Assembly: GCA_001603075.1 (NCBI GenBank)
Contig: LVBB01000041.1
Location: 1-64,000 of the forward strand
Source of the DNA: Phycisphaerales bacterium Planc_01
GTDB taxonomy: Bacteria; Planctomycetota; Phycisphaerae; Sedimentisphaerales; Anaerobacaceae
DNA length: 64,000 nt
Direction of reading: 5' to 3'
Shown: piece after piece, positions 1 to 64,000 of the stretch
How the letters are laid out: the number at the start of each line of letters is the position of its first letter
Numbering within the stretch: the first letter of the stretch is position 1
Position numbers and translations under genes: made by a program
The notes under the pieces: model-generated
What the model was told of the DNA's origin: nothing
The model's database searches: none
Seen by the model: only the letters and a program-made list of their open reading frames with translations

Positions 1-3637
<3,637 letters not shown>

Positions 3638-3656
3638 GGAGAGGTGTCCCTACGGG

Positions 3657-3977
3657 CTACTCGTTGAACTGCGGTAACTTGGCGATGTACTTCTCGGGTG
3701 CGGCCAAGAACATTTCGGGGCAGCCTGCGCAGCAGAAATAGACCTTCTCGCCCTCGTACTCGACGAAGACGTCCTTGTTGATGGGATTGCCTTCCATGAC
3801 CGGACAGGTTGTCTGCGCGATCGCGACCGCTTCGGCAGCCGGTTGATCCATCGAGGCGTGGTCGTGGCCGGCGTGGTCGTCGTGATCCTTCCTGCAGCCG
3901 GCGAGGAAGACCACGGCGGCCAGTGCGATGGCCGCGACCGTCAGGGCTCTTGCTGAAGATTTCATGCTGTCATTCAT
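3657..3977 (-). CDS. small YHS-domain lipoprotein of the metal-efflux operon
   Basis: 106-residue exported protein. The N-terminus has a hydrophobic signal ending in the lipobox LAGC, so it is probably a lipoprotein. A His/Asp-rich linker (HDDHAGHDHASMDQ) follows, then one YHS domain with CPVMEGNPIN and YFCCAGCPEMF. The Cys pairs and His-rich linker suggest a periplasmic metal-binding or metal-handing role beside the efflux pump; this is inferred from family and context. The domain is nearly a copy of the one at the end of the adjacent adaptor: both continue with a PE-Y-KLPQF pattern. The ATG at 3977 has an AAAGGA box eight bases upstream. A second in-frame ATG at 3965 would also give a complete signal peptide. 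Confidence 0.85.
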   Translation of the reverse strand: MNDSMKSSARALTVAAIALAAVVFLAGCRKDHDDHAGHDHASMDQPAAEAVAIAQTTCPVMEGNPINKDVFVEYEGEKVYFCCAGCPEMFLAAPEKYIAKLPQFNE

Positions 3978-4009
3978 GGCAGTTTCCTTTCACATTTGAC
4001 CGTGGAATC

Positions 4010-5623
4010 TCAATGATTGTGATGGCGGTGATCCGTATCAGCGCTCGACTCGTCGCGGGGTTGCTGGAACTGCGGCAACTTGTGGAGATACCGTTCCGGA
4101 TCGGCCAGGAACTTCTTGTCGCAGCCGGGGCAGCAGAAGTAGACCCGCTTGCCCTCGTACTCGACGTACACGGACGGATCGATAGGCGCATCCATCACCG
4201 GGCACCGCGGCTGAATCGCCGCCGGCGTTCCCGGCGCCGGCGCGTGTTCACCATGCTGATGTGCGTCGGGCATCGCTTCGCCCTCCGGATTCATCATGCT
4301 CGGTTTGGCCTGAATCTGAAGGGCTGAATCGATCTTGAAGCCACCGTTGGTCACGACCTGTTCGCCTTCCGCCAGCCCCTCCTTAACGATGTAGAAGTCC
4401 CCTGCTCGGGGACCCAGAACGATCTGACGCCCCTCGAACGTCGGAAGTTCCGCATCGGGCTTCTTCACATACACGACGGCTCGCTTGCCTGTAATCAGGG
4501 GGGCCGACGCGGGAATCACCAGCGGCAAATGCTCGTCCTCCTCGGCGGCCACGTAGCCCAGCGATTCGGCCGTCACGATAGCCTCCTCGGTCACACGCGA
4601 CTCGACTGTGGCCCGAACAAACATCTCGGGCTTAAGCCGCTCGTCGGCATTGGGCACATCGACGCGTACCTTGACCGTTCTGGTTCTTGCATCCAGCGTC
4701 GGAGCGATGAAGCTGATGGACCCTTTGAATACCTCCCCAGGATAAGCCTCCGTGGTGAAGGTGACCTCCTGACCATATCGAATCCAGGGCACGTCGGACT
4801 CGTAGGCGTCGAGCTTGACCCAGACCTGGGATAGATCGGCCACAGTGTAGATGTGAGTGCCGGTACCGACGTACACACCTTCGGTGGCCGTCTTCTCGAT
4901 CACTACGCCGCTGATGGGTGAGTAGACCGTCACGAGCGTCGCCGGCTCGTCCAAGGTCTCGATGCTCTTGATCTGCTCGGGCGCCAGACCCAGTAGACGC
5001 AGCTTCTCACGAGCGGCGTCAAGGGTCGTCCGGGCGGAGTCCCTCAGATACTCCGATGTCTCGGTCGAAGCCCTGGAGGCCGCTCGGACTGCCTGTAGCA
5101 GTTCCGCCTGCGCGCTGATCAGTTCGGGGCTGTAGAGCTCGACCAGGTGATCGCCCTGCCTGACGCGTGTGCCGGTGAAATCGACATAGAGCCGGTCGAT
5201 GCGGCCGGGCGACCAGGCGGCGATCGACTTGACGCGGGTCTCGTCGTAATCGACCCTGCCCACCATGCGGATTTCCTTTGCCACAGCCTTTCGCTCCACG
5301 GCAGACGTCTGAATGTCCATCAAGGCAGCCGCCGCCTCAGAGACGGCCAGCTCTCGCGGAGCGGCGTCGGCCACCAGGCTGGTGGGCATCGGGATCAGGT
5401 CCATCTCGCAAATCGGACACAGACCCGGCCGATCCCGAATAATCTGCGGGTGCATCGAGCAATACCACTTCTCGGGGTCGTGGTCCGCATGCTCACCCTG
5501 CGCAGCCGCCTCCGTCCGCATATGCGGCGAGACCAGATATCCTGCAAAGAACCCCGCTGCGATCAGGATGGCCACCCATATCAGCCGCTTGCGCAGCCGG
5601 ATCGTCTGTTGCAGCGAAGACAT
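4010..5623 (-). CDS. cusB: CusB-type RND periplasmic adaptor with N-terminal heavy-metal-binding and C-terminal YHS domains
   Basis: Membrane-fusion subunit linking the RND pump to the outer-membrane channel. 537 residues from an ATG at 5623. Order: N-terminal TM anchor (residues about 14-32); heavy-metal-binding domain with WYCSMHPQI and CPICEMDLIPM (about 52-76); barrel-sandwich and helical hairpin core (ELLQAVRAASRAS... LRLLGLAPEQIKSI); beta-barrel and membrane-proximal domains; then a His-rich linker (DAHQHGEHAP) and a complete YHS domain (CPVMDAPIDP, YFCCPGCDKKF). A His-rich tail DHRHHNH closes it. CusB proteins are usually about 400 residues, so the YHS domain and tail are an extra module. 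It lies between the TolC-like gene (99 bases upstream) and the YHS lipoprotein (32 bases downstream) and is almost certainly cotranscribed with them. Confidence 0.93.
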   Translation of the reverse strand: MSSLQQTIRLRKRLIWVAILIAAGFFAGYLVSPHMRTEAAAQGEHADHDPEKWYCSMHPQIIRDRPGLCPICEMDLIPMPTSLVADAAPRELAVSEAAAALMDIQTSAVERKAVAKEIRMVGRVDYDETRVKSIAAWSPGRIDRLYVDFTGTRVRQGDHLVELYSPELISAQAELLQAVRAASRASTETSEYLRDSARTTLDAAREKLRLLGLAPEQIKSIETLDEPATLVTVYSPISGVVIEKTATEGVYVGTGTHIYTVADLSQVWVKLDAYESDVPWIRYGQEVTFTTEAYPGEVFKGSISFIAPTLDARTRTVKVRVDVPNADERLKPEMFVRATVESRVTEEAIVTAESLGYVAAEEDEHLPLVIPASAPLITGKRAVVYVKKPDAELPTFEGRQIVLGPRAGDFYIVKEGLAEGEQVVTNGGFKIDSALQIQAKPSMMNPEGEAMPDAHQHGEHAPAPGTPAAIQPRCPVMDAPIDPSVYVEYEGKRVYFCCPGCDKKFLADPERYLHKLPQFQQPRDESSADTDHRHHNH

Positions 5624-5638
5624 TCACTGGCCCTTTCC

Positions 5639-5676
5639 AAATCACCAACAATGTATACCATAATAGTGGGAGATTT
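5639..5676. promoter_or_regulatory. imperfect 38-bp dyad in the cusC-cusB spacer, possible operator or hairpin
   Basis: The left arm AAATCACCAACAAT and the right arm, read in reverse complement (AAATCTCCCACTAT), match at nearly every position. The centre contains ATGTATACCAT (5651-5661), with a palindromic GTATAC. The dyad sits just upstream of the cusB ribosome-binding site. It could be an operator for a metal-responsive repressor or an RNA hairpin tuning cusB expression. No regulator gene is next to it in the window. Confidence 0.45.
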
Positions 5677-5722
5677 GTTCACGGCATTTCCGCTTTCCCA
5701 TCGCCACACATTGCAGGTCCGC

Positions 5723-6967
5723 TCAGTCAGACAACTCGGCACCGACCAACATCTCCAACTCGGCCAGCCGCTGCTGCCGGTTCGCACGGGCCCGCTCGCA
5801 TTCGAGCCGGAATTTGAGTAGAGTCCGCTCGGCGTCGATCAGACTAAGGAAATCGACCGTCCCGGCCGAATACGCCGTCTCGGAGGCCCCCACGAGCTCC
5901 TGTGCTTTCGGGACCAGGACCTCGTCGTACAGCCGCAGTTTTCGCCCGCTGTCTTCGAGGTCATAGAGGACCCGCAAGGTGCGGGTCAGCAGATCGTTCT
6001 CGAAGTCCTGCCTCTGATACACCGTCCGTCGCGATTGTGCCCGCGCCTGCAGTTCAGCGGCCCTATAGCTCTTGCGCCAGATCGGCAGGTTCAGGCTGAA
6101 CATCACAGCCACGTCATCGTCACCACCGCCCATGTCCCGGCTCATCTTCATCCATTCGGCCCCCAAGCCCAGGCTGGGGTAGAAGCTCTTCTTGGCCAGC
6201 TCGACCTGGCGTCGCGCCACCTCCGCATCGAAATCCAGGCCTTTCAATTGGGGATTCTGCTGCCTCACGCGGGCCAGAACATCGGGCCGGTCGACCTGAA
6301 CGACCGCCGGCGCGTCGCCCTTGGGCCAGGGCAACGGCTCGGAGACGGGTCGATTCAGGGCCGCGTTGAGCCGAGCGACCACCGGTCGCCGCAACTGCTG
6401 CAAAGCGACGAGATCCTCCTGCAGCGTTGCCAACTCGACCTGCGCCCGGATTACGTCCGGGTGGCCGGCAATGGCCGCTGTGTACTTGGCGCGGGCCACT
6501 TCCTCGAAACGTCTCATCAACTCGATGTTCTCACGCGCGATGCCGATGGCGCTGTGGAGATAGACGTACTCGTAGAACGCCTCTGTGACCTCGTAGAACA
6601 ACTGGAGCTTCTTCGCCTCATAGCGGCTGTAGGTTGCCTTGGCGACCAGGGAGGCTGCATCTGTGCGAACTCGAATCGTGCCAAACCATGGGAAGGTCTG
6701 CATGATCCCGGCGCGCTGACGGGTTTCGACCTGCTCGATGAAGTAGTCAAACGTGAACATCGGATCGGGCAGGGCTCCGGCTTGCGGCACCGCCTCCACA
6801 GCCGCTCTCCACTCCTCGAACGCCGCTTTGAGGCCCGCGTTGTTCAGGGCCGCGTGCCTGAGGTATTCCTCCAAGGTCTCAGGCCCATCAGGATCGGCCG
6901 CTGACCCCAACGAAGCGACCGCAACGATCAGCACAGCCGCCACTCTTGCTGTCGGCTTCGGTCTCAT
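5723..6967 (-). CDS. cusC: TolC/CusC-family outer-membrane efflux channel
   Basis: Outer-membrane, trans-periplasmic channel of the tripartite efflux complex. 414 residues from an ATG at 6967 with GAGG six bases upstream. A signal peptide is visible (VAAVLIVAVASLGSAA). The remainder shows the two repeated alpha-helical halves of the OEP family, with pairs such as RFEEVARAKYTAAIAGHPD and LVGASETAYSAGTVDFLSL, each of the form 'A..Y..G..d.l'. Length is normal. It begins 30 bases after the thioredoxin-like gene and precedes cusB, so a longer transcript starting further upstream is possible. Confidence 0.9.
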   Translation of the reverse strand: MRPKPTARVAAVLIVAVASLGSAADPDGPETLEEYLRHAALNNAGLKAAFEEWRAAVEAVPQAGALPDPMFTFDYFIEQVETRQRAGIMQTFPWFGTIRVRTDAASLVAKATYSRYEAKKLQLFYEVTEAFYEYVYLHSAIGIARENIELMRRFEEVARAKYTAAIAGHPDVIRAQVELATLQEDLVALQQLRRPVVARLNAALNRPVSEPLPWPKGDAPAVVQVDRPDVLARVRQQNPQLKGLDFDAEVARRQVELAKKSFYPSLGLGAEWMKMSRDMGGGDDDVAVMFSLNLPIWRKSYRAAELQARAQSRRTVYQRQDFENDLLTRTLRVLYDLEDSGRKLRLYDEVLVPKAQELVGASETAYSAGTVDFLSLIDAERTLLKFRLECERARANRQQRLAELEMLVGAELSD

Positions 6968-6997
6968 GGACGCCTCACTTTCACTCCGCAGCAGCGA

Positions 6998-7573
6998 TCA
7001 GGCGTAGTCGGGCTCGTTGCCGGGTTGCCACTTGATGTTGCAGCCTATGCTGGGTCTCTGCTCGTCGGCGGCGGGCCGGCCTTCGAGGACCGCATCCAGA
7101 GCCGTCCGCAAGTCGGCACCGGTGACCGGTTCCTTGTTGCCCGGCCGGCTGTCGTCCATCTGCCCGCGATAGACAAGGTCGCGGTCGCCGTCGAAGACGA
7201 AGAAATCCGGCGTGCACGCGGCGTGATAGGCCTTGGCGACCTCCTGCGTCTGGTCGTACAAATACGGAAACGTGAATGCCTTCTGCCGGGCAAACTCGGC
7301 CATCCTTTCGGGCCGGTCGTCGGGATAAGTCTCGACGTCGTTGGCGTTGATCGCAATGAATGCGACCCCCTTGTCCTGGTAGTCTCTGACCAGATCGACG
7401 AGGCCGTCGATCACGTGCTTGACGAACGGGCAGTGGTTGCACATGAACACCACGGCCAACGCCTCGGCCTCGCTGAAATCAGAGAGAGAAACGATCCTGC
7501 CCTCGGTGTCGGGCAGGCTGAAATCCATCGCCTTCGTGCCCAGCGGCAACATCGTTGAAGCGGTAGCAGCCAT
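6998..7573 (-). CDS. thioredoxin-fold peroxiredoxin/TlpA-like protein
   Basis: 191-residue thioredoxin-superfamily protein of the AhpC/TSA-like group. The start at 7573 was chosen because a perfect AGGAGG lies six bases before this ATG; a longer upstream frame would run into the dehydrogenase gene. The active-site segment is VFMCNHCPFVKHV, a CxxC pair (C-N-H-C) at the end of the first beta-strand, followed by GVAFIAINANDVETYPDD and the cis-Pro region ACTPDFFVFD. No signal peptide is visible, so it is probably cytoplasmic. It may reduce disulfides or peroxides. Its position just before the metal-efflux genes could reflect a role in metal or thiol stress, but this is inference. Confidence 0.88.
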   Translation of the reverse strand: MAATASTMLPLGTKAMDFSLPDTEGRIVSLSDFSEAEALAVVFMCNHCPFVKHVIDGLVDLVRDYQDKGVAFIAINANDVETYPDDRPERMAEFARQKAFTFPYLYDQTQEVAKAYHAACTPDFFVFDGDRDLVYRGQMDDSRPGNKEPVTGADLRTALDAVLEGRPAADEQRPSIGCNIKWQPGNEPDYA

Positions 7574-7584
7574 AGCGAACCTCC

Positions 7585-7626
7585 TATGCAATAGACGAAC
7601 GGCAGACTCTCCGTGTCTATATGCAA
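7585..7626 (-). promoter_or_regulatory. inverted repeat (hairpin) in the leader before the thioredoxin-like gene
   Basis: Arms TGCATATAGACACGG and, read from the other side, TGCAATAGACGAACGG pair with small bulges around a loop of about ten bases. The element ends a few bases before the AGGAGG of the thioredoxin-like gene. It may attenuate transcription or shape translation. No U-run follows, so it is not a clear terminator. Confidence 0.4.
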
Positions 7627-7664
7627 CCGCCCGGAGATTGTTCACTCCTTCCGCGATGGGTCGT

Positions 7665-8699
7665 CTACGGCGAGATCCGCAACGCGATCTTCCCAAATTG
7701 CCTGCCTGCCTCCATCCTCGCCATCGCCTGACGGGCCTCGTGCAGGGGAAAGACCTCATCGAGGACGGGTCGGAGCCGGTTGACGGTCACGGCCCGAAGC
7801 ATCTGCCGGAAATCCTCGTCCGAGCCCATCGTCGAGCCGAGGATCGTCAGTTGATTCCAGTAGAGGGCCTGCAGGTTCGTCTCGGCCTTCGGCCCCGTCG
7901 TGACGCCGCAGGTGACGATCCGTCCGGCCCGCCGGACACAGGCGAAATCGAGCGGCCACGTGGCGGCCCCGACGCTATCAACAGCCACGTCAGCGCCTCG
8001 CCCCCCCGTGATTTCCTTGACGCACTCAACGACATCCTGACGCCGATAGTTGATCGCGTGATCGGCGCCGAGCCGCTGGGCGCCTGCGAGCTTGTCGTCG
8101 GACGACGACGTCACGATCACCTCGGCGCCAACGAGCTTTGCGAATTGCAGCGCACAGAGGGCGGCCCCGCCACCGATCCCGTGAATCAGGACGGTCTCGC
8201 CCGGCTTGACCTGTGCCCGCGACATCAGCATGCGCCACGCCGTGACAGACGCGAGCGACAGCGTTCCAGCCTCGTCGAGGGCCAGATGAGTCGGTTTGGG
8301 CCACAAATTGCGGGCCGGCACCGCTACGCGCTCGGCAAATGTCCCCGGACGGCTCAGGCCCATGATCCCAAACGATGCACATTCGCTCTGCTGGCCGCGG
8401 GCGCAGAACTCACAACGACCGCAGCTCAGGCCGGGATTGACAATGGCTTCATCGCCGACTTTGACGTTCTCGACGCCCTCACCAAGCTCGTCCACGACAC
8501 CCACGGCATCCGACCCCAGCACGTGCGCTCCGCTCAGCGCGACGCCGGGCCGGCCCTTGCGGACCCAGATGTCCAGATGGTTCAGGCCAGCGCATGTGAC
8601 CTTCAGCACAGCCTCCCCCGGACCCGGCTTCGGCTCCGGGACATCCTCGACGCGCACCACATCCAGCTCACCGTTCTCGTGAATGACCGCTGCTCTCAT
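7665..8699 (-). CDS. zinc-type alcohol dehydrogenase / quinone-oxidoreductase-like MDR family protein
   Basis: 344-residue medium-chain dehydrogenase/reductase using NAD(P)H, cytoplasmic. Seen: catalytic-domain start GPGEAVLKVTCAGLNHLD; a structural-zinc-like cysteine cluster GLSCGRCEFCARGQQSEC; and the nucleotide-binding stretch VLIHGIGGGAALCALQFAKLVGAEVI, with the GxGGGxA variant usual in MDR quinone-reductase-like members. The start at 8699 (MRAAVIHENG) matches family N-termini. The substrate cannot be told. It starts 40 bases after the PQQ-like gene stop and ends 91 bases before the thioredoxin-like gene, all on the minus strand. Confidence 0.88.
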   Translation of the reverse strand: MRAAVIHENGELDVVRVEDVPEPKPGPGEAVLKVTCAGLNHLDIWVRKGRPGVALSGAHVLGSDAVGVVDELGEGVENVKVGDEAIVNPGLSCGRCEFCARGQQSECASFGIMGLSRPGTFAERVAVPARNLWPKPTHLALDEAGTLSLASVTAWRMLMSRAQVKPGETVLIHGIGGGAALCALQFAKLVGAEVIVTSSSDDKLAGAQRLGADHAINYRRQDVVECVKEITGGRGADVAVDSVGAATWPLDFACVRRAGRIVTCGVTTGPKAETNLQALYWNQLTILGSTMGSDEDFRQMLRAVTVNRLRPVLDEVFPLHEARQAMARMEAGRQFGKIALRISP

Positions 8700-8739
8700 G
8701 GGAGAATCCCCCAGGACACGTCGGATCGCCTTCTGATCA

Positions 8740-9987
8740 TCAGTTTGCGCCGCCGACGTTGACGCAGACCAGGTCACCGGCCGCGTTACGCGCATAAACC
8801 CGCCCGTTGGCCAGCACCGGCATGGTCCAGCACTTGCCTTCGAGAATCTGGGCCGAGGCCAGTTCCTTGTACCCATCGGGTGTCGCTTCGACGATGGCAA
8901 GCTTGCCCTTTTCGCCGAGGACGATCAGCTTGCCATCGGCCAACATGAGCGAGCCGGTCCCCAGCCCACCCTGGGCCCACTTGACCTGACCGGTTTCGAG
9001 GTCGAGACACGCCAGGCTGCCGCTGCCGCCGACCTGGCCGTCGAAGCCATAGACGTGGCCCTTCCACAGAACGGAGCTGTTGCACTGGTTCCGCATGTTC
9101 CTGTTGCTGTAGATTTCGGTGACCTTGTCGTTGCCGAGCTTCAACAGGGCGCAGCCCTTGTTGTAGCCCGATGAGATGAAGATGCGATCTCCGGCGATGA
9201 TCGGGTCGGCGGAGTTGATATCGTAGCTTGTCTTCCACTCGTGGCGCCAGAGGATCTTGCCCGTGGCGGCCTCGATGCCAAACAAATCGCTGGCTCCAAA
9301 CAGCGCAATGCACTTCCTGCCCCCATAGGTATATGGCACGGGCGTCGCATAGCCGCCGGCGCCTTTACCGTTCTGCCAGACGACGCGGCCGTCGGCCTTG
9401 TTCAGCGCCACACCGGCGGTGCCGGCGTTGAGGATCACCAGATCGTCCACGATCACCGGTGAGCCCGAGAAATACCACGTCAACTCCTGCAGGCCGAGTT
9501 CCGTTCGGATGTTCTTGTGCCAAACGACCTTGCCGGTCTCGGCGTTCAGGCGCAGCACGTCACCGTTCTTGCTGAAGACGTAAACCGCGTCACCCTCAAC
9601 CGTAGGTGTGGCCGCCGGACCGCCCTCATGCTGTTTGGCCAGCCGAGGACACGGATACGATTGCCTCCACCGTTCCTTTCCGGTGGCGGCATCGAGACAG
9701 TAGACGATGTCCCGGTCATCGACGTTGCCGGTGGCGTAGACCCATCCGTTGCTGACGGCCATCGAAGCGAATCCCCAGCCCAGGGACGTCTTCCATTCGG
9801 CCGCCCCACCTCCCGGCAGGGACGCCCGCCAGCCTGTCTCGTTGGAGATGCCGTCATGATTGGGCCCTCTGAAGCTGGGCCAGTCGGCCGCAACGAGCAG
9901 GCCGGGGACAGCGAATATGGCTGCCAAGAGAACGAAGTAACCTCCGAACGACGGATTTTGGTGTGCACGGCGACTCGATGACCTCAT
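8740..9987 (-). CDS. exported PQQ-like beta-propeller protein
   Basis: 415-residue propeller protein. The ATG at 9987 is preceded by a perfect AGGAGG at good spacing. An N-terminal signal or anchor (YFVLLAAIFAVPGLLVAA) leads into WPSFRGPNHDGIS, the usual opening of planctomycete PQQ-like proteins. Repeating blades follow, of the kind VYCLDAATGKERWRQSY, LRLNAETGKVVWHKN and FGIEAATGKILWRHEW. Such proteins mostly lack PQQ and serve as periplasmic scaffolds or unknown enzymes. It heads a minus-strand run with the alcohol dehydrogenase and faces a divergent Tat flavoprotein gene across 159 bases. Confidence 0.87.
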   Translation of the reverse strand: MRSSSRRAHQNPSFGGYFVLLAAIFAVPGLLVAADWPSFRGPNHDGISNETGWRASLPGGGAAEWKTSLGWGFASMAVSNGWVYATGNVDDRDIVYCLDAATGKERWRQSYPCPRLAKQHEGGPAATPTVEGDAVYVFSKNGDVLRLNAETGKVVWHKNIRTELGLQELTWYFSGSPVIVDDLVILNAGTAGVALNKADGRVVWQNGKGAGGYATPVPYTYGGRKCIALFGASDLFGIEAATGKILWRHEWKTSYDINSADPIIAGDRIFISSGYNKGCALLKLGNDKVTEIYSNRNMRNQCNSSVLWKGHVYGFDGQVGGSGSLACLDLETGQVKWAQGGLGTGSLMLADGKLIVLGEKGKLAIVEATPDGYKELASAQILEGKCWTMPVLANGRVYARNAAGDLVCVNVGGAN

Positions 9988-10146
9988 AATGAACCTCCTA
10001 CATGGACGAAAAATACACCAGGACGGTTGTACTACACGACAGAGAATGGTTCGGTTCGTGTGATTCTCATTTGTTATGTATACCATCCAACGCCAGGTAT
10101 ATGGCTGGCGAACAATCCGTGCACAGAACACAGAAGGAGACAATGG
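9988..10146. promoter_or_regulatory. divergent intergenic region between propeller and flavoprotein genes
   Basis: Must hold promoters for both divergent genes. The only distinct sequence signal is ATGTATACCAT at 10077-10087, identical over 11 bases to the centre of the dyad in the cusC-cusB spacer, together with a nearby TACTACA (10031-10037). AGGAGA at 10135-10140 is the ribosome-binding site of the plus-strand gene. No convincing -35/-10 pair was found on either strand. Confidence 0.4.
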
Positions 10147-10845
10147 ATGAATGCGATCACCCGTCGGGACTTCGTACGCAACTCCATCGCCACCGGCGTC
10201 ACGGCCGCCGGCATCGCTTCCGCGTCCAGCGGCACGGAGACGCCGCGTGACGACGCCGTCGAAATCGTCGCAATTTCGTGCAGCCCCCGGCAAGGTCAGG
10301 CAACCGCCACGTCGCTGAAAGTCTGTCTCGAAGCGGCTGCTCTGGTCAGCCCGCGGATCAAAACGGAATTGATCGAACTGGCGGGACGGAAAATCAACGG
10401 CGACCTGGCGGCCGGCATCCCGCTCGAACCGGGCCAGAAGGACGATTTTCCCGCCCTGATCCCCAAGCTCACCGACCCGAAGGTCCGAGGCATCATCATC
10501 GGCACGCCGGTCTACTTCGGCAACATGAGCTCGCTGTGCAAGGCCTTCCTCGACCGCTGGATGGCGTTCTATCGGGACAACCTGGCCCTGGCCGACAAGG
10601 TCGGCGGCGTCCTGGCCGTCGGCGGCACCCGCAACGGCGGGCAGGAGGCAACGGTCCAGTCGGTCCAGGTTTCCCTGTTCTGCCAGGAGATGATCGTGGT
10701 CGGCAACGGCCGGCCGCATTCCCGCTTCGGCGCGACGCTCTGGAGCGGCGCCGAGGGAGGTGTGACGAAAGACGAGTTCGGCATGACGACCGCTCGGAAC
10801 CTCGGCCGCCGCGTGGCCGAGACAGCCCTGCGAATACAGTCTTGA
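10147..10845 (+). CDS. Tat-exported flavodoxin-fold NADPH-dependent FMN reductase-like protein
   Basis: 232-residue flavoprotein of the NADPH-dependent FMN reductase / flavodoxin-like group. The start MNAITRRDFVRNS places a twin-arginine motif (RRDFVR) at residues 6-11, followed by a short hydrophobic Ala/Gly segment, so it is predicted to be exported folded with its flavin. FMN-site features are SCSPRQGQATATSLKVCLEA at the N-terminus, GIIIGTPVYFGNMSS, and GGVLAVGGTRNGGQE. AGGAGA lies six bases before this ATG; an overlapping out-of-frame ATG occurs four bases earlier. Exported family members are unusual because NAD(P)H is cytoplasmic, so the electron donor would have to be another periplasmic carrier. 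Confidence 0.83.
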   Translation: MNAITRRDFVRNSIATGVTAAGIASASSGTETPRDDAVEIVAISCSPRQGQATATSLKVCLEAAALVSPRIKTELIELAGRKINGDLAAGIPLEPGQKDDFPALIPKLTDPKVRGIIIGTPVYFGNMSSLCKAFLDRWMAFYRDNLALADKVGGVLAVGGTRNGGQEATVQSVQVSLFCQEMIVVGNGRPHSRFGATLWSGAEGGVTKDEFGMTTARNLGRRVAETALRIQS

Positions 10846-10930
10846 CGCCGCCGACATATCGATCATACCCTCCGGAAAGTGACAGTACAGGCCGTGCTCC
10901 GCACGGGCCGGTGGAGTGGTTCGAACGCGA

Positions 10931-12505
10931 TCAGGCAGGCGGCTCTGTTCCGTCTTTGAAGGCCAGCGCACCGGTGGGACAGGCGGCGACGCACCGTTCG
11001 GCTGCCACACGCAATCCATCGGCAAGCGTTCCTCCAAACGGTACCGCGACTCGAACGTCGAAGCCGCGGCCGATGAACGTCAGGCCCAGCTTCTCGCCGG
11101 CCTCGGAAGCGACCTGAATGCAGATGCCACAGTCAATACACTTGCCCGGCTCGTAGATCACGTCCGGATGCTGTGTCTGCTGGACGAAGGGACGACGGTC
11201 GGCCTTGTACCGACTCTGCCTGGCCCCGTAGGTCCGGGCATGCTGCCGCAGCAGGCAGGCATCGGGCTTGCGGCAATCGCAGTGCAGGCAACGGAACGAT
11301 TCGGCGCGTGCTTGATCGATGCTGAACGCGTTGGCGACGCCAAACGGCTTGACCGGCGTCTCCAGACTGGCCGATTCCAGGAAGGCTGCCATCTCCGTCC
11401 CGGAGACCTTGCCCATGCGGCTGTTGAACCGCCGCTCGGGACCGATCACCTCTTGTCCGGCGAGGTATTGGGCGATCGACCGGGCCGCCTCCTTGCCGTC
11501 GGCCACCGCCCGCACGGCCATTCGTCGCCTGCGCACGGCGTCCCCTCCGGCGAACACGCCCGGTATGTCGGTCGCATATGTCGCCGCGTCCGCTTTGATC
11601 TTGTCGGATGAATCGAACTGCAAGGCCTCGGCATCACCTTCCTTCAATTCCCCGACGGCTACAAACACGGCGTCGAACTGCTTGCGGACCTCTTCCATCG
11701 AGATGGTCTGGCCGACGCGGATGCCGAGCCGGAAGCGCACGCCGAGCTTTTCGATCTGTGCAATCTCACGCGCCAGGATATCGTGTGGCAACTCGCCCTC
11801 GGGCACGCCGTAGCGCAACATTCCGCCGGGCTCCTCGTGTTCGTCCACGACCACGCATTCGAAGCCTCCCTGCTGCAGGTAGTATGCGGCCGCCAGGCCG
11901 GCCGGACCGGCCCCGATGATCGCCACGCGCTTGCCCTTGGGCGCGGCGCACGCAGGCGTATAGGGCTCGTCACTGCTGAGATCCACATCGGCGACGTGAC
12001 GCTTGAGCAGACGGATCGAGACCGCCGCGTCGTGCTGGGTCCGCCGGCAGACGCTCTCGCACGGCGCCGGACAGATGCGCCCCAGCACCGCGGGCAGCGC
12101 GATGTCCCGCTTGACCGTTGTGACGGCGTCGGCCAACTGCCCGGCGGCAACCTGACGGATCATCTGCGGAATGTTCATGCGGGCCGGGCAGCCCATCACG
12201 CAAGGTCCGACACAGTCGCCCACATGGTCGCTGAGCAGCAATTCCAGCGCCGAGCGCCTCGCGTCACGAACCTCGTCCGTGGCGGTCTCGACCTGCATCC
12301 CATCCCGTACGGACGTGCCGCACGCAGGCAAGAGACCGCGCGAACCGACCACCTTCACCACGCAGACCATGCAACTGGTCGTCGCGTCGTGACCTCGCAG
12401 GTAACACATCGTGGGAATCTCGATCCCGAGTTTCTCGGCCGCATCGAGAATCGTCGCGCCGGCGTCCACCTCGACTTCACGACCGTCTATCGTCAGTTTG
12501 GGCAT
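10931..12505 (-). CDS. NuoG-like [2Fe-2S] domain fused to GltD-type FAD/NAD(P)H oxidoreductase with C-terminal Fe-S motifs
   Basis: 524-residue cytoplasmic electron-transfer flavoprotein. Residues 1-75 form a [2Fe-2S] ferredoxin/NuoG-type domain (Cys34, Cys45, Cys48, Cys62). Residues about 90-170 carry the GltD-type Fe-S region (CVGPCVMGCPARMNIP and RICPAPCESVCRR). A FAD-binding Rossmann fold follows with VAIIGAGPAGLAAAYYLQ (about 194-211) and a second site IPGVFAGGDAV. The C-terminus adds CIDCGICIQVA and CVAACPTGAL, a further cluster pair. It begins two bases after the stop of the NuoE-NuoF fusion, so the two are translationally linked and probably form one NAD(P)H-handling complex. Similar subunits partner electron-bifurcating hydrogenases and formate dehydrogenases, but neither is encoded here. 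It is the last gene of the seven-gene operon. Confidence 0.88.
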   Translation of the reverse strand: MPKLTIDGREVEVDAGATILDAAEKLGIEIPTMCYLRGHDATTSCMVCVVKVVGSRGLLPACGTSVRDGMQVETATDEVRDARRSALELLLSDHVGDCVGPCVMGCPARMNIPQMIRQVAAGQLADAVTTVKRDIALPAVLGRICPAPCESVCRRTQHDAAVSIRLLKRHVADVDLSSDEPYTPACAAPKGKRVAIIGAGPAGLAAAYYLQQGGFECVVVDEHEEPGGMLRYGVPEGELPHDILAREIAQIEKLGVRFRLGIRVGQTISMEEVRKQFDAVFVAVGELKEGDAEALQFDSSDKIKADAATYATDIPGVFAGGDAVRRRRMAVRAVADGKEAARSIAQYLAGQEVIGPERRFNSRMGKVSGTEMAAFLESASLETPVKPFGVANAFSIDQARAESFRCLHCDCRKPDACLLRQHARTYGARQSRYKADRRPFVQQTQHPDVIYEPGKCIDCGICIQVASEAGEKLGLTFIGRGFDVRVAVPFGGTLADGLRVAAERCVAACPTGALAFKDGTEPPA

Positions 12506-12507
12506 GG

Positions 12508-14859
12508 CTAATCAACTCGCACAGCGTCGGCCGGGCAGACGCTCTTGCACGTGCCGCACCGAACGCATTTGTCGGGATCGATTTCGTGTTTCTCGTAGGG
12601 CTTCATGGCAATCGCATCGGTCGGACAGTGCTGGGCGCAGATCGTGCAACCGATGCAGTCATCGGTAATCGAGTAGGTGATGAGGGCCTTGCACTTGCCG
12701 GCCGGACAGCGCTTCTGAATGTGGGCCTCGTATTCTTCGCGGAAGTACTTCAGAGTCGAGAGCACCGGATTCGGGGCCGTCTTGCCGAGCCCACACAGAC
12801 TGCCCTTCTGGACCATCTCTGCCAGATGCTCGAGTTCTTCCAGATCGCCGGCCCGGCCGTGTCCGGTGCACAGCCGGTCGAGAATGTCGAGCATCCGCCG
12901 GGTGCCGATCCGGCAGAAGGTGCACTTGCCACACGACTGGTTCTGCGTGAATTCCAGGAAGTACCGCGCGATGTCCACCATGCAGTCCGTCTCATCCAGC
13001 ACGACAAGGCCGCCGGAACCCATCATCGCACCGGCATCGGTCAGCGACTCGTAATCGACGGGCAGGTGATCGAGATCGGCCGGAATGCAGCCGCCGGAAG
13101 GTCCGCCCACCTGCACGGCCTTGAGGTTCAGTCCGCCCGCAACGCCGCCGCCGATCTCATCGACGACCTGCCGGATCGAGATGCCCATCGGCACCTCGAT
13201 CAGACCGCCGCGGGCCACCTTGCCCGCCAGTGCGAAGACCTTGGTGCCTTTGCTGCCGTCCGTGCCGATCGACGCATAGGCCTCGGCACCGTTTCGCAGG
13301 ATCCACGGCACGGCCGCGTAGGTCTCGACATTGTTGATCAGCGTGGGACTGGACCAGAGCCCCTTGATCGCCGGGTATGGCGGACGCAGCTTCGGCATCC
13401 CGCGACGGCCCTCGATGCTCGCGATCAACGCGGTCTCCTCGCCGCAGACGAACGCCCCGGCCCCGGCGACGATCTTCAGATGCAGCGAGAAGTCGCTGCC
13501 CAGGATGCCGTTACCGAGATAGCCGCGTTCGACGCATTTCTCGATCGCCTCGCCGATCCGCTTGATGGCCAGGGGGTATTCGGCGCGGATGTAGAGATAG
13601 CCTTCCTTTGCCCCCACACAGCGGGCGGCGACGGCCATGCCTTCCAGGACCCGATAGGGATACGACTCCATCAACATGCGGTCCATGAACGCGCCGGGGT
13701 CGCCCTCGTCGCCGTTGCAGACGACGTATTTCTTCTCGGCGTCCCGGGCCCGCACGGTAGCCCACTTGTGATGCGTGGGGAAGCCGGCGCCGCCACGACC
13801 TCGCAGACCGCTTTTCTCCATCTGGTCGATCACGCCCTGCGGATCGAACTCGGTAAGGCTCTTCTGAAGGGCCTGGAACCCTCCGTTGGCCAGATACTCG
13901 TCGAGATCGGTCGGGGCGATGCACCCGCAGTGCTCGGTGGCGATGTGGACCTGGCGGCCGAGGTACTCCGAGACCGCATGATCGCGCACATTGACCGAGT
14001 ATCGCGTCACGGGCTCTCGATTCTCGTCGGTCAGGACTCGATCCAGCAGATTCGCAACGGCGCTGGCTGTATGGCCGCCGATTCGCCTCGGCTTGAAGTG
14101 CCGAAGCACGATTGCCTTGGCGTCCTGGGGTTCCACATTGCCGTAGCGAAACGATGTGCCGTCGGGCAGGACCACCTCGACCAGCGGCGTCAGGTACGAC
14201 ATGCCCGAACAACTGACGCTCTTGACCACAGCCCGCGCCCGCGTCTGGTGCACCGCCTTTTGGAGACTCTCGTAGACCTTCTCGCTGCCGCTGGCCCGAC
14301 AGCTCGAATCGAGACAGATTCGCAGCTCTCCCAGCCCTGCGCCGGCGTGACCGACTCGCTCTTTGCGCTTTCTGCGTCCGGCGGCTTTCTGTTGTTCCAA
14401 AAAGTCCTTCAAGACGATCGGCACGCGATGATCGTTCAGATGCCCGTAAACGATGTCGTCGATCTGAATGGCCGGAGCGAGCATGCAGCAGCCGATGCAG
14501 GCGACCTTCTCGACGGTGAAGAGCTTCTCGGCGTCGGTGTCTTCGTCGTCGGAGATGTGCAGGTACCGCTTGAAGGCATCATAGACCTGCTGTCCGCCCT
14601 TGACGTGACAGGCCGTGCCGATGCAGACACGGATGGTGTGCTTGCCCGCGGGCCGATGCCGAAACTGATCGTAGAACGTCGAGACGCCCGTGATGGCCGC
14701 CGGTGCGATATCCGTCCGCTCGCAAACCCGTTGCAGCGCTTCGGTCGGGAGATACCCATAGTGGGTCTGAAGCGATTGAAGGATCTCCAGCACCTTCTCG
14801 GCGCCCGTGCCGAGGCGCTCGACGGTCCGATCCACGAATGTCAAGTCCAGTTCTTCCAT
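12508..14859 (-). CDS. fused NuoE-NuoF-ferredoxin NADH dehydrogenase subunit (HydB/HndC-like)
   Basis: 783-residue fusion. Residues 1-155 are a NuoE/HndA-type thioredoxin-like [2Fe-2S] protein with ligands Cys79/Cys84 (CIGTACHVKG) and Cys121/Cys125 (ACIGCCML). Residues about 175-255 are a second thioredoxin-like domain (ICLDSSCRASG, SVSCSGMSY), as found at the N-terminus of HydB/HndC. A NuoF core follows, with GLRGRGGAGFPTH (NADH/FMN), CNGDEGDPGAF, an SLBB region, and the N3 cluster motif CGKCTFCRIGTRR. The tail is a two-cluster ferredoxin (CIGCTICAQHCP, CVRCGTCKSVCP). It should oxidise NADH or reduce NAD via FMN and pass electrons through a chain of clusters. The chosen start is an ATG with only a weak upstream GATCGAG; a GTG seven codons earlier overlaps the preceding gene. 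The NuoE-NuoF fusion is uncommon. Confidence 0.9.
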   Translation of the reverse strand: MEELDLTFVDRTVERLGTGAEKVLEILQSLQTHYGYLPTEALQRVCERTDIAPAAITGVSTFYDQFRHRPAGKHTIRVCIGTACHVKGGQQVYDAFKRYLHISDDEDTDAEKLFTVEKVACIGCCMLAPAIQIDDIVYGHLNDHRVPIVLKDFLEQQKAAGRRKRKERVGHAGAGLGELRICLDSSCRASGSEKVYESLQKAVHQTRARAVVKSVSCSGMSYLTPLVEVVLPDGTSFRYGNVEPQDAKAIVLRHFKPRRIGGHTASAVANLLDRVLTDENREPVTRYSVNVRDHAVSEYLGRQVHIATEHCGCIAPTDLDEYLANGGFQALQKSLTEFDPQGVIDQMEKSGLRGRGGAGFPTHHKWATVRARDAEKKYVVCNGDEGDPGAFMDRMLMESYPYRVLEGMAVAARCVGAKEGYLYIRAEYPLAIKRIGEAIEKCVERGYLGNGILGSDFSLHLKIVAGAGAFVCGEETALIASIEGRRGMPKLRPPYPAIKGLWSSPTLINNVETYAAVPWILRNGAEAYASIGTDGSKGTKVFALAGKVARGGLIEVPMGISIRQVVDEIGGGVAGGLNLKAVQVGGPSGGCIPADLDHLPVDYESLTDAGAMMGSGGLVVLDETDCMVDIARYFLEFTQNQSCGKCTFCRIGTRRMLDILDRLCTGHGRAGDLEELEHLAEMVQKGSLCGLGKTAPNPVLSTLKYFREEYEAHIQKRCPAGKCKALITYSITDDCIGCTICAQHCPTDAIAMKPYEKHEIDPDKCVRCGTCKSVCPADAVRVD

Positions 14860-14869
14860 AGAAACTCGA

Positions 14870-16618
14870 TCAGTCCGCACGGTCGCCGGCAACGGCCCCT
14901 CCGATGCAGTACAAGTTCTCCAGTCCCCGGATGTAAATCCGTCCGTCCACAAAGGCCGGCGAGGCGTGACACTTCTCGCCCAATTCGTTCTTGCCCAACT
15001 CCCTGTATTCGGGGCCGGTCTCGGCAATCGTCATCACACCGTCCATACCCAGAAAGTAGAGCCGGCCCGCCGCCAGGCTGGGCGAGGCGGTGAAGTTGTC
15101 GCGAAGATCGTGTTCATAGACCTTCTCTCCGTCCGCCAGCCGGCAACACATGATCAGGCCGTGACTCTCCAGCAGATACACATGTTCACCGTCGGCGACG
15201 GGACCGCAGATGTCAGGGCCGCCCTCGTCCATGGTCCAGGCAATGTGGGTCTCGGTGACATCGCCCCGTCCTGTGGGCCGAATCGCCACCAGGTGGCTGT
15301 AAGGTTCGATGGCCAGAATCAATCCGCCCGCATAGATCGGCGAAGGGGCGACATCGCCGCCGAGGCAATTCGCCCGCCAGATCTCGGTCCCGTCGGTCGG
15401 ATCGTTCGCCAGCGCCCAGGGATCTGTCAGCGTAACCAACTGCGGTCGGCCCTCGACCTCCACGACAACCGGCGAGGTCCACGAATTCGGGACATCTCGT
15501 TTGACCTCCCAGGCGATCCGCCCCGAGGCGCCGTCGAGCGCGTACAGGCGGGACATGTCCTCACTGCCGTCGCCCTGGTCGTACTGAACGATCATGCGAT
15601 CCTGATAGGTCTCCAGCGAAGAGGCATAGCCATAGGCGCTCTCGGGCACGCCCAGGCTCTTGTGCCAGAGTCGGCGGCCGTGAAAATCGAAAGCGGCCAT
15701 ATCGCCAGTCACGAAGATCGCGTAGACGCGTCTGCCGTCGGTGGCCATGGTCGAGGCCGAGCGACCGGTATCCTCCATCGGATTGATTCTCGCCTGTGCT
15801 GCTGCCGGAGAGATGGGCACATCGCCGGTCCAGAGCAGCTGGCCGGTGTTCGCATCGTAGCAGTAGACCTCCTGCTTCTGCTCCGTCGCGCCGCATAGGA
15901 AGATCCGGTCGTTCCAGACGATGGGTGAGTTGTTCCCCGGCAGCGGTACCGCCGTCTTCCACAGAATGCCCTCGCCCGTCTTGCCGTCCCACTCGGTCGG
16001 GATGTTGGTGAAAACACTTGCGCCCGCCCCGCCGGGCCCTCGGAAGCGGTGCCACTGAAGGCGCTTCTCCTCCATCGAGGCGTAGGACGGGCCCGTTTCC
16101 TTGGCCTCGACGAACGCCAGGGGCGCAGGGCCGGTAATGAGCAGCGCGGCGGCACAGCCAAGAATCACCAGTCCGGCGGCTACCGTCCAGCGGCCCCCCC
16201 GGGCCTCACGAATCTGTTCGGCGCCGACATCCGAGACGATTCTCGGCCGGGGCGGCTGCTCGTTCAAGACCCGCGCCAGCTTGCCCGCCACCAGGAACAG
16301 AACCACGCTCGCCAGAAGCGCATAGCCGCTCTTGTGCGCAAAGTCCAGTCGCCACATGCGATTGCGCCGAATCTGAAGGTCCAACTGGCGAATCGCCGCC
16401 AATTGCTCCTCCGAAGGATCGCCCCCGCGAAGCTCAGCCTTCATTTGCGCCAATCGGTTTTCGCGCAGCGGCGCGATCACGCCGGTGCCAATGAGGTTGC
16501 CCACAAGCAGCACCAGGAAAGCGATCGCGAACACCCCGGCCACCTTGGCCGTCGTTCGAGCGGTCTGATATGCGATGCACGGCTCGTTTGCAGAGGTCTG
16601 TCGCGACGGGTCCGCCAT
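14870..16618 (-). CDS. membrane-anchored PQQ-like beta-propeller protein
   Basis: 582 residues. The first about 170 hold three probable TM segments (VFAIAFLVLLVGNLIG, SGYALLASVVLFLVAGKLA, VAAGLVILGCAAALLI). A periplasmic propeller follows, with WHRFRGPGGAGASVF and blades such as VYCYDANTGQLLWTGDVP. Its ATG overlaps the TGA of the membrane ferredoxin gene by one base (TGATG), and its stop is 10 bases before the NuoE-NuoF fusion. This places a periplasmic propeller within a single translational relay between membrane Fe-S and cytoplasmic NADH subunits. No quinoprotein catalytic residues can be assigned with confidence, so a scaffold or docking role is as likely as an enzymatic one. Confidence 0.87.
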   Translation of the reverse strand: MADPSRQTSANEPCIAYQTARTTAKVAGVFAIAFLVLLVGNLIGTGVIAPLRENRLAQMKAELRGGDPSEEQLAAIRQLDLQIRRNRMWRLDFAHKSGYALLASVVLFLVAGKLARVLNEQPPRPRIVSDVGAEQIREARGGRWTVAAGLVILGCAAALLITGPAPLAFVEAKETGPSYASMEEKRLQWHRFRGPGGAGASVFTNIPTEWDGKTGEGILWKTAVPLPGNNSPIVWNDRIFLCGATEQKQEVYCYDANTGQLLWTGDVPISPAAAQARINPMEDTGRSASTMATDGRRVYAIFVTGDMAAFDFHGRRLWHKSLGVPESAYGYASSLETYQDRMIVQYDQGDGSEDMSRLYALDGASGRIAWEVKRDVPNSWTSPVVVEVEGRPQLVTLTDPWALANDPTDGTEIWRANCLGGDVAPSPIYAGGLILAIEPYSHLVAIRPTGRGDVTETHIAWTMDEGGPDICGPVADGEHVYLLESHGLIMCCRLADGEKVYEHDLRDNFTASPSLAAGRLYFLGMDGVMTIAETGPEYRELGKNELGEKCHASPAFVDGRIYIRGLENLYCIGGAVAGDRAD

Positions 16619-17919
16619 CAGTGTCTCACCAACCCCTCTCTGCCGCGCTTGAGGCGTTCATGTTCTTTGGGGCAGTATTGGTAGCACCGCCCGCAGGCCA
16701 GACAGCTTGCCGGGTCCGGCTCGTAGTCGGTGCGTCTGCGTTTGACCGTCAGCGACAGCAGCTTGCCGCCGATCACAAGTCCGACGAACGCGCCAAGCAG
16801 TGTGCCTCCGATTCCGAATCGATCGCGAAGGTGCGTCGCCGCCGCGTAAAGCTCGTCGCTCGACCTGCCCAGGGCCCGGAATGCATCGCTGGCGTCCGTG
16901 GTGCCTTCGGCCAGCGCGTTCTCTTCCAGATAGACGCGCTGGGCCAGTCGCACCTCCGGATGGACCAGCGCCAGCCACTGCCGCAGCTCGTATCCCCCCC
17001 AGCCGCCGGCGCCGATCAGAACGGGCAGCAGCACCAGCAGAAAGGCCAGCCGTCGCCTGGCGATCCGGTATTCCTTATTCGGCCAAGGCTCCGTGGGCTT
17101 GCGGATTGCGCCGAAAGGACAAGCGTCCTCACACAGACGGCATTGGATGCAATCGGTTGGCGTGATCGTGACACGCCATCGGCTGAGCCGGGAGAGCTGC
17201 CGGAGGATGACGCCGTAGGGACAGAGGAAACGGCAATACGGCCGGCCCACGAACATGCCGATCAAGAGCAGGCACCCGCCGAAGACGAGGATCTCCCAGT
17301 TGCCCGACAGACGGAAGAAACCGACGAAGGGGTCGTAGCGGCAGATGATGAACATCGCCCCCATCGCCGCGAACAGCACGCCGGCGCCGAGGTAGATATA
17401 GGCAATCAGGCGAAGCCCGCTCTCGAGCCATCGAGGGACCCGAACGGGATGGATCAGCACGGCGTCCTGGATCGCCCCGAGCGGGCAGACGGCGCCGCAG
17501 AAGACCCGTCCGAAGAACAGCGTGAACACCAGGGGCAGAGCGAAGAAGATCAGCACAGCCAGAGGAATCGCATAGCCCGGATCGAAGGTCGTCAACGTGA
17601 CATTCTGGATGGCGCCGATCGGGCAGACGCAGCCGTCGCGGACAAATCCGAAATACGCCAGACAGAAGAGCATCAGCGTGAAGATCAATCTGCGACTGCG
17701 TACACGCAACACCAGGATCGCCGCCAGGACCAGCGTAACTGCCAGCACGCCGGCGTCAATATACTCCCATATGCCCTGCGGCGGATTCGGGGCCGTCGTG
17801 GTGGGTCGGATGTAGTCCGTCTCGAATTCAGGCGGAGGGAACCGCTCCAATCCCTGAGCGGTCGCGCCCACGGCGACCAACACGGCCAATACGACGAGAA
17901 TAGGACGAAGATGTATCAT
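16618..17919 (-). CDS. NapH/NosR-like polytopic membrane 4Fe-4S ferredoxin
   Basis: 433-residue integral membrane electron carrier. After an N-terminal TM/signal (ILVVLAVLVAVGATAQG), TM helices alternate with the Cys motifs of NapH/NosR/CcoG-type proteins: DGCVCPIGAIQ (about 96-105), FCGAVCPLGAIQD (140-152) and CRFLCPYG (229-236). Then come CIQCRLCEDACPFGAI (257-272) for one cubane and a C-terminal CLACGRCYQYCPKEH (406-420) for another. It probably passes electrons across or along the inner membrane to the periplasmic ferredoxin encoded immediately upstream; start and stop overlap by one base (TGATG) on each side. It lacks the N-terminal FMN-binding domain of true NosR. Confidence 0.88.
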   Translation of the reverse strand: MIHLRPILVVLAVLVAVGATAQGLERFPPPEFETDYIRPTTTAPNPPQGIWEYIDAGVLAVTLVLAAILVLRVRSRRLIFTLMLFCLAYFGFVRDGCVCPIGAIQNVTLTTFDPGYAIPLAVLIFFALPLVFTLFFGRVFCGAVCPLGAIQDAVLIHPVRVPRWLESGLRLIAYIYLGAGVLFAAMGAMFIICRYDPFVGFFRLSGNWEILVFGGCLLLIGMFVGRPYCRFLCPYGVILRQLSRLSRWRVTITPTDCIQCRLCEDACPFGAIRKPTEPWPNKEYRIARRRLAFLLVLLPVLIGAGGWGGYELRQWLALVHPEVRLAQRVYLEENALAEGTTDASDAFRALGRSSDELYAAATHLRDRFGIGGTLLGAFVGLVIGGKLLSLTVKRRRTDYEPDPASCLACGRCYQYCPKEHERLKRGREGLVRH

Positions 17920-18485
17920 CAAGCGTGATCCACACTCTTGAGCAGGTAGGGCTGGTCGGCCGGGACGCGCCGGAACGCCTGCGCCGGACAGGCGGCGGCA
18001 ATCGCACACTGGTTGCAGTTCACACAGCGGTCGTGGTGCACCTGCAGGAACAGCGAGCCGTTTCCGAAGGCGTTGCATCCCTTGACGCACTTGCCGCAGC
18101 CGTTGCACAGGGGCCGGTCGATCGTGTATTCGTAATAGGGCTCCTCCACGAACTTCCGCCGGATAGCGCCCGTTGGGCACATCTGGTTCTCGGCGCCTTC
18201 GTTGATCGCAAACGGTTCCGGGTCGAAGAAGCCGAAGCAAATCTCGCAGTAGCCACAGATCCCATACACGTGCGTACACTTAACGGCCGATTCCTCCAGG
18301 ACGCAGTGTGTCGCGCAGTTCCCGCAGGCAATGCACTTGTAGGGGTCGATCTGCCAGAGCCAATCGACCTTCTGACCCTTGTGGGCGGCGAACCCCGCCA
18401 CGCCGCCGATTCCCGCCAGGCACGCGCCCCACAGGCCGTCTCGGAGAAACCGCCGGCGTGTGACATCTTCATTTCGTTGCGGCAT
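17919..18485 (-). CDS. Tat-exported NapG-like four-cluster polyferredoxin
   Basis: 188 residues. The twin-arginine signal TRRRFLRDG (residues 9-17), followed by GACLAGIGGVAGFAA, predicts export of a folded Fe-S protein. Cysteine motifs for about four [4Fe-4S] clusters are visible: C51IACGNCATHC61, C77GYCEIC83 with C103P, C127NGCGKCVKGC137, and C154VNCNQC160 with C166P. NapG-type proteins hand electrons from membrane NapH to periplasmic acceptors. The gene overlaps the small Tat gene by 17 bases and the NapH-like gene by one base, consistent with a stoichiometric complex. Confidence 0.88.
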   Translation of the reverse strand: MPQRNEDVTRRRFLRDGLWGACLAGIGGVAGFAAHKGQKVDWLWQIDPYKCIACGNCATHCVLEESAVKCTHVYGICGYCEICFGFFDPEPFAINEGAENQMCPTGAIRRKFVEEPYYEYTIDRPLCNGCGKCVKGCNAFGNGSLFLQVHHDRCVNCNQCAIAAACPAQAFRRVPADQPYLLKSVDHA

Positions 18486-18726
18486 GATCGTTTCGCTCCG
18501 AAAATTGTCTTGCGTGAAGTGCCGCAGGCAAGTCGCAGCCGCGGTAGGCGGCGCAGCCGAGGCACAATCCGTCGTTCATGCACCGACCCTCTCGCACCAG
18601 ACGGCGTCGCTTGGCGACGGCCAGGGCCCCGGCGGCAGCCAAGGCCCCCAACACGCCATATCGCAGAGTATTCGCAACGAACTCTCGTCGGCTTCCGTTT
18701 GACGGTCCAGAATTCACCCGAATCAT
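18469..18726 (-). CDS. small Tat-signal protein with a four-cysteine C-x5-C-x2-C-x5-C motif
   Basis: 85 residues. A twin-arginine-like motif SRREFVANTLRYG (residues 12-24) precedes a hydrophobic Ala/Gly/Leu stretch. The mature part is tiny and carries Cys49, Cys55, Cys58 and Cys64 in a 20-residue segment beginning at GRC and ending with GCDLP. Four closely spaced cysteines behind a Tat signal suggest a single Fe-S cluster or redox-metal site; no family could be assigned. The ATG overlaps the TGA of the NHL gene by four bases (ATGA), and its end overlaps the polyferredoxin by 17 bases. It is easily missed by gene callers because of its size. Confidence 0.78.
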   Translation of the reverse strand: MIRVNSGPSNGSRREFVANTLRYGVLGALAAAGALAVAKRRRLVREGRCMNDGLCLGCAAYRGCDLPAALHARQFSERNDHAATK

Positions 18727-19763
18727 CCTTTCTCTCTTTCCACGAACAGGCGCACGATGTTCTCGATCGTATCGAGCACGAAGATGCGACCGTCGGGACC
18801 AACCGCTACGTCGAACCCGCTGGCCTCGGCGTCCTGGGCGCTGAGAAACACGCGAGAGGCCCCGCCTTCGACCAACTGGTCCGGCCCGGCCACGACACCT
18901 TCAAAAACACCGTCCGCGTCGTAGATCTTCACGCGAATCAGGCCCTTCTCGGCCGTGACGTAACGGCCATCGGGCAGCATGGCGAAATTCACCGGGTTGC
19001 AGCAGCCGCAGAAGCCTTCGATGCGCATGCTGTTCTGGCCCCATGAGAATTCCAGGTCCCCCCGGAAGGTGTACGCCTCGATCCGCGTCCGTCCGGGATT
19101 GACGACGCGGAGCAATCCGTCCGGCGCCACGGCCAGATCGAAGTAGGCACTCGGCACGATGAAGCCGGGGATATTCCTGTCAGGATCCTTCTCGCCGATG
19201 CGGCGGATCAGCTTGCCCGTGGTATCGTAGTACAGCACCACCGCACGCCCAGCATCGGCCACAAACACGTTGTCCCCCGACACGGCGATGCTCGTCAAAT
19301 ACGACGTGTCACCCAGCGACTCCCAGGCCGCCAGACGCCGACCCTGCCCATCGAAGACCTCGACGTGGGTTCGCATGCCAACATACATCCGACCCTCGGA
19401 CGAGACGGCCACGCACCGAGGCGCCCCCGGCAGCCCGATCACGCGTTCGACGACGCCCTTGTCCGTCAAGACGCGGATCGCCTCGTCGCCGGCGACATAC
19501 AATCGACCATCCGACCCCAGCGTCAGGGCACGCGACCGGGCAAACCCTGTTGCGATAGCCGGCTCGATTTCCCGGTACAGAATCAGATTGGGATCGAACT
19601 GAGCGATGCGCGCCGCATCCAGTTCGTATGCCCGGCTGAGCCCGCTGCCTCTACGCCCGGTTGCATCGACCAGCAGAACGGCGCCGATGGCCACCAGCAA
19701 CGCCGTGCAGATCAGCACGGTGATGATAACGCCGGAATCCATCTTGCCTTGCCGCTGGTTCAT
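18723..19763 (-). CDS. membrane-anchored NHL-repeat beta-propeller with FCGCCNP motif
   Basis: 346 residues. One TM anchor (residues about 9-33, GVIITVLICTALLVAIGAVL) places the rest outside the cytoplasm. NHL-type blades are visible (GSDGRLYVAGDEAIRV, SEGRMYVGMRTHVEVFD, GPDGRIFVLDTIENIV). Within blade four or five is FCGCCNP (251-257), giving Cys252, Cys254 and Cys255, an unusual Cys cluster for a propeller loop that could bind a metal or cluster or make a redox disulfide. The start at 19763 was chosen for its AGGA box and because a good promoter lies just upstream. It is the first gene of the seven-gene redox operon. Confidence 0.86.
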   Translation of the reverse strand: MNQRQGKMDSGVIITVLICTALLVAIGAVLLVDATGRRGSGLSRAYELDAARIAQFDPNLILYREIEPAIATGFARSRALTLGSDGRLYVAGDEAIRVLTDKGVVERVIGLPGAPRCVAVSSEGRMYVGMRTHVEVFDGQGRRLAAWESLGDTSYLTSIAVSGDNVFVADAGRAVVLYYDTTGKLIRRIGEKDPDRNIPGFIVPSAYFDLAVAPDGLLRVVNPGRTRIEAYTFRGDLEFSWGQNSMRIEGFCGCCNPVNFAMLPDGRYVTAEKGLIRVKIYDADGVFEGVVAGPDQLVEGGASRVFLSAQDAEASGFDVAVGPDGRIFVLDTIENIVRLFVEREKG

Positions 19764-19807
19764 TGCGGTTCCTATCTCGTTGTCTGTCCGTCGTTTGAAG
19801 CGAGGCG

Positions 19808-19836
19808 ATTGTAGCACCGACGCGTCGGCCGTTCAA
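19808..19836 (-). promoter_or_regulatory. sigma-70-type promoter for the seven-gene redox operon
   Basis: Read on the minus strand: TTGAAC, 17 bases, TACAAT. Four of six and five of six positions match the consensus at ideal spacing. Predicted transcription start is near 19801, about 38 bases before the NHL gene. It lies in the 80-base gap after the upstream propeller gene, so the downstream seven genes can be expressed independently. Confidence 0.65.
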
Positions 19837-19843
19837 CGCCGCC

Positions 19844-21241
19844 CTATGGCACACCGATGTCCAGGCACACCATCCTGGTCAGATCGCGTACGATCAGCCG
19901 ATTGGCGGCAACTGCCATCGGCCCCCAGGAATCGATGCCGTCGAGCACCTTCGCCTGAGCAAGCGGTACATAGCCGGTGGGTGTCGCCTCGACGAGCGTC
20001 AGCAGGCCATGGTCATCCATGACATAGAGAAGATTGTTGATGATCGTGTAAGGCCCGAGACCGAACTTGTTCGTGCTGCCGCTGGTCCAGACCACATTGC
20101 CTTCAAGGTCCAGACAAACAAGCTGCTCGTCCGGACGGACCCCATAGATATGCCCTTCGTGGAAGATCGGCGTGTGCTGCGGCGATCCGAAGACGTCCGG
20201 CGAAAGGCGGAACTCGATCTGTGGCACGATCCGCCCGCCAGCCTCGGTCAGTCGCAGCATCATGGCGCCGGCGTTGTAGCCGCCGGAGAGGAACAGACGT
20301 CCCTCACCGACAGGGACCGGCGTGGGAACGTTGGCGATGCGAATCTGCCAGTCGGGCAGTTCCCACAGAACGGCCCCATCCCGCCCCGAGACGCCTACGA
20401 CGCCGCCGCTGGCGCACCAGACGTACATGCGCTCACCCGCCAGGTCCAGCGGCACGATCGACGAGTGTGTCATGTCCCACTTCTTCGGGTTCGGAGTCTC
20501 CCAGAGAACATCCCCAGTCTCGATATCCACCGCCATAATCAGGGCTGTGCCTCCGACGCCGAGGATGACCTTGCCGTCCTCGACCAGAGGGCATTGCCCG
20601 GCGTACCAGGCCGGCACCTTGGCGCCGTAGTCCTCAACAAGATCGAAGAACCAACGGAGTTCGCCCGTCGCGACATCCAGAGCGGTGACGTGACACTTGG
20701 GGCCCATCGTCACGACATGGTGTTCCGTGACGGTGGGAACCGTCCGGCTCATGCCGTGATTGCGCTTGGTCCGGACCGGATAGAAATATCGCCAGATATC
20801 CTGCCCATCCGCCAGGGAGAAACACCGAATCGCATCGCCGTGCTTCTGCTGGTCGTAATCGGCTACGAAGACCCTGCCGTCGCGAACGGCGGCCCCGGCA
20901 TATCCTTCGCCCAGATCGACCGACCACAGCATGGGCAGCCCCCCGGCGGGCCATTGGCGAGCCAGCGTCACCCCGACCCGACCGACGGCATCAAGCGCCG
21001 GCCCCCGAAACTGCGGCCAAGCGCCGGGCAGGTCGGCCGGCTGCCCGGCGTATGTCGTCAGCTCTGCACGCGACAGAACATCGTCCCGGGCAACCGACGG
21101 CCCGACCACGTTCGACTCGATCGGGACGCGAGGCTCGAACTGCGGCGACGCATCGGCGCTGATCCACAGGTACACAAGGCAGACCGCCCCCACGACGGCG
21201 AACCCCATCGGCACGATGTCGGCGATAGCGGATTTCCTCAT
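19844..21241 (-). CDS. membrane-anchored PQQ-like beta-propeller protein
   Basis: 465 residues from an ATG at 21241 (MRKSAIADIV); a TTG two codons upstream is possible. One N-terminal TM segment (about 10-25, PMGFAVVGAVCLVYLWI) anchors a periplasmic propeller. WPQFRGPALDAVGRVG, the family opening, is followed by blades such as IRCFSLADGQDIWRYF, TALDVATGELRWFFDL and MAVDIETGDVLWETP. It lies 24 bases after the ABC permease and is the last gene of the upstream transcript. It differs from the neighbouring propellers in sequence, so it is not a recent tandem copy. Confidence 0.86.
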   Translation of the reverse strand: MRKSAIADIVPMGFAVVGAVCLVYLWISADASPQFEPRVPIESNVVGPSVARDDVLSRAELTTYAGQPADLPGAWPQFRGPALDAVGRVGVTLARQWPAGGLPMLWSVDLGEGYAGAAVRDGRVFVADYDQQKHGDAIRCFSLADGQDIWRYFYPVRTKRNHGMSRTVPTVTEHHVVTMGPKCHVTALDVATGELRWFFDLVEDYGAKVPAWYAGQCPLVEDGKVILGVGGTALIMAVDIETGDVLWETPNPKKWDMTHSSIVPLDLAGERMYVWCASGGVVGVSGRDGAVLWELPDWQIRIANVPTPVPVGEGRLFLSGGYNAGAMMLRLTEAGGRIVPQIEFRLSPDVFGSPQHTPIFHEGHIYGVRPDEQLVCLDLEGNVVWTSGSTNKFGLGPYTIINNLLYVMDDHGLLTLVEATPTGYVPLAQAKVLDGIDSWGPMAVAANRLIVRDLTRMVCLDIGVP

Positions 21242-21265
21242 ACACAATCCGTCATAGGTACCCGG

Positions 21266-24200
21266 CTACTCCGTTCTCAATGCGTCGAGCAGTGCCCCGC
21301 GCAAGGCCAGCGCCCCGGCAATCCACACCCATAAACCGCTGACGACGGCGATACCGCCAACCGTCAGGGCCAATGAGACGAAGGGAATCTGCCCGGGCGA
21401 TGATCGCAGCGCCGGAACAACGGCCATCAGAGCCGCTACCACGCCACAAAGCAAGCCTGAGAGCACCAGACCCCAATGCTCGTAGAATATCATACGCTGC
21501 AAGGTTCTGCGATCAAAACCCACCGCCTGGAGCATAGCCAATTCACCCCGGCGTTCCAGCATGTTCCTCAACACGACAAGTCCCAGCCCGACGCAACCGA
21601 GGATCAGCCCCAGGCCCCCCAGGGCCGTGAAGATCGAGAGATACGTGTCTTCCACGGCACTGAACGCCGCCAGACGCTCGACTGCCGGCGTGAGAACCAG
21701 GCCGAAATCCCGCAATGCGGACGTCAGCACCGGCTCGACCGCGCCCGATCGGTCGGCCGGGACATCAATCAGAAACGCACGATACCCCGACTCCGACGGG
21801 AACCTCGCCAGGAACTCGTTCTCAGCAATCACCAGGCTGCCCTGAAGGACGGAGCTTTCCAGCATGCCGACGATGCGCACGCGCAGCACCCGCCCTTTTT
21901 CGTCACTATACTCCAGCTCATCGCCGATGTTCTTGCCCAGACCCCAGAAAACCGTCGGGTAATCGCCGATCGCCGGCACAGATCCGGCCTCCAGGTCCAT
22001 CCGCAGCAGGTCCCAGCCCTCTTCCTGCTGCCCTCGATCGAGAATCCGATTGAAGGTGAACGCCTTGCGACGACTCAATTCGCCGGATGAGACGCCCAGC
22101 AATCGTGGCTGCTGGGCGCGATTGAGGTTCAGGCAACTGGCATCGTCTCCTTCATGAACGCGGAACTGGACAAACTCAATGCCTTCGAGGTCATCGCGAC
22201 CCAGCCCCAGGGCGTCGCGCCCCTCCTGCGTATTCATATCGTGAAGTAGAGGAACGGAGCTTTCGCCATAGAACGCAAAACCGCCCGTGCCCGAACTGCG
22301 GCCCTGCGAGTGTGCCATCGGGTCGCGCCGGTTGGCTCCCACCGCGATCACCATGAAGACGCCGCAGGCCAGCAGCCCGACCACCGCCAGACTCCGACCA
22401 CTGCGTCGCGCTGTATTGCGAAATCCCAGCCCACCCAGGGACACCATCGGCCGGCTCCAGCCGCTGGCGACGATTCGAAGAAGGCCCTGGCACAATCCCA
22501 GGCCGCCAAGGAGCAACAGCACGCCGGCCCCGAAGAAAAGCCCGGCGACCGCCCCGCTGTCACCGGCGTTCATGACGGCCAGAAAGATCGCCACCGTAAC
22601 AAATGAAGCCGCTGCCAGGATCAGGCCCCATCGTCCGTGCGACCACGAGGCGCGCCGGGAATAGGACGCTTCGAGGCTCCCGCTCATCAGACGGTGAGGA
22701 GACTGGGAAACGTGTCTACGCAGCGTGATCCAGATCGCCAGCAAGGCTGCCAACAGACCGCCGAGGCCACCGAGCACGAGCGTGGCGGGTTCGGCGCGGA
22801 AGTGAATCCTCGTCCCGGCCACGGCGCCGCTCCACGAGGTCGACAGACCATAGAGCAAAAGCCGCATATAGAGCAATCCCGCGCCCACGCCGAGGACGGC
22901 ACCGGCCAGCGCCACGAGGGCCCCTTCGCCGACAAGCAACCGTTTGACCCGCGTCGCCGGAAGTCCGACTGCCAGCAACAGGCCCACCTGTTCGCAGCGG
23001 CTCTCGACCCCGAAGACGAACAGCAGCCCCGTCAGGATGACCGCCGCGGCGATCAGGAACATGCTCAGGCCGAGGAAGAGCTGCCCGAAATCCGTCCCTT
23101 CTCTCCGTGCCCGGAGCGCGCGCTGGCGGACAGGCTGAAAGAACAGGCCCACCGTCGCCGGATCGACCCGGCTCGTCAGGTCGGCCTCGATCTTCTCTTC
23201 GAGACCGGCGCGCCATGGGTAGCGCACCGCCGTGAGGTTGCCGTAGCGATTGGACCACTCCGAACGACCGGCGTCGAGCGTGATGAACGCCTTGGGTGTC
23301 CCGCGATAGTCGTCCCAATAGGCCTCATCCTTCGGTCTGATCCTGTCCAGATCGATCGGGATTCCCGCCTCCCAGTCGCGGCAGTTGTCGACATCGACAA
23401 GGCCTGGGAAATCGGGCATCAGGTGCGGGTCGAGCGCGGCACCTTCCAGCGGAACGATCGCGGCCACTCGGAACGAGATGGTGCGTTCGTACAGTTGTCG
23501 CATCGGCCCAACCAGATAGTAGGTCAACTCGACCGAATCGCCTACGGCTGCGTCGAGATCGTCGGCGAGCCACTGGTTGATGACGATCTCGTCAGAGCCC
23601 ATCCCGGCGGGGATCAGCGTACCGACACCCGAGCCCGGGCTGACGGCCGCGACCATCGAATACGGCGTGCTCTTCTCTCCAAGCCGGATCTCGTTGACGA
23701 GATACGTCAGAATCCCGACCGCCTCGCCTTCAACCTTCAAAGCCTCAGAGCCGATTTCGTTCTCGATGAAGATGCGCCGGCTGCGCAATTCCAGCGAATT
23801 CGATCCCTCCCGCTTGCGAAGCTCAATGTCCGCGTCGGCGAGTTTCCAGCAGCCTTGCACGGCATCGTTGAGATGCTCGGCCGCAGAAGACTCGCCAAGA
23901 TCGGCCGCCAGAAGGACATTGGCCCGTCCCGGCTGATCGATCCGCTCGCCCAGCCACGTCAAAGGCACGAAGACGTTCAGTGGGGCGACCTGATTGGCCC
24001 GGAGGTCGAAGCGGCCGAAAAGTGATTCGCCTGCGATCCGCCCGATTTTCAGGCGGAAGGCAGCGGTCCGATCCGCATCGGACGCCAGGGGGACATCGCG
24101 CGGCATCAGGCCGGGTTTCTCGATGCGAAGCAGGACCTCGTCACCGACCGAAACGTCCAGCCTCTCGGCGACGGCCTCGCTGAGGACAATCGTTTCGCCT

Positions 24201-24586
24201 CCGTCACTGTCCAGCGGATTCTCCGTCGCTCCAATCGCGTAGAACCGGTCGTCCACGCCAAGGACTTCGACGCGATTGAGCCGGCGCGAGCCATCGTCGT
24301 TCGTCACGAGGCCCAAGACCTGGAGAACCGGCGCAACGGGCGAGTCGAGCCTTCCGGCCAGATCATCGGCCAGCGCCGCCCGGAAGTAGCGGCCCTGGGG
24401 AACAACAGCAAAATCGGTCCGCCCGAGGCGGGCCTCCTGTGTGCGACGCAGCGTGTGACGGACTGAATCGCCGACCGCCAATGCACCGGTCAGCGCCCCG
24501 GTGGCAACCACAACGGCCATCAGAACCGCCGCGTTGGTGCGCCAGTAGAACCGCAGACTCCGCACCGCCAGTTGCCACAAGCTCAT
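21266..24586 (-). CDS. very large FtsX-type ABC transporter permease
   Basis: 1106-residue membrane protein of the MacB/LolC/FtsX superfamily. An N-terminal TM (TNAAVLMAVVVATGALTGAL) is followed by a long periplasmic domain (about 40-490), three TM helices (about 510-640, LGLSMFLIAAAVILTGLLFVF...), a central TM pair, a second periplasmic domain, and a final three-helix FtsX block (LGGLGLILGCVGLGLVVLRN ... LSLALTVGGIAVVSGLWVWI). It is therefore a two-repeat permease in one chain. Its ATG overlaps the ATPase TGA by four bases, so the two form one transporter. Members of this superfamily move lipoproteins, peptides or lipids, or transmit force rather than transport; the cargo is unknown. The surrounding exported redox proteins suggest a role in placing or maturing them. 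Confidence 0.88.
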   Translation of the reverse strand: MSLWQLAVRSLRFYWRTNAAVLMAVVVATGALTGALAVGDSVRHTLRRTQEARLGRTDFAVVPQGRYFRAALADDLAGRLDSPVAPVLQVLGLVTNDDGSRRLNRVEVLGVDDRFYAIGATENPLDSDGGETIVLSEAVAERLDVSVGDEVLLRIEKPGLMPRDVPLASDADRTAAFRLKIGRIAGESLFGRFDLRANQVAPLNVFVPLTWLGERIDQPGRANVLLAADLGESSAAEHLNDAVQGCWKLADADIELRKREGSNSLELRSRRIFIENEIGSEALKVEGEAVGILTYLVNEIRLGEKSTPYSMVAAVSPGSGVGTLIPAGMGSDEIVINQWLADDLDAAVGDSVELTYYLVGPMRQLYERTISFRVAAIVPLEGAALDPHLMPDFPGLVDVDNCRDWEAGIPIDLDRIRPKDEAYWDDYRGTPKAFITLDAGRSEWSNRYGNLTAVRYPWRAGLEEKIEADLTSRVDPATVGLFFQPVRQRALRARREGTDFGQLFLGLSMFLIAAAVILTGLLFVFGVESRCEQVGLLLAVGLPATRVKRLLVGEGALVALAGAVLGVGAGLLYMRLLLYGLSTSWSGAVAGTRIHFRAEPATLVLGGLGGLLAALLAIWITLRRHVSQSPHRLMSGSLEASYSRRASWSHGRWGLILAAASFVTVAIFLAVMNAGDSGAVAGLFFGAGVLLLLGGLGLCQGLLRIVASGWSRPMVSLGGLGFRNTARRSGRSLAVVGLLACGVFMVIAVGANRRDPMAHSQGRSSGTGGFAFYGESSVPLLHDMNTQEGRDALGLGRDDLEGIEFVQFRVHEGDDASCLNLNRAQQPRLLGVSSGELSRRKAFTFNRILDRGQQEEGWDLLRMDLEAGSVPAIGDYPTVFWGLGKNIGDELEYSDEKGRVLRVRIVGMLESSVLQGSLVIAENEFLARFPSESGYRAFLIDVPADRSGAVEPVLTSALRDFGLVLTPAVERLAAFSAVEDTYLSIFTALGGLGLILGCVGLGLVVLRNMLERRGELAMLQAVGFDRRTLQRMIFYEHWGLVLSGLLCGVVAALMAVVPALRSSPGQIPFVSLALTVGGIAVVSGLWVWIAGALALRGALLDALRTE

Positions 24587-25275
24587 GGCCGGCCCCTGTC
24601 GGTCAGCAGACCCGCGCGCAACTCCATGACCTCTCCAATCCGAGAAGCCAGCTTCTGCGAGTGCGTCACGGCGATCAGGGTCAGCCCTTCATCGCGGTTG
24701 AGCTGTGCCAGCAACTCGGCAACGTCATCCGATGTCGCTTCATCGAGCGAGCCGGTCGGCTCATCGGCAAGCAGCAGTTTCGGTCGGTTGATCAGCGCCC
24801 GGGCCACGGCGACACGCTGCCGCTGGCCTCCGGACAATTCGCCGGGACGGTGCGTCATGCGGTCCTTCAGCCCCACGCGATCCAGCAGAGACTCCGCCCG
24901 CTGTCGCAGGGCCCTGGGTGATGTGCCGTCCTTGCCGGCCAGGGTCGGAATCAACACGTTCTCCAGAACGGTGCACTGGGGCAGCAGGTGGTGCAACTGG
25001 AAAACGAAGCCAATCTCGCGATTGCGGATTCTGGCCAGTTCGTGGTCCGCCAGGCCGGCCAGATCGCGACCGTCAAAGAGCACTCGGCCGCTGGTCGGAT
25101 GGTCCAGGGCCCCGATGATATTGAGCAGCGTGCTCTTGCCGCTACCCGAAGGCCCGATGATGACCACGGCGCGGCCTCGATCGACCTTAAGGCGAATGCC
25201 TCCAAGCACATGGACGGCCGTCGTCGGATCCGACTGTCCATAGTCCTTCGTCACATCGACCAGCTCGACCATCAT
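24583..25275 (-). CDS. ABC transporter ATP-binding protein (LolD/MacB-N type)
   Basis: About 230 residues. Walker A GPSGSGKST, Q-loop region FVFQLHHLLPQCTVLENV, signature LSGGQRQRVAVARAL, Walker B LLLADEPTGSLDE and H-loop AVTHSQ are all intact, so it should hydrolyse ATP. It pairs with the overlapping FtsX-type permease. Two adjacent ATGs (25275 and 25272) follow GGGAGG. The first overlaps the glycosyltransferase stop as ATGA; the second has slightly better spacing. Confidence 0.93.
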   Translation of the reverse strand: MMVELVDVTKDYGQSDPTTAVHVLGGIRLKVDRGRAVVIIGPSGSGKSTLLNIIGALDHPTSGRVLFDGRDLAGLADHELARIRNREIGFVFQLHHLLPQCTVLENVLIPTLAGKDGTSPRALRQRAESLLDRVGLKDRMTHRPGELSGGQRQRVAVARALINRPKLLLADEPTGSLDEATSDDVAELLAQLNRDEGLTLIAVTHSQKLASRIGEVMELRAGLLTDRGRP

Positions 25276-26582
25276 GTCCCTCCCTTGGCTTGTTGAGCGA
25301 TCCGTTCGCACGTCTCGACCATCTTCCGTGCGGTCTGCTCGATGTCAAACGCGCGACGCACGCCGTCTCGACCCTCGGTGCCGAGCTTCTTTGCGGCCTC
25401 ATCGTCCAACAGCAGCGGCGCCAGCGCCTCGGCCACCGTCTCGGCCGAACCGGGGGTATACAATATGCCCCCCCCAGTCATCTCGACCGTCTCGGGAAAG
25501 CAACCGATCGCCGGCTCGACGACGGGGACGCCCATCGCCAGGGCCTCCAGCACGTACAGGCCGTACGCAACCGGACCGCGTTCCGGAACACAAAGAACCG
25601 AAAGGCCCCGCAGGAAATCCAGCTTTGCATCGCGGTCGAACGCTTCCAGAAAGTCGACGTCGCCAAGGAGCCCGGCATTCTCCAGTTTATCCTGCAACCG
25701 TCGTATGAAGGGTTCGTCGGCGGCACTGCGCCCGCCCGAGATCCGCAACCTTGCCGCCCCAAGTTGGTCGCGGCTCTTGAGAAGCATGAAGGCATCGATG
25801 AGCGTTTCGAGCCCCCGCTCCGGACACATTCGCGACAAGAACCCAATCGTTGGGACGGGCGGACGACTCGGCGAAGGCACATAGTTCTTCAAGTCGATCC
25901 CCATGTGCACAACATGCATCCGCCTGTCCTCGATGCCAAGCCGCTCCTGCATCGTGCGTGCAAAGTATGTGCTGACCGCAATGAAACCGTCGATGTCACG
26001 CGCGAGCCGGCGGACGATCTCCCAGGCCCGCTCGGCATAGGGGCCGGTCAGACCGTCGAGGAAGCCGTCCTCGTCCTGCAACAGGCAGACAACGGAGACA
26101 CCGAGCTTGTCCTTGATCCGGCGGGTCAGGCCCCCGAGCAGGATGTTGGACAGGCAGACCACGTCGGGCCGTTGCTGGGTCTCCGCAAGCCAGTCCACGA
26201 ACCGATCCAGTTCCTTGACCTGCCGGCCGTTCTCTCCTTCGAGCATGGAGATCGTCGTTTCGCCCAGGTCGCGGGCGCTGGTCATCCCCGCCTTGCGCGC
26301 CGCCCACTCCAGGAGCCGGCGCGAATCGAACAGCCTGTCGATCCAGCGTGGGGTCTTGCGGAACAGGGCGCACTTCTGCTGAAGGAATACGTTGACCCCG
26401 CCGAAGAAGATCGGCGCATTGCTCACCGGTTCGGTCTTGTCCGCCTGCAAGGGCAGGTACAACGGGACCATGAGCACGTCGTGGTCGAGCCTTCGCATCG
26501 CCCTAGCCAAAGCGGCGTCGCGGAGGCAATTCTCACAGTAGAAGTTGTCCCCGGAACCGGGACTGACCTGAACGATTCTCAT
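25272..26582 (-). CDS. glycosyltransferase family 4-like protein
   Basis: 436-residue GT-B fold sugar transferase, cytoplasmic or membrane-associated. The N-terminus MRIVQVSPGSGDNFYCENC carries a CxxC pair just after the first strand. The acceptor domain is followed by IGFLSRMCPERGLETLIDAF, the start of the GT4 donor domain, and by the signature YGLYVLEALAMGVPVVEPAIG, corresponding to the E-x7-E region that binds the nucleotide sugar. The donor is unknown. Its ATG overlaps the upstream propeller TGA, and its stop overlaps the ATPase start, so it is translationally coupled to an exporter. It may glycosylate or build something handled by that exporter; this is inference. Confidence 0.86.
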   Translation of the reverse strand: MRIVQVSPGSGDNFYCENCLRDAALARAMRRLDHDVLMVPLYLPLQADKTEPVSNAPIFFGGVNVFLQQKCALFRKTPRWIDRLFDSRRLLEWAARKAGMTSARDLGETTISMLEGENGRQVKELDRFVDWLAETQQRPDVVCLSNILLGGLTRRIKDKLGVSVVCLLQDEDGFLDGLTGPYAERAWEIVRRLARDIDGFIAVSTYFARTMQERLGIEDRRMHVVHMGIDLKNYVPSPSRPPVPTIGFLSRMCPERGLETLIDAFMLLKSRDQLGAARLRISGGRSAADEPFIRRLQDKLENAGLLGDVDFLEAFDRDAKLDFLRGLSVLCVPERGPVAYGLYVLEALAMGVPVVEPAIGCFPETVEMTGGGILYTPGSAETVAEALAPLLLDDEAAKKLGTEGRDGVRRAFDIEQTARKMVETCERIAQQAKGGT

Positions 26583-27811
26583 GGTGCGGTCCCCCCGGCC
26601 GGCGAGCGACCGGCAAACGCATAGACGGTCCCATCATCACAGCCGATCACCACCACGCCCTGCGCCACGGCCGGCGAAGAGACGATCGGCCGGCCGATCT
26701 CGTACGACCAGATCTCTCTGCCGTCGGCCAGTCGCAGCATGTAGAGGCGGCCGTCGCCCGAGCCGACGATCACCTTGTCGCCGCAGACCGCCGGCGAGCC
26801 GTCCACTTCGCCAAGCGTCTTGAACGCCCAGAGGCGCCGGCCGTTGTCACGGCGCAGGGCATAAACGAGATCGTCGCGACTTCCGAAGATGACCTTGTCC
26901 TCCGTAACGGCAGGCGAAGAGAAGATGGGCGCTTTGCTCTCGGTGTGCGTCCATACGATCTCGCCTCGATCCACATCGGCCCGCAGGAAGACGTTCTTGT
27001 AGTTGCCCACATACACCTGACCATCGAGGAAGGCGGCCGAGCCGGCGATGTACGAACCGCTGTCGATCTCCGTCCGTCTCGTTCCGTCGGCCAGCGAGAC
27101 CGCGTGGATCATCGCGTCACAGCCGCCGAAGACGGCCGTGCCATCGGCCACCGCAGGCGAGCCGTTCACGTAGTTGTCGGTTTCGTATGTCCATACCGCC
27201 TGGCCGCTTTCGGCATGGACACAATGGAGCCGATTGTCGTAGCTGCCAACGAGAATCCAGGTCTCCCGGCCGTCCGCACTGCGGGTCCAGTTCGGCGCGC
27301 TGAGGATGTCCCCAGCGGTCTCGTACTTCCACTTGAGCTGTCCCGTTTCCGCCTCCAATGCATAGAGGAACCCATCGGAGGAGCCGATGAAGACAACGCC
27401 GTCGATCCACAGCGGCGACGACTCGACGGCATCGCCCGTCGCATACGACCACAGCTTCTGACCCGTGTGCAGGTCGAGCGCGTACACATTGGCGTCGGAG
27501 GATCCGATGAAGACGCGGCCGTCGACGATGGCCGCCGACGATTTGACCTCGGAACCCGTCTTGAACTTCCACAGGACCGACAGCGAATCGGGCAGTTGGG
27601 TGGCGGCCCGCCCCAGAAGCCCCTGGCCACCTGCGAACATCGTCCAGGACGTGCCGTCTTCCCGGACGAACGGACGAACGGCGACCTGCCCCGGACCGGA
27701 CGCGGGGAATTCTCCCAAACGATGGCCAATCGCCCGCCACGCGAAAAACGTCGCCACGGCAACGACAAGAACGCCCACAAAGATGAGCCAGATTGCTGTT
27801 CTCGTAGCCAT
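26579..27811 (-). CDS. membrane-anchored PQQ-like beta-propeller protein (first gene of the block)
   Basis: About 410 residues with one N-terminal TM segment (AIWLIFVGVLVVAVATFFAW) and a seven- or eight-bladed propeller built from strongly regular repeats: VYALDLHTGQKLWSYATG, LYALEAETGQLKWKYETAG, LHCVHAESGQAVWTYETD, IHAVSLADGTRRTEID, VYALRRDNGRRLWAFKT and LYMLRLADGREIWSYE, with SSP/GSPA linkers between blades. This resembles BamB-like scaffolds more than PQQ dehydrogenases. ATG at 27811; an in-frame GTG at 27817 has a GGG box eight bases away and may be the true start. It overlaps the glycosyltransferase gene by four bases. Confidence 0.86.
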   Translation of the reverse strand: MATRTAIWLIFVGVLVVAVATFFAWRAIGHRLGEFPASGPGQVAVRPFVREDGTSWTMFAGGQGLLGRAATQLPDSLSVLWKFKTGSEVKSSAAIVDGRVFIGSSDANVYALDLHTGQKLWSYATGDAVESSPLWIDGVVFIGSSDGFLYALEAETGQLKWKYETAGDILSAPNWTRSADGRETWILVGSYDNRLHCVHAESGQAVWTYETDNYVNGSPAVADGTAVFGGCDAMIHAVSLADGTRRTEIDSGSYIAGSAAFLDGQVYVGNYKNVFLRADVDRGEIVWTHTESKAPIFSSPAVTEDKVIFGSRDDLVYALRRDNGRRLWAFKTLGEVDGSPAVCGDKVIVGSGDGRLYMLRLADGREIWSYEIGRPIVSSPAVAQGVVVIGCDDGTVYAFAGRSPAGGTAP

Positions 27812-27910
27812 CGGCACCGTTCATACCCGCAGCCAGGCCCCGCAGGGTGCGCCGCGCACACCATCTCCAAGGCTCGTCATAAGACACCGTACTCCTACGG
27901 CATCGGACGT

Positions 27911-27939
27911 ATGATAGTTCGCGCGGGTTCACCACGCAA
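27911..27939 (-). promoter_or_regulatory. possible sigma-70 promoter for the propeller-glycosyltransferase-ABC transcript
   Basis: Minus strand: TTGCGT, 17 bases, TATCAT. The -35 matches weakly and the -10 moderately. Position is about 95 bases upstream of the first gene of the block and downstream of the preceding terminator-like hairpin, which is where a promoter is required. Confidence 0.4.
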
Positions 27940-27994
27940 TGTGCGTTTCGGGCCCGTCATGAGACGGTGAGAACATGCGGAAGAAGGCGGGCAT

Positions 27995-28021
27995 GGGCCC
28001 GCCGATGTTGGCGGCGGGCCC
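27995..28021 (-). terminator. GC-rich hairpin after the PFOR-lipoprotein genes, probable terminator
   Basis: On the minus strand GGGCCCGCCG pairs perfectly with CGGCGGGCCC across a seven-base loop. The downstream sequence contains only short T pairs (TTCTTC), so intrinsic termination may be weak or need Rho. Confidence 0.5.
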
Positions 28022-28037
28022 GTGACCCGTGGACTGT

Positions 28038-28892
28038 CTATTGTCCCTTGATATCGATCTGTGCCAGCCGATCCCGGATGGTGCCATCGGGCCCGGCACG
28101 GAAGATCTCCACTTTGGAGGGAACGCGGACCCCGGCCGTCTTGACGTCGGAATAGTCGTATCCGCGTACGGTCAGGTATTCCTGATTCGTCGGGTTGGCC
28201 AACCAGATCATATCGATCAGTGCGCTGGCGCGATTCACATAGAAGACTCCGTCCGTCCAATACGGCTGGGACATGCGAGGAGCGTCCGATCCGGCCCCCT
28301 CGACAGCAAGCATTCCAGAGGCAAACTTGACCTCGATCCTCTCATACCACTGGCCTCCCATCCGGAAGGGGGCCGGCTGGCGATACAACTGATTGCCCGA
28401 ATCCAGCAGACGCACCGGAGCGGTGACGATTTGCAGGAAGGCGTCGGCGTATCCGGCGTACGCTCCGTACAGCGGTGAGACGTCCGTCGCCGGGGTCCCC
28501 TCCACCATCTCGAAGCGTCCGGCCACCATCTGCCAGACGAACTTCCCGCGAGGCTCACTGGCCGAGACGCGGACGGCGTCCGACCAGGGATAGACCTCGA
28601 ACTCATGCTGCGTCAGATAGAAGCTGTCGTCGGGCCGATACAGCTTCACCACGCCGACGGCGCGCAGCCTCTTGTTCTGCGCCCAGGCGGCGACGCCGCC
28701 GGAGGCATCGAGGATGCTCACGACGTAATCCGCCGGGACCGATCTGGCCAGCGCCTCTCGATCCGGACCGACCGCCAGCGCATCGGCGGCAGCCCCCTGT
28801 TGCGACTTCCGGGCGACCGGCCCGGAACACCCGGCCAACATCAACACCGTCCATCCAATGAGTGTTGCACGTACTTGAGCCGTTCTGAACAT
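28038..28892 (-). CDS. lipoprotein of unknown function
   Basis: 284 residues from an ATG at 28892 preceded by GGGGAAG. The signal peptide ends in a lipobox (VLMLAGC, residues about 16-22), so it is predicted to be lipid-anchored. The mature part is soluble, with a YRPDDSFYLTQHEFEVYPW segment and a C-terminal stretch PSKVEIFRAGPDGTIRDRL. The pattern resembles LolA/LolB-like or outer-membrane lipoprotein-sorting folds, in which antiparallel strands form a concave sheet, but no signature settles this. It begins 44 bases after the PFOR stop on the same strand. Confidence 0.78.
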   Translation of the reverse strand: MFRTAQVRATLIGWTVLMLAGCSGPVARKSQQGAAADALAVGPDREALARSVPADYVVSILDASGGVAAWAQNKRLRAVGVVKLYRPDDSFYLTQHEFEVYPWSDAVRVSASEPRGKFVWQMVAGRFEMVEGTPATDVSPLYGAYAGYADAFLQIVTAPVRLLDSGNQLYRQPAPFRMGGQWYERIEVKFASGMLAVEGAGSDAPRMSQPYWTDGVFYVNRASALIDMIWLANPTNQEYLTVRGYDYSDVKTAGVRVPSKVEIFRAGPDGTIRDRLAQIDIKGQ

Positions 28893-28936
28893 AGCACTTC
28901 CCCACCGTTCGGGCGAGTCGTTCAAGGCGGAGCCCA

Positions 28937-31900
28937 TCAGGCCCCTGCCTCGCCCTGCCCACATTTCAGACCTGCCAGTTGCTCCATCAACGCATATCGG
29001 TCAGCCGCATCGCGATTGGCCAGCTTCATCAACTCGGCCGCTGCCTGTGGCTGCGACTGCTTCAGCGACCGATAGCGGTTCTCGCCGTAAGCGTACTCAT
29101 CGAAAGCCATCGTCGGCGTCTTCGAGTCGAGCTGAAGAGGATTCTTGCCGGCGTCCTTCAAACGCGGGTCAAACCGGTAGAGCGGCCAATGCCCGCACGC
29201 GACGGCCTTCTTCTGTTCCTCCGTCCCGGTCGTCATGTTGATGCCGTGGGCGATACAGTGGGCGTAGGCCAGAATCAGCGACGGCCCCGGATAGGCCTCG
29301 GCCTCGACGAAGGCCCTGACCGTCTGGGCCGGGTTGGCGCCGAGGGCCACCTTGGCGACGTAAATGTTGCCGTAGGTCATAGCCAGCAGCCCCATGTCCT
29401 TCTTGGGAGCGGGCTTGCCGCCGGCAGCGAACTTGGCGACCGCCGCTCTCGGCGTCGACTTGGACATCTGGCCGCCGGTGTTCGAATAGACTTCGGTGTC
29501 CAGCACGAGAACGTTGACGTTGGCGCCACTGGCCAGGACATGGTCCACGCCGCCGTAGCCGATATCGTAGGCCCAGCCGTCCCCGCCCAGCGCCCAGACG
29601 CTCTTGCGGACCAGGTAGTCGGCCACCGTGAGCAGCCGCTTGCATTCGGGGCAATCGCTCTTGGCCGCCTGGGCCTTGAGCTTCTCGACACGGGCCCGCT
29701 GCTGTTCGATTGCGTCCTGCTCGGGGTCGTCGGCCCGTGCGGCCGCCTGGATCTCGCCGGCCATCGCCTTATCGATGCAGCCTTTCTGGGCCACCGTATC
29801 CAGCAGTTCGAGCGCCAACTGGCGGAACTTATCGACGGTCAATCTCATGCCCATCGCAAACTCGGCGTTGTCCTCGAACAGACTGTTGCTCCAGGTCGGA
29901 CCCCGGCCGTCAGCCCGGGTCGTGTACGGCGTCGTCGGCAGGTTGCCGCCGTAGATGGACGAACAACCGGTCGCGTTGCCGACCATCGCCCGGTCACCGA
30001 AAAGCTGGGTCAGCAGCTTGACGTAAGCCGTCTCCCCGCAGCCGGCACAGGCGCCGGAGTACTCGAACAACGGTTCGAGCAACTGGCTGCCCTTGACGGT
30101 GTTGCGCTTGAACAGGGCCGGTTCCGTCAGCGGAATTGACAGGAAGTAGTCGTAGTTGGTCCGCTCGGCGTCACGAATCGGCGCCTGCAGGGCCATGTTG
30201 ATCGCCTTGCGTCCCGTCGGTTTCTTATTGGCATCCCGCTCCTGTCCGGGGCAGGTCTGCACGCAGGCGCCGCAGCCGGTGCAGTCTTCCGGGGCCACCT
30301 GGACGGTGAACTTCATGCCGGCGAACTCCTTGCCCTTGGCTTCGATGCTCTTGAAGCTCTGCGGCATTTTGCCGTCGGCATACTTGGCGTCATAGGCTTT
30401 GACCCGGATGGACGCGTGGGGACAAACCAGCGAACACATGCCGCACTGGAGGCAAAGCTCCGGCTCCCAAACCGGGATGTGCACGGCGATGTTGCGTTTC
30501 TCGTATTTCGTGGTGCCCGTGGGGTACTTGCCGTCGATCGGCATCTTGCTGACGGGCAGAGCATCCCCTCGCATGGCCATGATCTCGGCAGTCACGGACC
30601 TGACAAATTCGGGGGCATCGGCCGGCACCACCGGCGGACGGGTCCACGTACTGGTCGCCTTGCTCGGCACCTTCACCTCGCAGACACGGTCCAGCGACTG
30701 GTCCACGGCGGCATTGTTCATCTGAACGATCTTCTCGCCCTTCTTGCCATAGCTGTGGTAGATAGCGTCCTTGATGGCCGTCAGCGCCTGGTCGAGCGGA
30801 ATGATGTTGCTGATCTTGAAGAACGCCGTCTGCATGATCACGTTGATGCGGGCGCCGAGTCCCAGTTCTTCGGCCAGCGAGATCGCGTCGATGACGAAGA
30901 ATTTCATCTTCTTTTCGATCATCTGCTGCTGCATCTCCTTCGGCAGCGTATCCCAGACCTCGTCGGGCCCGTAGCTGGTGGTCAGCAGGAACGTCGCGCC
31001 ATCCTTGGCCGAGGCCAGCAGGTCGTACTTTTCGAGGAAGCTGGGGTTGTGGCACGCAACGAAATCGGCCTTGTCGATGAGATAGGGCCGGCGAATCAGC
31101 TTCTTGCCGAACCGCAGGTGGGAGATCGTCACGGCCCCGGCCTTCTTGGAGTCATAGACGAAATAGCCCTGCGCGTAGTTGTCGGTGTTCTCTCCGATGA
31201 TCTTGATCGAGTTGTGGTTGGCGCCGACCGTGCCGTCCGAGCCGAGCCCATAGAACATCGCCGCGTACAAGCCGCCGGCGGGGACCTCGAACGACGGGTC
31301 CACGTCGAGACTGGTGCCGGTCACATCGTCGACAATGCCGACGGTGAACCCACGTTTGGGCTTGGCGGCATCGAGATTGTCGTAAACGGCCTTGACCATC
31401 GCCGGCGTGAACTCCTTCGAGCCCAGGCCATAGCGGCCGCCGACCACCACCGGGTATTTTTCGAATGGGGCAATCCCGTCCGACATGGCCTCGCCGATCG
31501 CCGTACGGATGTCCAGGTACAAGGGCTCGCCGAGCGCGCCGGGTTCCTTGGTCCGGTCCAGCACCGCGATCTTCCTGACCGTCTTGGGCAGGACCGCAAT
31601 GAAATGCGCCGTGCTGAAGGGTCGGTACAGTCGGACCTTGACGACGCCGACTTTCTCGCCCTTGCTGGTCAGGTACCCTACGGTCTCATCGACGGTGTCG
31701 GCGCCGCTGCCCATGATGATGATGACCTTCTCGGCGTCGGGCGCACCGACGTAGTCGAAAAGCCTGTACTGGCGGCCGACGATCTTGGCGAACTTGTCCA
31801 TCGTATCCTGGACGATCTTGGGCGCCGCCAGATAGAACTTGTTGACGGTCTCGCGTCCCTGAAAGTACACGTCGGGGTTCTGAGCCGTGCCGCCGAGCAA

Positions 31901-32539
31901 CGGGCGATCGGGCGAAAGGGCCCGGGCCTTGTGGGCCGTCACCAGTTCGTCGTCAATCATCGCCCGCATGTCCTCGCAGGTCAGCTCCTCGACCTTCTGA
32001 ATCTCGTGGCTCGTCCGGAACCCGTCGAAGAAATGCATGAACGGCACGCGAGAAGCCAGCGTCGCCTGCTGGGCAATCAACGCGAAATCCATCACTTCCT
32101 GAACGTTGGCCGAAGCCAGCATGGCAAAGCCCGTCTCGCGGCAGGTGGTCACGTCGGAATGATCGCCGAAAATGGACAGAGCCTGGCACGCCAGCGAGCG
32201 CGCCGTGATATGGAAGACCGTCGGCAGCAACTCACCGGCGATCTTGTACATGTTCGGAATCATCAGCAGCAGTCCCTGGGAGGCCGTAAAGGTCGTTGTC
32301 AAGGCCCCGGCGGCCAGCGCCCCGTGCACCGCCCCGGATGCACCGCCTTCCGACTGCATCTCCGTCACGGAGGGCACGGTGCCCCAGATATTCGGGGTAT
32401 TCCTGGCGGTCTTGTCGTCCGACATCTCGCCCATCGGCGAACTCGGGGTAATCGGATAGATGGCAATCACCTCATTCGTCGCGTGGGCAACGTGGGCAGC
32501 AGCCGTGTTTCCGTCAATCGTGACCATTCTGCGCTTCAT
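28937..32539 (-). CDS. nifJ: pyruvate:ferredoxin (flavodoxin) oxidoreductase, single-chain
   Basis: 1200-residue TPP- and Fe-S-dependent enzyme that converts pyruvate and CoA to acetyl-CoA and CO2 with reduction of ferredoxin or flavodoxin; cytoplasmic. Seen: domain I VAHATNEVIAIYPITPSSPM; the gamma domain; two ferredoxin clusters CLQCGMCSLVCPHASI and CTGCGACVQTCPG (about residues 700-770); the proximal-cluster/TPP domain CAGCGETAY; and the TPP motif GDGWAYDIGYGGVDHVLASG with NTGGQMSKSTP. Length is typical. The ATG at 32539 has GGAGAAG upstream. It indicates anaerobic or microaerobic pyruvate metabolism and a reduced-ferredoxin pool that the NADH/Fe-S operon elsewhere in the window could tap. 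Confidence 0.97.
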   Translation of the reverse strand: MKRRMVTIDGNTAAAHVAHATNEVIAIYPITPSSPMGEMSDDKTARNTPNIWGTVPSVTEMQSEGGASGAVHGALAAGALTTTFTASQGLLLMIPNMYKIAGELLPTVFHITARSLACQALSIFGDHSDVTTCRETGFAMLASANVQEVMDFALIAQQATLASRVPFMHFFDGFRTSHEIQKVEELTCEDMRAMIDDELVTAHKARALSPDRPLLGGTAQNPDVYFQGRETVNKFYLAAPKIVQDTMDKFAKIVGRQYRLFDYVGAPDAEKVIIIMGSGADTVDETVGYLTSKGEKVGVVKVRLYRPFSTAHFIAVLPKTVRKIAVLDRTKEPGALGEPLYLDIRTAIGEAMSDGIAPFEKYPVVVGGRYGLGSKEFTPAMVKAVYDNLDAAKPKRGFTVGIVDDVTGTSLDVDPSFEVPAGGLYAAMFYGLGSDGTVGANHNSIKIIGENTDNYAQGYFVYDSKKAGAVTISHLRFGKKLIRRPYLIDKADFVACHNPSFLEKYDLLASAKDGATFLLTTSYGPDEVWDTLPKEMQQQMIEKKMKFFVIDAISLAEELGLGARINVIMQTAFFKISNIIPLDQALTAIKDAIYHSYGKKGEKIVQMNNAAVDQSLDRVCEVKVPSKATSTWTRPPVVPADAPEFVRSVTAEIMAMRGDALPVSKMPIDGKYPTGTTKYEKRNIAVHIPVWEPELCLQCGMCSLVCPHASIRVKAYDAKYADGKMPQSFKSIEAKGKEFAGMKFTVQVAPEDCTGCGACVQTCPGQERDANKKPTGRKAINMALQAPIRDAERTNYDYFLSIPLTEPALFKRNTVKGSQLLEPLFEYSGACAGCGETAYVKLLTQLFGDRAMVGNATGCSSIYGGNLPTTPYTTRADGRGPTWSNSLFEDNAEFAMGMRLTVDKFRQLALELLDTVAQKGCIDKAMAGEIQAAARADDPEQDAIEQQRARVEKLKAQAAKSDCPECKRLLTVADYLVRKSVWALGGDGWAYDIGYGGVDHVLASGANVNVLVLDTEVYSNTGGQMSKSTPRAAVAKFAAGGKPAPKKDMGLLAMTYGNIYVAKVALGANPAQTVRAFVEAEAYPGPSLILAYAHCIAHGINMTTGTEEQKKAVACGHWPLYRFDPRLKDAGKNPLQLDSKTPTMAFDEYAYGENRYRSLKQSQPQAAAELMKLANRDAADRYALMEQLAGLKCGQGEAGA

Positions 32540-32859
32540 AGCTTCTCCATTTTTCGGTAAGGACGAACAATACAACTCGGTTCACAAACCCCCGTGAAGG
32601 CGGCCCTTGACTCCTGTCCTGCTCGCTCGCTGAAGGCAGACCCGCCAAGCGAGGGGCCCCTCTCCTCCCATGCAGCCCTGAGCATACCAAAGGCAAGCGT
32701 TTATACCGCTTTTCTTTGCACCGGGCAACACAAAATTCAGGGCAGGCCACATCAGAGGACGGCGGTCCCCCCAGGATGGCGGTTCAATCGCCTCTCGATC
32801 CTGCCCGGCAGCCACAAAGAGGCACGTGGAAGGCAACGTCCGGGCCCTGCCCCGTGGTT
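32540..32859. other. 320-base intergenic region upstream of PFOR
   Basis: No gene was seen. It must contain the PFOR promoter on the minus strand and the end of the preceding serine-hydrolase transcript. The only clear structure is the palindrome GAGGGGCCCCTC (about 32650-32661). No riboswitch could be recognised. Confidence 0.5.
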
Positions 32860-34143
32860 TCAGTCGACGATGGCCTGGTGGGCCAGGGCCTCAAACTGGC
32901 TGTTGAGCGTGGCGTTGCCGGCCGGATAGACCTGGGCCATGCAAACGCCGATCATCTGCTCCGCCGGGTCGATGAAGAAGGTCGTATACCAGAAACCACC
33001 CCAGCGGTAGGCGCCGACGCTCGTCGATTCACCGGCTTCCCGCAGACTCCGCGTGATCCCGAAACCCAGGCCAAATCCGGAATCCCGGTTCAGTTCGCCC
33101 ACGTGGTCGGCAGTCATCAGTTCCACTGTCTTGCGGCTCAGCAGACGCACGCCGTCCAGTTCGCCGCCGTTGAGCAACATCTGGAGGAATCGCGTGTAGT
33201 CCGGGACCGTCGAGCACAGGCCCCCGCCGCCGGAACAGTAGCGATGCGTGCCCTCGTAGGGATAGCTCACCGAGATGCGCATATCGCCGTCGCCGATAGC
33301 CTCGTCAGGCAATCGCCTCAGCCCGCCGTCCGAATCGGGCCCGTAGACAGCCGCCAGGCGCGACACCTTGCCGGCGGGCAGGCGGAAGGCGGTGTCGTTC
33401 ATCCGCAACGGCTCGAAGACCCGCTTGCGCAGAAACTCGTCGAACGGCATACCGCCGGCGACCTCGACCACCCGGCCGAGCACGTCGGTCGAAAGGCTGT
33501 ACGTGAACGCCTCTCCTGGCTGGTGCACCAGAGGCAGCCGGGCCAGCTTCGCCATATCCTCGGCGAGCAGGTCTCCGTCCTGAATCAGGCCGTGCGTGAT
33601 CCCAGCCTCGGCATAAATCGCGCCGACGCGGGCATCCCAATGGTACGTCAGGCCCGAGGTGTGCGTCAGCAGGTGGCGGATTGTGATCGGACGCGTCGCC
33701 GCAACCACACCGTCCCGGGCCGAACCGTCGCCGGCGGACGCGAGGACCTTCACATCCGCGAATTCCGGGATGAATTTCGAGACGGGGTCCTTGAGTTGAA
33801 ATCGCCCCTCCTCATATAGCATCATCGCGGCGACGCTTGTAATCGCCTTGGACATCGAGGCGATCCGAAAGATCGTCCCGGGATTCATCTCGACGCCCTT
33901 CTCGCGATCCTGCATGCCCACGCTCTGGAGGTAGGCAACCCTGCCCTTTCGGGCCACCAGCGCCACGGCGCCGGCCAGACGGCCGTCATCGACATGCCCC
34001 TGCATGACGGCGGTGATCCGATCCAGCCGTTCGCGCGATAAACCGACCGACTCGGGCGACGCCTTCGGCAGTTCCTGCGCCGACACCACGGACGCCAGGA
34101 CCATCAGGACACACAGGAGTACCCCTCTCGACTTCATCATCAT
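32860..34143 (-). CDS. exported serine hydrolase / beta-lactamase-fold esterase
   Basis: 427 residues. A signal peptide (VLLCVLMVLASVVSAQE) predicts periplasmic location. The catalytic S-x-x-K is IASMSKAITS (Ser96, Lys99). The Tyr motif region is FTYSLSTDVLGRVVEVAGG, and the C-terminal strand YRWGGFWYTTFFIDP replaces the KTG of true beta-lactamases. This fits class-C-like esterases or D-amino-acid peptidases, not a resistance enzyme. Three ATGs follow each other; the first (34143) has GGAGG six bases upstream. A perfect inverted repeat lies in its leader. Confidence 0.9.
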   Translation of the reverse strand: MMMKSRGVLLCVLMVLASVVSAQELPKASPESVGLSRERLDRITAVMQGHVDDGRLAGAVALVARKGRVAYLQSVGMQDREKGVEMNPGTIFRIASMSKAITSVAAMMLYEEGRFQLKDPVSKFIPEFADVKVLASAGDGSARDGVVAATRPITIRHLLTHTSGLTYHWDARVGAIYAEAGITHGLIQDGDLLAEDMAKLARLPLVHQPGEAFTYSLSTDVLGRVVEVAGGMPFDEFLRKRVFEPLRMNDTAFRLPAGKVSRLAAVYGPDSDGGLRRLPDEAIGDGDMRISVSYPYEGTHRYCSGGGGLCSTVPDYTRFLQMLLNGGELDGVRLLSRKTVELMTADHVGELNRDSGFGLGFGITRSLREAGESTSVGAYRWGGFWYTTFFIDPAEQMIGVCMAQVYPAGNATLNSQFEALAHQAIVD

Positions 34144-34157
34144 ATCTTACCTCCAAA

Positions 34158-34187
34158 GTCATGCACCGTTTGCGTGTCGTGCATGAC
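34158..34187 (-). promoter_or_regulatory. perfect 9-bp inverted repeat in the serine-hydrolase leader
   Basis: GTCATGCAC and GTGCATGAC flank a 12-base spacer immediately before the ribosome-binding site. It could be a repressor operator or an mRNA hairpin. A loose promoter (TTGCGT, 16 bases, TAGCAT, minus strand) ends at its upstream edge. Confidence 0.5.
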
Positions 34188-34234
34188 ATGCTAAACGAAG
34201 TGACGTCAAACGCAAGGGACAACTGCAGAATCGG

Positions 34235-35509
34235 CTACTGTTGGCCCGTCAGTCGAATGCTGTGCGTAATCCTTGCCAGCCCGATCTGCTGCATCAGCGT
34301 CATCGCCGACAGGATGCCCGTCCTCGTATCGTAGGTGCAGTCGGTCCGGTGCAACGGACCTGTCTCGCTGACCGTCACGGCGCCCGCTCGCACGTCGCTG
34401 ACCACGATGGTGATCCCCACCTTTTCGTTGGTCTCGATCACCTGCCCTGGACGCAGCCCCGCCAGTGCCTCGGGCGCAATCCACAGGCCGCCGACCGTCG
34501 CAGCGCCACAGGCCCCATCCTGCGTTGCCTCGTTAGGCGGCATGCCCGGCAGCGACTCGAAGAGGTAGCGGTTCGTGAATCGCACCCACCCCGGCCCCCG
34601 CGCCTTCGGGGTCAGCGTCGCCGTCATCACCCGGTCCAGTTTCGTTCCCGCCGCCGGCACCACCGACGTCTGCACGCCCGTATACGACAGTTGGCGAAAC
34701 TGCTCGATCCACCTCGGCGGCGCCGCATTCCGCCACGGCACGTCGATGTCCTTGACCTCCACGATCCATCCGGTAACCACCTGCGTGCTGCCCTGCCCGA
34801 TGCCGGGCCGCCCGGAGCCCCCAATCGGCGGTGTAACGACCGATGGACCCTGGGTGCGCGATGCATGGAAGATCAGCAGACCCGTCTCCAGGTCGTAAAC
34901 GCGCGCCTGGAAGCCCGAGATGTCTTCACTCTGAAAGCGGATCGCTCGATACGTCCGCCCGTCCACCATGTACGGCATCCGCAAGATACGTATGCCCTGC
35001 TGGTTCACCTCGGGCACCTGGGCGAGCACCGCAGGGTGGATCCAGTAGTCGGCCGCACAGCCGGCGTGGCCGACCATCCCGCCACCCACAGCGAACCCAC
35101 ATTTCTTCGTGGCTGTATCGAGCGTGTAGAGCTTGGTGGACAACTCGGCGACGCCGCCTCCGACGTGGCCCACCTGGATCACGTTGAACGCGGCAGTGCC
35201 GCTGCCGCCGATCTCCTCTTCGCTGTAGCGCTTGCCGGTGTTCTTGTCGATCCATCTGCCGTTGTCGTCTTGGACGAGCTTACCGTACTCGCCCGGAATG
35301 CTGGCGGTCATTCCGAAATACGTCAGCCGCGTGCCGGGCTTGATACATGGCGGGGCCTCCGCCTGCGCCGCGGCCGGAACCAGCGGCAACATGATGCTCG
35401 GGTCGGGGACCTCCACCCCGCCCGCACTGAGCCCAGCAGCGGCGAACGGCGACACAACCAATGCCACACAGAGAGAAACGGACGAGAGATGTTCTTGCAG
35501 AAGTGCCAT
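34235..35509 (-). CDS. exported protein of unknown function
   Basis: 424 residues from an ATG at 35509 preceded by AGGAGG at six bases; this rules out the upstream in-frame GTG. The N-terminal signal (VSLCVALVVSPFAAAG) predicts export. The mature chain begins PPCIKPGTRLTYFGMTASIPG and contains DNGRWIDKNTGKRYSEEE and repeated Gly-rich strands. Paired cysteines (near CGFAVGGG and HAGCAADY) could form a disulfide. The beta-rich make-up suggests a cell-surface or periplasmic beta-barrel or sheet protein, but no family was recognised. It lies between a serine hydrolase and, divergently, a di-iron protein. Confidence 0.75.
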   Translation of the reverse strand: MALLQEHLSSVSLCVALVVSPFAAAGLSAGGVEVPDPSIMLPLVPAAAQAEAPPCIKPGTRLTYFGMTASIPGEYGKLVQDDNGRWIDKNTGKRYSEEEIGGSGTAAFNVIQVGHVGGGVAELSTKLYTLDTATKKCGFAVGGGMVGHAGCAADYWIHPAVLAQVPEVNQQGIRILRMPYMVDGRTYRAIRFQSEDISGFQARVYDLETGLLIFHASRTQGPSVVTPPIGGSGRPGIGQGSTQVVTGWIVEVKDIDVPWRNAAPPRWIEQFRQLSYTGVQTSVVPAAGTKLDRVMTATLTPKARGPGWVRFTNRYLFESLPGMPPNEATQDGACGAATVGGLWIAPEALAGLRPGQVIETNEKVGITIVVSDVRAGAVTVSETGPLHRTDCTYDTRTGILSAMTLMQQIGLARITHSIRLTGQQ

Positions 35510-35894
35510 GACGCGCCTCCTGGCCACGCCGATCGGCCTGGCCCCTGAGAAGTTCCGAATCCGTTACGCCGGTCTTCATCGGCGAAGAACACGTCTGATC
35601 TGCCGATCCGAGGCCGGAGCCGCCGAGGGGTGCGGCCATCCTCCAGACATCGTTCGACATGCGGCCAACCTACCCCGGACAACGGGATTTGTCAATGCCC
35701 GGCCGCCTGCAACAGAAGACTTCGTCTCATCGTGATCTGGGATTTCGGACGGGAAACACGGGACCGTTCGTGGTAAGATGGCGGGCATAGCGTGCGGGGC
35801 CGGGCTTTGAACCGGCGAACAGGTCCGCCGTATACGATACCGCCCGGGCAACGGACCGGAACCTTGATCGCACACGAAGGAAAGGACAACTGCC
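35510..35894. other. 385-base divergent intergenic region
   Basis: No gene was seen. It separates the minus-strand exported protein from the plus-strand di-iron protein, whose AAGGAAAGGA ribosome-binding site lies at about 35877-35887. No promoter could be assigned with confidence. Confidence 0.5.
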
Positions 35895-36431
35895 ATGACC
35901 GAATCGCAGGCCGAAACGAAGACGAAGTACGACATCTCCATCATCCGCCCGCAGATGCGCAGCGATGACTTCAAGATGCGGGGGGAGGGGTTCGCACCCG
36001 AACGGCTCGCCGCCATCCGGAAAGGCCTGCGTACACTCCACACCCTGGAGCTGATGGCCCAGACCATCTACAAATTCCAGCTCACCAAACAGCGTAACGA
36101 GATCAACCGGCAGCTCGTCGCGGCGATGTGCAACGAGATGGGCCACTACCAGGACTTCCAGGTCAAGCTCTATGAGTTCGGCTTCCGTCCCAGCATCTTT
36201 CGTGCCGCCTTCTGGATGGTCGGATTCGCCTTCGGTTTCGGCTCGCGCCTGCTGGGCAAGAAGGCGATGTTCAAGACGGGAATCTGGGTCGAATCCAAGG
36301 CGGTTCACCACTACGCTGAGTTGCTGGAGACCATCGACTGGGACGAGGAGACCCGCAGGGTCATCGAGAAGGACCAGGCCGACGAAGACGGCCACATCCA
36401 CCGCTGGCGGGCCATGTTGGAAAAGGCCTGA
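35895..36431 (+). CDS. COQ7-like ferritin-fold di-iron protein
   Basis: 178 residues. A four-helix pattern with acidic/His ligands in the COQ7 order: Glu in TLELMAQTIYKFQL, ExxH in CNEMGHYQDF, Glu in WVESKAVHHYAELL, and ExxH in ADEDGHIHRW. A short hydrophobic stretch (FRAAFWMVGFAFGFGSRLLG) between helices two and three fits membrane surface binding as in demethoxyubiquinone hydroxylases. It could hydroxylate a quinone or another lipid, or handle iron or oxygen stress; no other quinone gene is nearby. The start is supported by an AAGGA box. Confidence 0.72.
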   Translation: MTESQAETKTKYDISIIRPQMRSDDFKMRGEGFAPERLAAIRKGLRTLHTLELMAQTIYKFQLTKQRNEINRQLVAAMCNEMGHYQDFQVKLYEFGFRPSIFRAAFWMVGFAFGFGSRLLGKKAMFKTGIWVESKAVHHYAELLETIDWDEETRRVIEKDQADEDGHIHRWRAMLEKA

Positions 36432-36467
36432 CGTTCGCGGTGTCGCCGCAAGCTGTTGACAGAACGA

Positions 36468-38561
36468 TCATAGTCTCACCTCTACAATTCGACCGGCCAA
36501 GCCGCCTTGAGGTAGCCGAATGAAGTGCTCGGTATGTCCCGTGGCGACATCGGACGTGCGTTGGCCCGACAACCCGATGCGGATCGCCTCTTGCGTCTGC
36601 GTTGGATCGGATACGTACAGACAACCCGGCGCTGTGGCCGAATCGAGCATGAGCAGGCAGGGCGTATCGACTTGGACGGACAGGCCCTCTTTCCAGGACA
36701 CTTGCCCCGGCTTGAAGAACACCGCCTGCAACAGACCTCCGTTCCGGCTTGAAATCGCCATCAGGTCGTCGGTCTGCCGCAGGATCGTTACGGGGCCTGT
36801 CTCGCAGAGGCGCGGCATCGCCTCCACCGCAATATCGGGATAGACCGCATAGGCATACGTGGCGCCATTGGGTCTGACGCCGTGATCGATCCAGAGATTG
36901 AACACGTCCCGCTCGAGACGTTGTGTGGATTCCCGGTGGTGCACGTCGTACCACCGACCGCTCTGCCTCGCAATGCCGGCGGTGGTCCCGCCGGGTGCGA
37001 GGAAGACATAGCCTACCCCGTCATGGTGGACCCATTCGAGTGAACCGGCCGCACTTTGCCCGTCCGACAGTCGCTTCGTGTCACGATCTACGGAGACAGT
37101 CACCGGGCCGTTCGCGGCGCACTGGTTCACCGAGGTCAGCACCCTTTCGGAGGCGTCGCATGTGATTCCAGTCCCCAGGCAGACGACCATATTGTCGAGG
37201 AAGAACCACGCCTTGCGCGCCGCCAAACCGTCGCGGAGATGCTCCATGGCCGCGATGCCGCGCCGACCGTCTGAGACCCCGCCGGCGAAATCGCTGCGGC
37301 CCCGGCACTGGGCCGGAGTCGGCACGAGCGTCCCTTGGTCCTGTCGGCATGTGGTCCCCGGCAGCCGACGCCAATCCCAGACGGGAAACAGGTCCTCGTA
37401 CTCCCACCCGGTTCGCTGGAAGTACGCGACTCCATCGGCCAGATGCAACCCGAGCATGTTCTCGCTGTTGCACGTCTCGGCGCCGATGACGCGCGTACTG
37501 CACATCTTCACCGATGCGTACCAACTCGGCCGGCGGTGGACGGTGATGTCGGAGCGCCAGAAGTGCTTGTGCCCGACGAAGGTATTGGCCTCACCCGGCC
37601 GATTGCAGACAACAGCTTCTCGATAGAGGCTGGCCCTGGCCGGGTCGATTTCGGCCATCATTTCCAACTGGCGAATGGTCGCGCGGCCCTTGCCGGCCTG
37701 GCAATCACGGAAGATCTGTCGGCCGCAACCGCTGATGTCCATCCGCCCGTTCCAGAGGATCCACGCAGGGCCCTCCAGAAGATAGCGTCCCAGCAGGTCC
37801 AACTGCTCCGGCGTCAGGGCGTAGTCCGTGCGGCGGAAGATCGTGGCCCACTTGATCATGTCGGCGCCGAAGGCGGCCCCGTAGTTGCCCCACTGCAACT
37901 GCGGGCCATGCTGGTGAAACGAATAATCCGGCTGGATGCCCTCTTCGGTCGTGACGTGAAGCTCCTCGAAGATCTGGTCCCGGGCCTTGGCCATCACGTC
38001 GGAGTCATCCAGAAGCAGTGCGTTCATGAACGCGATGCCGGCCAGCCAGACCTTGTTCTGGCCCGTCATGCCCATCTTGCTGCGGCCCAGGACCTGACGA
38101 ACGGCCTTGTCCCGCAACTCGGGCGGCACCGCATCGTCCATCAGCACCAGGATCGGCGCCAGTGTATCAGGCACACCGATCTGAGGGTACCACCAGTTCG
38201 AATTGACATAGTCCTTGTCAACCCAGTGCTCCAGCGCCGCGACGACCGCCCCACGCAGCGATGGATCGCCCGCCATCGGATGGCCCGCCGCACGGTACGC
38301 CCCGGCCATCTCCAGCGTGCGTCCCAGATGCCCGTAGGTCTTCCAGCCGCCACGATCGGTGTCGGCATAGTCGATGTCCGGCCACGAACCGTCGGACTTC
38401 TGCGCGCGAACGTATCCTTCGACCGTCTCGGCCGCAGGGACGCGGCGCGTGTGCCATTCGACCAATTGGGTCCGCGCTATCGAGGTGTCGCGGGCGGAGA
38501 CAGAACCCGCCGAGAGTGTACAAACCGCCAGAAGAGCCAGAAGACAGCCGCAGATTCGCAT
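36468..38561 (-). CDS. polysaccharide lyase family 8-like enzyme (exported)
   Basis: 697 residues. A signal peptide (CGCLLALLAVCTLSAGSVSA) predicts secretion. An N-terminal alpha/alpha toroid carries the PL8 active-site pattern: Asn in VNSNWWYPQIGVPDTLAPI, and YSFHQHGPQLQWGNYGAAFG with the catalytic His and Tyr. Beta-sandwich domains follow (FLDNMVVCLGTGI, SGRWYDVHHRE). PL8 enzymes cleave uronic-acid polymers such as chondroitin sulfate, hyaluronate, alginate or xanthan by beta-elimination; the substrate cannot be told. No sulfatase or SusCD-like pair lies next to it. A promoter lies about 50 bases upstream of this start. Confidence 0.9.
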   Translation of the reverse strand: MRICGCLLALLAVCTLSAGSVSARDTSIARTQLVEWHTRRVPAAETVEGYVRAQKSDGSWPDIDYADTDRGGWKTYGHLGRTLEMAGAYRAAGHPMAGDPSLRGAVVAALEHWVDKDYVNSNWWYPQIGVPDTLAPILVLMDDAVPPELRDKAVRQVLGRSKMGMTGQNKVWLAGIAFMNALLLDDSDVMAKARDQIFEELHVTTEEGIQPDYSFHQHGPQLQWGNYGAAFGADMIKWATIFRRTDYALTPEQLDLLGRYLLEGPAWILWNGRMDISGCGRQIFRDCQAGKGRATIRQLEMMAEIDPARASLYREAVVCNRPGEANTFVGHKHFWRSDITVHRRPSWYASVKMCSTRVIGAETCNSENMLGLHLADGVAYFQRTGWEYEDLFPVWDWRRLPGTTCRQDQGTLVPTPAQCRGRSDFAGGVSDGRRGIAAMEHLRDGLAARKAWFFLDNMVVCLGTGITCDASERVLTSVNQCAANGPVTVSVDRDTKRLSDGQSAAGSLEWVHHDGVGYVFLAPGGTTAGIARQSGRWYDVHHRESTQRLERDVFNLWIDHGVRPNGATYAYAVYPDIAVEAMPRLCETGPVTILRQTDDLMAISSRNGGLLQAVFFKPGQVSWKEGLSVQVDTPCLLMLDSATAPGCLYVSDPTQTQEAIRIGLSGQRTSDVATGHTEHFIRLPQGGLAGRIVEVRL

Positions 38562-38611
38562 GGGCCAGATCCATCCAATCACAAGATCACATATCGACGC
38601 TCGTGTCCGAT

Positions 38612-38640
38612 AGCATAACACCTCTTTCGCGGCCGTCCAA
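38612..38640 (-). promoter_or_regulatory. sigma-70-type promoter for the PL8 lyase
   Basis: Minus strand: TTGGAC, 17 bases, TATGCT. Spacing is ideal and the matches are partial. It is back-to-back with the plus-strand promoter at 38659-38687, forming a compact divergent control region. Confidence 0.5.
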
Positions 38641-38658
38641 GCCCTGTGAACAACCGGT

Positions 38659-38687
38659 TTGACACGGCACAAGCCCTGCGCGATAAT
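38659..38687 (+). promoter_or_regulatory. near-consensus sigma-70 promoter for the small membrane protein
   Basis: TTGACA, 17 bases, GATAAT: a perfect -35 and five of six at -10. The predicted start near 38694 decides the gene start: a GTG at 38646 lies upstream of the promoter, leaving ATGs at 38697 or, with a proper GGAGA box, 38730. Confidence 0.75.
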
Positions 38688-38729
38688 CCCGGGGCAATGG
38701 AGAACCCCACCGCTGTTGGAGAAACGGAC

Positions 38730-38942
38730 ATGCTGAGATATTTCGTCGCCGGCAACCTGTGGGCCTTTGTCGCGATCGTGCTGACTCTGGGACGCCGACC
38801 GTGGCGCGTGGCGCCGACGCGGTATGAATTCCTCGGATTCGGCTCGCTGGACCCGACCAGCTACAATCTCATCATCGTCTTCTGCGTCACGGCCGCCGCG
38901 ATCTTCTTCCTCTTGGCGTGGAAGACAGAACTGAAAAAGTGA
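38730..38942 (+). CDS. small membrane protein with two predicted TM helices
   Basis: 70 residues from an ATG with GGAGA upstream. TM1 is about residues 4-20 (YFVAGNLWAFVAIVLTLG); TM2 is about 47-65 (YNLIIVFCVTAAAIFFLLAW), ending in a basic tail KTELKK. Between them is a basic and aromatic loop (RRPWRVAPTRYEFLGFGS). No family was recognised. It has its own strong promoter and is divergent from the PL8 lyase. Confidence 0.7.
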   Translation: MLRYFVAGNLWAFVAIVLTLGRRPWRVAPTRYEFLGFGSLDPTSYNLIIVFCVTAAAIFFLLAWKTELKK

Positions 38943-39369
38943 GATGAATGCAGGGCTCGCGGGCCCATACGAAATGGTCGAGTTGCCGCGTCAAGGATGC
39001 AGGAACGCCGATGCGGCCTGCATCCTCCACGGCGACGGCTCACTTCACCGAACCTCGGCGAGACATTCCGCTTCGACCATCCCTTGGGTCAACCCCTCCC
39101 GTGGTGCGTTCCAAAGTCGCGCCCCCCTGGTGACCGCGCGACCCCACTCCGTTCAAGCGGAATCGGACGCCGCAATGCGGATACGATCCATCACGGCGTC
39201 GTATGAAGACCACCAATATCCATACGCCGAACCAGGAGGACTTGTTCGGACGAACCATCCGCCCGACAACGACGATGGCAGGTCAGAATCGGTGCGATGC
39301 GAAGGGAGCACCGCCGCAGAGGCGATTATAGGACACACAGGCTCCGAAATATCGGCGTGATCGCCCGGC
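38943..39369. other. 427-base intergenic region with no recognised feature
   Basis: Lies between convergent genes (small membrane protein, parA). Neither strand gave a convincing gene, RNA or terminator. Confidence 0.5.
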
Positions 39370-40266
39370 TCAGGTCGATTCAAACACTCCCGGCCGGCCG
39401 GAGCGCGTCGACTTGGGAATCCAGACGCCGTCGAACAGGTTGACCAAGCGTTTCTGGAGGCCGCGCCGCATACCCGAATCGGCGGACGGCTCCTGGTCCC
39501 TGGCCGCGCCGGTCACGATCTCGCAGGCGAGCGCCCGATAATCGACCGCGCCTCGACTGCGCGGGGCATACGTCAGGATCGATTCGCCCGCACTGGGCGA
39601 TTCCGTCAGCCGGACATCCCGATGCACGACCGTGTCGAACACGAGATCGCCGAAGATGTCGCGCATCTGCTGTTGAATCTGCCGGCTGAACGTCCGCCGC
39701 TCTTCAACGAACGTCAGCAACAGACTGATATTCTCCATCGCGTCCGGATGGAAGCGATCGCGAATGACGTGGATCGTTTCGAGAAGCCGCTTGAGCCCCT
39801 CCAGTGCGTAGTAGTGCACCTGGACCGGGACGATGATGTCCGTGCTGGCGACCAGCGCATTGAGCGTCAGAACGCCGAGCGATGGCGGACAGTCGATCAC
39901 GCAGAAGTCGTAGCTCTGCCGCGCGTCCCTCATACTTCTGCCGAGCAGCAGCTCCTTGCCGGGAATGGCGCCCAGCTCCAGATCCGCGCTGGCCAGCAGT
40001 ACGTTGCAGGGAACCAGGTGCAGGCCGTCCGTGCGTGTGTGCACGACGACATCGTCCAGACCTTCCTGCGACCGAGTCAGGAGATCGTACACCGTGCGGT
40101 CGAAGGCATCGGGATCGTAGCCGAGACCGATGGTGGCATGGGCCTGAGGATCCAGATCGACCAGCAGAACCCGCTTGCCCTGCATCGCAAAGGCGGCGGC
40201 GGTGTTGATCGCCGTCGTGGTCTTGCCGCACCCGCCCTTCTGATTGACCACCGCAATGGTCCGCAT
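39370..40266 (-). CDS. ParA/Soj-family ATPase
   Basis: 298-residue deviant-Walker ATPase. The N-terminus VVNQKGGCGKTTTAINTAAA carries the Walker A' lysine and P-loop. VLLVDLDPQAHATIGLG (A'/switch) and CVIDCPPSLGVLTLNALVA (Walker B) complete the site. The C-terminus beyond about residue 255 (EPSADSGMRRGLQKRLV...) is an extra tail. No parB or parS-like gene lies nearby, so it may position another cargo than the chromosome. It is transcribed from a good promoter with a leader of about 160 bases. Confidence 0.92.
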   Translation of the reverse strand: MRTIAVVNQKGGCGKTTTAINTAAAFAMQGKRVLLVDLDPQAHATIGLGYDPDAFDRTVYDLLTRSQEGLDDVVVHTRTDGLHLVPCNVLLASADLELGAIPGKELLLGRSMRDARQSYDFCVIDCPPSLGVLTLNALVASTDIIVPVQVHYYALEGLKRLLETIHVIRDRFHPDAMENISLLLTFVEERRTFSRQIQQQMRDIFGDLVFDTVVHRDVRLTESPSAGESILTYAPRSRGAVDYRALACEIVTGAARDQEPSADSGMRRGLQKRLVNLFDGVWIPKSTRSGRPGVFEST

Positions 40267-40434
40267 GAATCACCACCTCCCCGCGCTCGCCCTGGCTCAT
40301 CCTCCAATCCGAAGCCATGACAGCTTTTCACCGACCCGAGCGTACTTGACGCACCCATTTGCCCCCTGCGGAATCCGGCTGTACGCGCACCCGCCCCCTT
40401 TGCGCCGGTGCATCGGAGCCCTTTCCATCTCTAT
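40267..40434 (-). promoter_or_regulatory. long parA leader with possible RNA structure
   Basis: About 160 bases between the promoter and the ATG. On the minus strand it contains GCGTAC and, 36 bases further, GTACGC, which can pair, plus GC-rich stretches GGGGGCGGGTGCG and GGTGCGTC. It might be a structured regulatory leader, but no known riboswitch class was recognised. Confidence 0.35.
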
Positions 40435-40463
40435 AATATACCGTCTGGAGCCGGTCAGGTCAA
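40435..40463 (-). promoter_or_regulatory. sigma-70-type promoter for parA
   Basis: Minus strand: TTGACC, 17 bases, TATATT. Five of six and four to five of six positions match the consensus with ideal spacing. Confidence 0.65.
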
Positions 40464-40598
40464 CCCGAGTACCATCGGACGCCCGTTTTCCGGCCATGCG
40501 GTGAGCACGAAAGAGGTTATCGTGACGTTGCGTGCGCCCGATAGTGTCGGCGGCCCGGCTTCCTGGGATTGCGCCCTTGATTTGTCGGAGCCATGGAA

Positions 40599-40636
40599 AG
40601 AAAAACGGGTCCTGCCCTTTCGAGGAGCAGGACCCG
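40599..40636 (-). terminator. intrinsic terminator of the porin-amtB-glnB operon
   Basis: On the minus strand CGGGTCCTGC pairs perfectly with GCAGGACCCG across an 11-base loop and is followed by a TTTTTC run. It lies 60 bases downstream of the P-II stop codon. Confidence 0.9.
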
Positions 40637-40696
40637 CCTTCTGGCCCGACGGGCACACGAAGTGATGGCCCTAAGGTAGGGAAGTATCTCTCGGAA

Positions 40697-41038
40697 TCAC
40701 CCTATGGCCGCACCGCCACGCTCGCCGGTGCGAATGCGGATGCACTCGCCAAGGTCCAGGACGAAGATTTTCCCGTCTCCGATGGTCCCGGTTCGCGCCC
40801 CCGCGATGATCGCCTCGACCGTCTTTTCGACGAAGTCTTCATTGACCGCGATCTCGATCCGGACCTTCTTGAGCAGATTCACTTCGAAGTCGACCCCACG
40901 GTAGCTCTCGTGGTATCCCTTCTGAGCGCCGCAGCCGAGAGCGTTGGTCACCGAGAGTTTGAACACCTCCGCTGCGTAGAGCGACCTCTTGACGTCCTGT
41001 AGTTTGTGCGGCTGTATATATGCGATGATCAATTTCAT
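40697..41038 (-). CDS. glnB: P-II nitrogen regulatory protein with Phe in place of Tyr51
   Basis: 113-residue trimeric signal protein that senses ATP/ADP and 2-oxoglutarate and controls AmtB and nitrogen enzymes. The sequence aligns without gaps to E. coli Gln[18 protein letters not shown] at the N-terminus, T-loop [19 protein letters not shown], and the C-terminal signature [19 protein letters not shown]. Gln39, Tyr46 and Arg47 are kept, but position 51, the uridylylated Tyr of proteobacteria, is Phe, and position 49 is Val rather than the Ser phosphorylated in cyanobacteria. Covalent control at these sites is therefore excluded; ligand binding remains. The gene begins 26 bases after amtB, so a GlnK-type role on the transporter is likely. 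The ATG has GGAG eight bases upstream. Confidence 0.94.
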
Positions 41039-41064
41039 CGGTTCAACTCCATAAGAATGCGTGC

Positions 41065-42402
41065 CTATATCGTAGTGAAGATCTGGAAACCGGCGTAGGC
41101 TTCCATGCCGTGCTCACCGATATCGAGCCCCTTCTGTTCCTCTTCTTCCGAGACCCGCAGACCGATCGTGACCTTGATCAGGTAGAACAGGCCCAATCCA
41201 AGCCCGAAGGCCCAGGCGAACGCCGTGACGACGCCCAGCGCCTGCACGCCCAACTGCCCAAGGCCGCCACCATAGAACAGGCCGGATTCGAGGTTGAACA
41301 GACCCGCCGAAAGGGTCCCCCAGGCGCCGCAAACGCCATGGACGCTGACGGCGCCCACCGGGTCATCGACTTTGAGCACATGATCCATGAACAGCACACT
41401 CAGCACGACGAGCACCCCGCCGACGGAACCGATGAGGATGGCCCCGATGGGCGAGACTCCGTCACACGGCGCCGTGATCGCCACCAGACCGGCCAGCGCT
41501 CCGTTGAGCGCCATCGAGGCATCCGGCTTCTTCAGCAGGACCCAGGCGGTCGCCATCGCGACGATGGCCCCGGCCGCCGCCGACAGATTCGTGGTCACCG
41601 CGATGTAGCCGATCGAACCGTCGCCCGTGGTGGTGCTGCCGGGATTGAAGCCGAACCAGCCGAACCACAGGATGAACACGCCCAGCGCCGCCAGCGGCAG
41701 GTTATGGCCCAGGATCGCCTTCGGTTTGCCGTCGGGACCGTACTTGCCCATGCGCGGGCCGAGAACGACCGCCCCGGCCAGGGCCAGCCAGCCGCCGACG
41801 GAGTGGACCACCGTCGAGCCGGCGAAGTCCAGAAAGCCGAGCTTCTCCAGCCAGCCGCCCCCATCGAGCAGGCCGCCCCAGGCCCACGATCCGAAGATCG
41901 GATAGATGAACAGACTGATGAAGAAGCTGTACGCCAGGTAACCGGTGAACTTGGTCCGCTCGGCCATGGCGCCGGAGACGATCGTCGCGGCCGTCGCGGC
42001 GAAGACCGTCTGGAAGATCAGGAAGGTCCAGTTCCAGTCGGCGCCCGGCTCGACGCCGCTAAGCCCAAACAGCGTCGTGCCAAAGAGGCCGTTGGTCTGG
42101 CCGAACATCAGGCCGAATCCCACCAGGAAGAACGCGATCGAGCCGACCGAGAAGTCCATCAGATTCTTCATGAGGATGTTGACCGCATTCTTGGCCCGCG
42201 TGAAACCCGTCTCGACCATCGCGAAGCCGGCCTGCATGAAGAACACCAGGAACGCGGCGATACAGGTCCAGACGATGTTGATATTGGTCTGTAGTTCGTC
42301 CCTAGCGACCTCCACGGCCGAGGCGGCGGTTTCGTCCGCCGCCCCGGCGGTGATCGGAAGGACCAGGACGAACAACGGTAGAAGCACTGCACACAATCGC
42401 AT
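41065..42402 (-). CDS. amtB: ammonium transporter AmtB
   Basis: 445 residues from an ATG at 42402 preceded by GAGGTG; an in-frame GTG ten codons upstream was rejected for lack of a site. Signal peptide [17 protein letters not shown]. Eleven TM helices of the Amt/Rh family are apparent. The pore histidines lie in [12 protein letters not shown] and [13 protein letters not shown]; the signature region FNPGSTT and the Asp-containing DFAGSTVVH are kept. A C-terminal cytoplasmic tail ([20 protein letters not shown]) matches the P-II-responsive tail of AmtB. It conducts ammonium into the cell and should be gated by the adjacent P-II. Confidence 0.96.
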
Positions 42403-42437
42403 GACGTTCACCTCATATCCCTTCTGCGACACAGGAT

Positions 42438-43190
42438 CTAAAACTCTTTCGAAAGACTGACACCCACCACGAGGATACTGTTGTCCTTGTCATAGGCATC
42501 GGAGTCCTTGACATCGCTGCCGAGCAGCGTGATGTAGCTGATGCTCGGCGCCACGCTCACACCGGCGACCTCGAACGGAAAGCCAACGGAAAGCACCAGA
42601 TCGTTCAACTCCGCCCCATCGGTGCCCCAGTAGAACTCGTTGTACTTCTTGTTGCCCCAGCCGATCGTCGCGCCCAGATCGATCCCCACAGGGATCTTCT
42701 CCGTCGCCTCGATGCTGTGGCCGACCCCCAGCGAGACGTAGATGCCGTCGGCCTCGTCCACATCATGGTAGACCGTCACCGACGGACTGGCGGGCACGTC
42801 CAGGCTGAATCCCCAGTACAGTTCGGTCGTGCCGCTGACGTCGTAGGTCGGGAAGTCGTAGTAGATCGCACCCACCGAGTAGCCGAGGATATCGACGCCG
42901 GGAACGGTACCCGAGTAATCGATCGCGTAGTCAATCTCCGTGAATTCACCGGAGCGATCGTTCTTGTCGGTCAGGTCGAGGTTGCCCCAGATCGATCCGG
43001 TCAGGCCTTTGTACCCGACGCTGACGCCCGGTTGGAACACCCAGCCGTCCACGAGGTTCTGGCCGCGCCAGACGTACTTGCTCATGAAGTCCGCCGTGAC
43101 GCCGACGCTGACATCACCGGCGGCCAGACCTGTCGCACCGATCCCCAGAATCACTGCTGTCATGCACGCTGCTGCCTTGGACTTGCTCAT
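42438..43190 (-). CDS. TorF-family putative outer-membrane porin
   Basis: 250 residues from an ATG at 43190 with AGGAG upstream. Signal peptide (ACMTAVILGIGATGLAAGD). The mature protein is an alternating beta-strand pattern opening with SVGVTADFMSKYVWRGQNL, the hallmark start of the TorF/TIGR02001-like family, and ends in an aromatic outer-membrane signature VSLSKEF. It is first in an operon with amtB and P-II and lies behind the sigma-54 promoter, so it probably serves as an outer-membrane entry for ammonium or small nitrogen compounds; the substrate is inferred from context. Confidence 0.85.
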   Translation of the reverse strand: MSKSKAAACMTAVILGIGATGLAAGDVSVGVTADFMSKYVWRGQNLVDGWVFQPGVSVGYKGLTGSIWGNLDLTDKNDRSGEFTEIDYAIDYSGTVPGVDILGYSVGAIYYDFPTYDVSGTTELYWGFSLDVPASPSVTVYHDVDEADGIYVSLGVGHSIEATEKIPVGIDLGATIGWGNKKYNEFYWGTDGAELNDLVLSVGFPFEVAGVSVAPSISYITLLGSDVKDSDAYDKDNSILVVGVSLSKEF

Positions 43191-43291
43191 CTGTCTCTTA
43201 CTCCTACTTCCGGTTACTGTTGCCATCACTTGACGAAAGCGAATGCCATCACGGTTCGATCCATGGACTTTCGATGATGCTCCCCCCTGTA

Positions 43292-43308
43292 TTGCAAGCC
43301 GCGTGCCA
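43292..43308 (-). promoter_or_regulatory. sigma-54 (-24/-12) promoter of the porin-amtB-glnB operon
   Basis: The minus strand reads TGGCACGCGGCTTGCAA, which matches the TGGCAC-N5-TTGCA consensus at all conserved positions. Predicted start is near 43283, about 95 bases before the porin ATG. Just upstream are two small dyads, CTTGAAAACAAG (43322-43333) and GCAACCCATTGC (43335-43346), that could bind an activator; this last point is speculative. Confidence 0.85.
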
Positions 43309-43584
43309 GCACATGCCCAAGCTTGAAAACAAGCGCAACCCATTGCAGTAAAAAGACCTACTGCTCCAGCTTTCCGTGAAACCCGGAAGACAGCCTAACA
43401 CAAAAACGTAGACGTATCAGGATACTCCTACAAATTTGTCTCTGCACCAGAACGCCTGACTCCAACAGCATGGACGGGAGAAGATACCGGGCGTCCCCGA
43501 CCTCTGATAGAATGCCCCCATCCCGCATCTGATCCGGCCGAGAGACCGGACGCAAAGGACGGATAGACAACACGGAGCAGCATC

Positions 43585-44457
43585 ATGACAAAGACCTCCT
43601 ATTCCGACGAACTCCAGGTCGCCATCGAGGCCGCCCGCCAGGCGGGCGCCTACCTCCGCGAGAGCCGGAGCCACGTGGATATCGCCAGGACCAAGAGCGG
43701 CGCCAAGGACTACGCAACGCATCAGGACCAGGAGTCCGAACGGATCGTCCTGAACGAGATCGAAAAGCGGTTCCCATCGGATGCCGTGCTCGCCGAGGAG
43801 TCGCGTCCGACGCACCATGACGCCGAGCGACTCTGGATCGTCGATCCCCTCGACGGCACGCGGAACTATGCCAACGGATTGACGCATTTCGCGGTCTCCA
43901 TCGCCTTCTGCCACGCCGGCCAGGTACAGGCAGCCGCCGTCTACGTGCCGTGCGACGAGGAGATGTTTCACGCGCGCCGGCATCATGGGGCGCGACTGAA
44001 CGGCGCCCCGCTCCGGATGCAGACCCCATCGAAATCCCTGGAGGCCAGTCTCGTGGCAACGGGGTTTTCGTACGACCAGGGCGCGGATCTGCATCCCCAT
44101 ATCGAGATCTTCGAGCAGGTGATGAACGTGGCGACGGACGTTCTGCGATTCGGATCGGCGGCGACGGATCTTTGTTACGTCGCTGCCGGGCGTTTCGGGG
44201 CCTACTATGAATCGGGTCTCAAACCCTGGGACGTTGCCGCAGCCGCTCTGATCGTACAGGAAGCCGGCGGGATCGTCTCAGACCTCTGCGGCGCGCCCCT
44301 CGATCTGTTCGCCAAGCGAGGGACAACGTTCCGCCTGAACGCCTTGGCCGCGAAGAACACCGACATTCATGGCCGGCTCGTCGAACTGCTCGGCCGCCCG
44401 CCTGCGGCGAAACCCACGCCCCCATCTTACCCAACCTCGCTACTCGACAATACGTAA
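43585..44457 (+). CDS. inositol-monophosphatase-family phosphatase
   Basis: 290-residue Mg-dependent phosphatase of the IMPase/CysQ/FBPase fold. Metal-site motifs are AEESRP (Glu), WIVDPLDGTRNYANG and the C-terminal GLKPWDVAAAALIVQEAGG, all intact. It may dephosphorylate inositol phosphate, 3'-phosphoadenosine phosphate or another sugar phosphate; sequence alone does not decide. GGAGC precedes the ATG. It is divergent from the nitrogen operon. Confidence 0.92.
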   Translation: MTKTSYSDELQVAIEAARQAGAYLRESRSHVDIARTKSGAKDYATHQDQESERIVLNEIEKRFPSDAVLAEESRPTHHDAERLWIVDPLDGTRNYANGLTHFAVSIAFCHAGQVQAAAVYVPCDEEMFHARRHHGARLNGAPLRMQTPSKSLEASLVATGFSYDQGADLHPHIEIFEQVMNVATDVLRFGSAATDLCYVAAGRFGAYYESGLKPWDVAAAALIVQEAGGIVSDLCGAPLDLFAKRGTTFRLNALAAKNTDIHGRLVELLGRPPAAKPTPPSYPTSLLDNT

Positions 44458-44466
44458 TCTCCACAA

Positions 44467-44496
44467 TTGACACGCGCCGCCGGGTCGTCGTATACT
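44467..44496 (+). promoter_or_regulatory. near-consensus sigma-70 promoter
   Basis: TTGACA, 18 bases, TATACT. The start is predicted near 44503, leaving a leader of about 100 bases before the secreted-protein gene. The leader holds a hairpin formed by GCGTT and AACGC within ATCGGC...GCCGAT. Confidence 0.8.
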
Positions 44497-44601
44497 CTTG
44501 TCCAATCGGCAAGCGTTGGAGAACGCCGATACCGGAGGCATGCCCGTACGAACGTGAGGCGGGGACACCACGAAACCCATTATCTGCAAGGAGGCAGGAC
44601 G

Positions 44602-45390
44602 ATGGACAAGTATCGAATCAGCATGGGACTATTGCTCGCGATGGCGGCCGTTACGACCGCCCAAAGCATCACCCTTCCATCTCTACAGCGAAAAGGGGCC
44701 ATCGAAGACGCGTACGTCTCGCCGACCCCCCCCACCACCGCGATGCCCGTGGTGCTGCACGTGACGGTCGCCGACGCCTTGAAGGTCGACCGGATCGAGA
44801 AACAGCAGATCGGAAACATGTACATGATCCGCGTCTACTGGACCGAACCGACGGCAGGCAGCTATGTCTTCGGCGCCGGACACGCCCAGGAATCGCTGGG
44901 GGTGCTGGCCAAAGGGACATACCGCCTGTTTATCCAGTCGCTGTGCAACAATCTTCTGGCCGGCAGCAAGCAACTGTCGTTCGACGTCGTTGATGCACCC
45001 GCGCCGATCACCATGCTGGACGTGATCGACAACGTGTGGGTCACGCCGTACCGTCCGACCACATCCGACACAGCGGTCGTACACGTCGCCGGCACCTGGC
45101 CGACGGCCGGCTATGTGCTGTCCGTGTCGATCACGCGCCTGGCCGGACGGGACATCACCGTGGATCTGTACTGGAGCGCGCCTCAGGACGCCGTCGCCCA
45201 GGTGGAGACGCCTTTCAACTACGAAACTCCGGTGAAGATGAATATTGCCGGCACATACGCGATCCACGTGCGGGTGTATCTTGGAGGACTGCTCGTCGAT
45301 TCACACGAGACTTCCGTCGAGGCCAAGGAAGACAACGGTACCAGTTGGAGTTGGCCGTGGGTCTTCCCGTGGGATATGTTCGCAAGATAG
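44602..45390 (+). CDS. secreted protein with two repeated Ig-like domains, function unknown
   Basis: 262 residues. AGGAGG lies seven bases before the ATG. Signal peptide MGLLLAMAAVTTAQS. The mature protein is an internal duplication: IEDAYVSPTPPTTAMPVVLHV with VYWTEP and GTYRLFIQSL in the first half, and IDNVWVTPYRPTTSDTAVVHV with LYWSAP and GTYAIHVRVYL in the second. Each half has the strand pattern of an Ig-like beta-sandwich. The C-terminus ends WSWPWVFPWDMFAR, an unusual Trp/Pro-rich tail. No family name can be given. It has a strong promoter and stands alone upstream of the giant secreted paralogues. Confidence 0.82.
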   Translation: MDKYRISMGLLLAMAAVTTAQSITLPSLQRKGAIEDAYVSPTPPTTAMPVVLHVTVADALKVDRIEKQQIGNMYMIRVYWTEPTAGSYVFGAGHAQESLGVLAKGTYRLFIQSLCNNLLAGSKQLSFDVVDAPAPITMLDVIDNVWVTPYRPTTSDTAVVHVAGTWPTAGYVLSVSITRLAGRDITVDLYWSAPQDAVAQVETPFNYETPVKMNIAGTYAIHVRVYLGGLLVDSHETSVEAKEDNGTSWSWPWVFPWDMFAR

Positions 45391-46102
45391 AACAATGCAC
45401 GCCGGCGGCCTTCCTTCCGGCAAGCGGTGGATATGGCTCACCCCACAGACTGAGCCAGTGGTGAAAGTGGGGGTCGGTGTGCTGCCGGCCCCCTCGTTGC
45501 TCATCCGGTGCGGTCGCTTCGCCCATCCGGCAGCCACTGCCCGCAGTGCCTCGCCGGCCGCAGAGCAGACCACAACGACCGGGAAGAGGATCTCAGGAAA
45601 TGCCGCCGACCCATGCCGGGGAAAAACAATGGCGGGCACCGCCTCCTCCTTCGTTCATCACCCTGACTGCACGACAAGAAGAATCCGTTCCTGCGAAACG
45701 GTGCCCACCGCCCTTCCATGGGCAACGATTTCATCGTATCGTCTCCTCGCTCGGCGCCAATTGTGGCAATTGCGTATTCTGCGTCGTCAATTCCAATGAG
45801 AGGACCGCCCGGAGGCGGCACCAGCAGCCCTGCGATCCGGCCGGTGCAATCGGACATGGACACGGATTCCTGTTGCCACCGGGCCCGCCATGTGATATAA
45901 GGGAACTGGTTTGGAAGCGCAGTTTCGTGAGCTTGTCGCCGGGGCGCAGGATCATGGATGCGGCAGCCGGCGCCGACGAGTTCACATCGATGGTGGCGTC
46001 GGAGGCATGAACGCAATGGGTGCCGCCGAACATACGGCGAAGAAAACACACGCACATTTCTCTCGGGGATGATCTCTGGCTCTTTCTTGAAGGAGGACGA
46101 TC
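45391..46102. other. 712-base gene-free spacer upstream of the first giant secreted protein
   Basis: No gene or RNA was recognised on either strand. The useful content is a promoter at 45873-45901 and a leader of about 195 bases leading to GAAGGAGGA before the ATG. Confidence 0.55.
45873..45901 (+). promoter_or_regulatory. sigma-70-type promoter for the first giant secreted protein
   Basis: TTGCCA, 17 bases, TATAAG: five of six at both boxes. Predicted start near 45908. Confidence 0.65.
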
Positions 46103-48889
46103 ATGTCGAACAGGCAGGTATTCATTGGGGTGATGGCGATCGTTCTTGCAGGGTCTGTCGGTCTGGCATCGGGCCAGGACAACCAGATCGTCAACAGCGA
46201 ATTCGACGACGGTCTGGCCGGCTGGCTTCGTTACGGAACAACCGGCTTCGACGTCTCGGTCGTCCAGAATGCCGGGCTTTCCGGCCCGAATGCGGCACTG
46301 CTCGACGTGACCGATGTCGCGGCAACCGCCAGCATCGGGATCGCCCAGAGCGGCCTTCTGCTGGAGCCGGGAAAGACCTATCCTATCGGCTTCACCGCGA
46401 AGGCACAGCAGAGTCGGGAAATGGTGGTTCTGCTCCAGACGAACCTCAACAATGCAAGCTGGCCCACCCAGGTAGAGCGGAAGGTCAATCTGACTCCCAC
46501 CGCCCAAACCTATCTCATTGAATACACCCACAGCGGGGAGACTTTTGGCGACCAGGCGGGCGAAACCGTGACCCTCTACCTGATGCTGAAGGGGACCTGG
46601 TGGCCGATGGTCGGCGACGACCTGAACACCAAGGTGTGGTTCGACCGGGTCTATTTCGGCGCCGAGCCACCGCTGCCGCGACGGGACCTGCCGACGAACC
46701 CCGATCCGGGTGACGGCGCCGCCGACGTCTGGCGCGATACGAGCCTTTCCTGGACGCCCGGCGCGTTTGCCCGGACGCACGATGTCTACTTCGGAACGGT
46801 CTTCGACGATGTCAACAGCGCCACCCGGGCTGATCCCATGGGCGTGTTGGTCAGCCGGGCGCAGAGTGACGCCGCGCACGATCCGGGTCGGCTCGAACTC
46901 GGGCAAACCTACTACTGGCGGGTCGACGAAGTGAACGCACCGCCCGACAGCACGGTCGTCAGAGGACCGATCTGGAGTTTCACCACCGAACCGCTGGCAT
47001 ATCCGATCGACGGTATCACCGTGACCAGCAACGCGATCTCGGAAGAAGGCAAGGAACCTGAGAACACGATCAACCGCTCGGGGCTCAATGCCGGCGACGA
47101 GCACTCCTCGGAACCCTCCGACATGTGGTTGGGCCGACCCGCCGGGGATGATGAGGCCATCTGGATTCAGTATGAGTTCGACCGCCTCTATCAACTGCAC
47201 CAGATGCTTGTCTGGAATTACAACGTCGAGTTTGAACTGATCCTCGGTTTTGGCGTCAAGGACGTCACCGTCGAGTACTCCGCGGACGGCGTCAACTGGA
47301 TTGTACTGGGCGAGGTGACGTTCGCCCAGGCCATCGCCAAACCCGGATACGCCCACAACACAGTCGTGGATTTCGGCGGCGCAGCCGCCAAGTACGTCCG
47401 CCTGACCGTCGCCAGCGGCTGGAGCGCACTGGGCCAATATGGGCTCAGCGAGGTCCGCTTCCTCTATGTCCCCACGTATGCGACTCGGCCCGAGCCGGCC
47501 GACGGTGCCGTCAGCGTGGACATGGCCACGGTTCTGGGCTGGCGACCCGGACGGAACGCGGCTGTACACCACGTCCATATCGGCACCGACCCCCAGGCCG
47601 TGGCGGACGGGATCGCGTCGGTCGTCACCGTCAGCGACAACCGCTATCCGCCTGAAACGCTGGAGTTTGGCGACACCTATTACTGGAGGGTCGATGAGGT
47701 CAATGAGGCCGAGCCAACCGCTCTGTGGAGGGGCGATATCTGGAGCTTCACCACGCAACCCCATGCGGTGATTGACGACTTCGAGGGCTACACCGACAAT
47801 CTCGAAGCAGGCGAGGCCATCTTCGATACGTGGCTCGACGGCTGGGTCAACGGCACCGGCTCGACCGTCGGTTATCTCGACACCCCGTTTGCCGAGGGGT
47901 CGATCGTCCATGGCGGCGTGCAATCGATGCCGTTCGCCTACGACAACACCGCCTCGCCCTGGTACTCCGAATCCGGGCGAACGTGGGAGACGCCGCAGGA
48001 CTGGACCGTGTACGGGGCCGACACGCTGACCGTCCATTTCCGTGGCAATCCGCCGGCCTTTCTCGAACTCGCCGAAGGCCACATCCTCATGGGCGCTATC
48101 GGTGCGGATATCTGGGGCACGGCCGACCAGTTTCGCTTTGCTTACAAGAATCTGAACGGCAATGGTTCGATCGTCGCGAGGGTCGAGAGCATCGCGAACA
48201 CCTGGCCCTGGGCCAAGGGCGGCGTGATGATTCGCGAGCGGATCGATCCGGGCGCGGCCCACGCGATGGTCGTGCTGACACCCGAGAACGGGGTGGCCCT
48301 GCAGTATCGGCCCACGATGAACGGCACCAGCCTGAGCATCAACGAACCCGGTCTCGTCGCACCCTACTGGGTAAGGCTGACCCGTTCGGGCAACACGTTT
48401 GCCGCCGAACGCAGCGAAGATGGAGCCAACTGGGTGCCCATCACCGCCGATCCGGCCGCCTCGTCGATCCAGATCTCCATGGCCGCCAACGTTTATATCG
48501 GACTGGCCGTCACCAGCACCACCCTCAACGCAGTCACCGGTGCCGAGTTCTCGGGGGTCGCGACGACGGGCGACGTCACCGGGCAGTGGCAGACGGCCTC
48601 CATCGGGCGGGAACAGCCGGTCGGCAATACGCCCGACCCGCTCTATGTCGCCATTGAGGACAACGCCGGAAGTGCAGCCGTCGTAAGCCATCCCGATCCA
48701 CTGGCCGTCCTGCGGGCTGAATGGCAGGTGTGGCGGATCCCGCTCAGTGAATTCGTTGCCACCGGCGCGAGGATGAGCAGCGTCAGGACCATGTCCATCG
48801 GCGTAGGCGACCGCGATCACCCGACCTCCGGCGGCGCCGGCCTGATCTACATCGACGACATCCTGTTCGGAAGATCGACGGCGGACTGA
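46103..48889 (+). CDS. giant secreted multidomain protein 1 (carbohydrate-binding-like, Fn3-like, discoidin)
   Basis: 928 residues. Order: signal peptide (VFIGVMAIVLAGSVGLASG); a CBM4/9-like beta-sandwich (about 27-190, opening NQIVNSEFDDGLAGW); Fn3-like module 1 (about 190-298, DVYFGTVFDDVN, TYYWRVDEVN); F5/8 type C/discoidin domain (about 299-452, NTINRSGLNAGDEH, WIQYEFDRLYQLHQMLVWNY); Fn3-like module 2 (about 452-550); and a C-terminal galactose-binding-like region beginning DDFEGYTDNLEAGEAIFDTW, split by a DUF1349-like insertion (about 653-819, ending GLIYIDDILFGR). Such proteins bind and perhaps process extracellular glycans or matrix; no catalytic domain was recognised. It shares most modules with the next two genes. 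Confidence 0.85.
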   Translation: MSNRQVFIGVMAIVLAGSVGLASGQDNQIVNSEFDDGLAGWLRYGTTGFDVSVVQNAGLSGPNAALLDVTDVAATASIGIAQSGLLLEPGKTYPIGFTAKAQQSREMVVLLQTNLNNASWPTQVERKVNLTPTAQTYLIEYTHSGETFGDQAGETVTLYLMLKGTWWPMVGDDLNTKVWFDRVYFGAEPPLPRRDLPTNPDPGDGAADVWRDTSLSWTPGAFARTHDVYFGTVFDDVNSATRADPMGVLVSRAQSDAAHDPGRLELGQTYYWRVDEVNAPPDSTVVRGPIWSFTTEPLAYPIDGITVTSNAISEEGKEPENTINRSGLNAGDEHSSEPSDMWLGRPAGDDEAIWIQYEFDRLYQLHQMLVWNYNVEFELILGFGVKDVTVEYSADGVNWIVLGEVTFAQAIAKPGYAHNTVVDFGGAAAKYVRLTVASGWSALGQYGLSEVRFLYVPTYATRPEPADGAVSVDMATVLGWRPGRNAAVHHVHIGTDPQAVADGIASVVTVSDNRYPPETLEFGDTYYWRVDEVNEAEPTALWRGDIWSFTTQPHAVIDDFEGYTDNLEAGEAIFDTWLDGWVNGTGSTVGYLDTPFAEGSIVHGGVQSMPFAYDNTASPWYSESGRTWETPQDWTVYGADTLTVHFRGNPPAFLELAEGHILMGAIGADIWGTADQFRFAYKNLNGNGSIVARVESIANTWPWAKGGVMIRERIDPGAAHAMVVLTPENGVALQYRPTMNGTSLSINEPGLVAPYWVRLTRSGNTFAAERSEDGANWVPITADPAASSIQISMAANVYIGLAVTSTTLNAVTGAEFSGVATTGDVTGQWQTASIGREQPVGNTPDPLYVAIEDNAGSAAVVSHPDPLAVLRAEWQVWRIPLSEFVATGARMSSVRTMSIGVGDRDHPTSGGAGLIYIDDILFGRSTAD

Positions 48890-49347
48890 CACGTCTCCCG
48901 GCTGCCCTGCCCGTGGGGAACAGAAGGTCCTGTCGAGCAACGACGGCGATTTTTCGGACCTGCCACCGCCACAGCGGCTCTGATCGGGGGTGGCAACCTC
49001 TGAGACCGCCGAGTCCCCAGTTCCATGCGGCGGCACCCGATTTTCCCACAATGCCCCTGGAGCCAGATAGACATCCTGACGATGTAAACATAGGACAACA
49101 AGGAAAAGAGGGTTGTGCCTTGTAGCCTCATATGGTACTTATGGATAGGATCGGACGGACATGTTTCGGGCCCAGCAATAGTGCTGTGGCTTGTGAGCCT
49201 GCCGTGACGAGCGTGTAGTTGGACGGTTTAGCGTGTGAGGAACGAACCTGAATTGGCCCGCTGTGACGAGGATGTGCGACACTTCGGCGTGTGCCCGGAG
49301 CAGGAGTTCCTTGTTGGTTTTTCTGGCTGGAAGAAGGAGGCAACACA
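48890..49347. other. 458-base gene-free spacer between giant secreted proteins 1 and 2
   Basis: No gene, terminator or clear promoter was recognised. It ends in AAGGAGG, the ribosome-binding site of the next gene. It lies between two same-strand paralogues and is far longer than a normal operon gap. Confidence 0.5.
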
Positions 49348-52140
49348 ATGAGAAAGCTGGTATTGGCATGCATCATCGCGATGCTCTTCGGCACGACGGC
49401 TTCGGCTGTCGACATCGCGATCTTCACACAAGCAGGCTGGTGGGCCCAGGGGGCGGCCGACCAGGAAATGCAGGACATCGTCGACAATGTGACCGGGGCC
49501 TCTGTCCAGGTGTTCACGTCCGGCGACCAGGCGGCCCTGGCCGACTGGGTCGTGGCCCACACAGGCAATGGGGTGCCGGACCTTCTGATTATGTGCGGGA
49601 ACTTCCCGGATAGCATCTATCCGGCGGGAAATGCGCAGCCGGATGGGTCCTTGGCCGAGTTGTTCCTGGATGGCGGCAACACCATCATCAACACCGGCGA
49701 CTACATCTTCTACGTGGGAACGGCCGGCAACAATGACGCCGGTGGATTGCAGAATATGATGGACGTTCCCGCCGCCGCGATGTGGGGGGATGATAGCCTC
49801 GCCACCATCTTCGTTCCTACCGCTGACGGCCAGTTGTATACTCCGTCTCTGCCGGAAACGCCCTCCAATCGCCCCTGGATTCCTGCCCAATTCGATGGTA
49901 CGAATTGGTACTTCGAACTGATTCTTGCTCAGAATAGTGATGGCACCCAGGTCCATCCTGGGATTCTGCGCAATTCTGTTACGGGCGGTCGCCTGGGCGT
50001 CTTCTTCCAGGTGGCCGATCAGTTCACGGATATCCGTGGCGAAGTGATCAGCGAATGGATCAACAACTGGTATCTTCCCACCGCTGCGGCCCCCAAAACC
50101 AGTTCGGCCCCAGTACCTGCCGTGGGAGCGGTGGATGTCCCCCGCGATGTCGTATTAAGCTGGAAGGCCGCTCCGAACGCCGCCACGCACGACGTGTATT
50201 TCGGCACGTCGCTCGACGACGTCAACGCCGCCAGCCGGAGCAATCCCATGGGGCTGCTGCTCAGTCAAGGTCAGGCGGGCACGACCTTCGATCCGCCCGG
50301 CATCCTCGATTTCAGCACGACCTACTACTGGCGCGTCGATGAAGTCAATGGGGCCCCCGATTTCACCATCTTCAAGGGCGGCGTCTGGAGCTTCACCGCC
50401 GAGCCGTTTGCCTACCCGGTGGCCAACATCGTCGCCACAAGCAACGTCATCTTTGACGAGGGAGCCGGGCCTCAGAATACGGTCAACGGCTCCGGCCTGA
50501 ACGCCAACAACCAGCACTCGACCACCAGCACCGATATGTGGCTGGCCAAGCCGGTTGGCGGCGAATCGGTCTGGATCCAGTACGAGTTCGATGGCATCTA
50601 CAAGCTCCACCAGATGCTCGTCTGGAACTACAACGTCCAGTTCGAGGTGATCCTCGGCTTCGGGCTCAAGGACGTCACCGTCGAATACTCTGAAAACGGG
50701 ACCGACTGGACCGTGCTGGGCGATGTGGAGTTGGCTCAGGCCACAGCCAGAGAGACGTACGCCGCGAACACGACGATCGACTTTGAGGGCATAGCCGCCA
50801 GATTCGTCCGCCTGAGCGTCAACAGCAACTGGGGCGGGATGGCTCAGTACGGCCTCAGCGAGGTCCGCTTCATGTACATTCCCGTGCAGACCCGTGAGCC
50901 GCAGCCGGCCGATGGCGCGACCGATGTCAGCGTCGAAAGCGCACTGGCCTGGAGGGCCGGGCGTGACGCGGTCTCGCACGAAGTGTATCTCGGCACCGAT
51001 CCCGAAGCGCTCACGCCGGCCGCGACCGTAGCCGGCAATAGCTATGCCCCCGGCGCGCTGAACCTTGCCACAACGTACTACTGGCAGGTCAATGCCGTCC
51101 AGGAAACCGAATCATGGGAAGGCGCCGTCTGGAGCTTCGCGACGCAGGAGTATCTGGTCGTCGAAGACTTCGAGAGCTATACCGACGACATCGATGCGGG
51201 TGAGGCCATCTTCGACACATGGATCGACGGCTGGGTCAACAACACCGGCTCGACGGTCGGCCATCTGCAGACCCCGTTTGCCGAGAGGACGATTGTTCGC
51301 AGCGGCCGCCAGTCGATGCCGTTGTTCTACGACAACACCGGCGTGGCCACCTCGGAAGCCGATTACACATTGACGGCCAACTGGTCGCAGCATGGCATCC
51401 GGAGCCTGTCGCTGTACTTCTACGGCGCCGAAGGCAACACGGGCCAGTTGTACGTCAAGATCAACGGGACCAGGATCGCCTACGACGGTCCCGCCGTCAA
51501 CCTCGCCCGTCCGGCCTGGCAACTGTGGAGCATCGACCTGTCGAAGGCCGGCAACGTCAGCAGCGTCCGCTCGTTGACGATCGGCGTCGAGGGCGCCGGG
51601 GCCAAGGGCGTCGTGTACATCGACGACATCCGTCTGTATCCTGAGGTGCTCGACTACAGCTCGCCGGACATCACCGGCGCCGGCGATACCGTGCAGGGCG
51701 TTCCAAACGACGCGGACTGGCCGGCGGCCGAGACGCCCGCGATGGCCATCGACGACAACGTCAACACCAAGTTCCTGCACTTCAAGGGCGAGACCGAGCC
51801 GACCGGCATTCGGGTGACCCCTCTGGCGGGTGCGACGGTGGTGACGGGCCTGACGCTGACGACGGCCAATGATGCGCCCGAGCGCGACCCGGTGAAGTTT
51901 GAGCTGTATGGTTCGAACGGCACGATCGACGGGCCGTATACGCTGATTGCCAGCGGCGACGTAGTGGACTTCGCCGGCGCGACCGCCTGGCCTCGCTTCA
52001 CCAAGAACGCCACGCCGATCGAGTTCGCCAACACCGTGGCATACAGGCACTATCAAGTCCTGTTCCCGGCCGTGCGCACTCCCGCGTCGGCCAACAGCAT
52101 GCAGATCGCCGAAATCGAACTGCTCGGCGCTGCCCAGTAA
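49348..52140 (+). CDS. giant secreted multidomain protein 2 (GATase/ThuA-like fold, Fn3-like, discoidin)
   Basis: 930 residues from an ATG with AAGGAGG upstream. Order: signal peptide (LVLACIIAMLFGTTASA); an N-terminal alpha/beta domain (about 21-243, VDIAIFTQAGWWAQGAADQE, PDLLIMCGNFPDSIY, GNTIINTGDYIFYVG) resembling ThuA/class-I glutamine-amidotransferase-like folds; Fn3-like 1 (about 244-350); discoidin (351-506); Fn3-like 2 (507-596); a galactose-binding-like domain (VVEDFESYTDDIDAGEAIF to VVYIDDIRLYPE); and an extra C-terminal discoidin-like domain (about 770-930). Protein 1 has a carbohydrate-binding domain in place of the N-terminal alpha/beta domain. Protein 2 lacks the DUF1349-like insertion of proteins 1 and 3. 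The active nucleophile of the alpha/beta domain was not identified. Confidence 0.84.
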   Translation: MRKLVLACIIAMLFGTTASAVDIAIFTQAGWWAQGAADQEMQDIVDNVTGASVQVFTSGDQAALADWVVAHTGNGVPDLLIMCGNFPDSIYPAGNAQPDGSLAELFLDGGNTIINTGDYIFYVGTAGNNDAGGLQNMMDVPAAAMWGDDSLATIFVPTADGQLYTPSLPETPSNRPWIPAQFDGTNWYFELILAQNSDGTQVHPGILRNSVTGGRLGVFFQVADQFTDIRGEVISEWINNWYLPTAAAPKTSSAPVPAVGAVDVPRDVVLSWKAAPNAATHDVYFGTSLDDVNAASRSNPMGLLLSQGQAGTTFDPPGILDFSTTYYWRVDEVNGAPDFTIFKGGVWSFTAEPFAYPVANIVATSNVIFDEGAGPQNTVNGSGLNANNQHSTTSTDMWLAKPVGGESVWIQYEFDGIYKLHQMLVWNYNVQFEVILGFGLKDVTVEYSENGTDWTVLGDVELAQATARETYAANTTIDFEGIAARFVRLSVNSNWGGMAQYGLSEVRFMYIPVQTREPQPADGATDVSVESALAWRAGRDAVSHEVYLGTDPEALTPAATVAGNSYAPGALNLATTYYWQVNAVQETESWEGAVWSFATQEYLVVEDFESYTDDIDAGEAIFDTWIDGWVNNTGSTVGHLQTPFAERTIVRSGRQSMPLFYDNTGVATSEADYTLTANWSQHGIRSLSLYFYGAEGNTGQLYVKINGTRIAYDGPAVNLARPAWQLWSIDLSKAGNVSSVRSLTIGVEGAGAKGVVYIDDIRLYPEVLDYSSPDITGAGDTVQGVPNDADWPAAETPAMAIDDNVNTKFLHFKGETEPTGIRVTPLAGATVVTGLTLTTANDAPERDPVKFELYGSNGTIDGPYTLIASGDVVDFAGATAWPRFTKNATPIEFANTVAYRHYQVLFPAVRTPASANSMQIAEIELLGAAQ

Positions 52141-52849
52141 CATCCGGTCGGGTGACTGCCTCAGTCACATCATCACGGCCAAGGGTATGTCAAGGGGCCT
52201 GCACCATTGCGGTGCGGGCCCCTTTCGTTTGGCATGCCTTGTGTTGCGGACGGACCGCTCACCCGCTTGGAGGACCACGATGCGACCCGCATGAGCCGCC
52301 AGGCGTTTCCAGCCGATCCGGCAGGCCCCCGGACCGGCTTGCGACAGGCGATGGACGACACGCCCGCCCCCCTGAAGACAGATGTCGTTTGTGCCGATAG
52401 AAGCGCCATGCCTACACGGGATTGTTGTTGCTCTCCTGCCACAGATTTGATATGAATGATGAGGCCTTGAATGGCGGTTTTCGGACCCGTTGTAGCCGAG
52501 GCAGCTCCGGTCAGGACGGCCGCGTCCATGGGCCGGATAGGAAGCTGGTGTCTTCATCGGTCGCAACGATGCCCCGAGTCCCACAACACGCGGACCGGGC
52601 CAGGGACGGAAAGCACCATGCCGGCGACCTTGGGTTGTGTTCGGTCGATTTTGCGGGCAGCGGCGAAGAGGGAAGGAAGGAGGTGAGACCCATTCTGACA
52701 GCAATTCACGTCTGAAGAAAGGATCCGGAAGTACTCCCTCACGGGGAGCGTCTGCCGACCGAGGCAATGGCGTTGCGGGCCGCGGCCGGAGGTAAAGGCT
52801 TTGGCATGGGAAGGTCGATCGTTTCTTTGGCTTGTGGAAGGAGACAATT
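52141..52849. other. 709-base gene-free spacer with terminator, between giant secreted proteins 2 and 3
   Basis: Apart from the terminator at 52191-52230 and a small hairpin GTGACTG-CC-TCAGTCAC (52152-52168), no gene or RNA was recognised. GAAGGAGA at its end is the ribosome-binding site of the third paralogue. Confidence 0.55.
52191..52230 (+). terminator. intrinsic terminator after giant secreted protein 2
   Basis: GGGGCC-TGCACC pairs with GGTGC-GGGCCCC around a short loop, in the context AAGGGG...CCCCTT, followed by TCGTTT. The stem is about 14 pairs, making protein 2 its own transcript. Confidence 0.85.
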
Positions 52850-55741
52850 ATGTGCAAGATACTGAGTCGTTTCACTGTCGTGATGTTGCTGCTGGCGGTC
52901 GCTGTGGGCCAGTCCCACGGCAGTCCGTACATTCGCGCCGCGTATTGGGACAGCAGTCAGGGCACGGCCTGGGCGGGAGACGGCGGCCCCGTGCGCGATG
53001 CCTTGGCGGCCGTCGGTTATCAAGTCGTCAACGCGGCCGAATTGAAGACCTGGATGGATGACCGCATCGCCGACCGGCGACTCAGCGTGGTCGTGATGTG
53101 TCGAGACGTCGTCCCGGACACCGTGGTCGAGTCGGTCAACGCGAACTGCACCATCCGACGGTATCTCGACGCCGGCGGCAAGGTCGTCTGGTATTCCGAC
53201 TGGCCATTCTATTACGTGGGGACAACCAGCAACTCCCCGGGAAGCAACGGCGCCGTCCAGGTGCTGGGTTTCAACGCCTCCACCGGCCCCAACGATCAGA
53301 ACCAGCAAGTGACGTTCACCGAGGCCGGGATTCGATGGGGACTGGTCACGCCATGGTCCTCGACGCGGCCGACATCGCCGACGGTGACGGACAATCTGAC
53401 CGTCCTGGCAACGGACAACAACGGCAACGCCGCCGGCTGGGTCAAGCACTACCTGCCGGGCGACACGTTCCGCGGATTTGTCCGCATCGAAGACCACAGT
53501 GGCGCGCCCGCCAATATCCAGAACCTCATCGCGGTAGCGGAGTACGCCGAATCCATCAACACCGCGTCCGGGCCACAGCCGGAAGGCGAAGCCGCCGATG
53601 TTCCTCGCGACGTCGTGCTGAGCTGGGCAGCAGGAGAGTCCGCCGTCACGCATGACGTCTATTTCGGCACGTCGTTCGACGACGTCAATGCCGCCAGCCG
53701 CAGCAATCCGAGGGGCGTGCTGCTCAGCCAGAGCCAGACGGGCACGACCTTCGACCCGCCCGGCATCCTCGATTTCGGCCAGACCTACTACTGGCGTATC
53801 GACGAGGTCAATGGGGCACCCGACTTCACGATCTTCAAGGGCGACGTATGGAGCTTCACCGCCGAGCCGTTTGCCTATCCGCTGGCCAACATCATCGCCA
53901 CCAGCAACGTCGCGTACGACGAGGGGGCCGGCCCGGAGAACACGGTCAACGGCTCCGGCCTGAACGCCGCCGATCAACACTCGATCGCCAGCAACACAAT
54001 GTGGCTGGCTCGGCCGGTGGACGGTGAGTCGGTGTGGATCCAGTACGAGTTTGATCGCGTCTACAAGCTCCACCAGATGCTCGTCTGGAACTACAACGTT
54101 CAGTTCGAACTGATCCTCGGTTTCGGGCTCAAGGACGTCACCGTCGAATACTCTGAGGACGGGACGGACTGGACTGTCTTCGACGATGTCCAATTGGCAC
54201 GGGCTACTGCCAGAGAAACCTATGCCGCCAACACGACAATCGACTTCGAGGGCTTGGCCGCCCGGTTCGTTCGGCTCCACGTCCACAGCAACTGGGGCAC
54301 CATGAGCCAGTACGGGCTCAGCGAGGTCCGCTTCCTGTTCATCCCGGCACACGCCCGCGAGCCGCAGCCGGCCGACGGCGCCACGGCTGTGGACGTCGGC
54401 AGCGCCCTGAGCTGGCGTGCCGGTCGCGATGCGGCCTCGCATGAAGTGTATCTGGCCACGCACCCGGACAACCTGGCCCTGGCCGGTACGGTCGCAGGTG
54501 CCACGTTCGCACCGGGCAACATCGAGTTCGGCAGCACCTACTACTGGATGGTCGATGCGGTCAATCCGGATGACGCGAACCCCGTCTGGAGCAGCGCCCT
54601 GTGGAGCTTCTCGACGCAGGAGTATGCCTGGATCGAAGGGTTCGAGACGTATGACGACAACATCGACGCCGGCACGGCGATCTTCGATACATGGCTCGAC
54701 GGCTGGGTGAACAACACCGGCTCGACCGTCGGCTATCTCGAAACCCCGTTCGCCGAGCGGACCATTGTCCACGGGGGTCGGCAGTCCATGCCATTGCAGT
54801 ATGACAACAGGACCTCACCGTTCTACTCCGAGGCCGAGCGGACCTTCGCCAACGCGAACTGGTCGGGCAACGGCGCCGACACGCTGGTGCTGTACGTTCG
54901 TGGCAGCGCGCCATCGTTCAAGGAGACCTCCGACGGGGCCATCATCATGAGCGCGATCGGGACGGACATCTGGAACACGGCCGATCAGTTCCGCTATGCG
55001 TACAAGAGCCTCAACGGCAACGGATCGATCGTAGTCCGTGTGGACAGCCTGATTCGCAGCAACGAGTGGGCCAAAGCGGGCGTGATGATTCGCGAGACGC
55101 TGGAGGCCGGCTCGAAGCATGCGTTCGTGGCCCTGACGCCGGAACCGAGCCACGGGGCATCGTTCCAGCGTCGTCCGGTGGCCGGGACCGACAGCGCCAA
55201 TACAGACGTGGCGGATATCTCGCTGCCGTACTGGGCGAAGCTGACGCGGACGAACAACCTCTTCACGGCGCAGATCTCGGCCGACGGCGTCACGTGGGTG
55301 GATATCACACCGACGGCGCCGGTGGAGATTCCGATGGCGGCGAACGTCTACATCGGTCTGGCGGTGACCAGTCACGAGGCCGCGATAACGACGGCGGCGG
55401 AGTTCTCGAACGTGTCGATGACGGGCAGCGTGACGGGCGCCTGGCAAACGGCGGAAATCGGGGCGACCCAGCCGACGGGCAACGACTCGGCCGAGCCGAT
55501 GTACGTTCGGATCGAGGACAGCGCGGGCCAGAGCGTGACGGTGGTGAACGCCGATGAGGCGATCACGCTGCGTTCGTCGTGGCAGGAATGGAGAATCTCG
55601 TATGCCGATCTGGCCGGCGTCAATCTCAGCCGCGTCCAGAAGATGGTGATCGGGGTCGGCAGCAAGACCAGCCCGAAGGCTGGCGGCAGCGGCGTCGTCT
55701 ACATCGACGATATCGGCTTCGGCCGACCGGCGGCTCCATAG
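52850..55741 (+). CDS. giant secreted multidomain protein 3 (GATase/ThuA-like fold, Fn3-like, discoidin, DUF1349-like)
   Basis: 963 residues from an ATG with GAAGGAGA. Order: signal peptide (FTVVMLLLAVAVGQSHGS); an N-terminal alpha/beta domain (about 26-236, IRAAYWDSSQGTAWAGDGG, LSVVVMCRDVVPDTV, GGKVVWYSDWPFYYVG) analogous to that of protein 2; Fn3-like 1 (237-338); discoidin (339-499); Fn3-like 2 (500-590); then a galactose-binding-like region (IEGFETYDDNIDAG) split by a DUF1349-like insertion (about 692-857), ending VVYIDDIGFGR. The discoidin and Fn3 blocks are nearly identical to those of protein 2, showing recent duplication or gene conversion. Probably a cell-surface or secreted glycan-interacting protein. 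Confidence 0.84.
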   Translation: MCKILSRFTVVMLLLAVAVGQSHGSPYIRAAYWDSSQGTAWAGDGGPVRDALAAVGYQVVNAAELKTWMDDRIADRRLSVVVMCRDVVPDTVVESVNANCTIRRYLDAGGKVVWYSDWPFYYVGTTSNSPGSNGAVQVLGFNASTGPNDQNQQVTFTEAGIRWGLVTPWSSTRPTSPTVTDNLTVLATDNNGNAAGWVKHYLPGDTFRGFVRIEDHSGAPANIQNLIAVAEYAESINTASGPQPEGEAADVPRDVVLSWAAGESAVTHDVYFGTSFDDVNAASRSNPRGVLLSQSQTGTTFDPPGILDFGQTYYWRIDEVNGAPDFTIFKGDVWSFTAEPFAYPLANIIATSNVAYDEGAGPENTVNGSGLNAADQHSIASNTMWLARPVDGESVWIQYEFDRVYKLHQMLVWNYNVQFELILGFGLKDVTVEYSEDGTDWTVFDDVQLARATARETYAANTTIDFEGLAARFVRLHVHSNWGTMSQYGLSEVRFLFIPAHAREPQPADGATAVDVGSALSWRAGRDAASHEVYLATHPDNLALAGTVAGATFAPGNIEFGSTYYWMVDAVNPDDANPVWSSALWSFSTQEYAWIEGFETYDDNIDAGTAIFDTWLDGWVNNTGSTVGYLETPFAERTIVHGGRQSMPLQYDNRTSPFYSEAERTFANANWSGNGADTLVLYVRGSAPSFKETSDGAIIMSAIGTDIWNTADQFRYAYKSLNGNGSIVVRVDSLIRSNEWAKAGVMIRETLEAGSKHAFVALTPEPSHGASFQRRPVAGTDSANTDVADISLPYWAKLTRTNNLFTAQISADGVTWVDITPTAPVEIPMAANVYIGLAVTSHEAAITTAAEFSNVSMTGSVTGAWQTAEIGATQPTGNDSAEPMYVRIEDSAGQSVTVVNADEAITLRSSWQEWRISYADLAGVNLSRVQKMVIGVGSKTSPKAGGSGVVYIDDIGFGRPAAP

Positions 55742-55807
55742 AGCAGCCCGCCCGCGACGGGCATCGAGGCCAAGCCTGAGATGTCTGTCCGAACGAGTGA
55801 ATGCCTC

Positions 55808-55850
55808 GGGGCCTGTCCCGATCTCCCGCCGGGACAGGCCCCATCGGTTT
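55808..55850. terminator. strong bidirectional terminator
   Basis: GGGGCCTGTCCC pairs perfectly over 12 bases with GGGACAGGCCCC across an 11-base loop and is followed by ATCGGTTTGTGTTT. It lies between the convergent third paralogue and the sugar operon. Confidence 0.85.
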
Positions 55851-55950
55851 GTGTTTCGGGTTGACCGGAACCATCACCAACAGGATCACGCCAGGACCGG
55901 TGTCTCCGACACCCTTCGCCACAGAAACGATGGGAGGAGCTTGCACTCCC

Positions 55951-57867
55951 CTATTCGGGTGCGGCCGCAGACTGTCCGAAGAGAAGGTGGAGCAGGTCGT
56001 GCCATTGGGAAAAGTCGGGCACAACGACCTGCGCGCCGGCCTTGATCAGGCGGGTGCGTTTCTCCGGATTGAGACCATAGCGACGAACTTCGTCCGAGGC
56101 CACTCCGACGGCGATGCCCCCTCGCTTGCGGCACTCGCGCATCTCGACGGGGCCATCGCCGACAACGACCAGTTCGGCGCCGGACAGTTGGTTCTCGGTC
56201 ATGATCCGGTCGATGACCATGCGTTTCGAGTACTTGGTGACATCGCCGACGGCGCCGTAGATGCCGCCATCGAAGAACTCGGCATAGCCCAGTGCGTGGG
56301 CCTCCCGGACCACATCCTCCTTGTCAGTGCCGCTGGCCAGATAGAGTGTAACGCCTCGATTGCGCATCGCCGCGAGAAAACCGACGGCCCCCTTGACCGT
56401 GAAGTCGCTGACGTCGAGCTGCCCGCGTTCCAGCCGGGCGATGCGGCCGTTCACCACCTCCATCAGGGCCCGGTTGTAGATGTCCTTGTAGCCGAATTTG
56501 TCGAGCACCTTGTCGGCCGGAACGATGCCGAACTCCCTGACCATCTCCACGAGGGCCTCCATCTGGAGGATCGTCTGAATCCCGGTGGACTGGTCGATGT
56601 ATTCGAGCACGCGTTGACGCACCTTCTCGTAACGCGCCGTGTCCACGGTGCGGTACTGCTCGCCGAGAATCGCCTCGATCATCACCGGGGCCATCACTTG
56701 CTCCCAGCCTTGGCGAAGCGTGCTGACCGTGCCGTCGGCGTCGAAGACCGCGTGCTTGATCCGGCCGAACGGAATCGCCTCCTCGCACAGCTCGATGTCG
56801 CTTCCTTCGAGATAGCGGGCCTTTCGCGGGTCTTCAGCCAGCTCCGGCTGATAGATGTAGTCCGGCGATTGGCCCACCGCGAGGATCTCCTCGCCCGAAG
56901 CCGTGCCCGTCTGAAACAGTTTCTGAACCGTCACCGCGGCCGCCAGATTGGCGAACTCGGCCGCTTCCGCACAGGATACGCCCGCTCCGAGACACAACGC
57001 CAACGCGCTGGTCACGGTATCGCCGGCACCCACCGGATCGAGCTTCTTGAGCAGTTGAATCCCCGGGACCTCGTGCAGACCGTTACGATCGACGGTGAGG
57101 ATGCCTCGCGAACCGCGGGTCAGGAACACGGGCTTGCCGAACTGCTCGTATAGACGATGGACATAGGTCTTGACGTCTTCCAGCGGCAGATCGTCGTCCA
57201 GACTGACCTCGACACCATTGAGCGCGGCGGCCTCGCGATCGTTGGTCTTGCGATGGATGCCCTTGAACTGCCGCCCATAGTGACGCGAATCGAGCAGGAC
57301 GACTTTGTCCGGAAACTCGGCAAACAAGGCATTGGCCCGATCGATGAAGCTCTCGTTGGGAATGCTGCCGGGGACCTGCTGATTGACGATCAACGCATCG
57401 GCGGTCTGAAGGGCGTGACGGATGCCGGCCAGGAGGGCCTCATCGGTGGCCGCCGACCGCCGATTGAAGAAGCCGAAGTCCATCCGAGGCTGCTCGCGTC
57501 CTTCCACATACGGCTTGGCGAACGTCACCGTGTCGTAGTTCTCACTCTGGATCACCAGCGCTGTCGTATCGACGCCCAGCCCATCCAACTGCCGTCTCAG
57601 CTCGCGGCCGTACAGATCACCGCCGACGGCGCCGATGACCTGAATGGCCTTCGGCTCCAGCGCCGCCAGATTGGCCACGACGTTCGAGGCGCCGCCGAGC
57701 GAATAGTAATGCCGGGCCACCGCACGCGCCTGGAGCCCCGTCTCGACCGAAACCTCCGACCCTTTCGGATCGAGGATCCAGTAGGCGTCAAGGCAGAAAT
57801 CGCCGTAGACGGCGACAGTTACCTTCTTGATGTCATCGAGAATCTCGCGGATGCGCCGTTCGTCCAT
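55951..57867 (-). CDS. PfkB-family carbohydrate kinase fused to HAD-family phosphatase
   Basis: 638-residue fusion. The N-terminal half (about 1-330) is a PfkB/ribokinase-like sugar kinase related to the HldE/RfaE kinase domain: VAVYGDFCLDAYWIL, LGGASNVVANLAAL, and the catalytic anion-hole motif LDPVGAGDTVTSALAL. The C-terminal half (about 380-638) is a HAD phosphatase with the nucleophile motif VFDADGTVS, threonine/serine motif LYLASGTDKED, and acidic motif VVVGDGPVEMRECRKRGG. One chain would both phosphorylate and dephosphorylate sugars, as in ADP-heptose or similar activated-sugar pathways where a kinase and phosphatase act in turn; the nucleotidyl-transfer domain of HldE is missing. It starts 9 bases after the DHS-like gene. 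Confidence 0.87.
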   Translation of the reverse strand: MDERRIREILDDIKKVTVAVYGDFCLDAYWILDPKGSEVSVETGLQARAVARHYYSLGGASNVVANLAALEPKAIQVIGAVGGDLYGRELRRQLDGLGVDTTALVIQSENYDTVTFAKPYVEGREQPRMDFGFFNRRSAATDEALLAGIRHALQTADALIVNQQVPGSIPNESFIDRANALFAEFPDKVVLLDSRHYGRQFKGIHRKTNDREAAALNGVEVSLDDDLPLEDVKTYVHRLYEQFGKPVFLTRGSRGILTVDRNGLHEVPGIQLLKKLDPVGAGDTVTSALALCLGAGVSCAEAAEFANLAAAVTVQKLFQTGTASGEEILAVGQSPDYIYQPELAEDPRKARYLEGSDIELCEEAIPFGRIKHAVFDADGTVSTLRQGWEQVMAPVMIEAILGEQYRTVDTARYEKVRQRVLEYIDQSTGIQTILQMEALVEMVREFGIVPADKVLDKFGYKDIYNRALMEVVNGRIARLERGQLDVSDFTVKGAVGFLAAMRNRGVTLYLASGTDKEDVVREAHALGYAEFFDGGIYGAVGDVTKYSKRMVIDRIMTENQLSGAELVVVGDGPVEMRECRKRGGIAVGVASDEVRRYGLNPEKRTRLIKAGAQVVVPDFSQWHDLLHLLFGQSAAAPE

Positions 57868-57876
57868 TCTGTCCTC

Positions 57877-58908
57877 TCAGAGTCCCTGGAGAATCGCCCG
57901 ATACAACAGCGGAAACGTTGCCCGCTGGTCGCCCTGCACGTAGAAGCCCCGGCCGCCAAAGGCCTGTGGAATCCGTGTCACCACGCTCTTCTGGTCCCGG
58001 AAGTAGTAGCCCTGCGCCCTTTCGTCGGCCATCTGGTCCGGGTCGTGCCGGCGTAGATCGAAATCGGCCGTCAGAATGTCACGCGGGACAGCCCCGATAT
58101 TGGCGGCCATCGAAGCGGCTTTGAGCAGCACCTCCGGCCCGGTGACGGCGCTGCCGATGTTGAGCACGACGCCGCCTTCGGTCAGCTTTGTCACCTCGTG
58201 GGTATAGATCAGGAAATCGCGGCCGGAACAGCCGCCCTTGGCCTGGCCGTCGAAGCTCGGATGCTGGTCGATTACGTCGGTCCCGATCCCCACGTGCACC
58301 GTGAAGGGGACCTCGTGACGGTAGCACGCCGCCAGGACGCTCGTCTCGGGGTGGGCAAACGTTCGGGCCGAGCCCTCCGTCGCCGCCAGCGCGAGAACCT
58401 GCCTCCGGAACACCTCGTCGCAGATCATCCGGCCGAGCGTCTCGCCATAGCCCAGCTTCTGCTGGTTGCCCACGCTCAGCGCCAAGTTGATATAGGCGAA
58501 CTCGTAGGCCATGCCGAACTGCCCCTGCCCCAGAGCGGCCGGAACGTTCTCACTGGTCTGTCCGATCAGGGCCAGCTCGAAATCGTGGATCGTCGTGGCC
58601 GCATTGCCCGCCACGAGCGTGACGAAACGCCGCTCGACGAGGTCGGCCAGCAGCGGGCCCAGTCCGTTCTTGATCAGATGCGCGCCGGTGAAGAGGATGA
58701 CTGGCTTCTTCGCCCGGCGAGCCGCAACGATCGCCTCCGCCACCATCTGGATGTCACGCGCCGTCTGTTCGGGCACGTCGAGGTTCAGCGCATCGAGCCC
58801 GCCCGGAAAGACGAGGTCGCCGAGCGTGACCTTGTTGCTGCGGCCTTCGAGCGGATACGTCGCAATCCGGCTCGAATCGAACACCTTGTATCTGCCTTCG
58901 TACTCCAT
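57877..58908 (-). CDS. deoxyhypusine-synthase-like fold protein of unknown substrate
   Basis: 343 residues. The central segment KPVILFTGAHLIKNGLGPLL, AGNAATTIHDFELALIGQTS and NVPAALGQGQFGMAYE matches the NAD-binding core of deoxyhypusine-synthase-like proteins. NIGSAVTGPEVLLKAAS occurs later. Bacteria have no eIF5A, and no catalytic lysine in the DHS context was identified, so classical hypusination is not proposed. Bacterial members often make other spermidine-derived or unknown products. Here the gene sits 12 bases after an epimerase and 9 bases before a sugar kinase-phosphatase fusion, which argues for a sugar or polyamine conjugate pathway. Confidence 0.75.
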   Translation of the reverse strand: MEYEGRYKVFDSSRIATYPLEGRSNKVTLGDLVFPGGLDALNLDVPEQTARDIQMVAEAIVAARRAKKPVILFTGAHLIKNGLGPLLADLVERRFVTLVAGNAATTIHDFELALIGQTSENVPAALGQGQFGMAYEFAYINLALSVGNQQKLGYGETLGRMICDEVFRRQVLALAATEGSARTFAHPETSVLAACYRHEVPFTVHVGIGTDVIDQHPSFDGQAKGGCSGRDFLIYTHEVTKLTEGGVVLNIGSAVTGPEVLLKAASMAANIGAVPRDILTADFDLRRHDPDQMADERAQGYYFRDQKSVVTRIPQAFGGRGFYVQGDQRATFPLLYRAILQGL

Positions 58909-58920
58909 CGCGCCGTCCGA

Positions 58921-60198
58921 TCAGAGATTCGCCTGCAACTTCTCCAGGCGTTTGATGCACTCGATCATGCAGCGGATCGTGTGGTAGTTGACCTTCCACG
59001 AATGGCTCATGTGCGTCCAGATCGGCTGGCCCTCGCGTGTCGTCAGCGGCCACCACTCCCCGACCTCATGGTGAATCATCTTATCGAACACGAAGCGGTG
59101 GACGTTCAGGTAGCTCGGCCAGTAGTCCGCCGGGCCGAATCGCAGGCAGCCTTCGAGCATACCGATCATCACCTCGGCCTGCTGCCAGAACTCCTTCTCC
59201 ATGTCATAGACGCCGCCCGCATGAGGCCCTTCGGTATAGACGCCGCCGAACTCGGGATCGATGCCGTTGTCGCGGCCGTGGTCCATCGCCTTCCGGATGA
59301 TGCCCTTGCACTGGTCCCAATGGCCGCCCAGCACATCGGTCGCGTGGGCCAGCAGCCAGGCGAACTCGACGTTATGCCCGGCCGACGTGTTGTCCTCGGC
59401 GTTCGGCTTGGCGCCGCCCTCGGCGAACCGGTCCCAGCCCCAGACGATGTCGAACTTGATCTGCGGGGCCACCTTCCAGTCCACGGTGAACTGCGGAATC
59501 CCCGTGGCATACTTCGGGTGCAGGATCCGCGTGAACAGCAGGTCGATATCCTCCAGCAAAGTCCGGCGGTGGATGCTCTTGCCCGTGCACTCGTACAGGG
59601 TCGTGAACGCCTCCATCAGGTGCATGTGCACGTCGAGCGTCTTGCGGTCGCCGCCCTGCGGTCCGGGCCCGCACAGGTCCCAGTTGCGTTCGAACATCTC
59701 GAAGTAGCCGCCATACATCGTGTCGGCCGCGTATTTCTTGACCAGGTCGAACGTCTTCTCGGCGTATTCCTGACCGCGCGGGTCGCCGGTGGCCAGGGTG
59801 TATTCGGCCATCGCGTACATGCCGAAGCTCAGGCCGTACATGATCTTCTTGTCGATGGCCACCTCGCCCTTGCGGTTCGTCGTCCAGTAGAACCCGCCGT
59901 ACTGCTTGTCCCAGACCTTCTCGATCAGGAAATCCACGCCGTGTCGGGCGCATTCGGCGCAGCGGCCACCGCCAAAACCCGCCCGGTGCGCCGCCGACAT
60001 CGAGTAGACCGTCCGCAGTTGGGCCAGCGCCGATTTCTCATCCTCGCCCGTGTCCTTGCCGTCCTTGTCGAAATGCGTGATGAACCCGCCGTAGCGGTCG
60101 TCCTTGCACCGATTCAGCCAGAACGGCAGCAGTTCCGTCGTGAAATGCTTCTTACACTCGTCCAGACAGCCCGAGACTTGATCGCGGTCGATACGCAT
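58921..60198 (-). CDS. N-acylglucosamine 2-epimerase (AGE) superfamily sugar epimerase/isomerase
   Basis: 425-residue (alpha/alpha)6-barrel enzyme that isomerises or 2-epimerises sugars. Seen: FWLNRCKDDRYGGFITHFDKDG at the start, YGGFYWTTNRKGE, catalytic His motifs LDVHMHLMEAFTTLYE and SAGHNVEFAWLL, and the C-terminal WKVNYHTIRCM. Related enzymes act on N-acetylglucosamine, cellobiose, mannose or glucose; the substrate cannot be told. It is first in a three-gene operon with a clear promoter and, with the downstream kinase-phosphatase, may feed a sugar into an activated-sugar route. Confidence 0.88.
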   Translation of the reverse strand: MRIDRDQVSGCLDECKKHFTTELLPFWLNRCKDDRYGGFITHFDKDGKDTGEDEKSALAQLRTVYSMSAAHRAGFGGGRCAECARHGVDFLIEKVWDKQYGGFYWTTNRKGEVAIDKKIMYGLSFGMYAMAEYTLATGDPRGQEYAEKTFDLVKKYAADTMYGGYFEMFERNWDLCGPGPQGGDRKTLDVHMHLMEAFTTLYECTGKSIHRRTLLEDIDLLFTRILHPKYATGIPQFTVDWKVAPQIKFDIVWGWDRFAEGGAKPNAEDNTSAGHNVEFAWLLAHATDVLGGHWDQCKGIIRKAMDHGRDNGIDPEFGGVYTEGPHAGGVYDMEKEFWQQAEVMIGMLEGCLRFGPADYWPSYLNVHRFVFDKMIHHEVGEWWPLTTREGQPIWTHMSHSWKVNYHTIRCMIECIKRLEKLQANL

Positions 60199-60254
60199 TG
60201 CCGTACCCTTTCACCCAGTCGCCCATAGCATCCATACCCGCACGCAATCCAGGC

Positions 60255-60283
60255 ATTCTATGCCCCCCCGCCCCACCCGTCAA
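60255..60283 (-). promoter_or_regulatory. sigma-70 promoter of the epimerase operon
   Basis: Minus strand: TTGACG, 17 bases, TAGAAT; five of six at both boxes. Predicted start near 60248, about 50 bases before the epimerase ATG. Confidence 0.75.
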
Positions 60284-60361
60284 CAACACCTTCGACCACC
60301 GCTCGCGAAGGGGGCTGTGCGGCTTTGGGGCAAGGTCCGTCTCACGCGGCGAGCGCCGTGC

Positions 60362-60484
60362 GTGGCAGCCTCAAAGCGTAGTGCAACGGAGCTTTGGGGA
60401 TGGTTCTTCCCATGGGCAGCCTTCTGGTATCCACGGAGCGTCTATACCCACCATCCCCAAACGCGACGCGTTTGAGGCTGCCAC
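60362..60484. repeat. nested inverted-repeat element 1 (MITE/REP-like)
   Basis: Outer arms GTGGCAGCCTCAAA and its complement (60471-60484), and inner arms GGGGATGGT and ACCATCCCC, enclose about 45 bases. Each arm also folds on itself (AAAGC...GCTTT; AAACGC...GCGTTT), so the whole can form a cruciform. No ORF is inside. Such elements are typical of dispersed non-autonomous repeats. Confidence 0.75.
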
Positions 60485-60572
60485 ACGGTGGCCAGGATGT
60501 CTTCACACACACCCTGCGAAGGCAGGCGATTGGGGGTTGCAGGCGAGTTCTGGCAAAGCGCAGCACCCGACT

Positions 60573-60675
60573 TTGTCATTCCGACCGGAGCAAGGCGGAG
60601 CGGAGGAATCTGGCTGCGAATGAGGTGCATGCATGGTCTGGGGCCAGATGTTTCGGCTTCGCTCAACATGACAAG
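60573..60675. repeat. nested inverted-repeat element 2 (TTGTCAT...ATGACAA type)
   Basis: The left end TTGTCATTCCGACCGGAGC... and the right end ...GCTTCGCTCAACATGACAA are imperfect inverted copies, with the AATCTGGC / GGCCAGAT pairing continuing inwards. It belongs to the general 'TGTCATTCTGAGCGAAGC-like' palindromic repeats seen in many environmental bacteria (recognised from memory, not searched). It lies 90 bases after element 1. Confidence 0.75.
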
Positions 60676-60910
60676 CACGAGCCTGTCGCAGAACTCGCAA
60701 GCGAGCTTCCGTCCCCCAAACTGCTCTCCGCTCAACCCGCCCCGGTGTGCCTCCCCGTGTCGCGGGCATCCTGCCCGCGCGTGGCGAGGGCGTCCCGCCC
60801 TTGCGTCCCTTGCTCCCCCTCACCACCCCCGCAAACCCAACCACCTCCCAGCAATCCTCACGCCACCAAAAGCCATCACGAATTGCGTGAGCCGTCACCG
60901 GAATTATCCC

Positions 60911-62092
60911 TCATTCGGCAACAGACCCTATCACAGCGTTCGCCATGAGGAAGGCGCGAAGCTTGCGCCAATCATCCCGTTGGTCTTCCGGCTTTCGGCC
61001 AGACGGACCATTCCTTCCTTGCTGGCTGGTGTGGAAGAGTGGAAACAGCCATCGGTCCGCCCATTCGACCGGTCGCGCTACAGCTTCTTTCATTGTCCTG
61101 TAAGGGTGGCTCTCAACCTTGTGAAGAGCGATAAGAGCCCTGCGACCGACAGAGACAACTACCCGTGGATCAAGCAGCTCCACTTGGCGGTGAATGTTCT
61201 TTGAGCACATTCGCACCTGCGCGTTCGAGACCGGGTACGCTGTTCCGCCATCGCTCTGTTTCGCCGCCGGCAGGCAGAGAACAGCGTTTGTAACCTGAAA
61301 CTCATCGATCGATAGACCGAGAATCTCCGTAACCAGCTCATGGGTGAACTTCCCGGTTTGATCCGTTGCCGGATCATACGTGAGATACCCTTTCTTAGGA
61401 TCGGTGGTATCGGCGAGATTTGGTGCTTCGAATACGAAAAGGACCCCACCGAGTCGGGGCCTGAACCGGCCGAAGAGTGGTCTGGCGCTTGGATGAAGCA
61501 GAGCGCCCTTCCAGCAGTCCCTGCATTTTCCCAGTTCCGCGCACAGGTGTCTCCACGCCTCGTCTACACCATTCTGCAGATGACCTTTCTGCCCGGGTGG
61601 AGTTTGCTGTCCGCAGCACGGCGTACCTCCCATACCATCTCTGCGGCAGGGAGTCCTTTCCAAACTTGAATCGTGAACGATAATCCGTGGGTTTGCAGCA
61701 CGTCCGCGCGGCTGGCGGCGGACAGGCCCACACAACCTGTCTCTTATTCTCCGGTAGTTCTCGCCATATTCCGCCTTGGGGCCTTTCCAGAGAAGCTGTG
61801 CTTCCCTGTTACCACGCACGAGGAAAACTCGTGCCTCGTTCCTTGCGCTGCCTGCTATGATTTCCTCCGAAACGGTGTCTGGAATTGGCTTGGCATCCCG
61901 CCCATTCAGCAGGAAGCCTCTGATTATCAGCGTCTTGGCTCGCTTGTAGTAGCGTACAGCCGTGACATCCCTGAAGGAGTCGATCTTCGCATTGAACTCT
62001 CCTTCGGATACTATCTTAGGGAAGGAAGAAAGCTGATATGTCGCCCCAACCGATGCTTGCACGCCACCCGCATCACCCGCTACCATAGTCAT
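60911..62092 (-). CDS. uracil-DNA-glycosylase-like protein with long unrelated N-terminal extension
   Basis: 393 residues. The C-terminal about 200 residues resemble family-4/5-type uracil-DNA glycosylases: a Cys pair KCRDCWKGAL, GVLFVFEAPNLADTTDPKKG in place of GEAPG, FTHELVTEILGL, FQVTNAVLCLPA (TNxVxCxP), AQVRMCSKNIHRQVELLDP and VVSVGRRALIAL. The first about 190 residues (FRDVTAVRYYKRAKTLIIRG, ARVFLVRGNREAQLLW) match no family known to me and end in an Arg/Cys-rich linker. The start at 62092 has GGAGC before it; a GTG at 62122 is also in frame. The gene is visibly more AT-rich than its neighbours and flanked by repeats on both sides, consistent with transfer. UDG-like activity is unproven because the active-site Asp/Glu context is degenerate. 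Confidence 0.7.
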   Translation of the reverse strand: MTMVAGDAGGVQASVGATYQLSSFPKIVSEGEFNAKIDSFRDVTAVRYYKRAKTLIIRGFLLNGRDAKPIPDTVSEEIIAGSARNEARVFLVRGNREAQLLWKGPKAEYGENYRRIRDRLCGPVRRQPRGRAANPRIIVHDSSLERTPCRRDGMGGTPCCGQQTPPGQKGHLQNGVDEAWRHLCAELGKCRDCWKGALLHPSARPLFGRFRPRLGGVLFVFEAPNLADTTDPKKGYLTYDPATDQTGKFTHELVTEILGLSIDEFQVTNAVLCLPAAKQSDGGTAYPVSNAQVRMCSKNIHRQVELLDPRVVVSVGRRALIALHKVESHPYRTMKEAVARPVEWADRWLFPLFHTSQQGRNGPSGRKPEDQRDDWRKLRAFLMANAVIGSVAE

Positions 62093-62153
62093 ATTGCTCC
62101 GTTTCTCCGCCTCGGAGTTCACGTACTCCTCCGGGCCTCGGCATTATGGTTCT

Positions 62154-62183
62154 ATTATAGGGCGACCCTCACCAGAAATACAA
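62154..62183 (-). promoter_or_regulatory. sigma-70-type promoter for the UDG-like gene
   Basis: Minus strand: TTGTAT, 18 bases, TATAAT, with a perfect -10. Predicted start about 55 bases before the ATG. Confidence 0.65.
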
Positions 62184-62220
62184 CAGGAAACACGGGCGAT
62201 TGTATGCGTGAAGCGTGATA

Positions 62221-62290
62221 CGTGAAGCGTTGCGGCCGGAGGCCGCGTATCTTGTATCTCGTCGTTCGTATCTCGGCGGACTTGACGCGG
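62221..62290. repeat. direct repeat copy A (about 70 bases)
   Basis: CGTGAAGCGTTGCGGCCGGA...TATCTCGGCGGACTTGACGCG. A second copy lies at 62665-62734 with only a handful of differences. It contains the palindromic GCGGCC-gga-GGCCGC. Confidence 0.8.
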
Positions 62291-62325
62291 GGTTGATCCC
62301 GATGCACGTCGGGACACCGTGCGAA

Positions 62326-62615
62326 TCATGCGGTCTTTCGGTGGCGCTTTCGGGCGGAGCGCTGGGTCTGGGCGCCAGCGGCAAGGACCTCGCGGGCTTC
62401 TTCGTACAGGGGGGCCAGGGACTCGGGGACCGAGTCGTGCGTGACGGCCTGGTAGGGTGTGCACTGCACACCATGTTCCACCTCGGAGGGTAATGGTGGG
62501 CGGTGCCCACCCTACGGCTCTCGCCGATCTGCCGGAGCGTCATGCCCTGCGATTGCAGGTGCCTGACCAGATCGGCCGATAGATTCGCCTCAACCTGTCT
62601 CCTTGGTTCGTCCAA
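62326..62615 (-). pseudogene. broken small HTH-like gene interrupted by hairpin repeats
   Basis: Reading on the minus strand, the first part encodes EANLSADLVRHLQSQGMTLR followed by QIGE, which looks like the first helices of a helix-turn-helix protein. It is cut by hairpin repeats (62449-62515). Beyond these, in a different frame, comes VTHDSVPESLAPLYEEAREV then LAAGAQTQRSARKRHRKTA and a stop, an uninterrupted alpha-helical C-terminus. Taken together this looks like one small regulator split and frame-shifted by insertion. The 5' end is uncertain: no ATG lies in frame, and a TTG at 62615 is the nearest candidate. Confidence 0.5.
62451..62515. repeat. pair of hairpin repeats inserted in the HTH-like gene
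   Basis: GGTAGGGTGTGCACTGCACACC (62451-62472) and GGTGGGC-ggt-GCCCACCCTACG (62495-62515) are two back-to-back short palindromes separated by 22 bases. The first recurs almost unchanged at 62841-62862. Confidence 0.75.
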
Positions 62616-62664
62616 CGCATCGCTCCTGAACGGATTCTCACAAGCCCCACGCCGGCCATTCGTG

Positions 62665-62734
62665 CGTGAAGCGTTGCGGCCAGAGGCCGCGTATCTCGCA
62701 TCTCGCCATTCGTATCTCGGCCAACTTGACGCGC
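62665..62734. repeat. direct repeat copy B (about 70 bases)
   Basis: Near-identical to 62221-62290 in the same orientation, including the GCGGCC-aga-GGCCGC palindrome and the TATCTCGGC...ACTTGACGCG end. Confidence 0.8.
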
Positions 62735-63102
62735 GGGTTAGGAACCAACCTTACGGCGGCTCACGTTCTTGCTCGAAGTGCACGCAGTTCGCACGCCTGC
62801 GGGCTTCAGGACCACTCCCATTCTACAGCGGGCAGAGCCTGGTAGGGTGTGCATCGCACACCGCCCCCTTTTTCCGCCTCGGAGTTGACGCACGCCTCCG
62901 AGCGTCGGAATCATTCTACGCCGGACAGAATCTCATGAACAGGGAAGACGCGGGCGATTCCACTCGCGGCGGAAGGACTGGTACCGATGGATGTCGGGAT
63001 ACGGCGGTGTCCTCGCCGGGACGGGGTGCGCACCTCGCGGGAGGTATGCCCTTACGGGCACACTACAAACAGCAAGCTCTCCCGGGCACGCTACGAACGG
63101 GC
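62735..63102. other. repeat-rich intergenic region
   Basis: No gene was seen. It holds a second GGTAGGGTGTGCA-type hairpin (62841-62862) and, at 62873-62960, a degenerate copy of the sequence at 62107-62200 (shared CCGCCTCGGAGTT, then CCTCCG, then the end ACGCGGGCGATT / ACACGGGCGATT). Confidence 0.6.
62841..62862. repeat. short palindromic repeat (second copy)
   Basis: GGTAGGGTGTGCATCGCACACC, matching the copy at 62451-62472 except for the two central bases. Confidence 0.7.
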
Positions 63103-64000
63103 TCAGCTTTGGGACTGGTCGAGGATGAGGTTCTTGACCTTCTGGCTGGGCAGGTTCAGGGCGCCGTAGGCGGCGGCCGCGGCGGCCCGCAGATCGGGCT
63201 CGGTCTCATCGGAGCCGGCCAGCTCGTAGATCTGATTGACGGTCGCGTCGGCCAGGAGGCTGCCGTGGAGCTTGGCCGAGTTGGCCAGCGAGGCAAAGGC
63301 CTCGATCCGCACGTCCATCTCGTACTCGTCGCTGAGCGCGGCCTCGGCGATCGCTCGCTGGGCGTCGGGACTGCTCAGGTAGGCCAGCGTCCGGGACGCG
63401 AGGACCTGGAGGTCATGATTCTGGCCCTTGGTCGCAGCGATCAGGGCCGAACGGGCCAGGGACAGGTCGATCACGGGATTGCGGCTGACGCCCACCTTCA
63501 GCAGGGCCTCGACCGCTCGCATCGCGTATTCTTCCGCCAGCTCGGCGGTCCAGGCGCCGGTGACGGCCTGGGGGCTCAGGGCCAGTGCCTCGGCCAGGTT
63601 CTGCACGACCAGGCGGCTCTCGTTGAAGGCCTGTCGCGGTCCGGCGTTGGCGATGGCGATGGCGGCTGTGTACCGCACCGCCCGATCGGAGAAGGACAGG
63701 GCCTGGAGCATAGGCTGGGCCGGGCCGACCGTATAGAGCAGCGAATTCTCGCCGGCGTTCGTCGCCAGGGCCTCGGCGGCACCCAAAGCAACGGCCGCAT
63801 TGCGATCGTTGAGACCGCGAAGCAGGGTCTGCTGGAGATACTCGGGGCCGGCGGTCTTGGCGTAGGTCAGCGCCGAGGCGTGCTGGGGGCCGAAGTACTC
63901 CGGCATCGGCAGGCCCGTCGCCTCGGCCTTGAAGAACGCCGCCAGCCAGAGCCCGATCGAGAGCCCGAACTGCTCATCGGCCTTGAGCGACCATTCGCAG
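63103..64000 (-). CDS. HEAT-repeat-type alpha-solenoid protein (partial, N-terminus beyond window)
   Basis: The frame is open at the right window edge, so the true start is outside. The visible 298 residues are helical repeats of about 35 residues: YLQQTLLRGLNDRNAAVALGAAEALATNAG, AIAIANAGPRQAF, LAYLSSPDAQRAIAEAAL, IEAFASLANSAKL, and a final LRAAAAAAYGALNLPSQKVK. These are HEAT/armadillo-like pairs that act as protein scaffolds. The segment entering from outside reads LSIGLWLAAFFKAEATGLP. No catalytic domain is visible. It ends in QSQS. Confidence 0.8.
   Translation of the reverse strand, partial: CEWSLKADEQFGLSIGLWLAAFFKAEATGLPMPEYFGPQHASALTYAKTAGPEYLQQTLLRGLNDRNAAVALGAAEALATNAGENSLLYTVGPAQPMLQALSFSDRAVRYTAAIAIANAGPRQAFNESRLVVQNLAEALALSPQAVTGAWTAELAEEYAMRAVEALLKVGVSRNPVIDLSLARSALIAATKGQNHDLQVLASRTLAYLSSPDAQRAIAEAALSDEYEMDVRIEAFASLANSAKLHGSLLADATVNQIYELAGSDETEPDLRAAAAAAYGALNLPSQKVKNLILDQSQS

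Follow-up and report, generated by a model that had tools for sequence, protein, structure and literature searches.

Three co-directional genes in the window, a 64,000-nucleotide stretch of contig LVBB01000041.1 from Phycisphaerales bacterium Planc_01, form a real unit encoding an AGE-superfamily epimerase, a GSU2086-family protein resembling deoxyhypusine synthase (DHS) in its predicted fold, and a PfkB kinase-HAD fusion. A possible reading, held with somewhat less than even confidence, is that this operon forms the heart of a sugar-phosphate module of heptose type in which the GSU2086 protein acts as the epimerase. A broader and more doubtful proposal is that GSU2086 represents an unrecognised class of NAD-dependent sugar epimerases. 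One branch of this class would replace HldD in LPS synthesis, and the window's branch would serve a nucleotide-free, heptose-style pathway made up of the kinase-phosphatase fusion, AGE and a GmhA-like isomerase in several phyla.

The three genes lie on the minus strand, and the open reading frame coordinates agree with the tight spacing described in the first-pass annotation. The AGE gene (58,921–60,198; 425 aa) is separated by 12 bases (58,909–58,920) from the gene for the DHS-like GSU2086-family protein, hereafter DHSL (57,877–58,908; 343 aa), which is followed after 9 bases (57,868–57,876) by the kinase-HAD gene (55,951–57,867; 638 aa). A gap of 712 bases (60,199–60,910) divides the trio from an upstream same-strand UDG-like ORF (PF03167), in keeping with separate transcription of the trio. 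The "one strong promoter" claimed earlier did not hold up: a single promoter-like site on the minus strand (60,255–60,283; TTGACG-17-TAGAAT, 10/12), ending 56 bases ahead of the AGE start, was found in positions 55,600–61,000, and it is graded weak because 1.2 such sites are expected by chance in shuffled sequences.

The arrangement recurs in other bacteria. Sixty loci were collected through the DHSL gene, a sample that is therefore not random, and their record titles name Planctomycetota, Bacteroidota, KSB1 and Chloroflexi as well as other groups. Of the 48 loci that could be tested, 43 have the kinase gene downstream of DHSL, so the DHS-like gene does not occupy the random positions that the first-pass annotation had named as refuting its reading; AGE lies upstream of DHSL in 26 of 51 loci, 25 of them from Planctomycetota. 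DHSL is absent from the stretch in 14 of 20 HAD neighbourhoods, which were hand-picked from 26 genomes, some for a known nearby DHSL. ORFs in relatives were called by a script that simply takes the longest frame; LpxK, GmhB and heptosyltransferase are names assigned by eye. In genome G079 (locus L152), kinase-HAD, DHSL, AGE and SIS genes form a single run behind a GntR/LacI-like regulator gene, and the SIS product matches gmhA models, all below their cut-offs. A SIS gene also sits between DHSL and kinase in L058 (193.5 bits on gmhA, cut-off 209), L059, L062, L066 and L067, and an SSF transporter gene adjoins AGE-DHSL in L065. The commonest families among 75 directon neighbours scanned are SIS, GH92 (N-terminal domain, 4), Gfo/Idh (4), GntR-like, GH32 (3), ROK (3) and DeoR (3); DegT aminotransferases account for 2.

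The kinase-HAD fusion is suggestive of heptose chemistry. Pfam confirms the fusion, with PfkB at 105 bits (cut-off 25.8) and HAD hydrolase at 46.5 bits (cut-off 26.4). The PfkB kinase spans about residues 11–324, and a phosphatase-type HAD domain with a helical cap, presumably C1-type, spans about 370–575. In phmmer, the kinase's best solved match is the heptose-7-phosphate kinase 4e84 (51 bits; ribokinase, 43), and its best NCBIfam model is TIGR02198, the heptose-7-phosphate kinase domain (128 bits; ribokinase, 61). At 127.7 bits, the score on this HldA/HldE domain I model is far below the cut-off of 345, a strict threshold cleared by 75 of the 294 genomes from the phylum and by 2 of 14 controls. 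A profile score of 204 bits to heptose kinase is inflated, because six HldE-type kinases are part of alignment A3; they are also part of the KIN profile built from A3, which was used on the HAD neighbourhoods and for the GSU2086 tree. In the HAD domain, D31, D33, K203, G225, D226 and E230 are invariant and S167 and T169 nearly so across 36 aligned rows, and the catalytic motifs DxD, S/T, K and GDGxxE, together with the cap helices, place it in the HAD superfamily. Its predicted model resembles phosphatase and beta-phosphoglucomutase structures (Z 16.5–19.5), and the 15 NCBIfam families that the fusion hits at E 0.001 include no GmhB model.

Heptose chemistry for the trio is likely, because the same fusion or its HAD part precedes an HldC-type adenylyltransferase and HldD in two relatives. 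In L158 (G271) the fusion is followed by both genes, and in L159 (G232), whose contig starts within the HAD, the HAD part is followed by both and then by SIS. These operons and the heptose-7-phosphate kinase matches bear out the earlier idea that a kinase joined to a phosphatase follows ADP-heptose logic. The missing nucleotidyltransferase was also correctly noted: tblastn with rfaE domain II gave no match in loci L034–L087. Two genomes that carry the module, G167 (99 % complete, in one contig) and G079 (89 % complete), likewise have neither a strong HldE nor an rfaE-domain-II (HldC) match.

The term "DHS-like" stands for the fold and fails for the family. DHSL belongs to NCBIfam NF052581, the GSU2086 family (331 bits; curated cut-off 250), which is named without a function. 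It matches no Pfam family over cut-off, and at 23.5 bits it falls below the gathering cut-off of 27 for PF21570 (ArgZ-like). Deoxyhypusine synthase proper is rejected on profile, as DHSL has no PF01916 match at E 0.001; the whole-genome PF01916 search found one other gene, on contig C16. The predicted structure (mean pLDDT 95.5) aligns with DHS structures at Z 17.3–19.9 over 241–268 residues and with AgrE at Z 20.5 over 222 residues, suggesting a DHS/AgrE-like NAD-binding fold, and identity in the structural alignments with DHS and AgrE/ArgZ is 11–19 %. Sequence similarity to ArgZ is weak (about 70 residues, E 9.4e-06), and hhalign of the GSU2086 family profile against the genome's own DHS gave a partial, low-probability alignment. 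While DHSL thus appears to share its fold with DHS and the AgrE/ArgZ C-terminal domain, its genome context is sugar phosphates rather than amines. The polyamine-linked sugar first suggested finds no support, as DHSL stands outside the DHS Pfam family and the commonest directon neighbours are the families given above, from SIS to DeoR. DHSL is predicted to be a NAD-dependent sugar epimerase. Among the publications searched on GSU2086, Geobacter heptose, AgrE, HldD with GmhA and HldE, bacterial deoxyhypusine synthase-like proteins, and the Runella and mannose 2-epimerases, none gives GSU2086 a function, and no publication on deoxyhypusine synthase together with heptose turned up.

The AGE call is supported by PF07221 at 144 bits (Pfam cut-off 23.4). 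Its closest solved structure is 8h1k (phmmer E 1.3e-195, 654 bits, residues 7–422), which we take to be the Runella slithyformis mannose 2-epimerase, although its database listing says N-acylglucosamine 2-epimerase; the next-best family is cellobiose 2-epimerase (145 bits). The AGE of L152 has the same closest structure (349 bits). By sequence, the Runella enzyme would be the nearest solved relative, but the partners of the window AGE suggest that a phosphosugar pathway accompanies the step on the free sugar. The idea that AGE takes the place of the GmhA-like isomerase is rejected, because AGE and SIS are both present in L152.

A possible route for the trio runs as follows. Going by homology and the operons of relatives, the HldA-like kinase would phosphorylate a manno-configured sugar phosphate at C1, and its HAD partner domain would remove the distal phosphate, as HldA and GmhB do on heptose 7-phosphate. 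DHSL, with bound NAD, would then oxidise a single carbon of this sugar, invert it and reduce it again, which would make DHSL an epimerase of DHS/AgrE fold without net redox change and with a job akin to HldD's elsewhere. AGE would interconvert the free sugar's C2 epimers, and the GmhA-like isomerase present in related genomes may connect the sugar to sedoheptulose 7-phosphate. This scheme resembles the ADP-heptose pathway (GmhA, HldA/HldE, GmhB, HldC, HldD) in its HldA-like kinase and HAD, in the GmhA-like SIS of relatives, and in the HldC-type nucleotidyltransferase and HldD of L158 and L159. Unlike that pathway, the trio fuses kinase and HAD, uses a helical-cap HAD unlike any GmhB model, includes AGE, has a GSU2086 protein in place of HldD, and occurs in loci lacking a nucleotidyltransferase match. 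HldD acts on an ADP-activated sugar, yet the trio has no nucleotidyltransferase, an observation that runs against the heptose-style model. Also against it are the missing rfaE-domain-II match in G079 and G167, the kinase's low score on the curated HldE model, the lack of a GmhB match for the HAD, and the 14 HAD neighbourhoods without DHSL.

In HldE-bearing genomes across the phylum, GSU2086 and HldD tend to exclude one another, also within families. GSU2086 is over its cut-off in 141 of 294 genomes sampled, and these together with G019, G084 and G163 make up the "strong" set of 144. Among 238 HldE-positive genomes, 7 have both proteins, 126 only GSU2086, 66 only HldD and 39 neither (Fisher p 4e-23); within-family permutation gave 15.2 expected with both, and none of 10,000 permutations was as low as 7. 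GSU2086 lies within 1500 nt of HldE in at least 46 genomes, none of which has HldD at E 1e-70; this count covers 146 of the 150 listed GSU2086 places, and HldE places among the matches listed plus four more. Of those 146 places, 96 are in genomes with HldE among the matches listed. The mutual avoidance suggests that GSU2086 enzymes may replace the heptose 6-epimerase HldD (TIGR02197, ADP-L-glycero-D-manno-heptose 6-epimerase), whose role they are predicted to share. As HldD is an SDR-type enzyme and GSU2086 has a predicted DHS/AgrE fold, this would be a non-homologous replacement. Four of the seven genomes with both (G018, G065, G164, G191) carry LPS-type GSU2086 proteins, and in G018 the gene adjoins an HldE-like kinase, a pair outside the matches listed for the 1500-nt count. 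These four genomes and the 39 with neither protein count against the heptose-style model. A role for GSU2086 as a GmhB replacement is made unlikely by L106, in which a GmhB-like ORF (by eye) follows the GSU2086 and HldE genes.

The avoidance signal comes mainly from this LPS-type subfamily, and the window protein belongs to another clade. A tree of 112 rows, midpoint-rooted for drawing only and with HldE neighbours labelled "kinase_other" or "none", places the LPS-type proteins and the window protein in separate, supported clades (28 and 77 rows). Of 46 HAD-linked proteins, 45 have the lysine of an RDQK motif, which is mostly absent in the LPS-type clade; aligned by eye, this lysine may be the sequence-order counterpart of the DHS catalytic lysine, human K329. 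Because of the separate clades and the lysine mostly missing from one of them, LPS-type function may not transfer to the window protein. Geobacter GSU2086 falls in the same curated family as DHSL, but DHSL is in a different clade, is longer by about 30 residues and has the conserved lysine.

The lack of a nucleotidyltransferase match in L034–L087, and of HldC in G079 and G167, also fits a catabolic route, which we consider rather unlikely. Here a free manno-configured sugar, such as mannose or heptose freed from a glycan, would be phosphorylated at C1, and the HAD, as a beta-phosphoglucomutase-like mutase, would shift the phosphate to the opposite end of the sugar; the stereochemistry for central metabolism would be set by DHSL and AGE, and SIS would make the ketose phosphate. 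Beta-phosphoglucomutase is among the best matches of the HAD model, but the same list is full of phosphatases and fits either activity. GH92, GH32, ROK, DeoR and Gfo/Idh among the directon neighbours and the SSF transporter in L065 also point to catabolism, yet neighbour genes vary between lineages, and the flanking ORFs scanned with Pfam around the window trio include no transporter or glycosidase family.

It is improbable that the trio feeds LPS heptose synthesis as a side branch, supplying heptose 1-phosphate to a separate HldE adenylyltransferase while DHSL covers for the missing HldD. The source genome does lack HldD at E 1e-70, and its contig C24 carries HldE kinase and adenylyltransferase domains side by side with a SIS_2 gene, along with GmhB-like and heptosyltransferase-like ORFs (by eye). 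However, C24 already covers those kinase and phosphatase steps, G167 and G079 carry the module in the absence of a strong HldE or any HldC match, and HldD is also found in 4 of 26 HAD-positive genomes (G004, G097, G232, G271). Amine chemistry in the style of DHS or ornithine cyclodeaminase, with DHSL adding or removing a sugar amino group to yield a polyamine-linked or amino sugar, is very improbable. The likeness to DHS and AgrE folds (Z 17.3–20.5), the position of the RDQK lysine and the DegT aminotransferases would suit it, but DHSL is no DHS by profile, the core linked genes work on sugars or sugar phosphates, and LPS-type relatives adjoin HldE although they mostly lack the lysine.

If the proposal of a GSU2086 epimerase class is right, it would supply the step missing from LPS heptose synthesis in bacteria with HldE but no HldD (of 238 HldE-positive genomes, 126 carry GSU2086 without HldD), reveal a DHS fold performing carbohydrate chemistry, and set the trio apart as a heptose-style pathway of its own, distinct from LPS synthesis. 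The genome patterns give a common family with no assigned function a testable claim, that of a DHS-fold HldD replacement. In Geobacter, the GSU2086 gene number falls between those of hldE and gmhA, and a Tn-seq table gives scores of −3.1 for GSU2085 (hldE), −3.2 for GSU2086 and −3.7 for GSU2087 (gmhA) (PMC5585712). Polar effects within one operon could also cause these phenotypes. In L093, GSU2086 is fused to GmhA.

The three genes run on the minus strand as an AGE-superfamily epimerase (60198-58921), a deoxyhypusine synthase (DHS)-like protein (DHSL, 58908-57877) and a PfkB kinase fused to a HAD domain, recognised by domain matches (kinase-HAD, 57867-55951). The ORF coordinates bear out the operon described in the first-pass annotation, with intergenic gaps of 12 bases between AGE and DHSL and 9 bases between DHSL and kinase-HAD. 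The single strong promoter it proposed did not hold, as the promoter-like site 5' of the trio is no better than chance. The best reading of the trio is a heptose-style module with a predicted epimerase of DHS fold, presumably NAD-dependent. Among solved structures, the AGE protein is closest to 8h1k (654 bits; next family 145 bits), which we take to be the mannose 2-epimerase of Runella slithyformis. A paper with that enzyme in its title is cited in the reference list of PMC13363691.

DHSL matches no Pfam family over cut-off, PF01916 included, and belongs to the GSU2086 family of NCBIfam (NF052581; 331 bits, cut-off 250). Its AlphaFold model (mean pLDDT 95.5) matches AgrE, ArgZ and deoxyhypusine synthases to a similar degree (Z 20.5, 19.6 and 17.3 to 19.9, respectively), and its nearest solved relatives by sequence are ArgZ (E 9.4e-06) and AgrE (E 3.4e-05), with ~70 residues aligned. 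The DHS, AgrE and ArgZ folds bind NAD, and the known cases borrow and then return a hydride. A PF01916 search of the window's genome found a single gene, away from the trio (L001, 1414-2463, on contig C16). It carries GGGVPKNF; given the DHS motif GGG..KHH, this homologue may have another function than DHS. A 415-aa protein on an 8.5 kb contig of the same assembly, possibly a contaminant (L104, contig C46, 4139-5386), has a distant GSU2086/ArgZ likeness (36 bits) and sits, by eye, within an apparent KDO synthesis cluster.

The heptose logic that the first-pass annotation saw in kinase-HAD gains support. Single-sequence phmmer ranks the heptose-7-phosphate kinase 4e84 first (51 bits) and ribokinase second (43), and TIGR02198 is the top NCBIfam match at 128 bits, under its cut-off of 345, with ribokinase at 61. 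A kinase profile reaches 204 bits against 4e84, a score inflated by the six HldE-type kinases that it contains. The HAD domain keeps its catalytic motifs, and its model resembles phosphoglycolate phosphatases and beta-phosphoglucomutase (Z 16.5 to 19.5); none of the NCBIfam GmhB models matched kinase-HAD. Gene order adds to this support. L158 (genome G271) reads kinase-HAD, HldC-type nucleotidyltransferase (NTase) and the ADP-heptose 6-epimerase HldD, the contig ending soon afterwards, and in L159 (G232), whose contig begins within the HAD part, the HAD is followed by NTase, HldD and a SIS isomerase gene. Both genomes belong to the same family as G079, the source of L152, where kinase-HAD, DHSL, AGE and SIS form a single run preceded by a gene with GntR- and LacI-regulator likeness. 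These orders thus place the same fusion (in L159, its HAD part) beside standard ADP-heptose genes, with HldD standing where L152, unlike them, has DHSL.

No rfaE-domain-II match was found in trio loci L034-L087. The module is present in G079 (89 % complete) and in G167 (99 % complete, a single contig); at E 0.001 neither genome matches TIGR02199, and neither has a strong HldE. Contig C24 of the window's genome carries that genome's own HldE and GmhA-like genes, and the genome has no HldD at E 1e-70. In another genome, transketolase-like, GmhA-like, HldE-like and separate rfaE-domain-II genes share a run with a GSU2086-family gene (L113, contig C5 of G275, 3714-10187); this run may be a heptose cluster for a capsule or glycan.

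Linkage was assessed over 60 named loci coding for DHSL relatives. Where identity was at least 55 % and at least 1200 nt lay downstream, a same-strand kinase follows DHSL at 43 of 48 loci (not at L054, L063, L065, L068 and L069); below 55 % identity, such linkage was seen at 0 of 6. AGE lies upstream of DHSL at 26 of the 51 loci having enough upstream sequence; 25 of these loci come from Planctomycetota records and one from Marinilabiliales. SIS is placed between DHSL and kinase at five loci (L058, L059, L062, L066 and L067), the L058 protein scoring 193.5 bits on the gmhA model (cut-off 209), and L093 encodes a GSU2086-SIS fusion. A second sampling, by HAD domain, drew 26 of 294 phylum genomes at E 1e-30, from which 20 neighbourhoods were retrieved. 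Six contain DHSL (L152 to L157), divergent at L154 and 3.5 kb from the HAD at L157, and it was not found within the retrieved stretch of the other 14; AGE occurs at L152 and L164, and SIS at L152, L159, L163, L167 and L170. A Bacillota-titled record carries two tandem divergent DHSL copies with a HAD downstream (L092, 6845-8667), and L078 (541-3156) includes a DnaB helicase gene whose intein has a LAGLIDADG domain.

Genome lists were compared over the same 294 genomes, with strong GSU2086 in 144, HldD in 80 and HldE in 238. The HldE genomes divide into 126 with GSU2086 only, 66 with HldD only, 7 with both and 39 with neither (Fisher p 4e-23); within-family shuffling of GSU2086 labels gave a mean of 15.2 with both, and 0 of 10,000 shuffles fell as low as the observed 7. 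Among the 56 genomes without HldE, GSU2086 occurs in 11 and HldD in 7, with both in one. From 96 places in genomes with an HldE place listed, at least 46 GSU2086 genes lie within 1500 nt of HldE on the same strand; among the matches listed, these 46 pairs have a median gap of 78 nt and HldD is absent from all 46 genomes. In G018, outside those pairs, GSU2086 adjoins an HldE-like kinase and HldD is also present. In the Tn-seq table of PMC5585712, scores of Geobacter sulfurreducens hldE (GSU2085), GSU2086 and gmhA (GSU2087) are alike, which polar effects could explain.

A tree of 112 proteins resolves a supported clade of 28 rows with the LPS-type proteins and another of 77 rows that holds trio-type and capsule-type proteins together, with 7 rows outside both. 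Among the seven genomes with both GSU2086 and HldD, the proteins of G004, G097 and G171 fall in the window's larger clade and the other four are LPS-type. The lysine of the RDQK motif is kept in 45 of 46 HAD-linked proteins, and its position holds T, M, V, Q, A or R in 12 LPS-type rows among the matches listed. Given the two clades and this difference, the idea that GSU2086 proteins replace HldD rests on the LPS clade; its extension to the window would rely only on homology and on L158 and L159.

A scan of 75 directon neighbours, at loci from L054 on, returned SIS (7), GH92 (4), Gfo/Idh (4), GH32 (3), ROK (3), GntR-like proteins (4, overlapping partly with DeoR proteins), DeoR (3), amidohydrolase (3) and URO-D (3), and no NTase or glycosyltransferase among the best 25 of 120 families. 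Because of these families and that absence, gene context, which varies among loci, favours sugar use or remodelling over activated-sugar synthesis. The polyamine-linked sugar also suggested at first pass gains no support. Against sugar use or remodelling in the window itself, the scanned ORFs flanking the trio match neither transporter nor glycosidase families. Upstream of the trio, on its strand, lies a UDG-superfamily ORF (PF03167, 60911-62122) whose N-terminal extension is long. On the plus strand, two large neighbouring proteins (49291-52140 and 52832-55741) have, by eye, long similar stretches in common, and the second carries an F5/8 type C domain.
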